64,000 nucleotides of DNA from Synechococcus sp. KORDI-49 (GTDB lineage Bacteria; Cyanobacteriota; Cyanobacteriia; PCC-6307; Cyanobiaceae): contig NZ_CP006270.1 in the NCBI RefSeq assembly GCF_000737575.1, forward strand, positions 2,297,163 to 2,361,162, written 5' to 3'. The translations under genes and the position numbers were made by a program. The notes below the pieces were generated by a model that made no database searches, was not told the origin of the DNA, and saw nothing but the letters and a program-made list of their open reading frames with translations. Shown one piece after another: positions 1 to 64,000 of this stretch (positions are counted from its first letter, which is position 1; every line of letters begins with the position of its first letter).

Positions 1-162
1 GAGCAGGCTGCGGGAGACCGCGACGGTGTCCTCGACGTAGTCACCGCTGAGACGGGCTTCGGCATCTCCGCTGCAGGCGCTGAGAAGCAGGCAGAGAGAC
101 AATCCGAGGGCGATGGTCACTCGGGAGAGAGGCTTCAGCAGACGTGCCAGGGCGGAGAGCAT
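1..162 (-). CDS. psb27: Photosystem II assembly lipoprotein Psb27 (N-terminal part)
   Basis: The first 54 codons are visible; the gene runs off the left edge. It begins with a lipoprotein signal peptide: a basic start, a hydrophobic stretch and the lipobox LLSAC followed by SGDAEARLSGDYVEDTV. The GDYVEDTV segment right after the lipidated cysteine is what I recall for cyanobacterial Psb27, which binds CP43 on the lumenal side and helps manganese-cluster assembly. The start lies 25 bp downstream of the proS stop on the same strand, and proS-psb27 linkage fits marine Synechococcus. Most of the mature protein is outside the window, so the name rests on the N-terminus and the context. Confidence 0.8.
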   Translation of the reverse strand, partial: MLSALARLLKPLSRVTIALGLSLCLLLSACSGDAEARLSGDYVEDTVAVSRSLL

Positions 163-187
163 CGATCCGTTGTGACTGGGTGGGACT

Positions 188-1969
188 TTAAGGGCGAAGG
201 GCGCTGATCAGAGCACTGAGGGCTTCGCCGTGGTGAAGCTTGCTCACCTGCCGTCCACGGCGCTGAACCAGTTCCACCAATCCGTCCGCCGCATCGCGTC
301 CCACCACGATTCGCCAGGGGATTCCGATCAGATCCGCATCTTTGAATTTCACACCTGCCCGTTCGCGGCGGTCATCCAGCAGTGCGTCGACCCCTGCTTG
401 CAGGAGGCTGTCGTAGAGCTGCGTGCCAAGGGCGGCCTGGCCCTCGTCCTGGATGTTGGCCACCACCACGATCGCCTCGAAGGGGGCCATCGCTTCCGGC
501 CAGCAGATGCCGGCCTCATCGTGATGCTGTTCAACGGCGGCCTGGGCCAGGCGGGAGATCCCGATGCCGTAACACCCCATCCAGAAGGGTTCCTCCTGCC
601 CAGCCTCGTTTGTGAAACGGCTCTGCAGCGCTGTGGAGTACTTGCGTCCGAGCTGAAAGATGTGCCCGACTTCGATGCCCCTCCTTGCCTCCAGTCGTGC
701 CTCGGGGTTGTGCACACAGGCTTCGCCCGCTCTGGCGGTGCGCAGGTCGACGGCCGCTGGTGTGCCTCCCAGCTCAGCCCAGGTGCAATGGCTGCGATGC
801 ATGTCCGGCTGATTGGCTCCGCAGCAGAAGCTGTCCAGGGTCGTGGCCGTCGCGTCGGCAAGGCGCAGGAAGCGCGTTCTCCAGCTGGAGGCCCCGGACA
901 GCAGCGCATCGTCCAGATCCGGACCGATCGATCCGAAGGGGATCCCGCTCAAGCCCTGGCGGCTGATGTCCTCCGTTGTGATGCTTCGGCAGTCCAGCAC
1001 TCCTGCACCCAGTTCAACGCTCAGGGCGTTGATGAGTTTCACGTCATTGAGCTCCTGATCACCCCGCAGGCTCAGCAGAACGGGTTGCTCCTCGCCGTCC
1101 TCGAGCCTCGCCACCAGCAGCAGCACTTTGACCATCTGTGAGGGGTGCCAGCCCTGCGTCTCGCAGACGGCCGCGATGCTGGTCTGGCCTGGGGTTTCCA
1201 CCAGTGTCATCCCAGCCGTCTGAAGCGGTACTGCCGGAGACGGCAGCGAGACCGCCTTCTCCTGGTTGGCGGAATACACCCCGTCGTCGCTGATCAGAAT
1301 CAGATCTTCACCGGCATCCGCCGTCACCATGAACTCCTGGGACGCGGCTCCTCCGATCGCGCCACTGTCGGCATCCACGGGAACAGCCTCAAGGCCGCAG
1401 CGCTCGAAGATGCGTCGGTAGGCCTGATCCATGCGCTCGTAGGTGGCCCGAAGATCCGCCTCATCCGCATGGAAGGAGTAAGCGTCTTTCATGATGAATT
1501 CGCGTCCCCGCATGAGCCCGAAGCGAGGGCGGATCTCGTCCCGGAACTTGGTCTGGATCTGATACAGGTTCACCGGCAGCTGTCGGTAGGACCGGAGCAG
1601 ATCGCCGGCAAGGCTCGTGATCACCTCTTCGTGGGTGGGTCCCAGTCCCAGCTGGCGACCCTGGCGGTCTTCGAGGTGAAACATGATTCCTTCGCCGGCG
1701 GTGTAGCCCTGCCAGCGCCCGCTGCGTTGCCACAGTTCAGCCGGATGCAGCTGCGGGAGCAGCGATTCCAGAGCACCAGCGCCGTTCATCTCCTCCCGGA
1801 CGATGGCTGTGATCCGCTGCAGGACCCTCCACATCAGAGGCAGATACGCATAGATGCCGGATCCGACACGCCGGATGTAGCCCGCCCGAAGAAGCAGTTG
1901 GTGAGATGTGATCTCCGCTTCGGAGGGAACATCCCTGAGCGTCACCAACATCAGGCCGGAGACGCGCAT
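188..1969 (-). CDS. proS: Prolyl-tRNA synthetase
   Basis: Charges tRNA-Pro with proline in the cytoplasm. The 593-residue protein has the class II synthetase core: motif 2-like FRDEIRPRFGLMRGREFIMKDAYSF, and motif 3 in the GCYGIGISRL segment. Between them lies a YbaK-type editing insertion, as in bacterial-type ProS, and an anticodon-binding domain ends the protein. The reading frame stays open further upstream, but the start at MRVSGLMLVTLRDVPSEAE matches the usual N-terminus and avoids a low-complexity leader. It is followed by psb27 after 25 bp, probably in one transcript. Confidence 0.95.
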   Translation of the reverse strand: MRVSGLMLVTLRDVPSEAEITSHQLLLRAGYIRRVGSGIYAYLPLMWRVLQRITAIVREEMNGAGALESLLPQLHPAELWQRSGRWQGYTAGEGIMFHLEDRQGRQLGLGPTHEEVITSLAGDLLRSYRQLPVNLYQIQTKFRDEIRPRFGLMRGREFIMKDAYSFHADEADLRATYERMDQAYRRIFERCGLEAVPVDADSGAIGGAASQEFMVTADAGEDLILISDDGVYSANQEKAVSLPSPAVPLQTAGMTLVETPGQTSIAAVCETQGWHPSQMVKVLLLVARLEDGEEQPVLLSLRGDQELNDVKLINALSVELGAGVLDCRSITTEDISRQGLSGIPFGSIGPDLDDALLSGASSWRTRFLRLADATATTLDSFCCGANQPDMHRSHCTWAELGGTPAAVDLRTARAGEACVHNPEARLEARRGIEVGHIFQLGRKYSTALQSRFTNEAGQEEPFWMGCYGIGISRLAQAAVEQHHDEAGICWPEAMAPFEAIVVVANIQDEGQAALGTQLYDSLLQAGVDALLDDRRERAGVKFKDADLIGIPWRIVVGRDAADGLVELVQRRGRQVSKLHHGEALSALISALRP

Positions 1970-2114
1970 GATCGATCCCTGAAGTCGGCGAAAAGTTATC
2001 ACCGATCCGAACAGGTGCCGATCACTTAAGTGTCCGTCTCGCTTGAAAACCCGTGTGCGACATGAGTCTCGGCTGCTACGGTCCGAGCATTCCAGGCTGT
2101 CCAAGGGTTATCTC

Positions 2115-2579
2115 ATGTTTCCTCGGTCGGTTGAATCTGTTGCTTCGCAAATTCAACAATCGGTTGAAATCGTCGGGGATGTTGCAGCAACTGCGGCGCA
2201 GAGTGATGCTCTCGTCGGCATCGATGATGTTCAGAAATCACTGAACCGTTCCAGGGCTTCTGTATACCGGTACACCAACACAGACCCTCGGAACCTGAAT
2301 CCCCCTTTCAATCCGCGCAAGCTGAATCCTGAATACCGCAGTGATCAGAAGGATCCGCTGCTGTTTCATCCCAACGAGGTGGCGCGTTTCGCCAAGGATG
2401 TCCTGCGGATCAAGGAGGTCACTGTCGAGGTTCTGAACTCACCCTCCACCGCGACACAGCAGATGCTGGGTTCCATCCTCGAGGAGCTCAAGGGAATCCG
2501 TTCCCACCTTGAGGGCCTGTCGCAGCCGCCATCCGATCTCGATGCCAGGCGCGATCGTCAGGATCGGCCTGCTGCATGA
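2115..2579 (+). CDS. Conserved cyanobacterial protein, possible DNA-binding
   Basis: 154 residues, transcribed away from proS. Residues about 37-57 (VGIDDVQKSLNRSRASVYRYT) look like a short helix-turn-helix of the kind used to recognise DNA in small regulators, followed by a segment rich in Asn and Pro (NLNPPFNPRKLNPEY) and a predicted helical C-terminus. I recall similar proteins of unknown function in marine Synechococcus, but cannot name the family. The start at MFPRSVES was chosen because AAGG lies about 9 bases upstream; an in-frame ATG 72 bases earlier is possible. Any regulatory role is inference. Confidence 0.7.
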   Translation: MFPRSVESVASQIQQSVEIVGDVAATAAQSDALVGIDDVQKSLNRSRASVYRYTNTDPRNLNPPFNPRKLNPEYRSDQKDPLLFHPNEVARFAKDVLRIKEVTVEVLNSPSTATQQMLGSILEELKGIRSHLEGLSQPPSDLDARRDRQDRPAA

Positions 2580-2654
2580 GCCTGGGGTCGGTGACAGAAT
2601 GACGACATTCACCCTGTGACGAGATGAGGGTTCGGCTCCGGCCAACCCAACGAC

Positions 2655-2930
2655 ATGGCCACTGATCCGGCATTCCACCATCAGGACGATTCGTCCTCGA
2701 GTTCAGAGAGCGAAGACCCTTTCAGTCCGGGCCCCCCTGTCACGGCCCTGATCGGCCTGATCATTGCTCTCTCCAGCGTCGGCGCCCCTCTCGCTGCAGT
2801 CATCACCGATCGTTCCTCCGGATGGTCCGGGCTGACGCCCACCGCCCAGCAACGCGATGGATCTCCGCCCCCTCCCCCCTTCTCCCTCACCAGGGCTGGT
2901 CAATCTGCTGGTGGAGATCCCGGCTGGTAG
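2655..2930 (+). CDS. Small single-span membrane protein, hypothetical
   Basis: 91 residues: an acidic, Ser-rich N-terminus (DDSSSSSESED), one hydrophobic segment (residues about 28-48, VTALIGLIIALSSVGAPLAAV), then a Pro/Gly-rich tail. The last 74 bases overlap the start of ppa in another frame. The hydrophobic segment and Ser/Asp-rich head look protein-like rather than random. No convincing ribosome-binding site precedes the ATG, and the Pro-rich tail inside ppa may be non-conserved. Function unknown. Confidence 0.5.
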   Translation: MATDPAFHHQDDSSSSSESEDPFSPGPPVTALIGLIIALSSVGAPLAAVITDRSSGWSGLTPTAQQRDGSPPPPPFSLTRAGQSAGGDPGW

Positions 2931-3372
2931 CCGCAACAAATACGAATATTCCGCTGAAGCAGGGGTGATGGCACTCGACCGTGTGCTGCATTCCTCGGTC
3001 CGCTACCCCTTCGATTACGGCTTCATCCCCAACACGCTCGCGGAGGATGGCTCGCCTCTGGATGCCATGGTGATCATGGCGGAGCCCACGTTCGCAGGAT
3101 GCCTGATCAAGGCTCGTCCGATCGGCCTGCTGGATCTCCATGACCGGGGGGCGTACGACGCCAAGCTGCTCTGCGTGCCTGAGGCGGATCCACGTCAGCG
3201 GACCATCCGCAGCATCCGGCAGATCGCTCCATCCCAGCTTGAGGATGTCTCGGAATTCTTCCGCACTTATAAGAATTTTGAGGGCCGCGTCGTCACGATC
3301 GACGGCTGGCGGGACGTCGATGCGGTTCAACCGCTGCTCGACGCCTGCATCGCTGCGGCGAGATGCTTGTAA
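2857..3372 (+). CDS. ppa: Inorganic pyrophosphatase
   Basis: Hydrolyses pyrophosphate to phosphate and so pulls biosynthetic reactions forward. The 171-residue length is normal for bacterial family I. Signature residues are visible: EIPAGSRNKYEY near the N-terminus, RVLHSSVRYPFDYGFIPNTLAEDGSPLDAMVI with the metal-binding acidic residues, and a later conserved FFRTYKN motif. The start ATG is inside the end of the preceding small gene, so translation may be coupled. The ferredoxin gene follows after 31 bases on the same strand. Confidence 0.96.
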   Translation: MDLRPLPPSPSPGLVNLLVEIPAGSRNKYEYSAEAGVMALDRVLHSSVRYPFDYGFIPNTLAEDGSPLDAMVIMAEPTFAGCLIKARPIGLLDLHDRGAYDAKLLCVPEADPRQRTIRSIRQIAPSQLEDVSEFFRTYKNFEGRVVTIDGWRDVDAVQPLLDACIAAARCL

Positions 3373-3403
3373 GTTGGTGCGCACCTGAGACTTCGTACGA
3401 CCC

Positions 3404-3763
3404 GTGCCCACCATCCGTTTTGAGCAGGAAGGCCAGCAGGTTGGGTGCATTGAAGGGGCGAATCTCCGCAAGGCGGCTCTCGATGCCGGCATCAATCCCT
3501 ACAACGGCCTCAACAACCTCAACAACTGCAGCGGTGTCGGTCAGTGCGGCACCTGCGTGATGGAAGTTGTCGAGGGTGCCTCGAATCTGTCCCCGCGCAG
3601 CGATGTCGAGGAGGTGTACCTGGCGGATCGTCCGGCCAACTTCCGCCTCAGCTGCCGCACCACCGTCAATGGGGACGTCACCGTCCGCACCCGTCCATCC
3701 GAGGGGGTGGGTCGCGGCTCCAACAGCCTGATCGGCGCTGTGAAATCCCTGTTCGGGCGCTGA
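3404..3763 (+). CDS. 2Fe-2S ferredoxin (plant/adrenodoxin-like fold)
   Basis: 119-residue electron carrier. Cluster ligands are Cys42, Cys48 and Cys51 (NCSGVGQCGTC) and Cys84 (RLSCRT). The five-residue gap between the first two ligands is the spacing of adrenodoxin-type ferredoxins rather than the four-residue gap of photosynthetic PetF. The start is GTG, placed by the conserved PTIRFEQEG beginning. The C-terminal tail (RGSNSLIGAVKSLFGR) is predicted to be helical. It lies between ppa and an ArsC-like gene whose start is 3 bases past this stop, so these two are probably co-transcribed. The electron donor and acceptor are unknown. Confidence 0.88.
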   Translation: MPTIRFEQEGQQVGCIEGANLRKAALDAGINPYNGLNNLNNCSGVGQCGTCVMEVVEGASNLSPRSDVEEVYLADRPANFRLSCRTTVNGDVTVRTRPSEGVGRGSNSLIGAVKSLFGR

Positions 3764-3765
3764 TC

Positions 3766-4125
3766 TTGTCCGACCGCCTCCGGGTCTGGAGCTACAACCG
3801 CTGCAGCACCTGCCGTCGTGCCTTGGCCTGGTTGCAGGACCGTGGCCAGGATCATGATCTGTTCGACATCACGTCGGCCCCTCCTCTGGCAGCTGATCTG
3901 GCTCACGCCATGGACCAACTGGGCCGCAAGGCTCTGTTCAACACGAGTGGCCAGAGTTACCGCGCTCTCGGGGCTGCAGCGGTCAAGGCCATGAGCGATG
4001 CGGAGGCCCTCGAAGCTCTGTCCAGCGATGGGAAGCTGATCAAGAGACCGTTCGTGATCTGTCCTGACGGGACCGTGCTGGTGGGCTTCAAGCCTGAGGT
4101 CTGGTCGGAGACTCTGTCCGGTTGA
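3766..4125 (+). CDS. ArsC/Spx-family thioredoxin-fold protein
   Basis: 119 residues starting at a TTG two bases after the ferredoxin stop. The N-terminus has the family's WSYNRCSTCRRALAWL pattern with a CxxC pair, then a body like YffB/arsenate reductase (KALFNTSGQSYRALG, KLIKRPFVI) where the conserved RP helps form the active site. Family members reduce arsenate or act as thiol-based regulators; I cannot tell which applies here, and there is no ars operon nearby. The last 38 bases overlap the end of the facing membrane-protein gene. Confidence 0.85.
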   Translation: MSDRLRVWSYNRCSTCRRALAWLQDRGQDHDLFDITSAPPLAADLAHAMDQLGRKALFNTSGQSYRALGAAAVKAMSDAEALEALSSDGKLIKRPFVICPDGTVLVGFKPEVWSETLSG

Positions 4126-5593
4126 AGTTCAGACCATCCAGTTCGCTGATCAATGCATCGACGCCGCCCTGATCGCGCAGCTGACTGAAGCTGGAGCGTT
4201 TGAGATCCTCCAGCAGTGAAGCGAGCAGGTCCTGGCTGCGCTCCAGGATGGGTCCCTGATCGAGGACCCTGGCCAGTTCCTCCCAGAAGCGATCCAGGGT
4301 TTGTGTGCTGAGGGAATCGAGCACGGGATCCTTTTGTCCGATGCGTCCCCCGGCCCCTCTGGAGACATCGATCAGTGAGTCGACCAGACCACCGGCCAGC
4401 TGAAGGCTCAGTTCGCTTTCCGCGCGCTGCAGGGCCGGCAGACCTCTGAGGGCCTCCGGCCGAACCGAGCGCTCCATGCTCCGCTGCAGCAGGTGGCCCA
4501 GCAGAGCCACCAGCTGGGGGCGCAGATTCGGGCCCACCTGTGTGAGCAGCAGTGGCAGCCAGAGTCGTGCCAGCTCCGCGAGTTCCCGTTGTTCGTTCAC
4601 ATCGGTTGACTGGTAGCTGCAGAAGCTGCGGACTCGCTGAGGGAGCTGCGGAGAGCGGATCACCTGCTGAGCGGCATCCACCACCCGCACGGTGATCACC
4701 TCGAACAGCTCCAGCGCCAGCAGGGCCACGACGCCCCGACTGATCACCGCTCGCAGCGGTTCCAGTTGAATCAATCCCGCTCTCGACAGGCGTTCGGTGA
4801 CGGGTACCACCCGCAGCAGGCGTGCGAAGGGAAGCAGCAGCGGCAGGTCGATCCATCGCCGCAGCAGGGCGTCACGCCAGCGAATCGCCGGGTAACGCCG
4901 TTTCAGCCGCAGGGTCCGGAGCAGGATGTCGAGCAGGAACAGCAGCCGGAACGGGGTGTCGATCCGCCAGCTCAGATCCGTGGGTTGCCCGTTCGCATCA
5001 ATGCTGCGCCAGGTGTTGACCTGCACCAGCGGCAGGATCTTGACGGTCCAGAACTGCCGCTCGACAGCCCAGTCCGACTGGCTCAGGTGTCGGTCGCTGA
5101 GCAAGAAATCCGCTGACTGCTGAGCGGAATCCAGCCCGGCGCGGGTGCGGAGCTGGGATTTGATCTTTTCCAGGGCGCCGGCATTGCCGGAATTCAGGAA
5201 TGGATTCGTGGTGATCATCTCCGTGGTCAGCCGCGCCTGTTCCTGAAACAGACGCTTCACCTCCGGGTCTGCGGTTCCCCGCTCCACGGCGAGCCTGTCC
5301 AGGTCCTGGAAATGCCTCATGTAGGCCTGGGTGTCCCGATGGGGTTCGATGCCCTTGATCGGGTCGTAGAACGGCGTGATGTCCGGCAGCCAGGGCAACG
5401 GCACCGCCAGCGGCACGGAGGGCAGCGGATAGAGGTTGCGCTGAAGCCAGAAGTTGCGCAGCGGCAGATAGGTGGCGTCGAAAATCACCCAGGCAAGATT
5501 CGCTGCAGCCAACAACGCGAGCGCCTGGTCCCAGCGCCGCCAGGCTCTGGCGCGGTGGTGGAGCTTGAACCCTTGCCAGCGGGGGCGAACCAT
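4088..5593 (-). CDS. Conserved cyanobacterial membrane protein, function unknown
   Basis: 501 residues. There is a membrane segment near the N-terminus (ALALLAAANLAWVIFDATYL, about residues 24-43), then a soluble stretch, and a second hydrophobic region near residues 215-290 (PFRLLFLLDILLRTL, WIDLPLLLPFARLL, AVISRGVVALLALELFEVI). The C-terminal third is helical and charged. This arrangement, starting RPRWQGFKLHHRARAWRRWDQAL, is what I associate with an uncharacterised membrane protein common in cyanobacteria; an ion-channel-like role would be a guess. It is divergent from lepB and convergent with the ArsC-like gene. Confidence 0.8.
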   Translation of the reverse strand: MVRPRWQGFKLHHRARAWRRWDQALALLAAANLAWVIFDATYLPLRNFWLQRNLYPLPSVPLAVPLPWLPDITPFYDPIKGIEPHRDTQAYMRHFQDLDRLAVERGTADPEVKRLFQEQARLTTEMITTNPFLNSGNAGALEKIKSQLRTRAGLDSAQQSADFLLSDRHLSQSDWAVERQFWTVKILPLVQVNTWRSIDANGQPTDLSWRIDTPFRLLFLLDILLRTLRLKRRYPAIRWRDALLRRWIDLPLLLPFARLLRVVPVTERLSRAGLIQLEPLRAVISRGVVALLALELFEVITVRVVDAAQQVIRSPQLPQRVRSFCSYQSTDVNEQRELAELARLWLPLLLTQVGPNLRPQLVALLGHLLQRSMERSVRPEALRGLPALQRAESELSLQLAGGLVDSLIDVSRGAGGRIGQKDPVLDSLSTQTLDRFWEELARVLDQGPILERSQDLLASLLEDLKRSSFSQLRDQGGVDALISELDGLNFNRTESPTRPQA

Positions 5594-5672
5594 GGGGGTA
5601 CGAAGTGCGGCCCGGGAAGTGAGCTCGTCACACTCCTTCTATCGTGGTGCAGATTCACAGAGAAGTGATCCG

Positions 5673-6389
5673 TTGGCAGGCGATCAGAAGCAGGAGCGTC
5701 GATCGAACTCCAACGAAGGCGACAGGGCTCATCAACAAGGCACGAAAACCCACCCTTTCTGGGATTTCTGGGCACCGGTGCTGTTCACCCTGGCGTTGTA
5801 TCTGGGGATCCGACAGATGGTGGTGGAGGCTCGCTACATCCCGTCGGGTTCGATGCTTCCCGGACTGCAGATCCAGGACCGGCTTCTGGTGGAGAAGCTG
5901 ACCTTCCGGACCCGGCCCCCCAGACGAGGAGAGATCGTCGTGTTCAACTCTCCCTATGCATTCGACCCCGCTCTGCGGTCTCCCCAGCGGCCCTCTCCGC
6001 TCCGCTGCATTCTGGTGAATCTGCCTCTGGTGAGCTTCATTCCCGGACTGGCGAACCCCGCCTGTGATGCCTACATCAAACGGGTGATCGCCGTGGCCGG
6101 CGACCGTGTTGTGGTCAGCCCCAGTGGTGAGGTCATCCTGAACGGGGAGCCGCTCGAAGAGCCCTATGTCCAGCGTTTCTGTGCGGTCAACGAACAGGGG
6201 ATGAGTCCCTGTCGCACCATCGACACCACTGTGCCGGACGCGTCGGTGCTCGTGCTGGGAGACAACCGGCAAAACAGCTGGGACGGGCGCTTCTGGCCCG
6301 GTGGCCCATTCCTGCCGGAAAACGAGATTCTCGGCAGAGCCGTGATCCGGTTCTGGCCTCTCAACCGATTGGGGGGACTCAGCGACTGA
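5673..6389 (+). CDS. lepB: Signal peptidase I
   Basis: Membrane serine protease that removes Sec and Tat signal peptides. One transmembrane segment (about residues 24-42, VLFTLALYLGIRQMVVEARYI) leads into the catalytic Ser60 in PSGSM; the general base is Lys136 in YIKRVIAVAGD. The box E sequence LGDNRQNSWDGRFWPGGPF is intact. The TTG start was chosen because AGAGAAG lies about 9 bases upstream; an in-frame ATG at 5592 would instead overlap the divergent neighbour. The first residues (AGDQKQERRSNSNEGD) are hydrophilic. The 3' end overlaps the facing pyrC-like gene by 11 bases. Confidence 0.92.
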   Translation: MAGDQKQERRSNSNEGDRAHQQGTKTHPFWDFWAPVLFTLALYLGIRQMVVEARYIPSGSMLPGLQIQDRLLVEKLTFRTRPPRRGEIVVFNSPYAFDPALRSPQRPSPLRCILVNLPLVSFIPGLANPACDAYIKRVIAVAGDRVVVSPSGEVILNGEPLEEPYVQRFCAVNEQGMSPCRTIDTTVPDASVLVLGDNRQNSWDGRFWPGGPFLPENEILGRAVIRFWPLNRLGGLSD

Positions 6390-7638
6390 GCCCGCAGGCG
6401 GTGACCCTGCCACGCATCTCACGGTTCAGCAGAGCCAGGTTCGCGGCCATCGGAGCCGCGGCATCATCCTGGCGGACCTGCCAGGTCTGTTCAGGGTCGA
6501 ACAGCAGCCAGCGTCGGCTTCCGACAGCGAGCGCCTCGGGAGGCTGATCGATCAGAGCGGAGGGACCGAAGCTGAGCCCCTGCCAGAGCTGTTCGAGGCT
6601 GAAATCGCCGTTGCGAACCAAGGCATCCCAGAGCGCCGGAAGCACCAGGTGATGCCCGCTCAGCCCTGGGGGACGCTGATCCGGCGGGAGCAGCATGTCC
6701 TCCGCATCCATCGGAACGGCATGCACTGAGACGGCTCGGATCAGCTGCTCGCGCAGGGCCTGCTGCAGCGCTTCGCGGTCGGCGGCGCCTCCCAGCGATG
6801 GGTGCACCCGCCAGCTGGCATCCCCTCCGGGAAGATCCCCGCGATCCGCCAGCAGGTGCCACCAGCAGACGCTGGTGAGAGGGGGCAGCGCATCAGCGCG
6901 GAGAGACTCCACGGCAGCCGCCGTGGACACGTTCATCAGACGCAGCTGCCGTTCCGGGTGCCGCTGATGCAGGGCCAACAGCTGTCTCAGGGGCAGGGTC
7001 TCACTGGTTTCCGGATCCGGTGCCCAACCGGCCCGCAGGGTCTCAACGCCTTCGCGCACCATGCCATCCCCCTGCAGGGCGGGATCACGGGGGGCGACCA
7101 GCACCGGTGCCGATCCCATCTCTCCCAGCAGCAACCCACGTTCCAGCAGCGTCAGAGGAATCAGCGCATCGTCATCAGCAAGACCGATGGCCCCCAGATC
7201 GAGCAGATCACCATGGGACGCGAGTTCGGTTCCGGCACCTCCCCGGCTGAAGCCACCCCAGAGATGGATGGTCACCTCCCGCGGGTCATGGTCGCGGAAA
7301 CCGATCAACCGTTCCGGTGAATCGCGCCAGGTCGGGCTCCGCGGCAGCAGCGCCACCTGGCCGTAACCGGCTGCGGCAGCACAGCGTCGCAGGCTGTCGA
7401 GGGTTTCCGAACGGCCGCTGAATGGAGACTCCAGCACGGAGTGGGGATCCACCAGGCATGGGGCGATCAGCTGGCCGGAGGCCTCCGTGGCGGTCACGCC
7501 CAGCTGGATGGCTCTCTCCCGAGCCGCCTGATCAAATCCCTGCAGGACGCCGGATTCCAGCAGAACGGCCCCGTCCCGGACCGGCCGATCCGGACCTTGC
7601 AGGATCCGGATCGGATCCAGCAACAGGGTGTCGTTCAT
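6379..7638 (-). CDS. Dihydroorotase-like protein, probably non-catalytic
   Basis: 419 residues with the cyclic amidohydrolase layout of dihydroorotase. The metal-site residues are eroded. The usual HxH strand reads DPHSVLESP, so the second His is missing. The usual HVST motif reads NVST. The segment expected to contain the catalytic Asp reads AVSVHAVPM with no Asp. Such degenerate relatives (PyrC-prime type) can support aspartate carbamoyltransferase without being active themselves; whether that holds here is inference. The start ATG follows the phosphatase stop by 4 bases, so both are likely translated from one message. Confidence 0.82.
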   Translation of the reverse strand: MNDTLLLDPIRILQGPDRPVRDGAVLLESGVLQGFDQAARERAIQLGVTATEASGQLIAPCLVDPHSVLESPFSGRSETLDSLRRCAAAAGYGQVALLPRSPTWRDSPERLIGFRDHDPREVTIHLWGGFSRGGAGTELASHGDLLDLGAIGLADDDALIPLTLLERGLLLGEMGSAPVLVAPRDPALQGDGMVREGVETLRAGWAPDPETSETLPLRQLLALHQRHPERQLRLMNVSTAAAVESLRADALPPLTSVCWWHLLADRGDLPGGDASWRVHPSLGGAADREALQQALREQLIRAVSVHAVPMDAEDMLLPPDQRPPGLSGHHLVLPALWDALVRNGDFSLEQLWQGLSFGPSALIDQPPEALAVGSRRWLLFDPEQTWQVRQDDAAAPMAANLALLNREMRGRVTACGLSR

Positions 7639-7642
7639 GGCA

Positions 7643-8995
7643 TCAGAGCGCGCCTGCCGCGGTCCGGTCGAGCACACTCCCGAAGTGGGAGGTGAGATTG
7701 AGACAGGTCACCACTGCAGGCTGGCCCGGATCCGTTGCGATGTCGACCACCGTCACACCGCCATTGCCCTGCTTCACCGCCCAGATGTCCGCCGGCGTCA
7801 GGCCGAGCAGATCACAGAGGATGGTTTTGTTGACGGCGTCATGGGCCACCACCAGAGCGGTGTCCTCCGCCTCCAGGGAGGTTGCGATCTCCCCCCAGCT
7901 GCGGACCGAGCGGGCCCAGACATCCTGAATCGTTTCGCCGTCAGGCATCTGAACCGTTTCCGGAGTTCGTTTCCAGGTGTCGAGCAGGTCCGACCAGTCG
8001 GCTCGGATCTCGGACTCGAGCTTGCCCTCCCACTGGCCGTGGCCGATCTCCACGAGCCCGTCGGTCTGGGTGAGGGCGACGCCGGGATGGGCTTCCAGAA
8101 TGATTTCAGCCGTTTCGGTCGGCCGCGACAGGGTGCTGCTCCAGGCCCGGTCGATCCTGACGGTTCTGAGAAAGTCTCGGGCTGCAGCTGCCTGGCTGCG
8201 TCCGTGCTCATTCAGAGGGATGTCGATCTGCCCCTGGAAACGTCCTTCCTTGTTCCAGTCCGTCTCCCCATGACGCACAAGGATGAGCCGGGCCCCCTTG
8301 CCCTTGGCAGGAAGCGGAGAGAGATGGGTGGTGCTGTTCAGGCACTCGATCTGCACCTGAGGGCGAGACTCTCCAGCCGTGAGGTTGAAGACCGAGAGCG
8401 AGGTGTTGTCCACTCTCAGCCGGCGGAATCCGTTCTCAGGTTCCCCCAGCAGGGTGAGCATCAGACAGCGAAGGATGGCGTTGTGGGCAACGACCAGCAC
8501 CGTGGCGTCGGTCTCGACTGGATGTCGCTTCAGCAGCCCTGCCACGAAGTGCTCGGCCTGCTGCATCAAGTCAGGGAGGGGGCGGTAGCGGCGACCATCC
8601 CTCCGCTCCAGTTTCAGTTCGAGCGGCCGTCGCTTCCAGGTGGCGTAATCCTCCGGATACCGCTCGGTCAGCTCATCGATGGCCATCCCCGACCAGGGTT
8701 CCAGATCCACCTCCAGCAGGCCGTCGTCGAACACCGGCTCCGGTGCTGTGCCGCCGCGGGCCTCCAGCAGGGACGCAGTGGTGGAGGCTGCCCGGCGCAG
8801 GCGTGAGCTGTAGACGGCATCAAAGGGAACGTCCGAGAGCGATTCCCCCAGTGCCCTGGCCTGCTCGTGACCCTCTTCGGTGAGGTTGGAGAGGTCATCA
8901 CGCCCCTGAATGCGGCGCTCCTGGTTGAAACTGCTCAGACCGTGGCGGACGAGGAGAAGACGGAGGGGCACCGTGCTGCAGCAAAGCGCGGCCAT
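7643..8995 (-). CDS. Two-domain histidine phosphatase (phosphoglycerate-mutase superfamily)
   Basis: 450 residues containing two complete histidine-phosphatase domains. Domain 1 starts with LLLVRHGLSSFNQE and carries LVVAHNAILR. Domain 2 starts near residue 228 with LILVRHGETDWNKEGRFQGQ and carries LVVAHDAVNKT. Both keep the RHG phosphohistidine motif and the second catalytic His. Cyanobacterial proteins of this kind are annotated as phosphoglycerate mutase, alpha-ribazole phosphatase or phosphoserine phosphatase; the substrate cannot be read from sequence. It precedes the dihydroorotase-like gene with only 4 bases between them. Confidence 0.9.
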   Translation of the reverse strand: MAALCCSTVPLRLLLVRHGLSSFNQERRIQGRDDLSNLTEEGHEQARALGESLSDVPFDAVYSSRLRRAASTTASLLEARGGTAPEPVFDDGLLEVDLEPWSGMAIDELTERYPEDYATWKRRPLELKLERRDGRRYRPLPDLMQQAEHFVAGLLKRHPVETDATVLVVAHNAILRCLMLTLLGEPENGFRRLRVDNTSLSVFNLTAGESRPQVQIECLNSTTHLSPLPAKGKGARLILVRHGETDWNKEGRFQGQIDIPLNEHGRSQAAAARDFLRTVRIDRAWSSTLSRPTETAEIILEAHPGVALTQTDGLVEIGHGQWEGKLESEIRADWSDLLDTWKRTPETVQMPDGETIQDVWARSVRSWGEIATSLEAEDTALVVAHDAVNKTILCDLLGLTPADIWAVKQGNGGVTVVDIATDPGQPAVVTCLNLTSHFGSVLDRTAAGAL

Positions 8996-9044
8996 CGTAT
9001 GGGGCAAGCCCCGCCGGAGGACAATCGGGTGTAGTTGAGCCGAC

Positions 9045-10316
9045 GTGGTGTCGTCCAGTTCTCCCCGCCCGGTTGAGCCCCGCTGGAAAACACTCCTGGC
9101 CGTTCTCTCCCTGGTGCTGGCCACGGCGATCTGGGTCACCGGGCTGATCGACAGCCTCAGTCGGCCATCGGTTGCGCCGGTCCTGACTCTCCAGCAGCAG
9201 GAGCTCAGTGTGCTGGCGGAGCCAGCCGTGCCTTCGGCGTTGCGCCCGGTGCTGATGGGGGAGGCGCCAAGGCAGGTTCTGCTCCAGGCCTTGCAGGACA
9301 GTCCAGAGAGCCGGCGCAGCTCACGCCAGACGCAGCTGCTGAAACTGCTGCAGGGTTCCGGGGATGCGGACATCGCAGCTGCGCGGGCATCGGATGATCC
9401 GCTCCTCCAGCTGCTGGCCTGCGAAGCCGAGCCAGATGCATCAGAGGCGCTCTGCCTGGATCAGCAGATCGCTTCTGGAGCGGCTCTGCGGCTGACCCTC
9501 AGCGCCACACTGCCACTGGTCATGGTGCTCCTGGGGAGCCTGCTGCTGCTCCAGCAGGGATGGAGTCTGTTGCGGGGACAACAGGAGCCTTCGCCCTCTC
9601 TTGAGGGGCCCGAGCTGACGCTGATCGACATGATCCTTCTTGTCGCCGGCGGGTTTGTCGTCATCAGTGCCGTGGCCATGCCGCTGCTGGCTCTGCCGCT
9701 GGTCGGAGCCCTCACCTCGGCTCTGGCCAGTCCCCGTCGGGAAGCCGTCGGAGTGGTGATCAACTACAGCCTGATGGCCCTGCCGAGTTTGTTGATCCTG
9801 CGGCGTCAGCTCCGTGCCCTGGACCCGCAACGCAGTCCATCCGGAGGCTGGCTGCAATGGGGGCTGCATCCTCCTGCCTCGGCTCTTCGCCTGGCTGCCT
9901 CCGGATGGTTGATGGTGACTCCGGTGGTGACCCTGGCCGGTTGGCTGGTGGTGAAGCTGGTCGGTGATCCCGGTGGCAGCAATCCACTGCTGGAACTGGT
10001 CCTCGGCAGTCGTGACCCTCTGGCGCTGCTTCTGCTGTTGCTGACGGCTGTGGTGCTGGCGCCGCTTTTCGAGGAGGTGATTTTCCGCGGGACGCTGCTT
10101 CCCGTTCTGGCAAGCCGGGTTGGATCCGGTCCCGCTGTGCTGCTCAGTGCGCTGGTGTTTGCGCTTGCCCATCTGAGCATCGGTGAACTGGCTCCGCTGA
10201 CGGTTCTCGGAATCGGTCTCGGTCTGCTGCGCCTTCGAGGCGGACGCCTGCTCCCCTGCGTGCTGATGCACGCTCTCTGGAACGGCATCACCTTCCTGAA
10301 TCTCCTGCTTCTCTGA
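9045..10316 (+). CDS. CPBP-family intramembrane metalloprotease
   Basis: 423-residue membrane protein. An N-terminal membrane segment (LLAVLSLVLATAIWVTGLI) is followed by a soluble Gln/Leu-rich region up to about residue 140, then six or more hydrophobic segments. The C-terminal CPBP (Abi/CAAX-type) core carries the catalytic motifs FEEVIFRG (EExxxR), FALAHLS and HALWNGITF. Cyanobacterial members are uncharacterised proteases. GTG codons at 9045 and 9048 are adjacent candidate starts. It is divergent from the phosphatase gene, and the FtsL-like gene starts 3 bases downstream. Confidence 0.88.
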   Translation: MVSSSSPRPVEPRWKTLLAVLSLVLATAIWVTGLIDSLSRPSVAPVLTLQQQELSVLAEPAVPSALRPVLMGEAPRQVLLQALQDSPESRRSSRQTQLLKLLQGSGDADIAAARASDDPLLQLLACEAEPDASEALCLDQQIASGAALRLTLSATLPLVMVLLGSLLLLQQGWSLLRGQQEPSPSLEGPELTLIDMILLVAGGFVVISAVAMPLLALPLVGALTSALASPRREAVGVVINYSLMALPSLLILRRQLRALDPQRSPSGGWLQWGLHPPASALRLAASGWLMVTPVVTLAGWLVVKLVGDPGGSNPLLELVLGSRDPLALLLLLLTAVVLAPLFEEVIFRGTLLPVLASRVGSGPAVLLSALVFALAHLSIGELAPLTVLGIGLGLLRLRGGRLLPCVLMHALWNGITFLNLLLL

Positions 10317-10319
10317 GTC

Positions 10320-10808
10320 TTGCGGCCGGCCTGTGCGGGTGGTTCACTGGCCTATTCGACTGTGTCCACGGTGGTTGCCGCTCCGGAACAGCGACAGACC
10401 TCCAGGGCTCTCGAGCTGATTCAGGGGTCTCTGTCATCAGGACGGGTGTCCCGTCGATCGCCGGTTCTCGGCGGTCTTCATCGCCTCGCGGATGGAACTC
10501 TGCTCGGCGTGATCACGGCCGCGGCAGTGCTGTCAGGCCTGACTCTGCACTGGCAGCATCGCTGGACGCTTTCCTTTCAACGGTTGGAGGGAACCCGCTC
10601 GTTGTCCCATCGGCTGACGGAATCCACGGCGCAGCTGGAACAGCATCTCCTGAGACGCACGGCCCGTCCCTCCAGCCTCGTTCCCACCAAGGTGGCCAAT
10701 CTGGTGTATCTGAAACGTCCGGAATCGTCGGTCGCCAAACCCGAGAGTCAACAACTTCTGCCTGTCCTGGATGATCTGATCGACCAGCGGATCCGGGCCG
10801 GCTACTGA
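10320..10808 (+). CDS. FtsL-like single-span division protein (putative)
   Basis: Up to 162 residues: a basic cytoplasmic part, one membrane segment (GTLLGVITAAAVLSGLTLHW), then an external helical stretch (LSFQRLEGTRSLSHRLTESTAQLEQHLLRR) like a short coiled coil, and a tail. That topology, and the position directly before ftsI with TGATG stop/start overlap, is that of FtsL, which bridges FtsQ/FtsB and FtsW/FtsI at the septum. FtsL is poorly conserved, so the call rests on topology and position. The TTG at 10320 is the longest option; GTG at 10362 gives a more usual short cytoplasmic part. Confidence 0.65.
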   Translation: MRPACAGGSLAYSTVSTVVAAPEQRQTSRALELIQGSLSSGRVSRRSPVLGGLHRLADGTLLGVITAAAVLSGLTLHWQHRWTLSFQRLEGTRSLSHRLTESTAQLEQHLLRRTARPSSLVPTKVANLVYLKRPESSVAKPESQQLLPVLDDLIDQRIRAGY

Positions 10809-12622
10809 TGGCTGCACCGTCCCAGGCTCCCGCGACGCCCTCCAGGTCCCGGCGTCGAGGCCGTTCCCGGGTGGTCCCGCTTGAGAAGGTGCCGTCCAGA
10901 CGTCTCTGGATGGTGTTTCTGGTGCTCAGTGCCGGTCTGATCGGCCTGGCCGGACGGATGGCCTGGCTGCAACTGGTGCAGACCGATGCTCTTGAAGCCC
11001 GTGCCCGCCGCCTGCAGACCCAGCGCACCCAGCCGCTCGGTCAGCGCCGTCCGATCGTCGATCGCACCGGCCGTCTGGTGGCCATGGATGAGAAGCGATT
11101 CCGTCTCTGGGCTCATCCGCGTTACTTCAACCTGCCCGGAGATGACCCGAACCACATCCGTCCGGCTGCGGATGTGGCGGAACTGTTGTCGCCCATGATC
11201 GCTGTTCCGGCCAGCCGCCTTGAGGCCGAGATGGCTCAGCGCCCCTCGGGGATCCGGCTTGCTGAAGGCCTGGATCCCGAGACGGCTGCACGGATCCGAT
11301 CCTTGGGCATCAGCGGTCTGGACCTTGAGGCTTATCCGCAGCGGATCTATCCACAGGGCTCGCTGTTCGCCAACGTGGTCGGGTTTCTCAACGACGAGCG
11401 CGTCCCCCAGGCAGGGCTCGAGCAGAGCCGCGATGAGGAGCTGATGCGTCACGAGCAGGCCCGCAGCATGCGGCGGGGTGCTGACGGAACGCCCCTCCCC
11501 GACGATCTGGCTCCGGGTGTGTTCTACGGAGATGATCTCCGGCTGCAGCTCACCCTTGATGGCCGTCTTCAGGAACTGGCCGTCAAGGCTCTGTCGGAGC
11601 AGGTGGCGAAGTGGAAGGCGCAGAAAGGGGCAGCCATCGTCATGGATGTCGCCAACGGCGAGCTGCTGGTGCTCGCCTCCACACCCACGTACGACCCCAA
11701 TCGCTACTGGAGCTTTGATCCCGGTCGATTCCGGGAATGGTCCGTGCAGGATCTCTACGAGCCCGGCTCGACCTTCAAACCCATCAATCTGGCGCTCGCT
11801 CTTCAGGAAGGTGCCATCAGGCCGGACGAGCGGGTGCATGACGTGGGTCAGTTGAAGATCGGTGGCTGGCCGATCAACAACCACGACAAGCGAGCCAATG
11901 GCCTGGTGGATTTCGCCACCGTGCTGCAGGTGTCCAGCAACGTCGGAATGGTGCAGGCCATGCGCCGACTCGATGACGGTGTCTACTGGGATTGGATGAA
12001 CCGTCTCGGAATCGACCGGAGACCGGATACCGATCTGCCGGGAGCGGTGGCCGGACAGCTGAAGACGAAGAAGCAGTTCACAACGCATCCGATCGAACCG
12101 GCGACCAGCGCCTTCGGGCAGGGGTTTTCCCTGACGCCGCTCAAGCTGACCCAGCTGCATGGGGTGCTGGCCAACGGCGGTCGTCTGGTCAGTCCTCACA
12201 TCACCCGGGGCTTCCGCTCCGGTGAGGCCCTCGCCCCGGCTGCCTCGCCGGGAGGACAGCAACTGTTGAAGCCTGAGATCACCCGTACGGTTCTGAGCTG
12301 GATGGAATCGGTGGTGGACAAGGGCAGCGGCAAGGGGGTGAAGACCCCCGGCTATCGCATCGGCGGCAAGACCGGAACAGCGCAGAAAGCTCTCAACGGC
12401 GTTTATCTGCCTGGAGCGAAGATCTGCAGCTTTGTGGCCACCCTGCCGATCGAGTCCCCTCGTTACGTCGTTCTGGTGGTGATCGACGAACCCCAGGGGG
12501 ACAATGCCTACGGCTCAACCGTGGCCGTTCCCGTGGCCAAGCAGATCATTGATGCACTGCTGGTTGTGGAGAAAATCACACCTTCAAAACCTGCAGAATT
12601 GAACAAGACCGTCAACGGCTGA
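10808..12622 (+). CDS. ftsI: Penicillin-binding protein FtsI/PBP3-type transpeptidase
   Basis: 604-residue class B PBP that cross-links septal peptidoglycan. A cytoplasmic basic N-terminus and one membrane anchor (LWMVFLVLSAGLIGLAGRMAW) are followed by the PBP dimerisation region and the transpeptidase domain. Active-site motifs are Ser321-Thr-Phe-Lys324 (EPGSTFKP), Ser376-Ser-Asn378 and Lys521-Thr-Gly (GGKTGTAQK). Its ATG shares one base with the stop of the FtsL-like gene, implying translational coupling. Transaldolase follows after 49 bases. Confidence 0.94.
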   Translation: MAAPSQAPATPSRSRRRGRSRVVPLEKVPSRRLWMVFLVLSAGLIGLAGRMAWLQLVQTDALEARARRLQTQRTQPLGQRRPIVDRTGRLVAMDEKRFRLWAHPRYFNLPGDDPNHIRPAADVAELLSPMIAVPASRLEAEMAQRPSGIRLAEGLDPETAARIRSLGISGLDLEAYPQRIYPQGSLFANVVGFLNDERVPQAGLEQSRDEELMRHEQARSMRRGADGTPLPDDLAPGVFYGDDLRLQLTLDGRLQELAVKALSEQVAKWKAQKGAAIVMDVANGELLVLASTPTYDPNRYWSFDPGRFREWSVQDLYEPGSTFKPINLALALQEGAIRPDERVHDVGQLKIGGWPINNHDKRANGLVDFATVLQVSSNVGMVQAMRRLDDGVYWDWMNRLGIDRRPDTDLPGAVAGQLKTKKQFTTHPIEPATSAFGQGFSLTPLKLTQLHGVLANGGRLVSPHITRGFRSGEALAPAASPGGQQLLKPEITRTVLSWMESVVDKGSGKGVKTPGYRIGGKTGTAQKALNGVYLPGAKICSFVATLPIESPRYVVLVVIDEPQGDNAYGSTVAVPVAKQIIDALLVVEKITPSKPAELNKTVNG

Positions 12623-12671
12623 CGGCTTCTAAAACGCCGCTACGTTACGAACAGAAGAGCCTTTTTCCACA

Positions 12672-13844
12672 ATGGCCAGCTTGCTTGAGCAGCTCTCCGC
12701 GATGACGGTCGTGGTGGCAGATACAGGAGATCTGGAGGCGATCCGTAAATTCACTCCCCGCGACGCCACCACCAACCCATCCCTGATACTCGCTGCCGCC
12801 CAGATACCCGCTTATCAGAATCTGATTGATGAGGCGCTGCGCTCATCCCGCAAGCTGATCGGTGACAATGCCCCGGTCGAGGATGTGGTGCATGAGGCTC
12901 TCGACGAGATCAGCGTCATCTTCGGTAAAGAGATTCTCAAGATCGTTCCCGGCCGCGTGTCCACCGAGGTGGATGCCCGCCTCAGTTACGACACGGACGC
13001 CACGGTTGAAAAGGGCCGCAAGCTGATCCGCCTGTACAACGATGCCGGTATCAGCAACGAGCGCGTTCTGATCAAGATCGCCTCCACCTGGGAGGGCATC
13101 AAGGCTGCTGAAGTGCTTGAGAAAGACGGCATCCACTGCAATCTCACTCTGCTGTTCGGCTTCGGTCAGGCCGTGGCCTGCGCCGAGGCGGGTGTCACCC
13201 TGATCTCCCCGTTTGTCGGTCGCATCCTCGACTGGTTCAAGGCCGACACCGGTCGTGATTCCTATCCGGGCCCGGAAGATCCTGGTGTCATCTCTGTGAC
13301 CCGCATTTTCAATTACTTCAAGACCTACGGCTATAAGACCGAGGTGATGGGAGCCAGTTTCCGGAATCTCGATGAGATCACGGAACTTGCCGGATGCGAT
13401 CTGCTCACCATTTCTCCCAAGCTGCTGGATCAACTGCGTGAGAGCGACGCGGCACTGACCCGCAAACTCGATGGATCCAATCCTGTGAGCGCCGAAGAGC
13501 AGATCCATGTGGATCGCGAGCGTTTCGACGCGATGATGAAGGACGATCGAATGGCGTCGGACAAACTGGGCGAGGGCATCAAAGGCTTCAGCAAGGCCAT
13601 CGAGACGCTTGAGCATCAACTCGCCCATCGCCTCGCGGAACTGGAGGGGGGCAAGGCCTTCGGTCATGCCGTTCAGGAGATCTTCATGCTCAACGACATG
13701 AACGGCGACGGCAGCATCACCCGGGACGAGTGGCTCGGCAGTGATGCCGTCTTTGATGCACTGGATCAGGATCACGATGGTCTGATCTCCCAGGAGGATG
13801 TGCGTCAGGGTTTCGGTGCTGCGCTTTCCCTGACCGCCGCCTGA
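12672..13844 (+). CDS. tal: Transaldolase with C-terminal EF-hand pair
   Basis: Transfers dihydroxyacetone units in the oxidative pentose phosphate pathway. The transaldolase barrel ([12 protein letters not shown], Schiff-base Lys in [17 protein letters not shown]-type motif [10 protein letters not shown]) fills residues 1 to about 320. The remaining 70 residues are extra: two canonical EF-hand calcium loops at residues 342-353 ([12 protein letters not shown]) and 365-376 ([12 protein letters not shown]), each with acidic residues at positions 1, 3 or 5, and 12. The same fusion is, as far as I recall, known in marine picocyanobacteria. Calcium control of the enzyme is inference. A weak hairpin follows the gene. 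Confidence 0.95.
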
Positions 13845-13862
13845 GCCATGGCACGGAAGCAG

Positions 13863-13881
13863 GGAGGGGCATTACCTCTCC
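13863..13881 (+). terminator. Weak hairpin after transaldolase
   Basis: GGAGGGG and CCTCTCC form a 7-bp stem with one G-U pair and a CATTA loop, 19 bases after the tal stop. A second hairpin follows at 13893-13912 (TCACCAA/TTGGTGA). Neither has a T-run, so termination is uncertain. Confidence 0.35.
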
Positions 13882-13925
13882 TTCATCTGTGATCACCAAA
13901 CTTCGTTGGTGACGATTTGACTTCC

Positions 13926-14309
13926 ATGCACGCCCTCGACACCATGCTTGCGCTCGCCAGCAAAGGCGAGGTGATCACCCTCAAGGCCGGTGAGGTGTTG
14001 TTCTCCACTGGAGACACAGGATCCACCATGTATGGCCTGTTGGAGGGATGCGTCCGTCTCACCTGGATCGGCGAAAGCGGCACCCAGGGCCATGAAGACA
14101 TTCCCACCGGTCACGTGTTCGGCGCGGGTGCGCTGGTGATGAGGGATCACCAGCGTCTGGGTACGGCGACCGCGACCTCTGATTGCCGCCTCATCGAAAT
14201 GAACCGTGAGAAGTTCCTGTTCGCGGTTCAGGAGGCTCCGATGTTTGCCGTCGAACTGCTGGCGTCCATCGATGAGCGTCTGCGCGACATCAAGCTGGCC
14301 GACAACTGA
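13926..14309 (+). CDS. Cyclic-nucleotide-binding-domain protein without DNA-binding domain
   Basis: 127 residues forming one Crp-type cNMP-binding beta-roll: VITLKAGEVLFSTGDTGSTMYGLLEG, then GHVFGAGALVMRDHQRLGTATATSDCRLIEM, and a short C-helix. The helix-turn-helix that makes Crp a transcription factor is absent. The phosphate-binding cassette motif is not clearly conserved, so ligand binding is uncertain. The start ATG was preferred to a TTG nine bases upstream. It stands alone between tal and a PucC-like transporter. It could act as a sensor subunit through partner proteins. Confidence 0.82.
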   Translation: MHALDTMLALASKGEVITLKAGEVLFSTGDTGSTMYGLLEGCVRLTWIGESGTQGHEDIPTGHVFGAGALVMRDHQRLGTATATSDCRLIEMNREKFLFAVQEAPMFAVELLASIDERLRDIKLADN

Positions 14310-14370
14310 TCAGGAAAAAACGCACGATCCGGCCCTTTTGAAAGAATGTATGTGCTAGCGGTGCATTCTT

Positions 14371-15753
14371 GTGGGTCGAATCCGTCTCGCTCTCCGTCTG
14401 GGGTTGTTCCAGCTCAGTCTTGGCATCCTCGGGGTCCTGATTCTGGGACTGCTGAACCGTCTGTTGATTCAAGACATCCAGCTGCCGGCGGTGCTGGCGG
14501 CGTTGGCCGTCGGTGGTCAGCAGCTGATGGGGTTCACCCGCGCCTGGTTCGGCCACCGCTCCGATCGCATCCCCCCAAGCCGGCTGCGTCGCACACCCTT
14601 CATCGTGATCAGCTCGTTGGCGATTGCTCTGTTGTTCGGAGTGGCCTGCCAGCTTGTGCTGCGGTTGGCGACCAGCATGGAGAGCTCCGGCGGTGATCTC
14701 GATGCGCTGCTGATTGGCCTGTTGATCCTTGTCTTCGTGGCGATTGGCACGGCGATCGCCGCTGGTGGAACAGCGTTTTCGGCCTTGATCGCTGATCGCA
14801 CCACAGAAGCCGAGCGGCCGCGGGTGCTGTCGGTGGTGTGGGGGATGCGTCTGCTGGGGGTGTTGCTGGGCAGTGTTCTGGTGAATCAGGTGTTCGGCAG
14901 TGCCTGCGCGGCCGATGCCAGCCGCACCGCAGTTCTGGCCGGGCTGCAGCGTCTGTCGGTGGTGACGCCCTTCGTGCTGCTGGGGCTAGGGGTGGCGTCG
15001 GTGTTCGGCGTGGAACGCCGCACCACAGACTTGTTCGCGCCTGTGGGGTCGGCCCCCCCCGATGTTCCCCAGCGGTTGGCCTTACCCCAATTGCTCTTGA
15101 AACTGCGGTCCATCCCTCAGGCCGGTCGTTTCCTTGGGGTGCTGTGCCTGTTCACCTTCAGCATGTTCCTCAACGATGCGGTGTTGGAGCCCTACGGCGC
15201 TGCCGTCTTTGGCATGAGTGTCTGTGCCACCACATCGCTGAATGTGTTGATCGCCCTGGGTTTCTTTGGTGGCTTGGGGCTCAGTGGCTTCTGGTTGATT
15301 GAGCGCGTCGGCAACATCCGCACGGCCCGTGTGGGGGCGGTGCTGGCAGCACTGGCCTTGATGCTGATGCTGTGGGCCGGGGCTGATCAGTCGATCCCCC
15401 TGTTGCGGGCTGCCGTTGGCTTGTTTGGTTTGTCGCTTGGGGTGTGCATGAATGCCTGCCTCACCCTGATGTTCAGTTTTGTGGAACCCGGGCGCACGGG
15501 CTTCCTCCTGGGCATCTGGGGAGCGGGCTATGCCTATTCCTGCGGTCTGGCCACGATCAGTGGAGGCGGCCTGCTCACCTTGTTCCAAGCCTGGAATGGC
15601 GGGGATCTTTTTGGAGCCTATGGCGGGGTGTTTGCCCTGCAGATGGTCTGTTTCCTTGGCGCTGCGTTGATGACGCGCCGTTTGGATGTGGTGGGCTTTC
15701 GCGAAAAGGTGAAAACTCGATTCTGCGAAGTGATGGAGATGGCGGTGGATTGA
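14371..15753 (+). CDS. PucC/BCD-family MFS transporter
   Basis: 460-residue polytopic membrane protein with about 12 hydrophobic segments. It matches the PucC/LhaA branch of the major facilitator superfamily: GFTRAWFGHRSD between helices 2 and 3, FSALIADRTTEAERPRVLSVVWGMRLLG, and FTFSMFLNDAVLEPYGAAVFGM. Relatives deliver bacteriochlorophyll or chlorophyll to antenna complexes, and a chlorophyll-handling role is plausible in a cyanobacterium. The start is GTG. A photolyase-family gene follows 53 bases later on the same strand. Confidence 0.88.
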   Translation: MGRIRLALRLGLFQLSLGILGVLILGLLNRLLIQDIQLPAVLAALAVGGQQLMGFTRAWFGHRSDRIPPSRLRRTPFIVISSLAIALLFGVACQLVLRLATSMESSGGDLDALLIGLLILVFVAIGTAIAAGGTAFSALIADRTTEAERPRVLSVVWGMRLLGVLLGSVLVNQVFGSACAADASRTAVLAGLQRLSVVTPFVLLGLGVASVFGVERRTTDLFAPVGSAPPDVPQRLALPQLLLKLRSIPQAGRFLGVLCLFTFSMFLNDAVLEPYGAAVFGMSVCATTSLNVLIALGFFGGLGLSGFWLIERVGNIRTARVGAVLAALALMLMLWAGADQSIPLLRAAVGLFGLSLGVCMNACLTLMFSFVEPGRTGFLLGIWGAGYAYSCGLATISGGGLLTLFQAWNGGDLFGAYGGVFALQMVCFLGAALMTRRLDVVGFREKVKTRFCEVMEMAVD

Positions 15754-15806
15754 ACCTTGGATGGAGCGCCGGATCCACTAGAACCGAGTTCCTTGGATGG
15801 CAGTGA

Positions 15807-17297
15807 ATGCCACCGCTGCAGATCGTCTGGTTCAAGCGTGATCTGCGCATCGATGATCACCGGCCCTTGCTGGCTGCTGCGGAGCGGGGTCCGGTGCTTC
15901 CGCTCTACATCGTCGAGCCGGAGCTTTGGCAGCAGCCCGATGCCTCCGAACGCCAGTGGCTCTTTTGCAGGGAGGCGCTGCTGGAGTTGCGCCGTGCCCT
16001 CGCCGATCTGGGGCAGCCGTTGGTGGTGCGCACAGGCGATGTGGTGCAGGTGCTGGAGCGGGCTCGGCGACAGTTCGGTATCGATGGCCTCTGGAGCCAT
16101 GAGGAAACAGGCAACGGCTGGACCTATCAGCGCGACAAACGGGTGGGGCTGTGGGTCCGACAGAACGGAATTGAGTGGATCGAAATTCCCCAGTTCGGGG
16201 TGACGCGCCGGATGCGCACCCGCAATGGCTGGGCCAAGCGCTGGGAGGCTCAGATGACGGAGCCCTTGACGTCTCCGCCTGCAGGGCTCCCCGTCTTGGA
16301 GGGGATGGATCCCGGGGTGATCCCGGAGCGGCCCTGCCCTGAGCTGCCGCTTGATCACTGTCCGCAGCGGCAGACCGGTGGGCGCTCGATCGGCCTGGGG
16401 GAGTTGCGCGATTTTCTGCAACACCGTGCACCGCGCTATCAACGGGCCATGTCGAGCCCCAATACGGCGTTCACCGGCTGTTCACGTCTGTCGGCCTATC
16501 TCACCTGGGGATGCCTGTCGATGCGGGAGGTCCTGCAGACCAGCCGCAAGCACAGTGGTCGCGGTGTCAGCAGCTTTGAATCGCGGCTCCACTGGCACTG
16601 CCATTTCATTCAGAAGCTGGAGGATCAGCCGACGATTGAATTCAGCGACTTCCACCCCTTCATGCGTGGCATTCGCCATGCCGACAGCGATCGACTGACG
16701 GCCTGGAGCGAAGGCCGCACCGGCGTACCGTTCGTGGATGCCTGCATGCGGGCGCTCCGGGCCCATGGCTGGATCAACTTCCGCATGCGGGCCATGTTGA
16801 TGTCTTTCGCCAGCTACCACCTCTGGCTCCCCTGGCAGGAGAGCGGCATGCATCTGGCCCGTCAGTTCGTCGACTACGAACCCGGCATTCACTGGAGTCA
16901 GTGCCAGATGCAATCAGGAAGCACCTCGATCAACACGATCCGCATCTACAACCCGATCAAGCAGGGGCGGGACCATGACGCCAATGGTGTGTTCATCAGG
17001 CGGTGGTGCCCGGAACTCGCTGATGTCCCGAGCGACCATATTCATGAGCCATGGACATTCCTGGCAGGCCATCCTGCGCCAATCGTGGATTGCACGGCGG
17101 CAGCTCGTGAGGCAAAAGAGCGGATCTGGACGATCCGTCGTTCTGCCGGCTTCGATCGGCACGCCGATGACATCCAAAGCAGACATGGATCCCGTAAGGC
17201 AGGCCTGAAACCGACGATGAGCGCCCAGAGAGCTCACCGCCGGCGACGGCGCCTCCCTGATGATGCGTCGATGCAGCAGCTGACTCTTGAGCTCTAA
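15807..17297 (+). CDS. Cryptochrome/DNA photolyase family protein
   Basis: 496 residues. The N-terminal alpha/beta antenna-chromophore domain begins PPLQIVWFKRDLRIDDHRPLL. The C-terminal FAD-binding helical domain has SPNTAFTGCSRLSAYLTWGCLSMREVL, RLHWHCHFIQKLEDQP, GWINFRMRAMLMSFASYHLW and QSGSTSINTIRIYNP. The HCHFIQKLE variant in place of the usual W-R-E/D-F-Y segment puts it in a cyanobacterial/proteobacterial branch whose repair activity I cannot predict. The basic C-terminal tail (SAQRAHRRRRRL) may help DNA binding. Its TAA stop overlaps the stop of the giant gene, which faces it. Confidence 0.9.
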   Translation: MPPLQIVWFKRDLRIDDHRPLLAAAERGPVLPLYIVEPELWQQPDASERQWLFCREALLELRRALADLGQPLVVRTGDVVQVLERARRQFGIDGLWSHEETGNGWTYQRDKRVGLWVRQNGIEWIEIPQFGVTRRMRTRNGWAKRWEAQMTEPLTSPPAGLPVLEGMDPGVIPERPCPELPLDHCPQRQTGGRSIGLGELRDFLQHRAPRYQRAMSSPNTAFTGCSRLSAYLTWGCLSMREVLQTSRKHSGRGVSSFESRLHWHCHFIQKLEDQPTIEFSDFHPFMRGIRHADSDRLTAWSEGRTGVPFVDACMRALRAHGWINFRMRAMLMSFASYHLWLPWQESGMHLARQFVDYEPGIHWSQCQMQSGSTSINTIRIYNPIKQGRDHDANGVFIRRWCPELADVPSDHIHEPWTFLAGHPAPIVDCTAAAREAKERIWTIRRSAGFDRHADDIQSRHGSRKAGLKPTMSAQRAHRRRRRLPDDASMQQLTLEL

Positions 17298-20200
17298 ATC
17301 GATTCCAAGGTCGAGAGTTCTGATGTGATGGACTGGCCAGGGAAAGTTCCTGCCGTGAAACGCATGAACAGCTCGACATCCGTTATGTCCAGGCTGCCGG
17401 GATTGGTGTTGGTCACGCTGACGTTGTAGACGTCGGTCATGTCGTAATCGCCGTTGTCCACACTTGCATCGATGTGGTCGATCATGTCGCTGGAAGTGGT
17501 GCGGCTGCCGACATAGGAGGCAAGTTCACTCATGATTGGATCCTGGGAGACCCGACCGGTGATGAATCGGCGTGCCAGAGCCAGGCCATCGGTGAGCGTC
17601 GTCAGCTGATCATCAGCGTCGATATCTTTCGGTCCCAGCGATACGAGGCTGTCATCCGATAGATCGGAATCGTCCGTCTGCTGGTCATCTGTTGTGCTTC
17701 CAGACTCGCTCCCGGAGGACTCGCCAACGACCGCATCAAAGTCGACATCTCGACTGACGAGAGCCAGGCCACCAGGGCTGGTGATCTCACCGTTCACCAG
17801 GCCGTCATCATCACCACGGGCACCATCACGGACATACAGGGCCAGAACATCCGCACCGCGCTGGCTTGGATCGGTGTCCTCCAGCAAGGCTCCGGTTCCC
17901 GTCACCTCGTCGTAGGTGTAGATGAAGGGATCAGCATTGGCTGGTCTGCGGTACCAGACCAGACTCTGAGAACCCTCCTCCAGTTGGGCACGGATTTCAT
18001 CACTGAGATCAATTTCGATGCGCTGCAAGCCCAGATCAAGAATGTCTTCATCATCAAGATCGCTTTCCACGGCAATCGATTGGTCAGACTCCTGCATCAC
18101 CAGTGATTGACGTTTAGCCAGGAAGCCCGAGAGGGTACCCCGTCCTCGACCAACCCGAAGATCAACAGGTTTGGAAATTGGCTTGAGATCATCAACCTCA
18201 TCAGCGGTTGCATCAGCAAGGGAGGCAATATCCTTGGCAGTGAATTCACGGCTTGAATTCACTTGACGCAATTCTCCAGACTGATTGGCGGCAAGTTCCG
18301 CTTTGTTGGTTTCATTCACTTTGCCTGAAATGTTTTCCGGCGTCTGCTTCTTCATCAAGATCGGTGTCGATCCAGTTTCTCCACTACCTGTTTTCAACGT
18401 TGATTTGATGATCAGAGGATTGCCGGAGAGTTCCTCGCCTTTTTCACCAAGATCTTTCTCAAGTTTTGCCTTTGTTGATTTCAATTCGTCGTCGGTTGCT
18501 TCCGGCAAGGCTGCCAGATCGGCGAGATCATCTTTCGTGATCTTGACAAGATCCTTCAGGTTTGAGGCATCGCCAAAATAGGATTCGAAGATGTCGGAGT
18601 GGGAAGCGATATTCTTTGTGGCCTCCAGAAGGGCGTTCTCCAACGTGTCATGAGACTTGATCAGGAGTGAATAGGAGGTGGGTTGATGGTTGTGGCTATG
18701 GAGATTGGCAATGAAGTTGTAAACCTTGTTCTGTTCGAATCTGTCATCACTCGAAAGGTCGATCACAACTGTTTCGTCAGATGGAGTGAAGACCCCGGTC
18801 TCCGCATCCTCTGTTCCCCAGTTCCAGCTTCCTTCATGCCATCCAGGTTCTTGATGGTCCACAAGAAGACTGACATCGCTGAGCTGGCTGAAGTCAGTTG
18901 CCCGGACAGTGTAAATCTCCCCACCAGTCAATTTCATTGACCAATAATCTTCTGTGTCTAAGGAATTGAGCTTCCCTTGTGAGGCCATTCCATTGATCGC
19001 CAATGACCCACTTGGGTCGTTGGAGGTGTCTTGGTCGGTTTCCAGCGTTATGGTTGTATCGAGTATGTATTCAACGTCAATATCTCCTGAATTGCCTGAA
19101 GAGAAGTATTCGATTGTGTAGAGGCCCTTGGGAAGATATTGCTCACTTTTACCGTCGTAACTGTTTCCCCACCACTGACCGTTGAGGTCAAATATTTCAA
19201 ACCAAACTTCACTTGAAACATTGTCATAATCAAGAATTGCAAGAGTGAATATTCCATCAGAGTTAATCGCAATTGTCTCGTCGGCATATTGATCGCTCAG
19301 GTTCAGAGTGTTGTTCCTGATGGAGAAGGATTCTTCATCATTGCCACCGATTTGAATGGCATCAAGAGCCTCGGAATCAAAGGCTGTTGTTTCGATTGTG
19401 AGTTGATACGGTTGCTGGATCTCTTCGTCGAGACTTGCATGTTCAATGATCAAGCGGTAATCACCTTCGGGAAGAGTGAAAACAACGTTTCGTTCATCAT
19501 TGCTTGGAGAATCTTTCCATGAATCCAGTGCAGAATTATGTGATCCACCGATGTAGTTGGTGAAGCGAGGTGTAATGTTCTCGACAAAGAAATCCAGGTT
19601 GGCGTCGCCTTCATCATCCAGAGTCCGTCCGCCTTGATCAGTCAAGCTGAAACTAACGTTGGAGATCTCGTCGAGATGGAAGTTGTAATGGTCAGCGATC
19701 TGGAAGTCAGAGTGCTTTGACGAAAGGGAACCATTATCATTCATATAACTATTGCTGCTCGAGAGGTTGTTGCCAGTTTGTTTGAAGACAACATTGACAC
19801 TGTCAATGTTGTTAAACCAAGTGTCTGGATTGTTGATGTCAAATTCGACAGAAAAATTGTTAATGGCAAGATTTCTGATCGAGGTTGCATTGCCTAATCC
19901 ATCGGTTAAGGCTGTGCCGAGGTAGCTGAGAGAAACCTCATCATTTGCTTGAACAGAGGATTCCAGTTGTAATTCAAGATCTCCCCACTCGTTCATCCGA
20001 ATGCTGTTGGCACTGATGGATCGTCGGTCGTCGTTGACGCCGGCTGTGATCAGGAAATTGATGGGGTTGGGAAGGTTGGTTGTCGTGAGACTTTTCCCAT
20101 TGACATGAACTTCTGCAGGGTCATCCAGACCCATGTAGAGACGATTACCGTGAACATCGGCCCAGCGCACAGAAGGCCCCTCTTCGTCAGGCGAAATATT

Positions 20201-23200
20201 CTCGATGGGATGCCAATGAAAACTATGGCTTGTCGCACCATTGACATTTGTGAATGGCTCGCTGTTTGAAGAGCCATCGGCAAGTGTTGAAATGATGGGG
20301 TCATATGTAACATCAATATTCACACCCGACGGAACCTTATTCGACAGGTCAAAGATCAATTTTTTTCCTTTGACCTCGATCGTGCTTTCAGCAAATTGAA
20401 GCTGAGTCTGCTCTCCACTTTGAGGATTCCAGGACCAGAATTGGAAGTCGCTTATTTCTGGAATAACTGCTTTTGTAGAGTCGTCAGTGAGATCAGCCTT
20501 GGAGTGAAAAGATAAGGTTGCTTTCTTGCCTTCAACAAAACTTTCGTCTGGATTCAGGGAAATCCACTCGTCAAGATCGTAACCAAACTGCTCATAGCGG
20601 GCCCAGTTATCGATTTTGAGTGGTTCCTTGAGAACAATGGATTCTCCCTCCACATCGCGTAATCCATGACCTTCTTGTAATGCAAAAGTGATCGTCGATT
20701 TTGGCTTGATCGTCAGACCACTGTCATCTTTCAAGCGAAGCTTGAGACGATGTCCCCACTGGATTTCTGTGGAATAAGCTGAGGGATCGACGAGCTTGTC
20801 GTCAATTCTCAGGATGATGTCTCCCTCTTTATAATTAGACTTGCTATCATCATTTGTGATTTCAGCAATTCGGTAAAGACCTTGGTATTCAATATAAATT
20901 GATTTGTTGCTGTCATAATCTTCCCCTGACGGATCAGTGTAGCCCCATTCAAAAGTAGGTTTGATGGAACCTACATTCATGACCCACTCTTCTTCATATG
21001 TTTGCCATGCTTTGTGGTAGCGGTCTTCTGCTTCTCGGAATCGCTCTTCGTTGCTTGGATCGTGAAGAGTCCAAGCCCATAGATCAATCTGTGGCTTGCT
21101 TCCTCCTTGTGGCGCAGTGAAATCTAGATTGGCAGAGACAAGATTACGATGATCATTTCTGACTTGATTTCTGTTCGTTATTTCGAAGATATCATCTGAG
21201 AAGATGGTTTCATTGCTATTAGCCGAGGTCCCAACATTACGAAGCACCTCCAGGATCAGGTCCAGGAAGTCGTTGGCTTCGAGAAATTCATCGTCGCTAT
21301 CAATTTCGATGCCAGCATAGACTTTGGGCTGATAGTTAAGCTCGTCGATGATTCCATCGCGAACTTGATAAAGTTCATCGAAGAAAATATCTTCTCGCTG
21401 TTGCTGACTGAGTTGTCCCTCGCCTGATTGATAGTGAAGATCAAAAATAATGGCATAGTCCCGCCACTCACTCCAGTCATGTGGACCATCAGAATGCGGG
21501 ACTTCCAGGTTGAAGCGCAGGACAACATCATCGCCAATATCAAAATAATCACCTTCTAAATTAATTAGTCTTGGACTGATTCTTTGTTGATCCCAAGCGA
21601 CAAAGGGATTTCCTTCAATCCAAATCTGTGGATGATAGTCTGACCAAAAAGCTTGAACAGGTTCTTCGCTGACTGACAGCCGATTCAGATTGTCACCATA
21701 ACGGTCAACTTTCAGAACGCTAATCTGATCATTTTCCCAAGAGTCCCATTCTCGAAGGCTCACACTGAAGCCATCAGGATCAGAGTCAATAAATTGCCCA
21801 AAGTTGTAACTGTCTTCTTCTCCAAACCAGATGGCGTTATAAATCTGCTCAGTATCTCCGTCCGGTGTTGTGAGCTTCAGGTCAACGATGAATTCATTCA
21901 GGCCGCCTCCTGAGTCATCAGCGGGATGTAAACGTAAGCCAGGGTTTTCAATCTGGTCGGTTGTCGAAGCGTTGTCATTCATGATGTGGGCCTCAAAGAA
22001 ACTCCAGTCATCATCCATTTGTCCAGGGTTCAGGAAGGCATCTGCAGGTAGAACCAACCACTCCGAATCCTCCTCATTGTGTCCCCGTGCTGAATCCCAG
22101 TTGTCATTACCACTGACAACCCATTCTTTTCTCACCAGGGTGCTGTGTTCGGTGGCGTCAACTGTTCCTGCCACATCCCATGGTCCTCGATCGTCAAAAT
22201 TGCCAAGCCAGTCAATGACCGTGTACGACGCCTGATCCCCACGAACCAGTGCAAAGCTGTCGTCACCATCTCCTAGATATTCGAACAAGTGATCAGCTTG
22301 ATCAAGAATTGCAGGTTCTGCACCGGGGTCTGCAATCAAGTAAACATCTCCAGACTCAATTGTTGCACCTTCGGGAAATTCGTTCCAGAATTCATAGACC
22401 CCCCATGTGGTTGTGTTGTTAGATATAGTTGGGAATGCATAATTGTCGAGCTCCACCCTGGATGAAGTGGGGTTGAAAATTTCGATATATTTGTTGGATC
22501 CATAGCCTGTTGTGTATTCTGAGAAGAACAGGCTGGATGCTGTTTCCGAGTTGTCGTCTTGGGGGAATAAGTCATCAAATCTGATCTTGTATGTGGCTCC
22601 TTCTTGAGAGGATCCATTGTCACTCGTGAAGATGAACTCATTGGCGGAGAACGTCATGCCCTCCATGTTTTTGAAGTCTCCACTGATGAAACCCGAATTG
22701 ATACTCTCTCCAGATTCAAGATCAAGAAGTTGAATATATGCCAATCCCTGATTGTTTTTCTCTCCATTAATGACGGCAGATTTCCCATGTAATGCTGCAA
22801 GATATTGAATATCAGACCCATCCCGCGTCACTATTGCCAGATCTCTTAAATCATTGATGCCGGTTTCGATGATCCGCAGCTCAGAGCCAAGAACCCCGTC
22901 TCTGAAATCATATTCATAGATACCTCCTGATTTTTGCTCGCCGACAAGAATAGAATCAGATTCTGAGAGGAATACCAGTGACTCATGTTGATTGTCAGAC
23001 TCTTCAGATGTGTCAGGAATCGTTTCGATTCGGACTATGTCTGATACCCCATTGGTTTCGATGATGTCGCCATTTTCATTGAGACTGAAACTAAAAATCT
23101 TGGATTGTCTGTTGTTGTCAAGATCACCCTCATCCAGAATGTAAAGCGTTGATGAGTTGATGTCATAGGTGATGGCTTCGCCATCGATTGAAACAGACTC

Positions 23201-26200
23201 TCCCTTAAAACTATTTGGTAGGGTGAAATAGGCGGGTGAATGCTTGCCATCTCGATTGATTCTTAATAGCTGCGATGGACTCTCTGAATTGAATTCAGCA
23301 TTGTCATCTACGTCTTGATTTGCCGAGATGGAGTCATCTGAAATGATGTATAAGAAAGAATTACTGTCTTCGGTAATCACGGATGTGATTCCACTGGCTT
23401 CAAAGCCGTAAGGCAAATTAAAATCTGGTTCAATATACAAAGCATCTGCAAGCAATTTGTTTCTATATTGCTGTCCTGAGTGATACCCGGGTCCAGCCTC
23501 AATTGACATGGGTGCTGTGAAATAAGATTCAAAATTATTGGCTGTAGTCGTCGTCGTCAGGTAGGTGGCAGAACTTTCAGACAACCACTGCTTCTCTTCT
23601 GCCAGTAGGGATTGGAGTAGCTCTTCGATTGAATTCAGATTTTCGATCTGATCCAGTTTGATTGTTTCTGACGGAACTTGATTTGGCCCGATCTGTAGAG
23701 AAACGCTAAGGCCATTGTCGGTATTGAATATTGATTCAAAAAGCTCTTTGTCGAAGAAAAGGTGAAGAGATGATTCTCCCTCAAGCTTTTCGATAGGGAT
23801 ATCTTCACTGATCAGATCATCATAAGAAATTCGTAAATCCCAGTTAGAGGGTATCTCTTCGAGGCCAAGATCTTGGGACGTGGACGGATTCAATTCCAGC
23901 CTCAGCTGGTTGTAGCTGGCTTTTGCTGTTGCCAGGTCGAGGGCGGTCCAATGATAAAAATGATCGTTAGCCTGAGCCTCAGGATTTCGGGCTTCAAATT
24001 TGAGATCTTCTGCAACTGCTTCACTCAGGCTGATCAATTCTGTTGTTGATGCATCCCAATCAATCGTGAGATAGTTCTCAACCTCTGCTTCTGCAAGCCG
24101 CAGACCCTCTGGGTTGGAAAAACTGAAATTATCGGAGCGATTTTCAAGATCTGTATCATCAATGGTAATGCTCTCACCAGTTCTCGTGTCGATGAGCCCA
24201 AAAGATGTTGTCTTATTCTTCGTGTTGATGGTGAGCTCTGAAACCTGATAGGGTCTCCACTCATCGATTGAGTATGGCAGTGCATCATGCCAATTAAAAT
24301 CAATCAACATGCCTTCTGAGATTTCAAGCGTCGTACCATTGAGGACGACCTTATTCATATCGACATCGAGATATCCTTCTGAATCTTCTCTTCCCGGGAG
24401 AGTGTATTCGTTGCCGTTCACTCTGACATCGAGCTGAAAGGCATCGTCGTTCCAATGATCTGACAGAGCGCGAGTTTCGTATACAAGCGGACCGATTTCC
24501 AGTGTTTCCGTACTTGATTCTTCAAATTCAAACAGAATCTTCGATCCTTCCGGGATATCGCTACTAAAAAAGCTCAGCGCCACTTCATGCTCTCTCTGCC
24601 AATCGCCCTCTGCTTCGTTGAAGTAAGCATTGGCATCTCTCATTGTAGTTACATTATCCTCCAATACCAAATCATTAGCGTCGACAAGTGAAACATTGCC
24701 CTTGAAATTACCATTATCATCAAAGTGTTCACTCATATCCTCTGACTTGAAGACGATTTCTACAGCTGCCAACTCAGTTGTGTCACGATCAGCTTCTCGT
24801 TGACGTTTGAGTTTTTCGTACTCATTCCAATTCAGCTCCATCCTCTCATTAACGACTGACTCTGCAATCTTCAGGCCAATGCCTCCTTGATTGACGCCAT
24901 TGTTCCAACTCCATCGCTCAAAAATATTGGCGTCAAACATTTGTACATTCCGGTTGTCCTCGGAATCGATTAATTTGAAAGTTGTAATATTGCTGGAGTT
25001 GTCGATTGTCAGATCATCTACACGGTATGGGTGATATGAGCGAATATATTGAGGCAATACTTCGTGCCAGTTGAAATCCATAAGGCTTCCATTGACAATA
25101 TCGTGATCCACGCCAATAAGAACGACTTGGTTGTTGTCAAGATCCAGCCAACCTTCCTGTTCTTCATTGCCGGGAACATTCAATCTCCACTCTTCAGCGG
25201 CGCTGCGAATTCCTAATTGAAACGCGTTCTCAGAACCATGATCTGTCTCCGTAAAGGAATTCAGATGCAAAGGTAGTTCAAGTGGGTTGTCCCAGTGTTG
25301 ATTGGCATCGAGGATGAGCTTGTCTCCATCAGAGATCTCTGACCCCAGAAAAATCTCAAGGCGCTCATGGGTATTTTCCCATGAATCATCTGAGTAATCT
25401 TCATCATTGCGGTAGAAAAAGTCTGATTGGATTAACCCAGCAATCTCATCGTCGATCAGTTGTCCAGATGAATTCACAAGACTGATTGTGCCATCAAATA
25501 CGCCAAACTCGTCGATGATGTTGGATAAATCCTTTGCCTTGAAATTAATCTCAAGTGCTGAAATGCTCGAGGCTTCCTGTTGATCTGATAGCTCATTCTG
25601 CTGCTTTCGGTAGGCGTCTTGGTCAAATTCCAGATACTCTTCTTCGATGGCCTTCCACATCCGCAGGCCATCATTGCTATCAGCAGATTGGTACTGTGTA
25701 ATAGAATCAAGAATATTGTTGCTGGCAAAGCTCACTGCCATCGATTGCTGACGATCAAATAATTTGAATGACGTCTGCTGCAGATCAGGGTTGATTTTGA
25801 GATCGTTAACCTGATAACCCTTGTAGGCCTGCACACTTTCCGGCAGGGTCTCGTGCCAGTCAAATCCAATTAAGTCACCTTCACTCAGCTCATGATCAAT
25901 ACCAGTCAAGACGATTCGATGCGTACCAAAATCAAAATGTCCTTCTTGCTTTTCAGCTCCTTTAATGGAATGAATCGTTTCTTTGAATTTAATATTTAGC
26001 TGGAAGTAATCATCGTTTCCGCTACGATCAACTTCTGTTCTGATGGTGTTGTGGAATGGTAGAAGGAGCTGTTGATTCCAGTGATCACCACCATCAATCA
26101 CAAGGATATCTCCAGCCTCTGCTGAGAAAGGAAGCATGACATGCAAACGTTCGTGCTCCTTGTCCCAATCACTTTGATGATTGTTTGTCCATGAGCTGTA

Positions 26201-29200
26201 GTTGATCAGTGCGGGAAGGTTTTCTGCACGGATGTTATTTTTTTCACGCACCTCAAGGTCACTATTTTGTAATGTGATGCTGCCTGTGAAGCGCCCATTC
26301 GTTACCAGGCCTTCTGCGAACTTTCCATCAAAGACAACCTCCACAATTTTGGCATTGTTCGTCTCTGCATCGGCTTGTAATTTTTGTCCGTCAATTTCGT
26401 AATATGCTCCAGCCGGATCCAGCCGGATCACCTCTTCCTGTTTCGCCTTCCAAAGTCGTAAGCCACTGTCACGATCGCCGGAATTATAGTTTTTGATTGT
26501 TTGGCTGATAGCATCATCACTGAAATCAACGACCTCGCCTTCCTCTTGATCAAATAAGTCAAAGCTGGTTATGTTCGTGTCTTCTTCTGTTTCCAAATTG
26601 ATGATCTGATAAGGCTTGTACTCATCCAGTCCCTGCGGGAGAGTGCTGTGCCAGTCGAACCCAATCAGGTCGTCATTTTGAAAATAATTTTCGATTCCCT
26701 CCAAGATAATTTTTTTATCATCAAGGTCGATGAAGCCTTCTTGCTCTTCTTCGCCTTTGATAGTTAGTACCTCCTGATTTGTTTTGATTCCCAACTGGAT
26801 GTAATCGTTTCTCGTCGAGTAGTCCACTTCGGTTCTCTGCTCGCTGGACAGTGGAAGATTCAGATCCTTTTCCCATTCATCACCACCACTGATTCTTAGA
26901 GTGTCACCAGCCTGCGCCTTTTCAGGCATATAGATGTAAAGACGTTCATTCTCCTGCTCCCAGCTGCTCAGGTTGTCGTCGGTGAATCCGTGCGGATCAA
27001 CGACTGCTTTAAGGTTTTCGGATTTGATTGCTCCTTCAGGATCCAACAGTGAAATGCTTCCTGTGAAACCACCGTTGCTCACCAGGTTGCCGAAGTCTTT
27101 GGCTTTGAAAACGACTTCAATCAAGCTGGTCTTTTCATAGGCGTCTTCTTCTGCTGCTGCATCAGTGGACTGATAGGTGACTCCGTTGTGATCCAGTGCG
27201 ATGTAATGACGCTCTTTCGCCCTCCATATGCGAAGACCATGATCAGAGTCGCCATTCCTATAATCTTCGATTTGCTGTTCAGGATCGTCACTTTCAAACT
27301 CAACCGATTCTTTATGCTTTGGATCGATCAGGCTGATGGTTGTTTCATTCGTGACGTTATTCGTCGTCAATTGCTCGATTTGATAAGCGTAATATGACTC
27401 AATGCTCCATGGGAGAGTCTCATGCCAGTCAAATCCCAGCAGATCGCCCACATTCAGTTCGTGGTCAACTCCGCTGATGATGATCGTATCCTGATCAAAG
27501 TCTAGGTAACCTTCTTCTGCCTCATAACCTTTGATTTCATGTCTTTGCTTATTGATTTTCGCGCCCAGCTGGAAATAATCATTTCTGAATGAGTTGTCTA
27601 CTTCGGCTGTTGTTTCTTCATAGAGTGGTAGTGTCAGGGATTGATTCCACGCATTTTCCGCCCCAATCACTAATGAATCACCATCTGTTGCTTCGATTGG
27701 TATAAAAAGATGAAGGCGGGTGTAGTTGGTTTCCCATTCGTCTTTTGTCTCGTTAATCCATGCATCAGGATGAAGCATGGCCTGAATATTTTCTGCTTTA
27801 GTGGAGCCATCATCACCAATCAATTGGATGGAGCCACTAAATTTGCCGTTCTCGATTACATCATCCAGATTGGGCGCTTCAAATACCACTTCAAGATGGC
27901 TGGTTGGATCCTGTGCAGTTTCAGAAAACTGATCCCCATCCTTCTCATAGATCACAGCTTCATGATCAACCCTCAGGTTGTCCCTCAGTTCTGCTCGCCA
28001 CATTCGTAGACCGCTGTCTCCTTCGTCGGCTTTGTGTTGGTTGATCTTTTGCTGCAGTCTTGTATCGGAGAATAGTAAATCTTCTGATGTCTCGCTATCA
28101 ATTAATCTGAACGTTGTGCGGTTGTAATCCCTATTTATGATCAGTGAGTCAACTCTGTAAGCATGGTGACTTCTGATGCTTTCGGGAAGTGTTTCATGCC
28201 AGTAGAAGCCAATCAGATCACCATTTTCTAGATTGTGGTCTGTCCCATCGAGCACGATCTGCTGTTGATTAAAGTCAATGAGGCCTTCCTCCTCTTCGTC
28301 TCCATTGATTTCATATCGATTCTTTCCCGATAGGATTCCTAGTTGAAAGTACTGATTGTCATCAGAGTGATCAACTTCAGTAGATGTCTCCATGTAGAGC
28401 GGCAACTGCATCGAATAGGTCCAGTCGTTGTCGCCATCCATCACGAGAACATCTCCATCCTCTGCCTTGCCAGGGAGAAGAACATGCAAAATTTCGTATG
28501 ATTGCTCCCAATCGCTGTTCTCTCCCCGTAACGCCTCAGGTGAGATCAGGCCTGTCAGGTTGGTCTGCTTTGCATTGCCATTTTTATCCAGGAGCGAGAG
28601 ATCACCCTGGAAGATGCCATTCTCTACCAGGTCGCCCAGATCTTGTCCTTCAAATGTGACTTCGAGCACGCTTGTTTCGACATCAGAAATGTCACTGTTG
28701 AAGAACGTGTCGAGTGATGTTGACGTGTAAGTCGTCTGTGGATCAACTGTGTTCGCCAGATCGATGAAGCTGTTGTAGTAATTGTCAAGGATTTCCGAGG
28801 TGGCACCATTCTGTTCCAGATTCGAAAGCCACCCATGGAGATCGTCAACATCGCGTTCCCCGATCCATCCAAAGTCTGTTCCTCGTCCATCAAGACCTGG
28901 TTTGAAGAAAAGTCTGAAGTCGTCGAGGTTGTATGTTTCGTTGTCGCTTGCTTGATTAGCCAGATCAACAAATGCCTGTTCGTAGATTTCAACAATCGTT
29001 TCGTCAACTTCGTTGTCGTGAAGATGCTCAATCCACCAAAGTGAATCCTTTCCGCTCCCCTGGGTGTTGAGCCATCCCAGCTTGGTTCCTTCGCCGTCAA
29101 GTCCTGGAGAGAAAAATTGCTCGTAGTTGTCGTTATTAAAGGTTCTATCCGTCTGTGCGTTGTTGGCAGTGTCTGTTAGTGCATTTCTGTAGGTATCGAC

Positions 29201-30016
29201 AATCTCACTGCTGACACCATTGTTTTCGAGATGCTCGACCCACCACAGTGTGTGTTCAAGATCACCACCTGCATTGATCCGGCTGAAGTCCGTCCCTTTT
29301 CCGTCAAGTCCAGGGTTGAAGAACTGCCGAAAATCTTCGGTTGAGTATGATCGATTGAGGTCGGACAGGTTGGCGAGATCAATATAGGCAGATGTATAAG
29401 CATCAATGACATCCTGCTCTACTTCGTTGTCTTCAAGGTGGTTGATCCACCAGACAATTTCGTTGAGATCACGATTGGTGCTGCCGATGTATTCAAAATC
29501 GTTCCCTCTGCTATCGAGTCCTGGTCTGAAGAAGGATTGATAGTTCTCCGATGAGTAATCAGAGCTGTTGGTGGCATTGTTGGCCACATCGGCCAGGCTT
29601 GATTTGTATTGCTCGATGATGTCTTCTGTGACTAAGCCGTTGCCAAGGTTGTTTTCGAGATCATCAATGATATGCAGACGGTCTTTGGCTTCATTGCTCC
29701 ACAACCAATCGAAATCGGTTCCCTGGCCATCGAGCCCTGGTTGAAAGAACGTTTCGTAGTTTGTACTGTCATAGTCAATTGATTCAGACGCTTTATTGGC
29801 GACGTCGACAAATGCCCCGATGTAGCTGTTGAGAATGTCTGATTCGACTCCGATGTTTCGAAGTTGATTGATCCACCATAATTTGTCTTGCAGCGAGGTG
29901 TGGTGGATCTGCTCAAATGCCGGAAGATTGTTGACGTATTCTTTTTGAATATCGCCACTCAGATATGCTTCGAAAATGGTTCCATAGGCTTCAAGTGAGT
30001 GAATGGTTGAGCCCAT
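17294..30016 (-). CDS. Giant modular repeat protein, probably secreted or cell-surface
   Basis: About 4,240 residues, strongly acidic, with no cysteine that I could find. Modules in order: about 40-440, tandem repeats with WWI...PGLDGxGTDF; about 445-2005, six copies of a roughly 258-residue repeat; about 2165-2480, a possible beta-propeller (esterase-like phytase type); about 2490-2670, a lamin-tail-like domain (FFSEYTTGYGSNKYIEIFNP); about 3025-3395, SwmB-type/Ig-like domains; about 3410-3790, PPC-like beta domains; a charged linker; an acidic region (DGARGDDDGLVNGE); and a dockerin-like segment (IDADDQLTTLTDGLALARRF). There is no Sec signal peptide, so export by a type I system is inferred. 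The start at MGSTIHSL is favoured because a TATAAT box sits just upstream; an in-frame ATG at 30055 is possible. The AT-rich body suggests acquisition. Function unknown. Confidence 0.9.
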   Translation of the reverse strand: MGSTIHSLEAYGTIFEAYLSGDIQKEYVNNLPAFEQIHHTSLQDKLWWINQLRNIGVESDILNSYIGAFVDVANKASESIDYDSTNYETFFQPGLDGQGTDFDWLWSNEAKDRLHIIDDLENNLGNGLVTEDIIEQYKSSLADVANNATNSSDYSSENYQSFFRPGLDSRGNDFEYIGSTNRDLNEIVWWINHLEDNEVEQDVIDAYTSAYIDLANLSDLNRSYSTEDFRQFFNPGLDGKGTDFSRINAGGDLEHTLWWVEHLENNGVSSEIVDTYRNALTDTANNAQTDRTFNNDNYEQFFSPGLDGEGTKLGWLNTQGSGKDSLWWIEHLHDNEVDETIVEIYEQAFVDLANQASDNETYNLDDFRLFFKPGLDGRGTDFGWIGERDVDDLHGWLSNLEQNGATSEILDNYYNSFIDLANTVDPQTTYTSTSLDTFFNSDISDVETSVLEVTFEGQDLGDLVENGIFQGDLSLLDKNGNAKQTNLTGLISPEALRGENSDWEQSYEILHVLLPGKAEDGDVLVMDGDNDWTYSMQLPLYMETSTEVDHSDDNQYFQLGILSGKNRYEINGDEEEEGLIDFNQQQIVLDGTDHNLENGDLIGFYWHETLPESIRSHHAYRVDSLIINRDYNRTTFRLIDSETSEDLLFSDTRLQQKINQHKADEGDSGLRMWRAELRDNLRVDHEAVIYEKDGDQFSETAQDPTSHLEVVFEAPNLDDVIENGKFSGSIQLIGDDGSTKAENIQAMLHPDAWINETKDEWETNYTRLHLFIPIEATDGDSLVIGAENAWNQSLTLPLYEETTAEVDNSFRNDYFQLGAKINKQRHEIKGYEAEEGYLDFDQDTIIISGVDHELNVGDLLGFDWHETLPWSIESYYAYQIEQLTTNNVTNETTISLIDPKHKESVEFESDDPEQQIEDYRNGDSDHGLRIWRAKERHYIALDHNGVTYQSTDAAAEEDAYEKTSLIEVVFKAKDFGNLVSNGGFTGSISLLDPEGAIKSENLKAVVDPHGFTDDNLSSWEQENERLYIYMPEKAQAGDTLRISGGDEWEKDLNLPLSSEQRTEVDYSTRNDYIQLGIKTNQEVLTIKGEEEQEGFIDLDDKKIILEGIENYFQNDDLIGFDWHSTLPQGLDEYKPYQIINLETEEDTNITSFDLFDQEEGEVVDFSDDAISQTIKNYNSGDRDSGLRLWKAKQEEVIRLDPAGAYYEIDGQKLQADAETNNAKIVEVVFDGKFAEGLVTNGRFTGSITLQNSDLEVREKNNIRAENLPALINYSSWTNNHQSDWDKEHERLHVMLPFSAEAGDILVIDGGDHWNQQLLLPFHNTIRTEVDRSGNDDYFQLNIKFKETIHSIKGAEKQEGHFDFGTHRIVLTGIDHELSEGDLIGFDWHETLPESVQAYKGYQVNDLKINPDLQQTSFKLFDRQQSMAVSFASNNILDSITQYQSADSNDGLRMWKAIEEEYLEFDQDAYRKQQNELSDQQEASSISALEINFKAKDLSNIIDEFGVFDGTISLVNSSGQLIDDEIAGLIQSDFFYRNDEDYSDDSWENTHERLEIFLGSEISDGDKLILDANQHWDNPLELPLHLNSFTETDHGSENAFQLGIRSAAEEWRLNVPGNEEQEGWLDLDNNQVVLIGVDHDIVNGSLMDFNWHEVLPQYIRSYHPYRVDDLTIDNSSNITTFKLIDSEDNRNVQMFDANIFERWSWNNGVNQGGIGLKIAESVVNERMELNWNEYEKLKRQREADRDTTELAAVEIVFKSEDMSEHFDDNGNFKGNVSLVDANDLVLEDNVTTMRDANAYFNEAEGDWQREHEVALSFFSSDIPEGSKILFEFEESSTETLEIGPLVYETRALSDHWNDDAFQLDVRVNGNEYTLPGREDSEGYLDVDMNKVVLNGTTLEISEGMLIDFNWHDALPYSIDEWRPYQVSELTINTKNKTTSFGLIDTRTGESITIDDTDLENRSDNFSFSNPEGLRLAEAEVENYLTIDWDASTTELISLSEAVAEDLKFEARNPEAQANDHFYHWTALDLATAKASYNQLRLELNPSTSQDLGLEEIPSNWDLRISYDDLISEDIPIEKLEGESSLHLFFDKELFESIFNTDNGLSVSLQIGPNQVPSETIKLDQIENLNSIEELLQSLLAEEKQWLSESSATYLTTTTTANNFESYFTAPMSIEAGPGYHSGQQYRNKLLADALYIEPDFNLPYGFEASGITSVITEDSNSFLYIISDDSISANQDVDDNAEFNSESPSQLLRINRDGKHSPAYFTLPNSFKGESVSIDGEAITYDINSSTLYILDEGDLDNNRQSKIFSFSLNENGDIIETNGVSDIVRIETIPDTSEESDNQHESLVFLSESDSILVGEQKSGGIYEYDFRDGVLGSELRIIETGINDLRDLAIVTRDGSDIQYLAALHGKSAVINGEKNNQGLAYIQLLDLESGESINSGFISGDFKNMEGMTFSANEFIFTSDNGSSQEGATYKIRFDDLFPQDDNSETASSLFFSEYTTGYGSNKYIEIFNPTSSRVELDNYAFPTISNNTTTWGVYEFWNEFPEGATIESGDVYLIADPGAEPAILDQADHLFEYLGDGDDSFALVRGDQASYTVIDWLGNFDDRGPWDVAGTVDATEHSTLVRKEWVVSGNDNWDSARGHNEEDSEWLVLPADAFLNPGQMDDDWSFFEAHIMNDNASTTDQIENPGLRLHPADDSGGGLNEFIVDLKLTTPDGDTEQIYNAIWFGEEDSYNFGQFIDSDPDGFSVSLREWDSWENDQISVLKVDRYGDNLNRLSVSEEPVQAFWSDYHPQIWIEGNPFVAWDQQRISPRLINLEGDYFDIGDDVVLRFNLEVPHSDGPHDWSEWRDYAIIFDLHYQSGEGQLSQQQREDIFFDELYQVRDGIIDELNYQPKVYAGIEIDSDDEFLEANDFLDLILEVLRNVGTSANSNETIFSDDIFEITNRNQVRNDHRNLVSANLDFTAPQGGSKPQIDLWAWTLHDPSNEERFREAEDRYHKAWQTYEEEWVMNVGSIKPTFEWGYTDPSGEDYDSNKSIYIEYQGLYRIAEITNDDSKSNYKEGDIILRIDDKLVDPSAYSTEIQWGHRLKLRLKDDSGLTIKPKSTITFALQEGHGLRDVEGESIVLKEPLKIDNWARYEQFGYDLDEWISLNPDESFVEGKKATLSFHSKADLTDDSTKAVIPEISDFQFWSWNPQSGEQTQLQFAESTIEVKGKKLIFDLSNKVPSGVNIDVTYDPIISTLADGSSNSEPFTNVNGATSHSFHWHPIENISPDEEGPSVRWADVHGNRLYMGLDDPAEVHVNGKSLTTTNLPNPINFLITAGVNDDRRSISANSIRMNEWGDLELQLESSVQANDEVSLSYLGTALTDGLGNATSIRNLAINNFSVEFDINNPDTWFNNIDSVNVVFKQTGNNLSSSNSYMNDNGSLSSKHSDFQIADHYNFHLDEISNVSFSLTDQGGRTLDDEGDANLDFFVENITPRFTNYIGGSHNSALDSWKDSPSNDERNVVFTLPEGDYRLIIEHASLDEEIQQPYQLTIETTAFDSEALDAIQIGGNDEESFSIRNNTLNLSDQYADETIAINSDGIFTLAILDYDNVSSEVWFEIFDLNGQWWGNSYDGKSEQYLPKGLYTIEYFSSGNSGDIDVEYILDTTITLETDQDTSNDPSGSLAINGMASQGKLNSLDTEDYWSMKLTGGEIYTVRATDFSQLSDVSLLVDHQEPGWHEGSWNWGTEDAETGVFTPSDETVVIDLSSDDRFEQNKVYNFIANLHSHNHQPTSYSLLIKSHDTLENALLEATKNIASHSDIFESYFGDASNLKDLVKITKDDLADLAALPEATDDELKSTKAKLEKDLGEKGEELSGNPLIIKSTLKTGSGETGSTPILMKKQTPENISGKVNETNKAELAANQSGELRQVNSSREFTAKDIASLADATADEVDDLKPISKPVDLRVGRGRGTLSGFLAKRQSLVMQESDQSIAVESDLDDEDILDLGLQRIEIDLSDEIRAQLEEGSQSLVWYRRPANADPFIYTYDEVTGTGALLEDTDPSQRGADVLALYVRDGARGDDDGLVNGEITSPGGLALVSRDVDFDAVVGESSGSESGSTTDDQQTDDSDLSDDSLVSLGPKDIDADDQLTTLTDGLALARRFITGRVSQDPIMSELASYVGSRTTSSDMIDHIDASVDNGDYDMTDVYNVSVTNTNPGSLDITDVELFMRFTAGTFPGQSITSELSTLESI
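24000..28680 (-). repeat. Six ~258-residue tandem protein repeats of the giant gene
   Basis: Copies begin near 28672, 27899, 27127, 26360, 25560 and 24771 (period about 767-800 bp). Each starts LEVVF(K/E)A.DL...V.NG.F.GSI.L, then has W...LPL, D.S..DYFQLGI, EEQEG.IDF....I.L.G.DH.L..GDLIGFDWHETLP, the segment Y..YQV..L....N.T.F.L.D, and GLR(L/M)W.A. I recognise no named domain. Confidence 0.88.
28700..29900 (-). repeat. N-terminal ~70-residue protein repeats of the giant gene (about six units)
   Basis: Units run about 205-220 bp. Each has LWWI.HL..N.V...I...Y..A..DLAN, then Y...F..FF and PGLDGxGTDFxWI. PGLDG/PGLDS occurs five times (around 29730, 29510, 29302, 29098 and 28890); the last unit ends DTFFNSD without it. 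The first helix resembles DUF4214-type segments only loosely. DNA copies are diverged, so these are old protein repeats. Confidence 0.85.
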
Positions 30017-30044
30017 GTGATTTGAAGCACTTACTCTTATTTTT

Positions 30045-30050
30045 ATTATA
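30045..30050 (-). promoter_or_regulatory. Candidate -10 box of the giant gene
   Basis: On the minus strand this reads TATAAT, a perfect sigma-70 -10 hexamer, about 28 bases before the ATG at 30016. I see no good -35 at the right spacing. Its position favours translation starting at 30016 rather than 30055. Confidence 0.45.
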
Positions 30051-30144
30051 AGCATTTCGTTTCAACGGCACCACTCGCATCGGCTTTGCGTGATGCCTCA
30101 AGATTGGAGCCTGTTGGAATTGTGCTCGACAGGCTTGTTGTCGT

Positions 30145-30177
30145 GCAAAGCAAGCTTTGTCAAAAAGCTTGCTTTGC
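30145..30177 (-). terminator. Strong hairpin after the geranylgeranyl-reductase-like gene
   Basis: GCAAAGCAAGCTTT (30145-30158) and AAAGCTTGCTTTGC (30164-30177) form a perfect 14-bp stem with a 5-base loop. It starts 12 bases past the stop at 30189 and lies before the giant gene's promoter region. No T-run follows on the minus strand, so it may terminate, protect the 3' end, or be a repeat element. Confidence 0.55.
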
Positions 30178-30188
30178 TTCGCATCGGC

Positions 30189-31334
30189 TCAGCGGCGATC
30201 CAGGAGCAGTCGTCGAATCACGCGTTGGGCGATGTCGCCGTACCCCATTTCGCCGGAGAGGATCTGGGCGATCCGTCTCGGCGCTGTAGGCCGTTTGATG
30301 CCCAGTTGGTACCCAACACCCGGGAACCGGTAGAAGACCTGGGCAATCCTCCGGCCCCAGGCCATGGATTCTCCCCAGCGCACGCGCATCGCCTGGCTGT
30401 AGCCCTTCAGGTTCTGTTGTTCCCCCTTCAGCCATCCATCCAAGTGACGGGCCGCTTCGCATCCGCTCATCAGGGCTGGGCGCAGGCCTTCGGCCAGGAA
30501 GGGATCGCACAGCGAAGCCGCATCTCCCACGACCACCACGCCATCACCATCGAGGCAGTGGTGCCCGTTCCACACCCGAAGCTGCCCTCTCTGACGGATG
30601 CCGGCATCCTGTTCGAATCCCAGATCGGGCAGCAGTCGGCTCAGCACGGCATCGGGGTCGGCATCCTGCCTTCCCACAAAGCTGCCGACACCGATGTTCA
30701 CCCCGCCTGCCAGAGGGAAGGCCCAGGCAAATCCCTGCTTCACGAGACCGAATTCAAAACGGGTCGTGCCGTTCTGCAGCGTTCCCTGGCCTTCCAACCT
30801 CACCGACATGGTGCTCGCTGTCTGCACCTGACGGGCTCCGAGACCCAGTTGCTGCGGCCATGGCGATCCTGATCCGTCGGCGATCACCAGAGCCCGGCTG
30901 CGCCAGCTGCGCCCGTCGTCTGCTTTCACCTCCCAGGTGTCCTCCGCTTTCCTCACTTCACTGACGTTCACCGTCAGAGACCGTTCTCCACCGGATCGGA
31001 TGGCCTGCTCCGCCAGCAGCTCATCCAGCCGTTCCCGCCGCACGATCCAGAAGGGTGCCTCTCCGGGAAGCTCGGCGACGACAGGGTCCTCCAGGCACCA
31101 GCTGAAATCGACCCGTCGGATGACCTGTTCCACGGCAGGTTCCAGGGAGAAAGGGAACCATTGCTGAACAGCAGCAGCCATGCCGCCGCCGCAGGGCTTG
31201 ATGCGCCGATGCGCATCTTTCTCAAGAGTGAGGACATCGTGCCCGGCTGCGGCCAGATGGGCTGCAGCGGCTCCACCGGCTGCACCGGACCCGATGATCA
31301 GGACATCACGGATCCGCCTGTCGGATCGGCTCAC
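30189..31334 (-). CDS. Geranylgeranyl-reductase-family FAD oxidoreductase
   Basis: 381 residues. The N-terminal dinucleotide-binding motif [31 protein letters not shown] binds FAD. CGGGM follows, as in the ChlP/GGR family, then a second FAD motif [26 protein letters not shown]. Family members reduce the double bonds of geranylgeranyl chains or act as other halogenase-like flavoenzymes. The protein looks shorter and more divergent than chlorophyll ChlP, so the substrate is open. The GTG start overlaps the frr stop (GTGA), indicating translational coupling with pyrH-frr. Confidence 0.85.
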
Positions 31335-31879
31335 ACCTTGAGGATGTCGGCTTCCTTCTCCGCCAGGTGCTTTTCCAGCTCGGCGATGAACTTGTCCAGG
31401 GTTTTCTGAACGCTCTCCTGCTCATCACGGCTCTGGTCTTCCGAGAAGTCGCCTTCCTTCTCCTGCTTCTTGATCTTGTCGATCGCGTCGCGTCGCAGGT
31501 TGCGCAGTGCCACCTTGCCTTCCTCGGCGTATTTGGAGGCCAGCTTGCAGAATTCCTTGCGACGCTCCTCCGTCAACGGCGGCACGTTGATGCGAATGAT
31601 CTTGCCGTCGTTGTTGGGAGTGAACCCCAGTTCACTCATGGCGATCGCCTTCTCGATCGACGCAAGGGCACTGAGGTCGAACGGCTGGATCTGAATGGTC
31701 TGGGAGTCTGGTGTGGACAGGGTTGCCAGGGACTTCAGCGGCGTCTCGGCGCCGTAGTACTCAACACTCACCCGGTCCAGCAGCGAGGAGTTGGCACGCC
31801 CTGTGCGGATGGTGTTGAAGTTGCGCTGGGTGGCTTCCACCGACTTGCGCATGCTGGCTTCGAGGTCCTTGGTCGACAT
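31331..31879 (-). CDS. frr: Ribosome recycling factor
   Basis: 182 residues. Splits post-termination ribosomes together with EF-G. The helical bundle is recognisable from [21 protein letters not shown] near the N-terminus, the [17 protein letters not shown] hinge region, and [18 protein letters not shown] in the middle. It follows pyrH after 26 bases, the classic pyrH-frr arrangement, and its stop overlaps the start of the flavoprotein gene. Confidence 0.97.
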
Positions 31880-31905
31880 GTCTGGAGGCTTGGGTTCTGA
31901 CGGAT

Positions 31906-32619
31906 TCAGGCAGGATTGCCGATGCGGGATCCGATCGGCTCACCGGCGACAGCTCTGCCGATGTTGCCAGGTTCGAAGAGGTTGAACACAACGATCGGAA
32001 TGTTGTTGTCCTTGCACAAGGCGATGGCGGTGCTGTCCATCACGGCAAGTTCCCCGCTGAGCACCTGTTGGAAGGTGAGGTGCTCGTGCTTGACCGCATC
32101 GGCGTGCTTGGCCGGATCTTTGTCGTAGACCCCGTCCACCTTGGTGGCCTTGAACACCACGTCGGCGTTGATCTCGGCGGCCCGGAGGGCTGCCGTCGTA
32201 TCGGTGGTGAAAAAGGGGTTTCCGCAGCCGGCGCCGAACACCACCACCCGGCCTTTCTCCAGATGTCGCATCGCTTTGCGGCGGATGTAAGGCTCGGCGA
32301 CTTCCTGCATGGCGATTGCCGTCTGCACCCGGGTGGGCACACCAGCCCGCTCCAGTCCGTCCTGCAGCGTGATGGCGTTCATCACCGTGGCCAGCATGCC
32401 CACGTAGTCGGCCGTGGCGCGCTCCATGCCGGCTGCCGAACCCTTGAGGCCACGGAAGATGTTCCCTCCTCCGACGACGATCGCCAGCTCGGTTCCTCCG
32501 GCCACCACCTGCGCCACATCGGAGGCGATCGATTGAACGATGGCGGGGTCAATGCCGTATCCCTGAGATCCCATCAGGGCTTCGCCGCTGAGTTTCAGCA
32601 GGACGCGTGCGTAGGCCAT
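31906..32619 (-). CDS. pyrH: UMP kinase
   Basis: 237 residues. Phosphorylates UMP to UDP. Amino-acid-kinase fold motifs: [13 protein letters not shown] at the N-terminus, [28 protein letters not shown], and [15 protein letters not shown] for nucleotide binding. The start at [12 protein letters not shown] was chosen over an ATG ten codons earlier. It is the first gene of the pyrH-frr-flavoprotein run; a small gene is transcribed divergently from 32703. Confidence 0.97.
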
Positions 32620-32702
32620 CAACGGTCCGGATCCCGCTGACAGTAGCAAGTACTGGCCAAACGCTCCGTCCGTCGCTTGGATGGATGAACCGAGAGCAGG
32701 TG

Positions 32703-32891
32703 ATGGCCGAAACCGAAGCCAGCCACAGCGGAGTGATGGCCCGCCTCACCCTGTCGGCTCTGGAGCGTGCCAGTCGGGATCCCTCCTGCTGGCGGGATCC
32801 GATCGTTCACCGTGCCCTGCTTGTGAGCGGTCTTTCCGTGCTCACCGAAGCCACACGGCGCCTGAACGAGGATCTTGACTCCGCCGCCTGA
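32703..32891 (+). CDS. Small conserved hypothetical protein
   Basis: 62 residues, helical, without membrane segments: [49 protein letters not shown] believe similar small proteins occur in marine Synechococcus, but no function is known to me. The start MAETEASH has AGCAGGTG just upstream; an ATG at 32685 is an alternative. It ends 6 bases before the facing cobalamin adenosyltransferase gene. Confidence 0.6.
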
Positions 32892-32896
32892 GCGGA

Positions 32897-33562
32897 TCAG
32901 TACTCGATGCCGGCCTGTGCCTTCACGCCCTGTTCCCGGAACGGGTGATGCACAAGCGTCATTTCGGTGACCAGATCGGCCCGTTCGATCAGTTCCTCGG
33001 GGGCTCCGCGGCCCGTCAGCGCCACATGGGTGAGTTCGGGACGTTCGTCCAGTCCCTCCAGGACGGTCTGAACGCTGATGTAGCCGAGTTTCAGAGCCAC
33101 GTTGATCTCGTCGAGCACCACAAGCTTGATGGCGGCATCGCGCAGGTAACCCAGAGCCGTTTGCCAGGCCTCCCCCACCAGTTGCTGGTCCCGTTCGCGG
33201 TTCTGGGTCTCCCAGGTGAAGCCCTCCCCAAGGGCATGCCAGCAGACCTGATCGCCGAAGGTCCGCAACGCGCGGGCTTCCCCGGGTTCCCAGCCACCTT
33301 TGATGAACTGCACCACCGCCACGCGCTCGCCGTGGCCGAGAGTCCGCAGCACCAGCCCAAGGGCTGCACTGGTCTTGCCCTTGCCATGGCCGGTGAACAC
33401 CAGCACCAGCCCCTTTTCCCTGTTGCGTTCCTCCACGCGCTGGCGCTGCACCTGCTGGCGCTGCTCCATGCGTTTGCGATACCCGGCGTCATCGGTTTCC
33501 GGAGCCAAGTGGCCTCCCATGCCCAGTTCGGAGGCTTTGCTGTCCAGGTCGGAGTGGGTCAT
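32897..33562 (-). CDS. cobO: Cob(I)yrinic acid a,c-diamide adenosyltransferase
   Basis: 221 residues of the CobA/CobO/BtuR family. Transfers the adenosyl group of ATP to the cobalt of corrinoids, making coenzyme B12. The P-loop is at residues 58-64 (GHGKGKT), followed by VAVVQFIKGGWEPGEARAL and VVLDEINVALKLGY with the conserved acidic pair. The N-terminal 45 residues are a charged helix (RMEQRQQVQRQRVEERNREKG). It lies 6 bases downstream of the methyltransferase gene on the same strand. Confidence 0.95.
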   Translation of the reverse strand: MTHSDLDSKASELGMGGHLAPETDDAGYRKRMEQRQQVQRQRVEERNREKGLVLVFTGHGKGKTSAALGLVLRTLGHGERVAVVQFIKGGWEPGEARALRTFGDQVCWHALGEGFTWETQNRERDQQLVGEAWQTALGYLRDAAIKLVVLDEINVALKLGYISVQTVLEGLDERPELTHVALTGRGAPEELIERADLVTEMTLVHHPFREQGVKAQAGIEY

Positions 33563-33568
33563 CAGGTT

Positions 33569-34204
33569 TCAGGTGGAGGGCCGCTGGGCCGTGATCCGTT
33601 GCAGGGCGTTCCCTGCCAGAAGCTCCTGCTTCACATCGGTGAAGCCGAGTTGCCGCAGCTGGCAAGGCAGGTCGTCCTCCAGCATGGCGGTGGCGGTGTC
33701 GGTTTCGAACAGAGCGCAGAACAGCTGTTGCGGCAACCGCAGCCACAGCCCTGCCGGATGCAGATCCACCAGCACCAACCAGCCGCCGGGCTCCAGAAGC
33801 TGCAGGCTGCGGCTCAGCACCCGTTCCCGATCGGGCCTGGGGAATTCGTGCAAAGCCACGCTCAGTTGAAGCGCTGCGAACTGGCCGTCCGGCAGAGGAG
33901 GATCCTCCGCCAGGCCTTCCACCCGCGTCATCGCCGGGTGGCGTTCGGCCGCAAGGTCCAGTGCACGGGGGGAGATGTCGAGCCCGGTCACCGCAAATCC
34001 AGCCGCCAGCCAGGGGGCGGCCGCTTCGCCGCTGCCGCAGCAGAGATCCAGCACGGCAGCGCCGGTTGGAAGCCGATCCCGAAGCACGTCCAGCCCCAGG
34101 CTTCGCAGGCGTTCCACGCCTCCCACGCTCAGCGACGACACGGCTGTGACCGTGTCGTAGATCCAACGGTGGCGGTAGGCCAGGGGCCGCAGAAAAGAGC
34201 TCAT
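33569..34204 (-). CDS. SAM-dependent class I methyltransferase
   Basis: 211 residues. SAM-binding motif I is VLDLCCGSGEAAAPWLAAG with VTGLDIS as motif II and LLEPGGWLVLVDLH as post-motif. The overall layout resembles UbiE/MenG-like methyltransferases, and FLRPLAYRHRWIYDTVTAVSSL near the start resembles cyanobacterial members of that group. The acceptor is unknown. The start at MSSFLRPL was chosen over one twelve codons upstream that would overlap the recombinase gene. It is probably co-transcribed with the recombinase and cobO. Confidence 0.85.
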   Translation of the reverse strand: MSSFLRPLAYRHRWIYDTVTAVSSLSVGGVERLRSLGLDVLRDRLPTGAAVLDLCCGSGEAAAPWLAAGFAVTGLDISPRALDLAAERHPAMTRVEGLAEDPPLPDGQFAALQLSVALHEFPRPDRERVLSRSLQLLEPGGWLVLVDLHPAGLWLRLPQQLFCALFETDTATAMLEDDLPCQLRQLGFTDVKQELLAGNALQRITAQRPST

Positions 34205-34211
34205 CAGATGA

Positions 34212-35357
34212 TCAAGCGTGTTGCCGGGCCAGGGCCGCATCCACCGCCTGCTGCTGGTCGCGGCGGGTGATCCAGTGGTGATAGGTGCGGGTGTGAATGG
34301 CCACCGAGTGGCCCATCATCCTGGCGGCGACGGTGTCCGGCAGGCCGATGTGGATCGTGCGCACCGCCCAGGCATGCCGCAGGTCGTAGGGGGTGATCGG
34401 CAGTTGATAACGGCGGAACTGTTCGCTCACACGGCGGCCCACCTGCTGGAGCGTTGTGCGCCGCAGATCCGTGCAGATCGCGGGCAGTGCGTCAGAGGTG
34501 TCACCCAGCTGTCGCAGCCCGAAGCGTTCCACCCAGTCCGGCTGAAAGGGCCATACCTGGTGTTCGCCGGTCTTTGTGGTGGGCAGCACCCGGATCACCT
34601 GATCGCCCCCCTCTGCCAGCGGGCTGAGGTCAGAGAAGAACACTTCATGGTTCCGCAGGCCGTAGGTGGCCATCAGTCCGTAGGCCAGCCGCCAGCGTGG
34701 GTTTGGGATGCGCAGGACCCCCTCGAGGATCTGAGCGTCCGTGGGTAAGCGCCGGAACCGGGCCTGATGCAGGCCATACCCGGCAGCCTCCTGGCGCCAG
34801 TCCTGGGGCAGATCGATCATCAGATGGGCTGCCAGGGCGGCCAGTGCCGTGGCGCATTGCTGTCGACTGCGGGTGCCATCCCCGTAGCTGGAGAGGGTTT
34901 CCGTGAGTCGCTGAGCCGTGATGCCTCCGTCACCACAGAGGGGCAGCAGCCTTCTCAGATAGGGGCGATAGGCGCTGGTCCAGGTGGTTCGGCTTCCCGC
35001 CGGAGAACGGCGGCGTCGCGGATCGGCGAAGAAGGCCCGTTCGAAGTCCTCGATGGCGTCGCCGGCTGGGCGACGCGAGCTGCCCTCCACTGAACTGGAG
35101 CGCCAGTCATCCCATCGGAACTGCCCCCGATCCAGTTGTCGCTGAACGATCAGCAGGGTCTGCTCGGCCTCCACCAGTCCCTGACGGTCCGCGCTGAGCC
35201 CGAGGCTGATGCGCTGGATTCTGCTGTCATCCGGATCGTGACGATCCGGTAAGGGACCTCTCAGATTCAGACGTTGTCCCCGTTGCTCCAGTCGCAGGCG
35301 CGTCCCCTGATGCGCCAGGCGCTGATTGAGCTCCTCCAGCGCGCAGCGCAGATCCAT
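34212..35357 (-). CDS. Tyrosine recombinase/integrase-family protein
   Basis: 381 residues. The C-terminal catalytic domain has Arg235 (YGLRNHEV), a possible Lys262 (TTKTGEH), Tyr324-Asp-Leu-Arg327-His (where the usual first His is Tyr), His350 (MMGHS) and candidate nucleophile Tyr359 (TRTYHHW). The N-terminal half is Arg-rich and helical, like a core-binding domain. There are no phage genes, att-like repeats or tRNA beside it. It sits in a run with a methyltransferase and cobO and is divergent from hemH, so it looks like a resident chromosomal gene rather than an active mobile element. Confidence 0.88.
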
Positions 35358-35431
35358 GGCAGGGGCGTCGGCGACCCACCATGACGTTCACGCGGGCTAC
35401 TCTCAACCCCCATAGTTCCTCTATTGACCGA

Positions 35432-36607
35432 ATGTCCCGCGTCGGCGTCGTCCTGCTGAACCTCGGGGGCCCGGAGCGGATTCAGGATGTCGGTCCCTTT
35501 CTCTACAACCTGTTCGCTGACCCGGAGATCATCCGGCTACCAAGCCCTGCGCTGCAGAAGCCACTGGCTTGGTTGATCAGCACCCTGCGCAGCGGCAAAT
35601 CCCAGGAGGCTTACCGCTCCATCGGCGGAGGCTCTCCGCTGCGTCGGATCACCGAGCAGCAGGCCCGCGAACTGCAGAGTCTTCTGCGTCAGCGCGGCAT
35701 CGATGCCACGAGTTATGTGGCCATGCGCTATTGGCATCCCTTCACCGAGTCGGCGGTGGCCGACATCAAGGCGGACGGGATGGATCAGGTGGTGGTGCTG
35801 CCCCTGTATCCCCACTTCTCGATCAGCACCAGCGGGTCGAGTTTCCGGGAACTGCAGCGGCTGCGACAGGACGACAACGCGTTCAGGAAGCTGCCGATCC
35901 GTTGCATCCGCAGCTGGTTCGATCATCCCGGCTATGTGCAGGCGATGGCCGAGCTGATCGCCGAGGAGGTTCGCAACAGTGACGACCCCCAGCAGGCCCA
36001 CGTCTTCTTCAGTGCCCACGGGGTTCCGAAGAGTTACGTCGAAGAGGCCGGCGACCCGTACCAGCAGGAGATCGAGGCCTGCACGGCTCTGATCATGTCC
36101 AGGTTGGCGGAGCTCATGGGGCACCCCAATCCCCACACACTCGCCTACCAGAGCCGTGTGGGTCCTGTGGAGTGGCTCAAGCCCTACACCGAGGAGGCGC
36201 TGGAGGAGCTCGGCGAAGCCAAGGTGAATGACCTGGTGGTCGTTCCCATCAGCTTTGTCAGCGAGCACATCGAAACGCTTGAGGAGATTGATATTGAGTA
36301 CCGGGAACTGGCCACGGAAGCCGGTGTGGTCAATTTCCGGAGGGTGAGGGCTCTCGACACCTATCCCCCCTTCATCGAGGGCCTGGCGGATCTGGTCACC
36401 ACCAGCCTCGACGGACCGGAGGTCAGTCTTGATGCCGCTGCTGAGCTGCCCACCAAGGTGAAGCTTTATCCCCAGGAGAAGTGGGAGTGGGGTTGGAACA
36501 ACAGTTCCGAAGTCTGGAACGGTCGCCTGGCGATGCTGGGCTTCTCGGCCTTTCTGCTGGAGCTGATCAGCGGTCATGGCCCCCTGCATGCCCTCGGCCT
36601 GCTGTAG
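35432..36607 (+). CDS. hemH: Ferrochelatase with C-terminal chlorophyll-binding-type segment
   Basis: Inserts Fe2+ into protoporphyrin IX, the last step of haem synthesis. 391 residues. The catalytic domain has [25 protein letters not shown] at the N-terminus and [20 protein letters not shown] with the catalytic His, plus [19 protein letters not shown]. The last 35 residues ([22 protein letters not shown]) are a hydrophobic helix of the CAB/HLIP type joined by a linker, typical of cyanobacterial and plastid enzymes. The start MSRVGVVLL was chosen over an ATG 17 codons upstream. Confidence 0.97.
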
Positions 36608-36663
36608 GGCCCTGATTCACCCGTCGGCCCTTAATCTGGAGGGTCAACCGCGCCGGTGACTCC

Positions 36664-38520
36664 GTGACCCTCACGTCCGCCTCCACGGCTGTTGACGGAA
36701 CCGCATCCAACGCTCTGGCCCGTCGGACCACCGGGGCGGAAGCGTTGATGGATGCCCTGCGCCGGCACGGGGTCGACACGATCTTCGGCTATCCGGGCGG
36801 AGCCATCCTCCCCATTTACGACGCTCTGCACATCGCCGAGAGCGAGGGATGGGTCAGGCACATCCTGGTGCGCCATGAGCAGGCGGGAACCCATGCGGCC
36901 GATGCCTACGCACGGGCCACCGGAAAGGTTGGTGTCTGTTTCGGTACCTCAGGCCCCGGTGCGACCAACCTCGTCACCGGTATCGCCACGGCCCAGATGG
37001 ATTCCGTGCCGATGGTGGTGATCACCGGTCAGGTGCCCCGCCCTGCCATCGGCACGGATGCCTTTCAGGAAACCGATATCTTCGGGATCACGCTCCCGAT
37101 CGTGAAGCATTCCTGGGTGGTGCGTGATCCTGCCGACCTTGGCGCGATCGTCGCCCAGGCTTTTCTGATCGCTGCCAGCGGCCGTCCAGGCCCGGTGCTG
37201 ATCGATGTGCCCAAGGATGTGGGCCAGGAGCACTTCGACTACGTGCCGGTCGAACCCGGGTCCGTCGTGCCGCCAGGCTTTCGCCAGCCCCTGCCACCGG
37301 AGGATGACGCCATCCATGCCGCTCTCGGTCTGATCCGGGATGCTCAGCGCCCTTTGCTCTACGTCGGCGGCGGGGCGATCTCGGCGGCGGCTCACGACAG
37401 CCTCAAGGTGCTGGCGGATCGGTTCCAGCTGCCGGTCACCACCACGCTGATGGGTAAGGGAGCCTTCGATGAGAACGACCCCCTTTCCGTCGGCATGCTC
37501 GGCATGCACGGCACGGCCTACGCCAACTTCGCCGTCACCGAATGCGACCTGCTGATCGCGGTCGGAGCCCGTTTCGATGACCGGGTCACCGGCAAGCTCG
37601 ACACCTTCGCGCCCCGGGCCCGGGTGGTGCACTTCGAGATCGATCCTGCGGAAGTCGGCAAGAACCGGCAGGCCGAGGTGGCGGTGCTCGGAGATCTGGG
37701 CCTGAGCCTGGCGCGTCTGGTGGAACTGAGCCTTCAGCATCCCGCCGAGCCCCGCACCACCGCATGGCTCGCCCGCATCGCCTCCTGGAAGGAGCGCTAT
37801 CCCCTCACCATCCCTCCGGCAGAGGGTGAGATCTATCCGCAGGAGGTGCTGCTGAAGGTGCGTGACCTGGCTCCACAGGCCATCGTCACCACCGACGTGG
37901 GTCAGCACCAGATGTGGGCGGCTCAATACCTCCGCAACGGACCGCGGGGCTGGATCAGCAGTGCCGGTCTCGGCACCATGGGATTCGGCATGCCGGCGGC
38001 GATGGGAGCCCAGGTGGCCTGTCCCGACCAGCAGGTGATCTGCATCGCCGGCGATGCCAGCATCCTGATGAATATTCAGGAGCTGGGAACCCTCGCGGCC
38101 TACGGCCTGCCGGTGAAGGTGGTGATCGTGAACAACCACTGGCAGGGGATGGTGCGCCAGTGGCAGGAGAGTTTCTACGGGGAGCGGTATTCGGCATCGG
38201 ACATGCTCAACGGCATGCCTGACTTCATCGCCCTCGCGCGTTCCTTCGGGGTTGATGGCGTGAAGATCACCAGTCGTGATCAGCTGCATGGTGAGCTTCA
38301 GCAGGCTCTGAACACACCCGCACCGATGCTGATCGATGTGCATGTGCGGCGAGGAGAGAACTGTTATCCGATGGTTCCCCCCGGCAAGAGCAACGCTCAG
38401 ATGGTCGGGCTGCCCGCCCATCCGGAACTGGCCATGGACACAACCCGGAACTGCCCTGCCTGCGGAGCCACCACAGCCCACGAGCACCTGTTCTGTCCCC
38501 AGTGCGGGGCTTCGCTGTGA
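36664..38520 (+). CDS. ilvB: Acetolactate synthase large subunit with C-terminal zinc ribbon
   Basis: 618 residues. Catalyses the first common step of branched-chain amino acid synthesis, using thiamine diphosphate, FAD and Mg2+. Catalytic Glu lies in RHEQAGTHAADAYARATGKVG; the ThDP/Mg motif is GDASILMNIQELGTLAAYGLPVKVVIVNN. After the normal end near MVPPGKSNAQMVG comes an extra tail with Cys597, Cys600, Cys611 and Cys614 (two CxxC pairs), a zinc-ribbon pattern. The start is GTG. The next gene begins at an overlapping GTGA. Confidence 0.96.
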   Translation: MTLTSASTAVDGTASNALARRTTGAEALMDALRRHGVDTIFGYPGGAILPIYDALHIAESEGWVRHILVRHEQAGTHAADAYARATGKVGVCFGTSGPGATNLVTGIATAQMDSVPMVVITGQVPRPAIGTDAFQETDIFGITLPIVKHSWVVRDPADLGAIVAQAFLIAASGRPGPVLIDVPKDVGQEHFDYVPVEPGSVVPPGFRQPLPPEDDAIHAALGLIRDAQRPLLYVGGGAISAAAHDSLKVLADRFQLPVTTTLMGKGAFDENDPLSVGMLGMHGTAYANFAVTECDLLIAVGARFDDRVTGKLDTFAPRARVVHFEIDPAEVGKNRQAEVAVLGDLGLSLARLVELSLQHPAEPRTTAWLARIASWKERYPLTIPPAEGEIYPQEVLLKVRDLAPQAIVTTDVGQHQMWAAQYLRNGPRGWISSAGLGTMGFGMPAAMGAQVACPDQQVICIAGDASILMNIQELGTLAAYGLPVKVVIVNNHWQGMVRQWQESFYGERYSASDMLNGMPDFIALARSFGVDGVKITSRDQLHGELQQALNTPAPMLIDVHVRRGENCYPMVPPGKSNAQMVGLPAHPELAMDTTRNCPACGATTAHEHLFCPQCGASL

Positions 38521-38870
38521 TCCGTCCTGTCCTGATCATCCTTGTTCTGTTGGGGATCGCCGTTTCCCCGGCGTCGGCTGCTGAAGTCCTGCAGGTCCGC
38601 ACGCCGTCCCTGCTTCAGGTCGGCGATCGCAACCGCACCTACACGGTGGAACTGCCTTGTCTCACGGTTCCGGAAGGGGGCGACGCTGCCGCGGTGTCCT
38701 GGTTGCGGGAGCGGCTGCCCCGGCGTCGCAGGGTCAATCTGCGTCCGGTGGGATCACGGGACGGACAGCTGCTGGCTCGGGTGACGCCGATCGGGGAAAC
38801 CGTGGACCTCAGCACCGGGCTGGTGAATGCCGGTCTTGCCCAGTCGAGTTGTCCAGGGGATCCAGCCTGA
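38517..38870 (+). CDS. Exported small protein, possibly nuclease-like
   Basis: 117 residues starting at a GTG that overlaps the ilvB stop. A signal peptide (VIRPVLIILVLLGIAVSPASA, cleavage before AEVLQV) is clear. The mature part (LLQVGDRNRTYTVELPCLTVPEGGDAAAVSWLRERLPRRRRVNLRP, then LLARVTPIG and LSTGLVNAGLAQ) has the strand order of a staphylococcal-nuclease fold, but the acidic and Arg active-site set is not obvious, so activity is doubtful. Two Cys could form a disulfide. It is probably translated in coupling with ilvB. Confidence 0.7.
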   Translation: MIRPVLIILVLLGIAVSPASAAEVLQVRTPSLLQVGDRNRTYTVELPCLTVPEGGDAAAVSWLRERLPRRRRVNLRPVGSRDGQLLARVTPIGETVDLSTGLVNAGLAQSSCPGDPA

Positions 38871-38871
38871 G

Positions 38872-39093
38872 ATGGCCGACAATCGCGTTGCCCGGGGCAT
38901 TGTTCTGGTCCCCTGTCTGCTGCTGGGCGGTGCCTTCCTGGCAACGGCTGTTTGGGGGCAGGGGGTGGCTGCGGAGAACCGCCCCCTGGCCGCTGCTCTC
39001 GGGCTGGGGCTGTTGCTGGCGGGTGTGCTGGCCCAGTGGCGTGTCTCTGAAGCACCGCAGACACCCCCGGACGCGGCCGACGACTCTCCTTAG
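38872..39093 (+). CDS. Small two-span membrane protein, hypothetical
   Basis: 73 residues with two hydrophobic helices (GIVLVPCLLLGGAFLATAVWG and PLAAALGLGLLLAGVLAQW) and an acidic tail (PPDAADDSP). It starts 2 bases after the previous stop and ends 8 bases before the FAD dehydrogenase start, so the four genes from ilvB onwards look like one operon. Function unknown. Confidence 0.7.
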   Translation: MADNRVARGIVLVPCLLLGGAFLATAVWGQGVAAENRPLAAALGLGLLLAGVLAQWRVSEAPQTPPDAADDSP

Positions 39094-39100
39094 CGTGACG

Positions 39101-40771
39101 ATGCTGCGACTGAGCGAACTGCGTCTGCCGCTGGAGCATGGTTCGAATGATCTGCAGGAGGCGGTGCTGCGCCGTCTGCGGATTCCACCGGATCAGCTGC
39201 TGGAGCAGAGGCTGGTCAAGCGCAGCATCGATGCCCGGCGTCGGGATCGCATCCAGGTGATCTACAGCGTGGATGTCGCGGTCCGCAGTGAAGCGGCGGT
39301 GCTGCGACGTCACAGAGGCAACCCGCGCATCCGCACCGCGCCTGACACCCGATACCGCATGGTGGCAAAGGCCCCGCCGGCCTTTCCGGTCAGTCCCGAG
39401 CAGCGACCGGTGGTCGTGGGAGCGGGCCCCTGCGGTTATTTCGCAGCCTTGCTGCTGGCGCAGATGGGATTCCGGCCGCTCCTGCTCGAGCGGGGACAAC
39501 CGGTCAAGCAGCGCACCCTTCAGACCTTCGGCTTCTGGCGTGGGCGGCTGGCGTTCGATCCGGAATCCAATGCCCAGTTCGGCGAGGGGGGTGCCGGCAC
39601 CTTCTCCGACGGCAAGCTCTACAGCCAGGTGAGCGACCCGGAGCATTACGGCCGCAAGGTGCTGGAGGAACTGGTGGCCAGCGGCGCCAGCGATGAGATC
39701 CTCACGCTGCACCGGCCGCACATCGGCACCTTCAAACTGGCCACGGTGGTGCGGGGACTGCGGGCAAGGATCGAGGCCCTCGGGGGTGAAGTGCGCTTCG
39801 CCAGCCGTGTCGATCAGTTGCTGCTGGAGTCCGGTGACACGGAGAAACCTCAGCAGCTGGCTGGGATCCGTCTGGCGGACGGACGCCGGATTGCCTGCCG
39901 GCACCTGGTGCTGGCACCCGGCCATTCAGCCCGGGACTGTTTCGCGATGCTGGATGGTGTTGGTGTGCAACTGGAGCGGAAGCCCTTCTCGGTGGGCCTG
40001 CGCATCGAGCACCCTCAACCGCTGATCGATCAAGCCCGCTGGGGGGAGATGGCGGGTCACCCCAAGCTCGGGGCCGCCGAATACAAACTGGTGCATCACG
40101 CCGGCAACGGCCGTTGCGTCTACAGCTTCTGCATGTGCCCCGGCGGTTTCGTGGTGGGCGCCACCTCCGAGGCCGGCCGTGTGGTGACCAATGGCATGAG
40201 TCAGCATTCGCGAAACGAGCGCAATGCCAACAGCGGTCTCGTGGTGAATCTGGAGCCTGAAGACCTCGAGCCGTATTCCCGCAAACCCGACGACCCCCTT
40301 GCCGGGGTGGCTCTGCAGAGAGATCTCGAGGAACGGGCCTTCCGCCTCGGAGGAGGCAGTTATGCCGCTCCAGCCCAGCGTCTGGAGGATTTCCTGGCGA
40401 GGCGGGCCTCCGGCAGCCTCGGGAGCATCACCGCGTCGTATCAACCCGGCGTCACACCCTCGGATCTCAGCACCGTTCTGCCGGAGCCGATCATCGAGGC
40501 CCTCAGGGAAGCTCTGCCGGCATTTGCGAAGCGTCTGCCGGGCTATGACCACCCCGATGCGGTGCTCACCGGCGTGGAGACCCGCACCTCCTCCCCAGTG
40601 CGCATTCCGCGCGACGAGCGGCTGGAGTCGCTCAACACCCGCGGGCTGGTTCCTGCTGGAGAGGGGGCTGGATATGCGGGCGGCATCCTCTCGGCAGGCA
40701 TTGACGGCATCCGCGCTGCCGAGGCCGTGGCCCGTCAGCTGGTGGGGGAGGCGTCTCCCGATGCGGCCTGA
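39101..40771 (+). CDS. FAD-dependent dehydrogenase (COG2509-like)
   Basis: 556 residues. An N-terminal ferredoxin-like domain (LRLSELRLPLEHGSNDLQEAVLRRL, then IYSVDVAV) is followed by the FAD motif PVVVGAGPCGYFAALLLAQMGFRPLLLERG. FGEGGAGTFSDGKLYSQ and YAGGILSAGIDGIRAAEAVA near the C-terminus are typical of this uncharacterised flavoprotein group. A GTG two codons upstream is an alternative start. Substrate unknown. Its 3' end overlaps the facing pgeF-like gene by 37 bases. Confidence 0.88.
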   Translation: MLRLSELRLPLEHGSNDLQEAVLRRLRIPPDQLLEQRLVKRSIDARRRDRIQVIYSVDVAVRSEAAVLRRHRGNPRIRTAPDTRYRMVAKAPPAFPVSPEQRPVVVGAGPCGYFAALLLAQMGFRPLLLERGQPVKQRTLQTFGFWRGRLAFDPESNAQFGEGGAGTFSDGKLYSQVSDPEHYGRKVLEELVASGASDEILTLHRPHIGTFKLATVVRGLRARIEALGGEVRFASRVDQLLLESGDTEKPQQLAGIRLADGRRIACRHLVLAPGHSARDCFAMLDGVGVQLERKPFSVGLRIEHPQPLIDQARWGEMAGHPKLGAAEYKLVHHAGNGRCVYSFCMCPGGFVVGATSEAGRVVTNGMSQHSRNERNANSGLVVNLEPEDLEPYSRKPDDPLAGVALQRDLEERAFRLGGGSYAAPAQRLEDFLARRASGSLGSITASYQPGVTPSDLSTVLPEPIIEALREALPAFAKRLPGYDHPDAVLTGVETRTSSPVRIPRDERLESLNTRGLVPAGEGAGYAGGILSAGIDGIRAAEAVARQLVGEASPDAA

Positions 40772-41571
40772 GCGACGATGCCGCTCCACTGCACCGCCTT
40801 CACCTGATCGCGACGCCAGGAATGGAACAGCTCGGGTTCCCCGACGGTGCAGAGCGGGCAGAGGGCGATCCGCTCGGTCGTGATCCCTTCGTTCAGAAGC
40901 TGAAGCCGGGCGGCCCGTCGGATGTCCAGACGGTGACGTCCGGCCTCGGCGTCCTCCTGAAGTGCGCCGTCCCGCTGCAGAACCTCCTGATCGGAGCTTG
41001 GGTCTCCGGGCTCTGCTGACAGGGCGAGTCCGACGGCATCCACCACCTCCTGCCCCACCTGATAACGGGCGCCGCTCACGGCGGGACCCAGCGCCACCAA
41101 CAGATCACGTCGTTGGGCCCCGCGCTGTTCCAGCCGCAGGATCGCCTCCGGCAGAATCCGCGCGGCCACGCCCCGCCAGCCGGCATGACAGGCGGCGGCA
41201 TGACCAGTGGTGGGGTCGGCGATCAGCGCCGGGGTGCAGTCGGCACCGCAGACCCAGAGACTCTGGCCGCCACGGTCACTCACCAGTCCATCCGCATCCG
41301 GCCAGGGGGCCTGGATGGCATCACTCGCGTCCAGGACGATTCCGCTGTGAATCTGCTGCGGCCGGTGGACACTCACGCCGGCACTGAGATAACCAGCCAG
41401 TTCATCCGGTCCGCGGCCCTGCCAGCGGCGGGTGAAGAATCCGTGTTCGAACCCCTGATCCGACAGCAGATCCGACTGCAGGTAGTACCCGCCGTAGCAA
41501 CCGACCCAGGTCCAGGACGGGAGGGTGTTGAATTCGCTGTCGGGGCGCGCGAAGGGATCGCGTTCTGACAT
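40735..41571 (-). CDS. PgeF/YfiH-family multicopper-like (DUF152) protein
   Basis: 278 residues. Motifs of the peptidoglycan-editing/laccase-domain family: HRPQQIHSGIV with His, LWVCGADCTPALIAD with Cys, and AACHAGWRGVAARIL with His, which together bind zinc or copper. Bacterial members remove wrongly incorporated residues from peptidoglycan precursors or act on purine nucleosides; which applies here is unknown. The start MSERDPFA has the tab2-like gene 11 bases upstream on the same strand, so rps1-like, tab2-like and this gene form a run. Confidence 0.88.
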   Translation of the reverse strand: MSERDPFARPDSEFNTLPSWTWVGCYGGYYLQSDLLSDQGFEHGFFTRRWQGRGPDELAGYLSAGVSVHRPQQIHSGIVLDASDAIQAPWPDADGLVSDRGGQSLWVCGADCTPALIADPTTGHAAACHAGWRGVAARILPEAILRLEQRGAQRRDLLVALGPAVSGARYQVGQEVVDAVGLALSAEPGDPSSDQEVLQRDGALQEDAEAGRHRLDIRRAARLQLLNEGITTERIALCPLCTVGEPELFHSWRRDQVKAVQWSGIVAQAASGDASPTS

Positions 41572-41582
41572 GTCAGCGCGGT

Positions 41583-42449
41583 CTAGCTGATGGTGATGTC
41601 CCGCATCATCCAGAAGCCGGCGAACGATTGCTCCTCCGGACTGCTCTGGATAGCGATGAACTGCAGCCCGTGCATGTGTTCGCTGGATTCGCGAAGGGCC
41701 GTCTCGATCGCATCGGCGGCTCCGGATTCCAGGTCGCTGACCAGCCAGCGATCGTCCTGACCGGCCTCCAGCAGCAGCTGCCGCTCCTCCACGAGCAGTC
41801 GCACCGGTTCGAGTCCTCCCAGCCATCCCGCCATCGCAAGAGCGCGGCTGCGGCTGAACAAGCGCAACCCCGGCACCGGTGCCTCGGAGGAGAGGTCCGG
41901 CGGCAGTGGAATCAGGCCGCTGAACCCCATGGGCCATTCGCCTGCCTCCTGCAGCAGCCCGCCAGGGAGTGCCGCCCAGGTCCATGCGTCCCCCTGCACT
42001 TCCTCCGGAAGGGGGACCGGTGGGGTCGGAACCGGGGCGGGGGGTGGAGCCAGCGGTCCGGCCATGAATCCCTCGAGGCTGGGGTAAACCTCCCGCTGCC
42101 GCTGCTGCAGCCAGTCCAGCAGCGCATAGGTGCGTCGACTCGGGATCACCTCAAGGCTGAGTTCGGCGGCGGCCCGCTGCACCATCGTGCGCATGGAGCT
42201 GCGCCAGCAGCGCAGACGCTGAGGAGCGCTCCAGCCGGCGTCCTCGGCGGCAGCACCCGCTTCCCGCAGGGCCTGGGTGAGCCAGAGCGAATTCACCTCA
42301 CCGGAGGGGCAGCACTTGATGAACCGGAACGGAGCGATCGGGTCCGACAGGGTCGGTGTGGAGGTGATCAACAGCTCCCAGCGCTTGCGTCCGTCAGGCT
42401 CCAGGATCGGCCTGGAATAGAAGTCCAGCTCCCAGTCGGCAGACGTCAT
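41583..42449 (-). CDS. Tab2/Atab2-family RNA-binding protein
   Basis: 288 residues. The N-terminus ADWELDFYSRPILEPDGRKRWELLITS is the signature of the Tab2 family (DUF1092), which in algae and plants promotes translation of psaB mRNA. The C-terminus (GLQFIAIQSSPEEQSFAGFWMMRDI) is also typical. A Pro-rich linker (LAPPPAPVPTPPVPLPEE) separates the two halves. The start overlaps the stop of the S1-domain gene (ATGA), so translation is coupled. A role in photosystem I biogenesis is inferred from the family. Confidence 0.9.
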   Translation of the reverse strand: MTSADWELDFYSRPILEPDGRKRWELLITSTPTLSDPIAPFRFIKCCPSGEVNSLWLTQALREAGAAAEDAGWSAPQRLRCWRSSMRTMVQRAAAELSLEVIPSRRTYALLDWLQQRQREVYPSLEGFMAGPLAPPPAPVPTPPVPLPEEVQGDAWTWAALPGGLLQEAGEWPMGFSGLIPLPPDLSSEAPVPGLRLFSRSRALAMAGWLGGLEPVRLLVEERQLLLEAGQDDRWLVSDLESGAADAIETALRESSEHMHGLQFIAIQSSPEEQSFAGFWMMRDITIS

Positions 42450-43717
42450 CCAGCGTCCTGTTCCTGTTTCTTCAGCATGTTCTGGGCGCGGGAGGCGCGA
42501 TCGGCCGCTTCCGCCATCACTTTGTCCTTCTCCACAAGCAGTTCACCTGGAGGCCCTTCCAGCAGGGCGGTGTTCAGACCGATGCGTCCGCGGCCGGGGT
42601 CCAGTTCCGTGATCATCGCCTTCACGCGATCGCCCTGGTCAAAGACCTCCCGGATCGAGCGCAGGCTGCCGTTGGTGATCATCGATTGGTGCAGCAGGCC
42701 ACTGATGCCCCCCAGGTCGATGAACAGACCGTACGGCTTCACCGCGGCCACCTGACCTTCCACCAGCTGGCCCACCTCCAGTTCGGAGAAGCGGGCCGCA
42801 ACGGCAGCGCGCTTCTCCGAGAGCACCAGTTTGCGGGTCTCGGAGTTCACCTCAAGGAATGCCACGCCGAGGGTCTTGCCGACCAGCTCCTGATGGTTTT
42901 CCCCGTCCTGAAGCTGCGAGCGGGGGATGAATCCGCGCAGACCCTCGAGATCGCAGGTGACACCTCCGCGGTTGAACCCGTTGACGATCACCTGGACGAC
43001 CTTGCCCTGCTTCTCCATCTCCTTGACGCGTTCCCAGCTTTTGCGCAGAGCCAGGGCCCGGCAGCTGATGGTGACCATGCCGTCGGCGTTCTGTTCCCGG
43101 GTGACGAGCACCTCCACCTCGAGCCCCTTGGGAAAGCGTTCCCGGAAGTTGGTGATCACCCCGAGCCCGGCTTCGCTCTTGGGCATGAAACCGGGGGCCT
43201 TGCCGCCGATGTCGACGTAGACACCGTCGCTCTCCAGCCCGATCACCTTTCCGGTGATCACTTCGCCGGTCGTGCCCACCGGTGCGTTCTCGTCGAGAGC
43301 AGCGAGGAAGGCTTCCTCATCGAAGTCGAAGTCATCAACGCTGCGCGGGATATTGCGTTCCTCCTGCGGCTTCTTGCGCTCCTGATCGGGGGCTCCCAGC
43401 AGGTCGGCCATGGTCATGCCTTCCATGTCGCCCAGATCGAAGCGATCCTCATCCGCCTCGCCTGGGATCGCTCGGCTCTGCTCCGGTCTCCGCGGATCCT
43501 GATCCCGCGGAGGCGGACTGGCCAGACCGGCGGCCTCCTCCAGCTTCCGTGCCTTCTCTGCGGCCGCTTCCGCGGCGGCCCGTGCTTCCGCGGCTTCCCT
43601 CTGGAGCTGCTCCTGCCGCCGGTTGATCTGCATCACCTGCGGTGGCTTGCGATTGGGGTCTGCGGCCGGCTTCGGTGCACTCGGTCTGTTGGGCTGCGGA
43701 CTGCCGGCTTCGGCCAT
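42446..43717 (-). CDS. S1 RNA-binding-domain protein (ribosomal protein S1-like)
   Basis: 423 residues. The N-terminal 100 residues are low-complexity with an Ala/Glu/Arg coiled coil (REAAEARAAAEAAAEKARKLEEA). Then come three S1 domains: ITGKVIGLESDGVYVDIGGKAPG, VVQVIVNGFNRGGVTCDLEGLRGFI and VEGQVAAVKPYGLFIDLGGISGLLHQS. Three S1 domains is the cyanobacterial/chloroplast S1 pattern. It probably is the second S1 homologue (Rps1b/Nbp1 type) given the extended N-terminus. It is co-transcribed with the Tab2-like gene, and both are translation factors. Confidence 0.9.
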   Translation of the reverse strand: MAEAGSPQPNRPSAPKPAADPNRKPPQVMQINRRQEQLQREAAEARAAAEAAAEKARKLEEAAGLASPPPRDQDPRRPEQSRAIPGEADEDRFDLGDMEGMTMADLLGAPDQERKKPQEERNIPRSVDDFDFDEEAFLAALDENAPVGTTGEVITGKVIGLESDGVYVDIGGKAPGFMPKSEAGLGVITNFRERFPKGLEVEVLVTREQNADGMVTISCRALALRKSWERVKEMEKQGKVVQVIVNGFNRGGVTCDLEGLRGFIPRSQLQDGENHQELVGKTLGVAFLEVNSETRKLVLSEKRAAVAARFSELEVGQLVEGQVAAVKPYGLFIDLGGISGLLHQSMITNGSLRSIREVFDQGDRVKAMITELDPGRGRIGLNTALLEGPPGELLVEKDKVMAEAADRASRAQNMLKKQEQDAG

Positions 43718-43780
43718 GGACCCGAAGGTTCGTCAAACAACCATTCTGACAGCCAATCTGGGATTGAACTGCGTCTCCGG

Positions 43781-44602
43781 ATGACGATGCCGCCTCGGGA
43801 CTGCCGATTCGATCACCTCAGCTGGCCGGCCGCGACTGCAGCCATGCAGCAACCGGGAGCCACCGTGGTCTGGCCCTTTGGTGCCTGTGAACAGCACGGA
43901 CCGCAGCTGCCGCTGGCCACCGATGCCCTGTTCGCCGAGCGGATTCTCGATGCGGTGCTGCTGGGTCTGGATCCTCTGCTTCCCATCTGGCGGTTGCCGG
44001 TCCAGGCGATCGGATTCTCCCCGGAGCATGCGTCGTTCCCCGGCACCTTGAGCCTGCCGGCGGACCTGCTGATCGCGCTTGTGGATCGGGTGGGTGAACA
44101 GCTGGCGGACCAGGGCGTGAGGCGTCTGGTTCTGTTCAACGCCCACGGCGGCCAGATCGCGCTGCTTCAGGTGGCAGCCCGTCAGCTGCGGGTCCGCTGT
44201 CCCCAGATGGCGGTGCTGCCCTGTTTCCTCTGGAGCGGTGTCGACGGGTTGTCTGGATTGATTTCCGAGGCTGAACTGGAGCAGGGTCTTCACGCTGCCG
44301 AGGCCGAGACCAGCCTGATGCTCCGGCTGGCGCCGGAGTTGGTGGGGCCTGAGCGTCCCTTGGATGGTCTGCCGCCAGCCGCCCCGGGGGACTGGAGCCT
44401 GGAAGGGGCAGCTCCGTGTGCATGGTTGGCCCGTGATCTCAGTGCCAGCGGCGTCATTGGCGACAGCCGATTGGCCTCTGTGGAGTTGGGTGTCCGCCTC
44501 GAGGAACGCCTCGTTGAGCACTGGCTGAGGCAGTTCAAGGCCCTGCTGGCAAGCGATTGGCCGCCTCTGAACGCCGCTTCAACCGGGGTGTCCGGGTCGT
44601 GA
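43781..44602 (+). CDS. Creatininase-family amidohydrolase
   Basis: 273 residues. The metal-binding pattern of the creatininase family is present: [23 protein letters not shown] (Glu, His, Asp), [15 protein letters not shown], and LFNAHGGQ. The C-terminus has [18 protein letters not shown] with the last metal-ligand Glu. Related enzymes act on creatinine, formamides in riboflavin/F420 synthesis, or mycofactocin peptides. I cannot assign the substrate. ATG 43787 is an alternative start. It is divergent from the S1 gene and precedes the alkane genes on the same strand. Confidence 0.88.
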
Positions 44603-44678
44603 ACTGAGAACGGCGTGGTCTCCAGAACCGGGGGCACTGGTTATTGTCTGTTCTACCGAATCTGGTCTGAAGCGTCCT

Positions 44679-45398
44679 ATGACGACCCTCAATGCACCTG
44701 AGGCATCTGTGATGGAGGGTCAGGATGCACTGCCGGACTTCACCACAGAGGCCTACAAGGACGCGTACAGCCGGATCAACGCGATCGTGATCGAGGGAGA
44801 GCAGGAAGCTCACGACAACTACATTTCGCTTGGCACCCTGATCCCCGATCAGGCTGAGGAGCTGGCCCGCCTGGCCCGCATGGAGATGAAGCACATGAAG
44901 GGCTTCACATCCTGTGGACGCAACCTGGGTGTGCAGGCAGACATGGCGTTCGCCCGCAAGTTCTTCGAACCCCTGCACGGCAACTTCCAGAGTGCTCTGA
45001 AGGAGGGCAAGGTTGTCACCTGCCTGCTGATCCAGGCCCTGCTGATCGAAGCTTTTGCGATCTCCGCTTACCACATCTATATCCCCGTGGCGGATCCCTT
45101 CGCCCGCAAGATCACCGAAGGTGTGGTGAAGGATGAGTACACCCACCTCAACTACGGCCAGGAATGGCTGAAAGCCAATTTTGAGGCCAGCAAAGAGGAA
45201 TTGTTCGAAGCCAACAAGGCCAATCTGCCGCTGATCCGCTCGATGCTGGAGGACGTGGCAGCCGATGCCGCGGTTCTGCACATGGAAAAAGAGGATCTGA
45301 TCGAGGACTTCCTGATCGCCTACAACGAAGCCCTCAGTGAGATCGGTTTCAGCTCAAGGGATATTGCCCGTATGGCCGCTGCAGCTCTCGCGCTCTGA
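44679..45398 (+). CDS. ado: Aldehyde-deformylating oxygenase
   Basis: 239 residues. Converts fatty aldehydes to alkanes plus formate using O2 and electrons from ferredoxin. Ferritin-like di-iron ligands are visible in [39 protein letters not shown] and [14 protein letters not shown]. Length and sequence are typical of the marine Synechococcus enzyme. aar follows 114 bases downstream on the same strand, as is usual. Confidence 0.97.
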
Positions 45399-45512
45399 AT
45401 CCCTTACCGGCGTCCTTCTCCGGTTTCTCCACAGGCACCTTCCCCCAGATTGGGTGCGCCGTGGGAGCATGGACGGTCGGGATAGCTCAACTCTGAACAT
45501 TTAGGGCGCTGC

Positions 45513-46553
45513 ATGTTTGGTCTGATCGGACACTCAACGAGTTTTGACGCTGCGCGTCGCAAAGCGATGGAACTCGGCTTCGATCACATCGCGGAGGGGG
45601 ATCTCGACGTCTGGTGCAGCGCCCCGCCTCAACTGGTGGAGCATGTTCAGGTCACCAGTCCTGTCGGCACCACCATCGAGGGTGCCTACATCGACTCCTG
45701 CTTCGTGCCCGAGATGCTCAGCCGTTTCAAGACGGCACGTCGCAAGGTGCTCAACGCGATGGAGCTGGCTCAGAAGAAGGACATCGCCATCACTGCTCTC
45801 GGCGGGTTCACGTCCATCATTTTCGAGAACTTCAACCTGCTGCAGAACCAGACGGTTCGCAGCACAACCCTCGACTGGCGTCGGTTCACCACAGGAAACA
45901 CGCACACCGCCTGGGTGATTTGCCGTCAGGTGGAGAACAACGCCCCTTCGCTCGGGATCGACCTGAGCACAGCCAAGGTCGCGGTGGTGGGAGCCACCGG
46001 CGACATCGGTAGTGCCGTCTGCCGCTGGCTGTCCGCAAGAACGGGAGTCGGCGAGCTGCTGCTGGTGGCCCGGCAGCAGCAACCGCTCATGGATCTCCAA
46101 AAGGAGCTCGGCGGCGGTCGCATCCTCACGCTGGAGGAGGCTCTGCCGGAAGCCGATGTGGTCGTCTGGGTGGCGAGCATGCCGCGCACGCTCCAGATCG
46201 ATCAGGACAGCCTGCGCAGCCCCTGTCTGATGATTGATGGGGGGTATCCCAAGAATCTGGATGCGAAGGTCGCCGGCGGAGGCATCCACGTCCTCAAGGG
46301 AGGCATCGTCGAGTTCTGTCGTGACATCGGCTGGACGATGATGGAAATCGCCGAAATGGAGAAACCACAGCGACAGATGTTCGCCTGTTTCGCAGAGGCG
46401 ATGCTGCTTGAGTTCGAGCGCTGCCACACCAACTTCAGCTGGGGACGCAACAACATCACCCTGGAGAAGATGGATTTCATCGGAGCAGCGTCTGTCCGTC
46501 ACGGCTTTTCCACCCTCAATCTCCAGTCCAGGCTTCAGGCCGCCGCCGCCTGA
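45513..46553 (+). CDS. aar: Long-chain acyl-ACP reductase
   Basis: 346 residues. Reduces acyl-ACP to fatty aldehyde with NADPH. The nucleotide-binding motif is [20 protein letters not shown] near residue 153. The conserved N-terminus is [23 protein letters not shown], and the C-terminus includes [19 protein letters not shown], with a Cys near residue 292 (MFACFAEAM) that may be the acyl-binding cysteine. Next to ado, it completes the alkane pathway; accA starts 27 bases later. Confidence 0.97.
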
Positions 46554-46580
46554 CGTCGCCGCCCACTCACTTTCCTGACC

Positions 46581-47570
46581 ATGCCGCGCCGACCCCTGCT
46601 TGAGTTCGAGAAGCCCCTGGTGGAGCTGGAGCAGCAGATCGAGCAGATCCGTCAGCTGGCCCGTGATTCGGAGGTCGATGTCAGTCAGCAGCTGCATCAG
46701 CTGGAGACGCTCGCTGCGAAACGCCGGCAGGAGATCTTCCAATCGCTGTCGCCTTCTCAGAAGATTCAGGTGGCCAGGCACCCGCACCGGCCCAGCACCC
46801 TGGACTTCATCCAGATGTTCTGTGACGACTGGGTCGAACTTCACGGTGACCGTCGCGGCAATGACGATCAGGCCCTTGTGGGTGGCCTGGGTCGACTCGG
46901 CGATCGGCCCGTCGTTCTGATCGGCCACCAGAAGGGTCGAGACACCAAGGAAAATGTCGCCCGCAACTTCGGGATGGCCACCCCGGGGGGGTACCGCAAG
47001 GCTCTGCGCCTGATGGATCATGCCGACCGGTTCCGTCTGCCGGTGATCACCTTCATCGACACTCCTGGCGCCTACGCGGGCCTGCAGGCCGAGGAACAGG
47101 GGCAAGGCGAGGCGATTGCTGTGAATCTGCGTGAGATGTTCCGACTGCGGGTCCCCGTGATCGCCACCGTCATCGGCGAAGGCGGCTCCGGTGGTGCGCT
47201 GGGGATCGGCGTGGCCGACCGCTTGCTCATGTTCGAGCACAGCGTCTACACCGTTGCCAGCCCCGAAGCCTGTGCCTCGATCCTCTGGCGGGATGCCGCC
47301 AAGGCGCCTGAAGCTGCGGAGGCGCTGCGGATCACAGGCCCTGATCTACTGAAGCTGGGGCTGGTGGATGAGGTGCTTCCCGAGCCTGCCGGTGGCAACA
47401 ACTGGGCGCCTCTGGAGGCAGGCCAGACGCTTCGATCAGCCATCGATCGCCATCTGGATGAGCTGCTGACCCTTTCCGAGACCGATCTGAGGGCGCACAG
47501 ATACAGCAAATTTCGAGCAATGGGGCAATTTTTTGAAGGAACGTCACACGAATCGCGTTTTGCCGCTTAA
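46581..47570 (+). CDS. accA: Acetyl-CoA carboxylase carboxyltransferase alpha subunit
   Basis: 329 residues. With AccD it transfers CO2 from carboxybiotin to acetyl-CoA, giving malonyl-CoA. The helical N-terminus [25 protein letters not shown] is typical. The crotonase-like core has [48 protein letters not shown] and [20 protein letters not shown]. Its position after ado-aar links hydrocarbon synthesis and fatty-acid supply. Confidence 0.97.
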
Positions 47571-47594
47571 GGTGTGTCGGTTTGCTAACCCGAC

Positions 47595-48302
47595 TTGCCT
47601 ACGGCCCTGATCACTGGAGCAAGTCGTGGAATCGGCCGTCGAGCAGCTGAGCTTCTCGCCCACAAGGGTTGGGATCTCATGCTCACTGCTCGCAGCGGCG
47701 ATCAGCTTGAAGATCTGCGCACGGCTCTCAGCCCATCAGGCTGTTCCGTGGCGGCTGAAGCGGTCGACCTGACCGATCCAGCTGCCATCGCACCTGCGAT
47801 GAGCAATCTTCTGAGCCAGGGCGATGCACCATCGGTGCTGGTGAACAATGCCGGGGCTGCCTACACGGGTGACCTCCTGGCCATGACTCTCGAGCGCTGG
47901 CAGTGGCTGCTGCAGCTCAATCTCACCAGTGTCGTGCAGGTCTGCGCAGCCGTGGTTCCGGCCATGCGCGCGCAGGGAGGACTGGTGATCAACGTCAGCA
48001 GCCATGCCGCGCACAACGCCTTTCCCCAATGGGGGGCCTACTCGGTCACCAAGGCTGCGCTGGTGCGTTTCACCCGCTGTCTGGCGGAGGAGGAACGCTG
48101 TCATGGCGTTCGCGCCTGCACCCTCACCCTCGGTGCGGTGAATTCATCCCTGTGGGATGCGGAAACCGTACAAAGCGATTTCGATCGTCGTGCCATGCTC
48201 AGCATCGATCAGGCGGCCCAAGCCCTGCTGCATCTGGCCGAGCAACCGACCAACCAGGTCATCGAAGACCTCACCCTGATGCCGGCCATCGGCGCCTTCT
48301 GA
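47595..48302 (+). CDS. Short-chain dehydrogenase/reductase
   Basis: 235 residues, TTG start. Classical SDR motifs are present: TALITGASRGIGRRAAELLA (NAD(P) binding), VLVNNAGAAYTG, catalytic Ser in VINVSSHAAHNAFPQ and the pair Tyr-x-x-x-Lys in YSVTKAALVRF. The substrate is unknown; position after accA suggests a possible role with lipids, but folE follows 7 bases later and a pterin role is equally possible. Confidence 0.9.
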   Translation: MPTALITGASRGIGRRAAELLAHKGWDLMLTARSGDQLEDLRTALSPSGCSVAAEAVDLTDPAAIAPAMSNLLSQGDAPSVLVNNAGAAYTGDLLAMTLERWQWLLQLNLTSVVQVCAAVVPAMRAQGGLVINVSSHAAHNAFPQWGAYSVTKAALVRFTRCLAEEERCHGVRACTLTLGAVNSSLWDAETVQSDFDRRAMLSIDQAAQALLHLAEQPTNQVIEDLTLMPAIGAF

Positions 48303-48309
48303 AGACCCC

Positions 48310-49101
48310 ATGACTTCCACCGTCCCTTTCGTCTCCAACGGCGCTGCCCAGAACGGCAACGGCAATGGCAACGGACTTGCCAGATCCACGACCAACGGCA
48401 TCAGCAACATCCTCAAGCCGGCTGTTTCAGCCTGCATTCGTGAACGTCTCCAGGAGCGAGGTGTCTCGTTCCTGGCCAATGACAACATCGCAGCCCACCT
48501 CGAGCCCGGTGAGCTGGCTGAACTCCAGATTGAAGTGGCAGACAAGGTTCGCGATCTGCTGCGCAGCCTGGTGATCGACATCGACAACGATCACAACACC
48601 CATGAGACGGCTGAGCGTGTCGCGAAGATGTACCTCCATGAGGTGTTCAAGGGCCGCTATCACGAGCAGCCGAAGGTCGCCAGCTTCCCGAATGTGAAGC
48701 AGCTCGATGAGATCTACACCGTGGGCCCGATCACGGTGCGATCCGCCTGTTCCCACCACTTGGTTCCGATCATGGGCAACTGCTGGATCGGCATCAAGCC
48801 CGGTGCCAGGGTGATCGGCCTGTCCAAGTTCACCAGGGTGGCCGACTGGGTCTTTTCCCGCCCTCACATCCAGGAAGAGGCCGTGATGATCCTGGCCGAT
48901 GAAATCGAGAAGCTGTGTGAGCCCCAGGGCTTGGGCATCATCATCAAGGCTCAGCACTACTGCATGAAGTGGCGCGGTGTGAAGGAGCCTCAGACCAGCA
49001 TGGTGAACTCTGTGGTCCGCGGTGACTTCCGCCACGATCCCAGCCTGAAGCAGGAATTCTTCGAGCTCGTGCGTCAGCAGGAAGCTCTGCTGAGCACCTG
49101 A
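48310..49101 (+). CDS. folE: GTP cyclohydrolase I
   Basis: 263 residues, against roughly 220 for typical bacterial enzymes. Opens GTP to 7,8-dihydroneopterin triphosphate for folate or pterin synthesis. The core is clear: HETAERVAKMYLHEVFKGRY, TVGPITVRSACSHHLVPIMGNCWIG with zinc-binding Cys and His, IGLSKFTRVADWVFSRPHIQEE and IIKAQHYCMKWRGVKE with the second Cys. The extra N-terminus holds an Asn/Gly repeat (NGNGNGNG). The start follows the SDR stop by 7 bases. Confidence 0.95.
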   Translation: MTSTVPFVSNGAAQNGNGNGNGLARSTTNGISNILKPAVSACIRERLQERGVSFLANDNIAAHLEPGELAELQIEVADKVRDLLRSLVIDIDNDHNTHETAERVAKMYLHEVFKGRYHEQPKVASFPNVKQLDEIYTVGPITVRSACSHHLVPIMGNCWIGIKPGARVIGLSKFTRVADWVFSRPHIQEEAVMILADEIEKLCEPQGLGIIIKAQHYCMKWRGVKEPQTSMVNSVVRGDFRHDPSLKQEFFELVRQQEALLST

Positions 49102-49475
49102 TCACCGGGCGCATGGCCACCACGGCCATCACGTTCCCGTTCATGTCGTCTGAGCCAAGCCGGTAGCTGCGGGAATCCACTTCCCCCACCAGTTGCCAGT
49201 TCGTCTGGCCCGGCAGCTGGCGGAACCAGTCAGATCGAACCGTCGCAGTCCTTCGAGGGTCTGCTCCACCATCCCCTCCGCGATCGTGTCTGAGGTGATC
49301 CGCTGCTCAGCACTTTGATCTGCTGCTGCGGAGTCATCGTGAGACCCGGCACGCACTGCTGCGTGGCTCCAAGCCTGCAACCCACCAGAACCCCCTGACC
49401 CTGTCCGGAGCTCTGGGTGAGAAGGGTCGCTGCCAGCGATGCGCCCAGCATGAAGACAGGAGACAAGCGGGCCAT
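49102..49475 (-). pseudogene. Frameshifted small exported protein gene
   Basis: The start at 49475 reads MARLSPVFMLGASLAATLL, a signal-peptide-like head, then GCRLGATQQCVPGLTMTPQQQ. After about 55 codons protein-like sequence moves to the -1 frame (SAEQRITSDTIAEGMVEQ, TLEGLRRFDLT) and then shifts by -1 again (WFRQLPGQTNWQLVGEVDSRSYRLGSDDMNGNVMAVVA). This fits two single-base losses in a formerly intact gene, a sequencing artefact, or, less likely, programmed frameshifting. Together with short flanks it fills the 398-base gap between folE and trpF. No known function. Confidence 0.5.
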
Positions 49476-49499
49476 GGTGAAACTGTGCGTTTTTGATGA

Positions 49500-50171
49500 C
49501 TAACGGCGTTGCTCCCGCACGACCTTCACAAGGGCTTCGACCCGGCTGAGATCCTTGCGGCCAGGGGCTGTTTCCAGTCGGCTCGAGGCATCGAGACCAT
49601 GCGGATGAACCCGGTTCAGCAGCTCGGGCACCCACTCGGCACTGATGCCGCCGGCCAGCCACCAGGGCAACGGCAGCTCGGTATCCGCCAGCCAGTCCAG
49701 GGGCAACCGATGACCGGTGCCTCCCAGCTGACCCGGACTCCAGGCATCGAGCAGCAGGGCATCGACATGGTCGAGGTACGGGTTCAGCTTCTGCAGATCA
49801 GCGGAAGACCGCAGCCGCAGTGCCTTCCACCACTGCACCTGCGGGTAACGCTGTTTCAGAGACTGGCAGCGTTCCGGGGATTCCTCTCCGTGGAGCTGCA
49901 CCACGCTGGGGGCTCCTTCACCGGCCAGGGCCTCGGCAAGGCTGGCATCATCCGGCTCGGCCACCACCCAGACGCGCTGCACACCGGCTGCCTCGCGGGC
50001 CAGGGCCTCGAACAGATGGCGTCGAGCCGTGGCCTCAACGAAGCGGGGTGTTTCAGCGACGCCGATCACGCCGATCGCGTCCACCCCCATGGCAGCGATG
50101 GCCAGGGCCTGGTCTGTCTCCGTGAGCCCGCAGATCTTGAGGGCCGGTTGTGGCGTCTGCTGCTCAGGCAA
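49500..50171 (-). CDS. trpF: Phosphoribosylanthranilate isomerase
   Basis: 223 residues. Third step of tryptophan synthesis. The TIM-barrel motifs are PALKICGLTETDQALAIA with the catalytic Cys, VVQLHGEES, and LLLDAWSPGQLGGTGHRLPLDW with the phosphate-binding region; GLDASSRLETAPGRKDLSRVEALV is the conserved C-terminus. The start appears to be TTG. It is divergent from the M50 protease gene. Confidence 0.95.
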   Translation of the reverse strand: MPEQQTPQPALKICGLTETDQALAIAAMGVDAIGVIGVAETPRFVEATARRHLFEALAREAAGVQRVWVVAEPDDASLAEALAGEGAPSVVQLHGEESPERCQSLKQRYPQVQWWKALRLRSSADLQKLNPYLDHVDALLLDAWSPGQLGGTGHRLPLDWLADTELPLPWWLAGGISAEWVPELLNRVHPHGLDASSRLETAPGRKDLSRVEALVKVVREQRR

Positions 50172-50241
50172 AAGTCGTGCTGTTCACTCTCCTTAGGATC
50201 GGGGACATCCGTCGCCGCGGCGACACCCTGGGAAGGCCGTT

Positions 50242-51495
50242 TTGGGAGAGGGCTGGCAACTTCTGAAAATCCGCGGGATTCCCCTGTTCATTCAGCCCAG
50301 CTGGCTGGTGTCCGTGGTGCTCTTCACCATGATCTTCCAGTCGCGTTTCGCTGCCACAGTCACGCCTGCCGTGGCAGCAGGCACCAGCTGGGGGCTTGGT
50401 CTGCTCACGGCTCTTCTGCTGTTTCTCTCCGTTCTGCTGCATGAGCTCGGCCATGCCCTGATGGCGCTGCGGGAGGGGGTGAAGGTCCGCAGCATCACGC
50501 TTTTCCACCTCGGCGGCATCGCTCGGATCGAACGTGATTGCGACACGGCGATGGGAAGTCTGCGCATCGCTGCCGCCGGCCCGCTGGTGAGCCTGATCCT
50601 GGCCCTGGGGCTGTTGCTCTCCGCACCGTCCCTGGATGGAGGCCGTCCGCTGCTGGCGATGGTGCTGACCCAGCTGGGCGCTCTCAATCTGATGCTGGGC
50701 CTGTTCAATCTTCTGCCCGGCCTGCCGCTGGACGGCGGTCAGATCCTCAAGGCTCTCGTCTGGAAGTTCAGCGGTAGCCAGAAACGCGGAATGCAGGTGG
50801 CCTCCGCTTCCGGGCGAGCGCTCTCGACGCTGCTGATCGTGATGGGCGTGCTGCTGCTCGTGCGCGGTGGCGGTTTTTCAGGTGTGTTTCTGATGCTGAT
50901 CGGCTGGTTCGGTCTCGGTGCCAACCGGGGCCAGGCCCAGATGCTGGTGCTTCAGAAAGTGCTTCAGGATCTCAAGGTGTCGGATGCAGCCGGCCGTCGT
51001 TTTCGGGTGCTGGAGTCGGATCAGAGCCTGCGCCAGCTCAGCAGCATGCGTCTGCGGGAGTCCGAAGGCGGCCGCGGGGATGACTGGGTGCTGATCTGCC
51101 GCGGCGGTCGCTGGATCGGATGGGTGGATGATCAGCCGCTGCGGGATCTGCCGGTGCAGCAGTGGGACCGTCAGCGCCTGGAGGATCATCTGCGCCCTCT
51201 GGAGGAACTGCCTTCCATCCACGATCGCGAGCCGCTCTGGAAAGCGATCGAGGCCCTGGAGCAAACCAGTCAGGGGCGTCTTCTGGTGTTCGGTCCCGCT
51301 GGTCTTCCCTCCGGCACGATCGACCGCATGGATGTGGGCGAAGCGGTGCTTCAGAAGCTGGGGGTGCGGCTGCCGCCACCGATCCTGGAGGAGGCCCGCA
51401 AGCAGAACGGTTACCCCATGGGCCTGGCGATGCTGCCTCAGGTGGTGGAGTCGATGCAGGCTGCCGAGACGGACACCCGCCGCTCCAGCTCCTGA
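50242..51495 (+). CDS. Site-2-type (M50) membrane metalloprotease
   Basis: 417 residues. The zinc motif HELGH lies in LLHELGHALMALREGVKV, and the second motif NLLPGLPLDGGQIL holds the third ligand Asp. Several hydrophobic helices enclose the site, and the C-terminal 170 residues are soluble and resemble a weak CBS pair. Family members cleave membrane-anchored regulators such as anti-sigma factors. The TTG start is inferred from sequence onset. The 3' end overlaps the facing lipoate-ligase-like gene by 58 bases. Confidence 0.9.
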   Translation: MGEGWQLLKIRGIPLFIQPSWLVSVVLFTMIFQSRFAATVTPAVAAGTSWGLGLLTALLLFLSVLLHELGHALMALREGVKVRSITLFHLGGIARIERDCDTAMGSLRIAAAGPLVSLILALGLLLSAPSLDGGRPLLAMVLTQLGALNLMLGLFNLLPGLPLDGGQILKALVWKFSGSQKRGMQVASASGRALSTLLIVMGVLLLVRGGGFSGVFLMLIGWFGLGANRGQAQMLVLQKVLQDLKVSDAAGRRFRVLESDQSLRQLSSMRLRESEGGRGDDWVLICRGGRWIGWVDDQPLRDLPVQQWDRQRLEDHLRPLEELPSIHDREPLWKAIEALEQTSQGRLLVFGPAGLPSGTIDRMDVGEAVLQKLGVRLPPPILEEARKQNGYPMGLAMLPQVVESMQAAETDTRRSSS

Positions 51496-52193
51496 CGTTC
51501 CACCGTCGTGAGTGGTTGCTCGCTCCAGCCCAGCTCCGGCCACTGCCTTTGCAGTGCCAGGAACAGATGCTGCTCCAGTCCTTGCCGTGGGATGGCCGCC
51601 GCCGCCGGAGCCGGAGTGGTCTCCCGGAACACCGCACGCCACAGGTCCGCCGGAGGGTCGAGCAGGATCTCGCCGTGCTGCAGCAGACGGCCCCTCTGCC
51701 ACCGCTGGGCACTGCCGATGCGCTTGATGCCGCGGCCATCCACCAGATCGGCCACGGTGGAGCGCGCGAAGCAGTTCGCGTCCTCCCCCGTGGCCGCTTC
51801 GTCACCGAAGCGCAGCTCATCCCCCAGCGACCGGAAGCCTTCGATCAGCCAGTGGCAGGCCTCCCGATAGGCCTGACGGCGCTGGCGGGGAGCTCCGGGC
51901 CAGATCAAGGCATAGGTGAGTCCTCCGGCATGCAGCACCGCCTGGCCTCCACTGGGGCGCCTCACGATCGAGAGATGACCTTCCGCGGCCAGGTCACGCC
52001 AGTGGTCAGGCCATTGCCGCTGGTGGCGGCCCAGGGAGAGCCATGCCCCTGACCAGCGATAGAACCGCAGCACCGGTCTCGGATCCGTCTGCTCCAGAAG
52101 CATCTGATCGAGGGCCATCTGCCAGGGACCATCGGCGCACAGCATCGGCAGCAGGCGCCCCCGTGGAGCATCGCTCGTCATGCTGGTGATCAT
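51438..52193 (-). CDS. Lipoate-protein ligase A-like (BPL/LplA/LipB family)
   Basis: 251 residues. The fold motif is VLRFYRWSGAWLSLGRHQ and the binding loop IVRRPSGGQAVLHAGGLTYALI; ADLVDGRGIKRIGSAQRWQRGRLLQHGEILL is typical of LplA-like proteins, which attach lipoate or octanoate to E2 subunits. The start at MITSMTSDA was preferred over an ATG four codons inside. The N-terminus abuts the divergent TauE-like gene. Confidence 0.85.
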   Translation of the reverse strand: MITSMTSDAPRGRLLPMLCADGPWQMALDQMLLEQTDPRPVLRFYRWSGAWLSLGRHQRQWPDHWRDLAAEGHLSIVRRPSGGQAVLHAGGLTYALIWPGAPRQRRQAYREACHWLIEGFRSLGDELRFGDEAATGEDANCFARSTVADLVDGRGIKRIGSAQRWQRGRLLQHGEILLDPPADLWRAVFRETTPAPAAAAIPRQGLEQHLFLALQRQWPELGWSEQPLTTVERQELERRVSVSAACIDSTT

Positions 52194-52208
52194 GTTCTCG
52201 CTGAAGCC

Positions 52209-52976
52209 GTGCTGCCCTGGTGGGACTATCCCCTGCTCATCGCTCTGGGACTGTTCGCCGGAGGGCTGGCCGGTCTGCTGGGAATCGGCGGCGGTCTGAT
52301 CTTCGCGCCCCTGCTGCTCTGGCTGGATCTGCCGCCCCATCAGGCCCTGGCCACCAGCAGTTTCGCCATCGTGCCCACGGCTCTGGCCGGCACCATCACG
52401 CACCTGAGCGGCGACAGCCTGCCCTGGCGATCCGGTCTGTCCATCGGTCTGGCGGCCTTCGGTTCAGCCTTGGTGTTCGGGGGCCTGGCCGGCTGGGCAT
52501 CGGGCTGGGTGCTGCTGGCCATGCAGACCATGATCTACATCGTGCTGGCGTTCACCGTGCGGCCGCGGCCTGAACAGGAAACGGAGGAGGTTGACCTCGA
52601 TGCCAAGGCGCTGAAGCTCTCCGGAACCGGCTGCATCGCCGGCTGGACCGCCGGAATGCTGGGGCTGGGGGGAGGACTGGTGATGGTGCCGCTGATGAAC
52701 GGTCCGTTCGGGGTTCCGATCCACCAGGCGGTGCGTCTCAGCACCGTGGCGGTGTTCTGCTCCGCCTCGGCCGCGTCGCTGCAGTTTCTGCATGAGGGGC
52801 GTGGGGTACCGGTGATGGGACTGCTCCTGGGGGGGGTGGCGGCGATCGCCGCCCGCTGGACCGCGAGCCGCCTGGATCAGTTCGATGCGCTGCTGCTGGT
52901 GCGGCTGCTGCGGGGTCTTGCGATCGTGCTGGCGATCGACAGCTGTCGGCGGGCCCTGCATCTGGTGCTCAGCTGA
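52209..52976 (+). CDS. TauE/SafE-family membrane permease
   Basis: 255 residues with about seven membrane helices and the family's internal duplication: GLLGIGGGLIFAPLLLW in the first half and GMLGLGGGLVMVPLMN in the second. Homologues export sulfite or other organic anions; the substrate is unknown. The start is GTG. Its end overlaps the facing CRR6-like gene by 8 bases. Confidence 0.88.
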   Translation: MLPWWDYPLLIALGLFAGGLAGLLGIGGGLIFAPLLLWLDLPPHQALATSSFAIVPTALAGTITHLSGDSLPWRSGLSIGLAAFGSALVFGGLAGWASGWVLLAMQTMIYIVLAFTVRPRPEQETEEVDLDAKALKLSGTGCIAGWTAGMLGLGGGLVMVPLMNGPFGVPIHQAVRLSTVAVFCSASAASLQFLHEGRGVPVMGLLLGGVAAIAARWTASRLDQFDALLLVRLLRGLAIVLAIDSCRRALHLVLS

Positions 52977-53451
52977 CGGCTCCGTCCAGCAGGGTCCAGA
53001 AGCCGGCATCCAGCTCGTAGCCGAGGGAGGCGGCCATCTGGGACAGGTTGCCCCGCATCGATCGTCCCAGGGTCTGGCGGCAGAGGTCGTCCAGCTGCAT
53101 CAGACGATGGGTGATCCAGAGCTCCAGGGCTTCGGGCTCGAAGCGCAGTCCATCGGTGCGGCTGAACCGGTGGGGGACCACCATGGCCACGTGACGGATC
53201 AGGCTGCCCTGATCCCGCTCCAGCACCAACGGCAGCCAGGGGTGGCGGGCGTCGGCCCTCAGCGCCCACAGCCGCGGTTCGGGGCATTCCGCCAGCTCTC
53301 TCGGGTCGTCGGCCTGGCGAGGCCAGTCGAAGCTCAGCTCCAGGGTCGCCCCCTGGGTGAGAACCTCCCCCAGGGATCTGGCTGCCCACGGTTGCAGTGG
53401 CGTGAGATCGAGACGACGGATCGCATCGGCATCGATCTGGACCGATTCCAT
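52969..53451 (-). CDS. CRR6-family protein (NDH-1 assembly factor, putative)
   Basis: 160 residues. The strings LQPWAARSLGEVL, ELSFDWPRQADDPRELAECPEPRLW and HVAMVVPHRFSRTDGLRFEPEALELWI are what I recall for the CRR6/DUF1817 family, which in plants matures NdhI and so the NDH complex. No enzyme motif is evident. The start MESVQIDAD was chosen; longer frames upstream run into low-complexity. The psaM gene starts 84 bases away on the opposite strand. Confidence 0.8.
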   Translation of the reverse strand: MESVQIDADAIRRLDLTPLQPWAARSLGEVLTQGATLELSFDWPRQADDPRELAECPEPRLWALRADARHPWLPLVLERDQGSLIRHVAMVVPHRFSRTDGLRFEPEALELWITHRLMQLDDLCRQTLGRSMRGNLSQMAASLGYELDAGFWTLLDGAVS

Positions 53452-53535
53452 GGTGAGGTGTGACAGGCCTTTGCGAATGATGGCGCGCAGCCGTCCCTCT
53501 GAAGAACAATGGGACGGTTTCCCCGGACTGCATCC

Positions 53536-53640
53536 ATGGCCAGCGCCCTGACCTCGCCAGAGATCTTCATCGCCCTTGTGGTGGCTGCCCACGCTGCGGT
53601 GCTCGCTCTGCGCCTCTCCATCAGCCTGTACGAGGCCTGA
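53536..53640 (+). CDS. psaM: Photosystem I subunit XII (PsaM)
   Basis: A 34-residue protein, MASALTSPEIFIALVVAAHA then AVLALRLSISLYEA. It is one membrane helix with a short polar start and the closing pattern LxxRLSxxLY of PsaM, which sits at the trimer interface of cyanobacterial photosystem I. It is easily missed because of its length. It is the only feature in the 260 bases between the CRR6-like start and the next gene. Confidence 0.85.
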   Translation: MASALTSPEIFIALVVAAHAAVLALRLSISLYEA

Positions 53641-53711
53641 TCCCCTTCTGTTGCGGTGGGGCTTGGCAGCAATGGTTCGCTGCGTTACAAACGATCAGCT
53701 GACCCTGTCAG

Positions 53712-54068
53712 TTGGCTTCGTCAACTGCTCCACCACCAGCCAGTCGTCCGGTTGATGCCGCAACGCTGGCGTCCGTCATCCAGCGTCAGAACGACCGCCG
53801 AGAGCTGCAGTGCAGTGTTCTGGCGCTCGCGGTGAAGCTCGGATTCGTTCTGCTGGGCTGCGTCAGCCTGGTTCGGCTGTCGATGGCGTATCAGGAGCGG
53901 CTGGAACGGCACGGCGAAATCAATGCTGTGGTGACCGTTGAAACCGCCAAGCTGGAATCGCTGCAGCAACGCTTCGACCGTCTGTTCAGCATCGGCGGTG
54001 AAGAGCGCCTGATCGGTGAACAGGACCAGTGGATCGCCCCCAACCGTCTGCGTGTGATCTGGCGCTGA
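53712..54068 (+). CDS. Single-span membrane protein with coiled coil, hypothetical
   Basis: 118 residues, TTG start. The N-terminus is soluble (PVDAATLASVIQRQNDRREL), followed by one membrane helix (SVLALAVKLGFVLLGCVSLV) and an external helical segment with heptad character (AVVTVETAKLESLQQRFDRLF). I cannot assign a function. It lies just before por, 69 bases upstream. Confidence 0.7.
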   Translation: MASSTAPPPASRPVDAATLASVIQRQNDRRELQCSVLALAVKLGFVLLGCVSLVRLSMAYQERLERHGEINAVVTVETAKLESLQQRFDRLFSIGGEERLIGEQDQWIAPNRLRVIWR

Positions 54069-54125
54069 GAATCCTGTCGCCTTTGGCTGGACATGCGCTC
54101 AACACTGCAGACTGATCGCTTCTGA

Positions 54126-55088
<963 letters not shown>

Positions 55089-55101
55089 TCGGGCCGGTTG
55101 A

Positions 55102-55992
<891 letters not shown>

Positions 55993-56142
55993 TCAGCGAC
56001 CTTCACAAGAGGTGTGGCTTCATTCAACAGCAGCGGATGTATGCCGGCAGGTTTTCACCAAGAAACGAAAGATCTGCGCTGCTTGCTGCCAAGGATCTGC
56101 GCATTTTCTTCGGCTTGATTGAAAAGAAATGAGTGCAAATGC

Positions 56143-57726
56143 TCATGCCTTGTAGTGGGCTTTTGCGTCATACAGCGTTTCGCTGCTGATCTCCCGGCAG
56201 CCGGCCTGGCGGGCATAGGCCTCGGCGTTGCGTTTCACCTTTCCACGCACAAAGAAGGGGATCTTGCGTAGTTCCGCTTCGCCATCGGCGGTCCACACCA
56301 GGGCGTCGTCCCCGAGTTCAGGCACATCGCTGAGCTCCGCCTCGGCGGAGTCACCGGCAGCACCGGAGCCACCGGCATGGCCCAGATGGCTCTGGTGACC
56401 GTCCACGAATTCGAAATCGTGGCGGAACATGCCGATCAGGTGCTCCTCCAGCCCCATCATCAGCGGGTGCACCCAGGCGTCGAAGATCACGTTCGCCCCC
56501 TCCCAGGCCATCTGGGGGCTGGTGCGGGCCGGCACATCCTGCACGTGCATCGGGGTGCTGATCACCGCGCAGGGAATGCCCAGCCGCTTGGCGCTGTGCC
56601 GTTCCATCTGGGTGCCCAGCACCAGCTCGGGAGCCGCCTCCGCCATGGCGGCCTCCACGGCCAGGTAGTCGTCGCTGATCAGGGCCTCCAGCCCCATGGC
56701 CTTGGCGGCGGCCCTCACCGGCCGTGCCATCTCGCGGCTGTAGGTGCCGAGACCCACCACCTCGAAGCCCAGCTCCTCCCGGCAGATCCGTGCTGCGGCC
56801 AGGGCATGGGTGCCGTCTCCGAAGATGAACACCCGCTTGCCTGTGAGGTAGGTGGAGTCGACCGATTCGGAATACCAGGGCAGGCGGGAGCGCTGATGTC
56901 CCTCGCGGGTGTCGGGCGGATCCATCCCCAGCAGCCCATGCAGTTCGCTGAGGAAGTCGTGGGTGGCGCCGATGCCGATCGGCACCGTGCGTGTGAACGG
57001 CATGCCGAAGTTGCGCTCCAGCCAGATGCAGCTGGATTCGGCCACCTCGGGGTACAGACACACGTTCAGATCCGCTGCGGGCAGCCGTGACAGGTCGTCC
57101 ACCCCCGCTCCCAGCGGCGCCACCACACCCACATCGATGCCGTGCAGCGTCAGCAGCCGCTGCACCTCCAGCACATCATCGCGGCAGCGGAAGCCCAGCA
57201 GCGAGGGTCCCAGCAGGTTCACCCTGGGGCGCCGGCCCTCCTGCTTCCAGGCCAGAGGGTTGTGACTGGCCTGCTCCGGTACCTGCGACTTCAGCAGGCT
57301 GCGCACCAGCTGATAGAGGGTCTCCGCAGCACCCCAGTTCTCCTTCTTGCTGTAAGCGGGCAGTTCCAGGGTGACCACGGGCATCTCGAGTCCCATGCCC
57401 TGGGCCAGAGCCCCGGGCTGGTCCTGGATCAGTTCGGCGGTGCAGCTCTCGCCCACCAGCAGAGCATCGGGCTGGAAGCGATCCACCGCCTCGCGCACGT
57501 GCCGCTTCACCAGTTCCGCCGTGTCACCGCCCAGGTCGCGGGCCTGGAAGGTGGTGTAGGTCACCGGCGGCCGCTGGCCTCTGCGCTCGATCATCGTGAA
57601 GAGCAGGTCGGCGTAGGTGTCCCCCTGTGGGGCATGCAGCACGTAGTGCACCCCCCGCATCGAGGCGGCGATGCGCATGGCGCCGACATGAGGGGGGCCT
57701 TCGTAGGTCCAGAGCGTGAGTTGCAT
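56143..57726 (-). CDS. chlB: Light-independent protochlorophyllide reductase subunit ChlB
   Basis: 527 residues. Forms the catalytic component with ChlN. Starts [23 protein letters not shown], typical of ChlB/BchB; contains [22 protein letters not shown] with the conserved Cys. The small C-terminal domain ([21 protein letters not shown]) is the usual ChlB end. Its start is 4 bases after the chlN stop. Confidence 0.98.
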
Positions 57727-57730
57727 GGCG

Positions 57731-59035
<1,305 letters not shown>

Positions 59036-59147
59036 TCAACTTGCAAGACGAAGGGCCCTACGCACCAGGTCTGGAGCAATCTCTTAGGGATCCGTTCGGG
59101 ATTGATCACCGTCCGGATCATCCCGCCATGGTCTTCAGAGCCTCTCT

Positions 59148-59537
59148 TCAGAGCCGGCGGCGGAAGCCATCGGTGCGATAGCTGCCCTGACGCTCATCCT
59201 GGTCCAGTCGGCTGAGACGCCAGACGTTACGGGTGATCCGGCGTGCCACGAGCCCACCACGCTCGACGCGTTCGCTCCCGGGGCGTGCGCCCAGCAGCAG
59301 GCTGACCTCAGCGGTGCTCAGGGGGGCTCCGGTGTCGATGGCCAGGGCGGTGAGTTCCAGACGCAGGCGCAGCTGGCGGCTGCGCTCGAGATCCTCGTTG
59401 CGGGGGGTCTCCAGCCATGGCAGATCCACCTGCCCGTCCTGGGCCAGGCGCTGCATCAGGCCGAAACTCACCATGCCGAGGGCCTGATCGGCGGGCATGT
59501 CGACGGTGTTCACCGGGGATTGCTCAGGAAGCGCCAC
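59148..59537 (-). CDS. Conserved cyanobacterial hypothetical protein
   Basis: 129 residues. Helical, with a possible winged-helix-like middle ([32 protein letters not shown]) followed by basic C-terminus ([21 protein letters not shown]). This looks like a small DNA-binding-like module, but I recognise no named family. It lies between chlN and the divergent csoS1D. Confidence 0.7.
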
Positions 59538-59650
59538 AGATCAGACCGAAACTGAGCGGACGGTATCGGCTCACCATTGCGGCGCAAGGCTTCAGGCCGT
59601 CCAGCTGCTCTGAGGGCCCGGACTCGAAATCGTCCGTTACACTCCCCGCC

Positions 59651-60430
59651 ATGAATCGTTTCGCCAGTTTCGAGGGCCGCGAGAGGCGGCGTGGCGGAAG
59701 TGCTCTCGTCACCGGTACCGAGGTGCATTCATCGTCTGCCGGTGCCAGCTGTGTGATCACCACGGACAGCGAAGCGCCGCGGCTGATGAGCAGTCAGGTG
59801 CAGTCGATCGAGCTGCGCACGTACGTGTTCATCGATTCGTTGCAGCCTCAGCTGGCTGCCTACATGGGCTCCGTCAGCCAGGGATTCCTGCCGATTCCAG
59901 GGGACGCCTGTCTTTGGATGGAGGTCTCCCCGGGCATGGCGGTGCACCGGGTCACCGATATCGCCTTGAAGGCCAGCAACGTCCGCCTCGGCCAGATGGT
60001 GGTCGAGAGGGCCTTCGGCTCGATGGCCCTCTATCACCGTGATCAGAGCACCGTGCTGCACTCCGGTGATGTGGTGCTCGAGGCGATCGGCAGTTCGATC
60101 GAACAGCGCCGCGCTGCCGAGGTGAGCTGGACGGAGGTGATCCGCGCGATCACTCCCGACCACGCTGTGCTGATCAACCGACAGAACCGCCGCGGTTCGA
60201 TGATCGAGGCCGGGATGAGCATGTTCATCCTCGAGACCGAACCCGCCGGCTACGTGCTGATCGCTGCCAACGAAGCCGAGAAGTCGTCGAACATCACCGT
60301 GGTGGACGTGAAGGCCGTCGGTGCCTTCGGACGGCTCACCCTGGCCGGCAAGGAGGGAGATGTGGAGGAGGCGGCGGCCGCTGCGATGCGGACCATCGAG
60401 ATGATCAACCGCACGTCCGCCAACCCCTGA
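59651..60430 (+). CDS. csoS1D: Carboxysome shell protein CsoS1D (tandem BMC domain)
   Basis: 259 residues: an unstructured N-terminus of about 50, then two BMC folds ([21 protein letters not shown] and [21 protein letters not shown]). It forms pseudohexameric trimers with a large gated pore in the alpha-carboxysome shell. It sits upstream of csoS1, as in marine picocyanobacteria, with rdgB on the opposite strand between them. The start ATG is placed by [16 protein letters not shown]. Confidence 0.93.
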
Positions 60431-60433
60431 ACG

Positions 60434-61039
60434 TCAGATCAGCTGCAGGAATCGGCGCAGGTCAGGCGCCAGGGCCCTGGCCGCCTTGCCGCGGCTGCCC
60501 AGACGGATCAGCTGTGCGTCGTTGAACTCGCCATAGGTGCACCTCGCTTCCCGAACCCAGAGCAGGGATTCGTAGCTTCCTCCTGGGTACGCGGGAGCCT
60601 TCAGAAGCTCGCCCCAGCACACTCCCTCTGCAGAGGCCACGCAGTGGCCTGCAGGATCGCTGAGAACCATCGTGCTGCGGAAGCAGGCGCTTCTGTAGGG
60701 AGTGCTGCCCAGATCGTTCAGCAGCTTGGTGATCTTGGCGTCGTCGCCCTCGGCGTAGCGAGCGGAGTACAGGCCTGGGGCGCAACCCAAAGCATCCACC
60801 TCAAGGCCGGAATCGTCGGCCAGAGCCCAGCCAGCGGTCGCCAGGGCGGCAGCCGTGGCCTTGAGACTGGCGTTCTCCCTGTAGGTGGAACCTGTCTCTT
60901 CCACCTGAAGAGATTCAGGCTGACGCTGAACAACCACCGGAAGCGGTCCGAGCATGGCCTCGATCTCGGCCACCTTCACGGGATTGCCGCTGGCAATGGT
61001 CAGCAGTGGACGCAAAGGGTCAACAGAATCGGCTCCCAT
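60434..61039 (-). CDS. rdgB: XTP/dITP pyrophosphatase (Ham1/RdgB)
   Basis: 201 residues. Removes non-canonical purine nucleotides. Motifs: TIASGNPVKVAEIEAMLG at the N-terminus, ENASLKATAAALATAGWALADDSGLEVDALGCAPGLYSARYAEG, and a closing R-A-x-x-K-type segment (GSRGKAARALA). The start at MGADSVDP was preferred; the longer frame adds low-complexity. It is convergent with csoS1D, 3 bases away, and divergent from csoS1. Confidence 0.93.
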   Translation of the reverse strand: MGADSVDPLRPLLTIASGNPVKVAEIEAMLGPLPVVVQRQPESLQVEETGSTYRENASLKATAAALATAGWALADDSGLEVDALGCAPGLYSARYAEGDDAKITKLLNDLGSTPYRSACFRSTMVLSDPAGHCVASAEGVCWGELLKAPAYPGGSYESLLWVREARCTYGEFNDAQLIRLGSRGKAARALAPDLRRFLQLI

Positions 61040-61246
61040 TGTGAGGGCCGATCGGCTGATCTCAGCGGTTAGGGGGTAAGAGATCTCCGTGCACTCCGGT
61101 GGAACGGCATGGGTTGAACATTCCACCCCTCGGCCGAAGGCTTCGGGACCGTTCCGGCCAAAAAAACTATCCATGAGACGGGGCTTCGACAATCGTGTGT
61201 CTGCAGGCCAGCACAGGATTTCCCACAGCAGTTCGGAACGGTGGGC

Positions 61247-61262
61247 GGCTTACTGATAAGCC
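61247..61262. promoter_or_regulatory. 16-base palindrome GGCTTACTGATAAGCC
   Basis: A 6-bp perfect inverted repeat around CTGA, about 118 bases before the csoS1 ATG. It may be an operator, or an RNA hairpin if transcribed. LysR-type control is a guess from operon content. Confidence 0.35.
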
Positions 61263-61329
61263 CTGCTAATCATGTTCACTATGGACAGTGATTGAGAGAT
61301 GTCGGCGAATCGCTTGACGGGAAGCGCCT

Positions 61330-61349
61330 CCGCGAAGCAGTCTTCGCGG
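61330..61349 (+). promoter_or_regulatory. 8-bp hairpin in the csoS1 leader
   Basis: CCGCGAAG-CAGT-CTTCGCGG is a perfect stem with a 4-base loop, ending 30 bases before the csoS1 ATG. It would lie in the 5' leader and could stabilise the abundant shell-protein mRNA. Confidence 0.45.
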
Positions 61350-61379
61350 CGAACATTCCACCCTTTTCTCCGGTAGGCA

Positions 61380-61691
61380 ATGGCTAACGAAACCATGGGC
61401 ATCGCCCTCGGCATGATCGAGACCCGCGGTCTGGTCCCCGCCATCGAGGCAGCTGATGCCATGACCAAGGCCGCCGAAGTGCGACTGATCGGTCGCGAGT
61501 TCGTCGGTGGCGGTTACGTCACCGTTCTGGTCCGCGGCGAGACCGGCGCTGTCAACGCCGCTGTCCGCGCTGGCGCTGATGCCTGCGAGCGCGTCGGCGA
61601 CGGCCTTGTGGCTGCCCACATCATTGCCCGCCCCCACCGCGAAGTGGAGCCTGCTCTGGGCAACGGCAACTTCCTCGGTCAGAAGGACTGA
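61380..61691 (+). CDS. csoS1: Alpha-carboxysome major shell protein CsoS1
   Basis: 103 residues. A single BMC domain forming hexamers that tile the shell facets. The sequence GIALGMIETRGLVPAIEAADAM, then GREFVGGGYVTVLVRGETGAV and AHIIARPHREVEPAL are characteristic. cbbL begins 71 bases downstream with a good ribosome-binding site (ACGGAG). First gene of the operon. Confidence 0.98.
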   Translation: MANETMGIALGMIETRGLVPAIEAADAMTKAAEVRLIGREFVGGGYVTVLVRGETGAVNAAVRAGADACERVGDGLVAAHIIARPHREVEPALGNGNFLGQKD

Positions 61692-61762
61692 GATCTTCCG
61701 CTGAGCCTCTGACGAGGCACGCGAACGTCTCACCCCCCTCACCGACCTAACGGAGTTAACCC

Positions 61763-63178
61763 ATGAGCAAGAAGTACGACGCTGGGGTCAAGGAGTACAG
61801 GGACACTTACTGGACTCCTGATTACGTTCCCCTCGACACCGACCTGCTGGCCTGCTTCAAATGCACCGGCCAGGAAGGCGTTCCCAAGGAGGAAGTGGCC
61901 GCTGCTGTGGCTGCTGAATCCTCCACCGGCACCTGGTCCACTGTGTGGTCCGAGCTCCTCACCGATCTCGACTTCTACAAAGGCCGCTGCTACCGCATCG
62001 AGGACGTCCCTGGTGACAAGGAGTCCTTCTACGCCTTCATCGCCTACCCCCTCGACCTGTTCGAGGAAGGGTCCATCACCAACGTTCTGACCTCACTGGT
62101 CGGCAACGTGTTCGGCTTCAAGGCCCTGCGCCACCTGCGTCTCGAAGACCTGCGCTTCCCGCTGGCCTTCATCAAGACCTGCTACGGCCCGCCGAACGGC
62201 ATCCAGGTCGAGCGCGACCGGATGAACAAGTACGGCCGTCCTCTGCTGGGTTGCACCATCAAGCCGAAGCTCGGCCTGAGCGGTAAGAACTACGGCCGTG
62301 TCGTCTATGAGTGCCTTCGCGGCGGTCTGGACTTCACCAAGGACGACGAGAACATCAACTCCCAGCCGTTCCAGCGTTGGCAGAACCGCTTCGAATTCGT
62401 TGCGGAAGCCATCAAGCTGTCCGAGCAGGAGACCGGCGAGAAGAAGGGTCACTACCTCAACGTGACCGCCAACACTCCCGAGGAGATGTACGAGCGCGCT
62501 GAGTTCGCCAAGGAACTCGGCATGCCGATCATCATGCACGACTTCATCACCGGCGGCTTCACAGCCAACACCGGTCTGTCGAAGTGGTGCCGCAAGAACG
62601 GCATGTTGCTGCACATCCACCGCGCCATGCACGCGGTGATCGACCGTCATCCCAAGCACGGCATTCACTTCCGCGTCCTCGCCAAGTGTCTGCGTCTGTC
62701 CGGTGGTGACCAGCTCCACACCGGCACCGTGGTCGGCAAGCTCGAGGGTGACCGTCAGACCACCCTCGGCTACATCGACCAGCTGCGCGAATCGTTCGTG
62801 CCCGAAGACCGCAGCCGCGGCAACTTCTTCGATCAGGACTGGGGCTCCATGCCCGGCGTGTTCGCCGTCGCCTCCGGCGGTATCCACGTGTGGCACATGC
62901 CCGCCCTGGTCACCATCTTCGGCGACGACTCCGTTCTGCAGTTCGGTGGTGGTACCCACGGTCACCCCTGGGGTTCCGCTGCAGGTGCTGCGGCCAACCG
63001 CGTGGCCCTCGAGGCCTGCGTCAAGGCCCGCAACGCCGGCCGCCATCTCGAGAAAGAGAGCCGCGACATCCTCATGGAAGCCGCTAAGCACAGCCCCGAG
63101 CTGGCGATCGCCCTCGAGACCTGGAAGGAGATCAAGTTCGAGTTCGACACCGTCGACAAGCTCGACGTTCAGGGCTGA
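61763..63178 (+). CDS. cbbL: RuBisCO large subunit, form IA
   Basis: 471 residues. Fixes CO2 onto ribulose 1,5-bisphosphate inside the carboxysome. Active-site motifs: [30 protein letters not shown] with the carbamylated Lys and metal-binding Asp-Asp-Glu, [17 protein letters not shown], and [12 protein letters not shown]. Form IA is judged from the alpha-carboxysome setting and sequence. The stop lies inside a 13-base tandem duplication. Confidence 0.99.
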
Positions 63179-63199
63179 TCGTCTCAGCTGATCGTCTCA
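63174..63199 (+). repeat. 13-base perfect tandem duplication at the cbbL stop
   Basis: GCTGATCGTCTCA occurs twice in a row. The first copy includes the cbbL TGA. It puts a second in-frame-like stop context downstream and lengthens the spacer before the hairpin. Confidence 0.85.
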
Positions 63200-63201
63200 A
63201 C

Positions 63202-63232
63202 GGCCGGTTGACCTAACCGGCCCACCTTTTTT
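63202..63232 (+). terminator. Terminator-like hairpin between cbbL and cbbS
   Basis: GGCCGGTT (63202-63209) pairs with AACCGGCC (63215-63222) around GACCT, followed by CACC and six T residues. That is a good intrinsic-terminator shape inside an operon, so partial termination or 3'-end protection is likely. The cbbS ATG is 18 bases beyond. Confidence 0.7.
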
Positions 63233-63250
63233 CTTACCCCCAGGATCCCC

Positions 63251-63592
63251 ATGCCTTTCCAGAGCACAGTGGGTGACTATCAAACAGTCGCCACCCTGGA
63301 GACCTTCGGCTTTCTCCCGCCGATGACCCAGGACGAGATCTTTGACCAGATCGCCTACATCATTGCCCAGGGCTGGAGCCCGCTCATCGAGCACGTCCAC
63401 CCCAGCAACTCCATGGCCTCCTATTGGTCCTATTGGAAGCTCCCCTTCTTCGGTGAGAAGGATCTCAACGTTGTCGTGAGTGAGCTCGAGGCCTGCCATC
63501 GCGCTTACCCCGATCACCACGTGCGCATCGTCGGTTACGACGCCTACACCCAGAGCCAGGGTTCCTGCTTCGTGGTCTTCGAAGGCCGCTGA
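63251..63592 (+). CDS. cbbS: RuBisCO small subunit, form IA
   Basis: 113 residues. Caps the RuBisCO L8 core. Motifs: ETFGFLPPMTQDEIFDQIAYIIAQGW, SYWSYWKLPFF, and the C-terminal VRIVGYDAYTQSQGSCFVVFEG. Upstream lies the terminator-like hairpin; downstream another hairpin separates it from csoS2. Confidence 0.99.
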   Translation: MPFQSTVGDYQTVATLETFGFLPPMTQDEIFDQIAYIIAQGWSPLIEHVHPSNSMASYWSYWKLPFFGEKDLNVVVSELEACHRAYPDHHVRIVGYDAYTQSQGSCFVVFEGR

Positions 63593-63612
63593 TCCCTCGA
63601 ACCAATGGTTCC

Positions 63613-63634
63613 GAGCCCTGATCCTTCAGGGCTC
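63613..63634 (+). promoter_or_regulatory. 9-bp hairpin between cbbS and csoS2
   Basis: GAGCCCTGA pairs perfectly with TCAGGGCTC around TCCT, 20 bases after the cbbS stop. No T-run follows, so it is more like an mRNA-stabilising or processing element than a full terminator. It could set the lower level of CsoS2 relative to RuBisCO. Confidence 0.55.
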
Positions 63635-63690
63635 AAGTATTTCCCGGAGGGTTGATCCCCTCCATTCATCGACCACATCCTCGGGCGGAC

Positions 63691-64000
63691 ATGGCAAGAC
63701 TCTCCAGTCGCGAACTCGCACTCGAACGCCGCAAGGCGCTCACCACCACCGGTAAGAAGGCTCCTGCCGCAGCCCGGTCCGGTGACAGCCGGGTGCGCAC
63801 TGCCGCTGATGCCCGTCCGACCCGAACCCGGGCCAATGCCCCTGTTGAACCCGTCGTCCCTGCTGCCGCAGCTCCGCAGCAGGCGAAGGTGTTCACAACG
63901 TTGGCACCGTCGCGTGCCAGTCAGGTGCAGCCTCAGCGCCACCCGAGCCGCGATCTGGTTCTGGCCCGTCGTGAGGCCCTCTCCCGCCGTGGCAAGACCG
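63691..64000 (+). CDS. csoS2: Carboxysome assembly protein CsoS2 (N-terminal part)
   Basis: The first 103 codons; the gene runs off the right edge. Intrinsically disordered scaffold that links RuBisCO to the shell. Two RuBisCO-binding N-repeats are visible: SRELALERRKALTTTGK near residue 6 and SRDLVLARREALSRRGK near residue 86, each with the basic RR core. The linker is rich in Ala, Pro, Arg and Thr. Its place after cbbS is the normal cso order. Confidence 0.95.
   Translation, partial: MARLSSRELALERRKALTTTGKKAPAAARSGDSRVRTAADARPTRTRANAPVEPVVPAAAAPQQAKVFTTLAPSRASQVQPQRHPSRDLVLARREALSRRGKT

Follow-up and report, generated by a model that had tools for sequence, protein, structure and literature searches.

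The 64,000 nucleotide stretch of Synechococcus sp. KORDI-49 that was analysed (the window) carries a giant open reading frame, the middle of which is made up of six tandem copies of a repeat unit that, on the sequence searches made, belongs to no family in the libraries searched. The unit is predicted to consist of an Ig-like sandwich followed by a small beta-barrel. The frame spans the entire repeat region in 4,253 codons (12,762 bp with the stop), with an array of ~70-aa repeats before the six copies and ~2,200 residues after them. Met14 (30016) appears a likelier start than the first ATG when the N-termini of both paralogues (described below) are used for comparison. The parts of the frame outside the six-copy array are as follows.

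17294..30055, minus strand: giant open frame of 4,253 aa, a single ORF counted from the first ATG
28670..29941 (aa 39-462), minus strand: six N-terminal repeats of 68-76 aa, consensus FFxPGLDGxGTDF, upstream of the six-copy array
21986..23242 (~aa 2272-2690), minus strand: segment without aligned counterpart in either paralogue, a gap between aligned blocks
22208-22549, minus strand: Lamin Tail Domain within that segment (PF00932, 34.5 bits, cut-off 34.3)
17312..21205 (aa 2951-4248), minus strand: C-terminal scaffold, common to paralogues 2 and 3
20300..20542 (aa 3172-3252), minus strand: SWM_repeat-like stretch below cut-off (16.6 bits, cut-off 27)
17762..17923 (aa 4045-4098), minus strand: Choice-of-anchor-U-like stretch below cut-off (NF041766, 23.9 bits, cut-off 32)
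17297..17674, minus strand: C-terminal tail of Asp-rich loops with GTFPG, which recurs on same-genome proteins otherwise unlike the giant

The six copies, of 257-265 residues each, lie head to tail, each starting at the higher of its two coordinates and the sixth ending near 23969.

27896..28666 (aa 464-720), minus strand: repeat copy 1, by copy alignment and sequence search
27122..27895 (aa 721-978), minus strand: repeat copy 2, by copy alignment and sequence search
26345..27121 (aa 979-1237), minus strand: repeat copy 3, by copy alignment and sequence search
25556..26344 (aa 1238-1500), minus strand: repeat copy 4, by copy alignment and sequence search
24764..25555 (aa 1501-1764), minus strand: repeat copy 5, by copy alignment and sequence search
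23969..24763 (aa 1765-2029), minus strand: repeat copy 6, which groups with the single copy of a paralogue

An earlier note on this DNA had described six diverged tandem copies, and these were recovered in one ORF; the period of 767-800 bp that it gave is refined to start spacings of 771, 774, 777, 789 and 792 bp, with a sixth copy 795 bp long. Its order of motifs was found as a consensus, but the spacing from W to LPL is five residues and not two. The His that it considered conserved, and perhaps structural or metal-binding, is present in all seven copies of the unit (one lies elsewhere in the genome) and the preceding Trp in six of the seven, with Glu in the paralogue's copy. Copy 2 alone as a query retrieved the rest of the array at E 5e-65, 2.8e-60, 2e-59, 2e-36 and 3.5e-34, and therefore a chance or low-complexity repeat was ruled out; the seventh copy was found by the same query at E 4.4e-16. 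Identity to copy 1 among the array copies is 30-43%, as is protein identity between adjacent copies, and 31 columns are identical across all six. A recent duplication was also ruled out, as only 44.5-51.9% of bases are common to adjacent copies. The linkers between copies are poorly conserved (15.5%). Mean pairwise identity over the six copies is 37.9% in the barrel half vs 32.6% in the Ig half, and invariant positions in all seven copies number 19/138 and 8/97 respectively, those kept in the barrel including the charged positions E124, E127, D131 and H157. This stronger conservation of the barrel may have a purely structural cause.

The predicted structure of copy 1, for which the remaining copies served as the alignment, is compact and bore out the beta-rich fold that had been proposed. 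It does not agree with a single module, as the unit was instead predicted to form two domains, an Ig-like sandwich (residues 1-97) and a small barrel (98-235), and paralogue 3 has the first without the second. The model of the whole copy gave a pLDDT of 80.2 and a pTM of 0.66, and that of the barrel half alone 84.4 and 0.80. The term Ig-like refers to the strand pattern and to weak structural alignments within the whole-copy model, in which residues ~1-97 align weakly to S-layer, Bap and pullulanase domains (Z 3.8-4.2); lipoxygenase chains in the same list align over residues 1-248 (Z 3.8-4.2). The barrel halves were located as follows.

27962..28375 (module residues 98-235), minus strand: barrel half of copy 1, by alignment, model and absence from paralogue 3
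27188-27604, minus strand: barrel half of copy 2, by alignment
26411-26827, minus strand: barrel half of copy 3, by alignment
25634-26032, minus strand: barrel half of copy 4, by alignment
24842-25237, minus strand: barrel half of copy 5, by alignment
24056-24454, minus strand: barrel half of copy 6, by alignment

The suggestion that the module is undescribed was upheld by the family searches. No match above cut-off was found in Pfam, NCBIfam or PHROGs, the best Pfam E value for a single copy being 0.048, under cut-off, and the module and barrel-half alignments found nothing among PDB sequences at E <= 10. DUF3006, DUF6565, PRC_RimM, KOW2_Spt5 and similar candidates were all under cut-off and differed from copy to copy. 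Foldseek against PDB and viral models returned nothing at E <= 0.001, a result to be read in the light of the fact that absence from structural match lists rules out no fold. Copy 2 was searched against 50,697 phage and 72,556 plasmid records without a match, so a known phage or plasmid gene was rejected, and the scaffold likewise matched none of them. Scanning of genome contigs with the module alignment, on one peptide pattern, gave 25 pattern matches and no relative; viral-contig scans with two alignments (A1 and A3), each on one or two peptide patterns, gave no relative. The same type of genome scan with the scaffold produced, among the matches listed, only a Bacteroidota MAG (28% over query residues 1019-1154), and this match falls around the anchor-like stretch.

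Two paralogues are encoded elsewhere in the same genome. Paralogue 2 (2,727 aa) carries one full unit, while paralogue 3 (1,789 aa) carries the Ig-like half and the domain downstream but lacks the barrel; the Ig-like half is thus present in all three proteins and is followed by the barrel in two. Ten residues of paralogue 3 are placed by the aligner within the barrel gap, and the absence may represent loss rather than gain in the others. Over the scaffold, identity to the giant is 44-45% for paralogue 2 and 36-37% for paralogue 3. In the tree of the units, copy 6 and the unit of paralogue 2 split from copies 1-5 (support 100/98, starred), and copy 5 then separates from copies 1-4 (support 93/94, not starred); one of four inner branches is starred, the paralogue 2 branch is long (1.87) and the midpoint root is for drawing only. 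The first of these splits suggests that the array probably grew outward, away from the shared C-terminal scaffold, and as one paralogue has a single unit and the other the Ig half only, likely steps in this growth can be read.

The giant gene occupies a site that is empty in 16/16 relatives, in which the flanking genes lie tail to tail, 5-68 bp apart (16 were examined of 27 usable).

17298..30188, no strand assigned: 12.9-kb single-gene insert of low GC, by the empty site in 16/16 relatives and GC contrast
15807..17297, plus strand: left flank, DNA photolyase
30189..31334, minus strand: right flank, FAD-dependent oxidoreductase

With a GC of 0.458 the gene lies below its flanks (0.63-0.645). 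Among overlapping sets of 34 genus, 300 family and 386 phylum genomes, the unit was found in no genome but its own; unit and scaffold each occur in 1/34 genus genomes, and the Ig and barrel unit is absent from the other genus genomes searched, including nine with SWM repeats. The anchor-like stretch is more widespread, being found also in long frames of at least 36 of the 399 other family genomes searched, and most matches of the family-wide scaffold search fall on this stretch (11 loci read; two candidates were scored per genome, and the genome's own paralogue 3 is missing from the rows). Giant ORFs of deviant composition and uneven distribution are described as a class in marine Synechococcus in parts of PMC2441476 and PMC4949707, the former giving a size range of 5,016-84,534 bp, within which the window gene of 12,762 bp falls. 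The gene resembles this class in its deviating composition (GC here, tetranucleotides in the relevant part of PMC2441476) and in its very uneven strain distribution. It is also repeat-rich with predicted Ig-like domains, as are giant exoproteins described in parts of PMC2441476, PMC4949707 and PMC9387257; those named there carry cadherin-like, VCBS/bacterial Ig, RTX/haemolysin, peptidase or flagellar-like domains, whereas the window repeat is a pair of Ig-like domain and barrel which has no name in the libraries searched. The protein therefore fits the described class of strain-specific marine Synechococcus giant proteins.

The giant protein contains no cysteine in 4,253 residues and has 824 acidic against 283 basic residues. 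Lack of cysteine and an acidic excess are compatible with an extracellular marine protein, and the giant is probably extracellular, at the cell surface. The chances appear about even that it is a surface-anchored giant in which an Ig stalk and multivalent barrels form an adhesive or shielding coat. In such an arrangement the protein would be anchored to the cell surface through its C-terminal part, with the SWM-like and anchor-like stretches and the Asp-rich tail; the Ig-like halves would form the stalk and the barrels, at regular spacing along it, would present a multivalent contact surface, probably to a glycan or a surface partner; the pair would have been copied in tandem to six, probably outward from the scaffold. 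We infer export, surface location, ligand binding and a role towards grazers, phages or other cells. Against a surface coat, no signal peptide is evident by eye on the giant and GGxGxD (the RTX nonapeptide) occurs 0 times in it and once in each of the two paralogues, unlike the arrays of RTX and type I secreted proteins. Similarly, the SWM-like and anchor-like stretches are under curated cut-offs; all three paralogues have a match to choice-of-anchor U (NF041766) close to the C-terminus, but at 23.9, 25.9 and 25.8 bits, all under 32.

It is possible, though we think it unlikely, that the units are passive spacers which lengthen the stalk and hold the N-terminal repeats off the cell, neither half binding. 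These repeats are probably helical, as judged by eye, the consensus being degenerate in the sixth, and no Pfam family matched them above its cut-off. Adjacent copies have drifted to an extent that length-setting repeats may, and the poorly conserved linkers are in keeping with spacing. However, a second domain is unnecessary for spacing, and it is the barrel that is the better conserved half, with its four charged positions kept throughout.

A separate reading concerns origin and is not exclusive of the functional ones: that the host surface protein took over its barrel from a phage tail protein, the barrel being of the phage-spike or E1 'FCCH' type. Both models align best with the FCCH region of ubiquitin-E1 chains (Z 5.5 over 75 residues, rmsd 3.0; Z 5.2 over 78, rmsd 3.2), and the same lists contain phage endosialidases, a capsule lyase and phage tail tubes; however, Z ~5 is a level that the tool calls common, Foldseek found nothing significant, and the window barrel model has a helix (module 204-210) and loops before its last strand, unlike the E1 FCCH (PF16190) or phage endosialidase barrel. 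HHalign of the barrel half against 31 TGTLPAGL..YYV phage peptides aligned a similar order of motifs, H-x-L-x-x-G-D...LP...Y-x-V, at E 0.0015 (all 31), 0.0033 (16-row group) and 0.012 (15-row group), as compared with 0.082, 0.12 and 0.63 for the Ig half against the same sets and 0.089-0.86 for ten column shuffles against the 16-row group; a second profile comparison with 19/31 peptides gave E 0.0033 at 9.8% probability. Yet the HHalign probability was 3-17%, and the phage set was picked by a motif of which LP..Y.V is common to the query; with this motif masked, E was 0.0077 (31) and 0.089 (16-row group), the latter no better than the best shuffle. The HMMER phage profile matched the giant at 0.0051 in a two-protein search, with a best stretch of 0.058 in the barrel of copy 3, its best stretch on paralogue 2 fell outside the barrel, and the barrel profile's best phage match was E 0.036. 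PF16190 was matched by no single copy up to E 10 (HMMER filters drop most above 0.1), nowhere in the own genome at E <= 0.001 (its control matched in 1/14 genomes), in none of 59 class genomes and in none of the 8/31 phage peptides scanned, and a profile of 19 phage peptides found no solved barrel. A phage origin appears doubtful, and the resemblance may be taken as a weak lead rather than as membership.

That the protein is a secreted enzyme or effector against neighbouring cells, with the repeats as targeting modules, is improbable. A Lamin Tail Domain often accompanies extracellular enzymes, and the one here, in the segment aa 2272-2690, is found in the giant only among the paralogues; but no enzyme family reaches cut-off in the three, a putative-peptidase model on the N-terminal repeats of the giant (E 0.0013) and an aldose-epimerase model on paralogue 2 (E 0.022) being under it, and the fragment aa 2230-2500 scanned alone matches nothing. 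A motility protein of the SwmB type (Synechococcus WH8102) is the least credible reading, since despite the giant size, the marine Synechococcus-like genome and an SWM_repeat-like stretch that two paralogues carry at an equivalent position, SWM_repeat (PF13753) scores 16.6 bits in the giant and 16.9 in paralogue 2 (1658-1739) against a cut-off of 27 and is absent from the own genome at E <= 0.001 (9/34 genus genomes have it), and the protein does not reach half the length of SwmB, given as 10,791 aa in a part of PMC4949707.

In marine Synechococcus, giant proteins are believed to govern encounters with grazers, phages and other bacteria, and they seldom resemble one another across strains. The class is known; the Ig-like and barrel repeat unit is absent from the libraries searched. 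One genome holds three forms, the Ig-like half alone, the pair once and the pair six times, relatives retain the empty site, and the unit is compact (~240 residues) and expressible on its own, and therefore how such a giant surface protein grew, and what its repeat does, can be tested directly. We tentatively propose that the barrel may be a new ligand-binding domain family behind an Ig-like strut, acquired and amplified six-fold by a single cyanobacterial lineage, and that it gives a one-gene 'surface identity' island, inserted between two housekeeping genes, its multivalent contact surface; if true, barrel copy number and sequence would set which grazers, phages and partners engage the cell.

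The six tandem copies described in the earlier note proved to be real, and a single open frame on the minus strand, 4,253 codons long (the giant), contains all of them. The KORDI-49 genome is a single contig of 2,585,813 bases. The layout of the frame, in window positions, is as follows.

17294–30055, minus strand: giant open frame, 4,253 codons
28670–29941: second tandem array, preceding the six-copy array; six repeats of 68–76 aa, consensus FFxPGLDGxGTDF, degenerate in the sixth
28666, 27895, 27121, 26344, 25555 and 24763, minus strand: starts of copies 1–6, the sixth ending at ~23969
17297–17674: C-terminal tail with Asp-rich loops and GTFPG

The copies are 257–265 residues in length, share 30–43% identity with copy 1 and have 31 columns identical in all six when aligned. 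Copy 2 as sole query recovered the other five with E values of 5e-65 to 3.5e-34, and the repeat is therefore far beyond chance. The shorter FFxPGLDGxGTDF repeats are probably helical and matched none of Pfam's families above its cut-off. Downstream of the six copies are ~2,200 residues with other domains; a Lamin Tail Domain was detected C-terminal to the array (34.5 bits, Pfam cut-off 34.3).

The earlier note recognized no known domain in the repeat, and the unit was indeed absent from the libraries searched. A Pfam scan of the whole giant and of every single copy placed no copy above cut-off (best E 0.048), NCBIfam and PHROGs gave nothing for the copies, and profiles of the whole unit and of its second half matched no PDB sequence at E ≤ 10.

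Structure prediction was performed on copy 1 only, with the other five copies as the alignment, and AlphaFold2 returned a model in which strands predominate (pLDDT 80.2, pTM 0.66); the second half alone, predicted with seven sequences, gave pLDDT 84.4 and pTM 0.80. The proposal of a beta-rich module is upheld by the strands, but not as a single module, as the unit is predicted to comprise two domains, Ig-like (residues 1–97) and then a small barrel (98–235). In structural alignment of the copy 1 model many rows spanned either ~1–97 (S-layer Sap, Bap and pullulanase domains, Z 3.8–4.2) or ~103–227 (small barrels of E1 enzymes, phage endosialidases and a capsule lyase, Z ≤ 5.5), and some rows, of lipoxygenases (Z 3.8–4.2), covered both halves. 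With the barrel model alone E1 chains ranked first (Z 5.2, 78 residues, rmsd 3.2), and the first catalytic cysteine half-domain of mouse, as an isolated domain, scored Z 4.7 (88 residues). Further rows were of phage tail tubes, endosialidases and GH110 enzymes. The guide of the tool states that Z < 8 may reflect just a common arrangement, and Foldseek found no match at E ≤ 0.001.

Many phage tail proteins contain a barrel in which the motifs run H-G-L-x-x-G-D...TGTLPAGL...YYV. Viral contigs scanned for such a pattern yielded at least 120 stretches; among the matches listed, 113 were of adequate length and 31 were left after thinning to <80% identity. HHalign aligned the barrel half with the phage peptides in the same motif order at E 0.0015 (all 31), 0.0033 (a 16-row subgroup) and 0.012 (a 15-row subgroup); the Ig-like half against the same sets gave E 0.082, 0.12 and 0.63, and ten column shuffles, compared with the 16-row group only, E 0.089–0.86. 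A second run of this type against 19 of the 31 peptides gave E 0.0033 with a probability of 9.8%. Other results speak against the lead. Masking of the selecting motif reduced the match to E 0.0077 (31 rows) and 0.089 (16 rows), the latter not better than the best shuffle. By HMMER, the phage profile matched the giant at E 0.0051 in a two-protein search (top stretch 0.058), its top stretch in paralogue 2 fell outside the barrel, and the barrel profile matched the phage peptides at E 0.036 at best. PF16190 (E1 FCCH) was found in none of eight phage peptides scanned from the set of 31, was not among the matches of single copies and was absent from the KORDI-49 genome at E ≤ 0.001; a profile of 19 phage peptides matched no solved barrel. 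Kinship with phage-spike or E1 FCCH barrels is retained as a lead only.

Two further frames of the same genome are paralogous to the giant.

C1:1515705–1523888 (706–8889 of locus L019): paralogue 2, 2,727-aa frame, holding one further unit
C1:1208–6577 (1208–6577 of locus L018): paralogue 3, 1,789-aa frame, with the scaffold

A C-terminal scaffold of 1,298 aa is common to all three (44% and 37% identity of the giant to paralogues 2 and 3 respectively), and giant residues ~2272–2690 align to neither paralogue. In the three-way alignment paralogue 3 parallels the others along the Ig-like half, lacks the barrel, with ten residues placed by the aligner inside the gap, and rejoins at the next domain. 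Its Ig-like half is in register but weak (profile 22.1 bits, E 9.5e-5; BLASTP E 1.9e-7 with paralogue 2, 0.006 with the giant). The barrel may have been gained in the giant and paralogue 2 or lost from paralogue 3. In a tree of the seven units the single starred split set copy 6 and the paralogue 2 unit, on a long branch, against copies 1–5 (100/98); unstarred splits separated copy 5 from copies 1–4 (93/94) and paired copies 3 and 4 (87/90), and one inner branch was left open. With the paralogue 2 unit taken as outgroup, the simplest reading is that one ancestral Ig-like and barrel unit beside the scaffold may have been copied outward to six. By eye, paralogue 2 has one FFxPGLDGxGTDF repeat, split by an acidic insert, and paralogue 3 no clear copy. 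GC content was 0.458 in the giant gene (flanks 0.63–0.645), 0.467 in paralogue 2 and 0.62 in paralogue 3; the last is near the 0.60 of the window and the other two are at 0.46–0.47, strong composition differences within one family. A 2,417-aa protein (24–7277 of locus L017) lies approximately 430 bp before paralogue 2. It has Big_12 Ig-like repeats, six in all, and by eye also stretches resembling PPC, cohesin and dockerin domains, none of which Pfam reported.

The Asp-rich, GTFPG tail was located at 13 places in the KORDI-49 genome, including the five from which its profile was made; the 33 other genomes of the genus had no match at E ≤ 0.001. The places other than the giant are:

G000:C1:6221, 6580, 741863, 958131, 1212370, 1523472, 1524918, 2140748, 2378032, 2418071, 2475415 and 2476616

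Carriers include a cyclophilin-type protein, an RCC1-like protein, an 11,299-codon frame and giants, and because it is common to otherwise different proteins the tail suggests a sorting or anchoring element; it may serve as a sorting or dockerin-like tag specific to this lineage. The 11,299-codon frame (C1:2140748 and upstream, locus L211) has a GC of 0.466 over 18 kb and, by eye over the 5,117 codons read, is repeat-rich with a stretch like anchor U.

The unit was present in KORDI-49 alone among 34 genus (E ≤ 1), 300 family (E ≤ 0.001) and 386 phylum genomes (E ≤ 0.01), these sets overlapping. The scaffold as single-protein query matched one of the 34 genus genomes at E ≤ 1e-5, and a three-row scaffold profile matched 37 of 400 family genomes (two candidates scored per genome). 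Beyond KORDI-49 these matches were short and lay in frames reaching 15,071 aa at most; the majority fell in the anchor-like stretch, with some in the tail region and a single one outside both. Of 11 loci inspected, the frame ended within the retrieved flank in eight and continued in three.

The FAD oxidoreductase to the right of the giant is present in 28 of 34 genus genomes, KORDI-49 included. In all 16 neighbourhoods compared, from the 27 other genomes with this gene, it lies tail to tail with photolyase, 5–68 bp separating the aligned ends. The window has 12.9 kb between the two, beginning directly at the photolyase stop, with the giant as sole gene. The interval separating the giant gene from the oxidoreductase contains an exact 11-bp direct repeat, TCGCATCGGCT, at 30075–30085 and 30179–30189 (two occurrences in the window against 0.07 expected), as well as a strong palindrome at 30144–30181. 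Both are a possible trace of insertion; a simple scan found no terminator-like site. A phage-integrase-family gene (34212–35357; 27.9 bits, cut-off 27.1) lies ~4 kb from the insert, and a transaldolase (12672–13844) has EF-hand motifs at its C-terminal end.

Giant ORFs of 5,016–84,534 bp, often deviant in tetranucleotides and unevenly distributed, have been described (Dufresne et al. 2008, PMC2441476), giant exported proteins have been detected that are seldom similar between strains and are regarded as a shield for the cell (PMC4949707, 2015), and four giants are reported to have cadherin-like or RTX repeats (MacKenzie et al. 2022, PMC9387257). The window protein fits this class as these papers describe it, and belongs to a known kind, the giant proteins of marine Synechococcus. 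It is not SwmB, whose gene is located in a genomic island (PMC7522525), because SWM_repeat was under cut-off in the giant and absent from the genome at E ≤ 0.001, though found in 9 of 34 genus genomes at that threshold. In the literature on KORDI-49 giants no publication about the protein was found, as judged by title or start of abstract, and what is new, as far as searched, is the Ig-like and barrel unit, together with the series of paralogues in three forms and the empty insertion site.

The giant lacks cysteine and contains 824 acidic but 283 basic residues. No signal peptide is evident, and GGxGxD repeats are absent. The main rival to a role for the barrels is that the repeat units are a passive spacer. 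Mean identity was 37.9% in the barrel against 32.6% in the Ig-like half, and invariant positions across seven copies numbered 19 of 138 and 8 of 97 respectively; this better conservation counts in favour of a barrel role. We infer that the giant functions as a surface filament, in which the C-terminal tail and scaffold would sit at the cell, the Ig-like halves would act as struts and the barrels would form a repeated contact surface.
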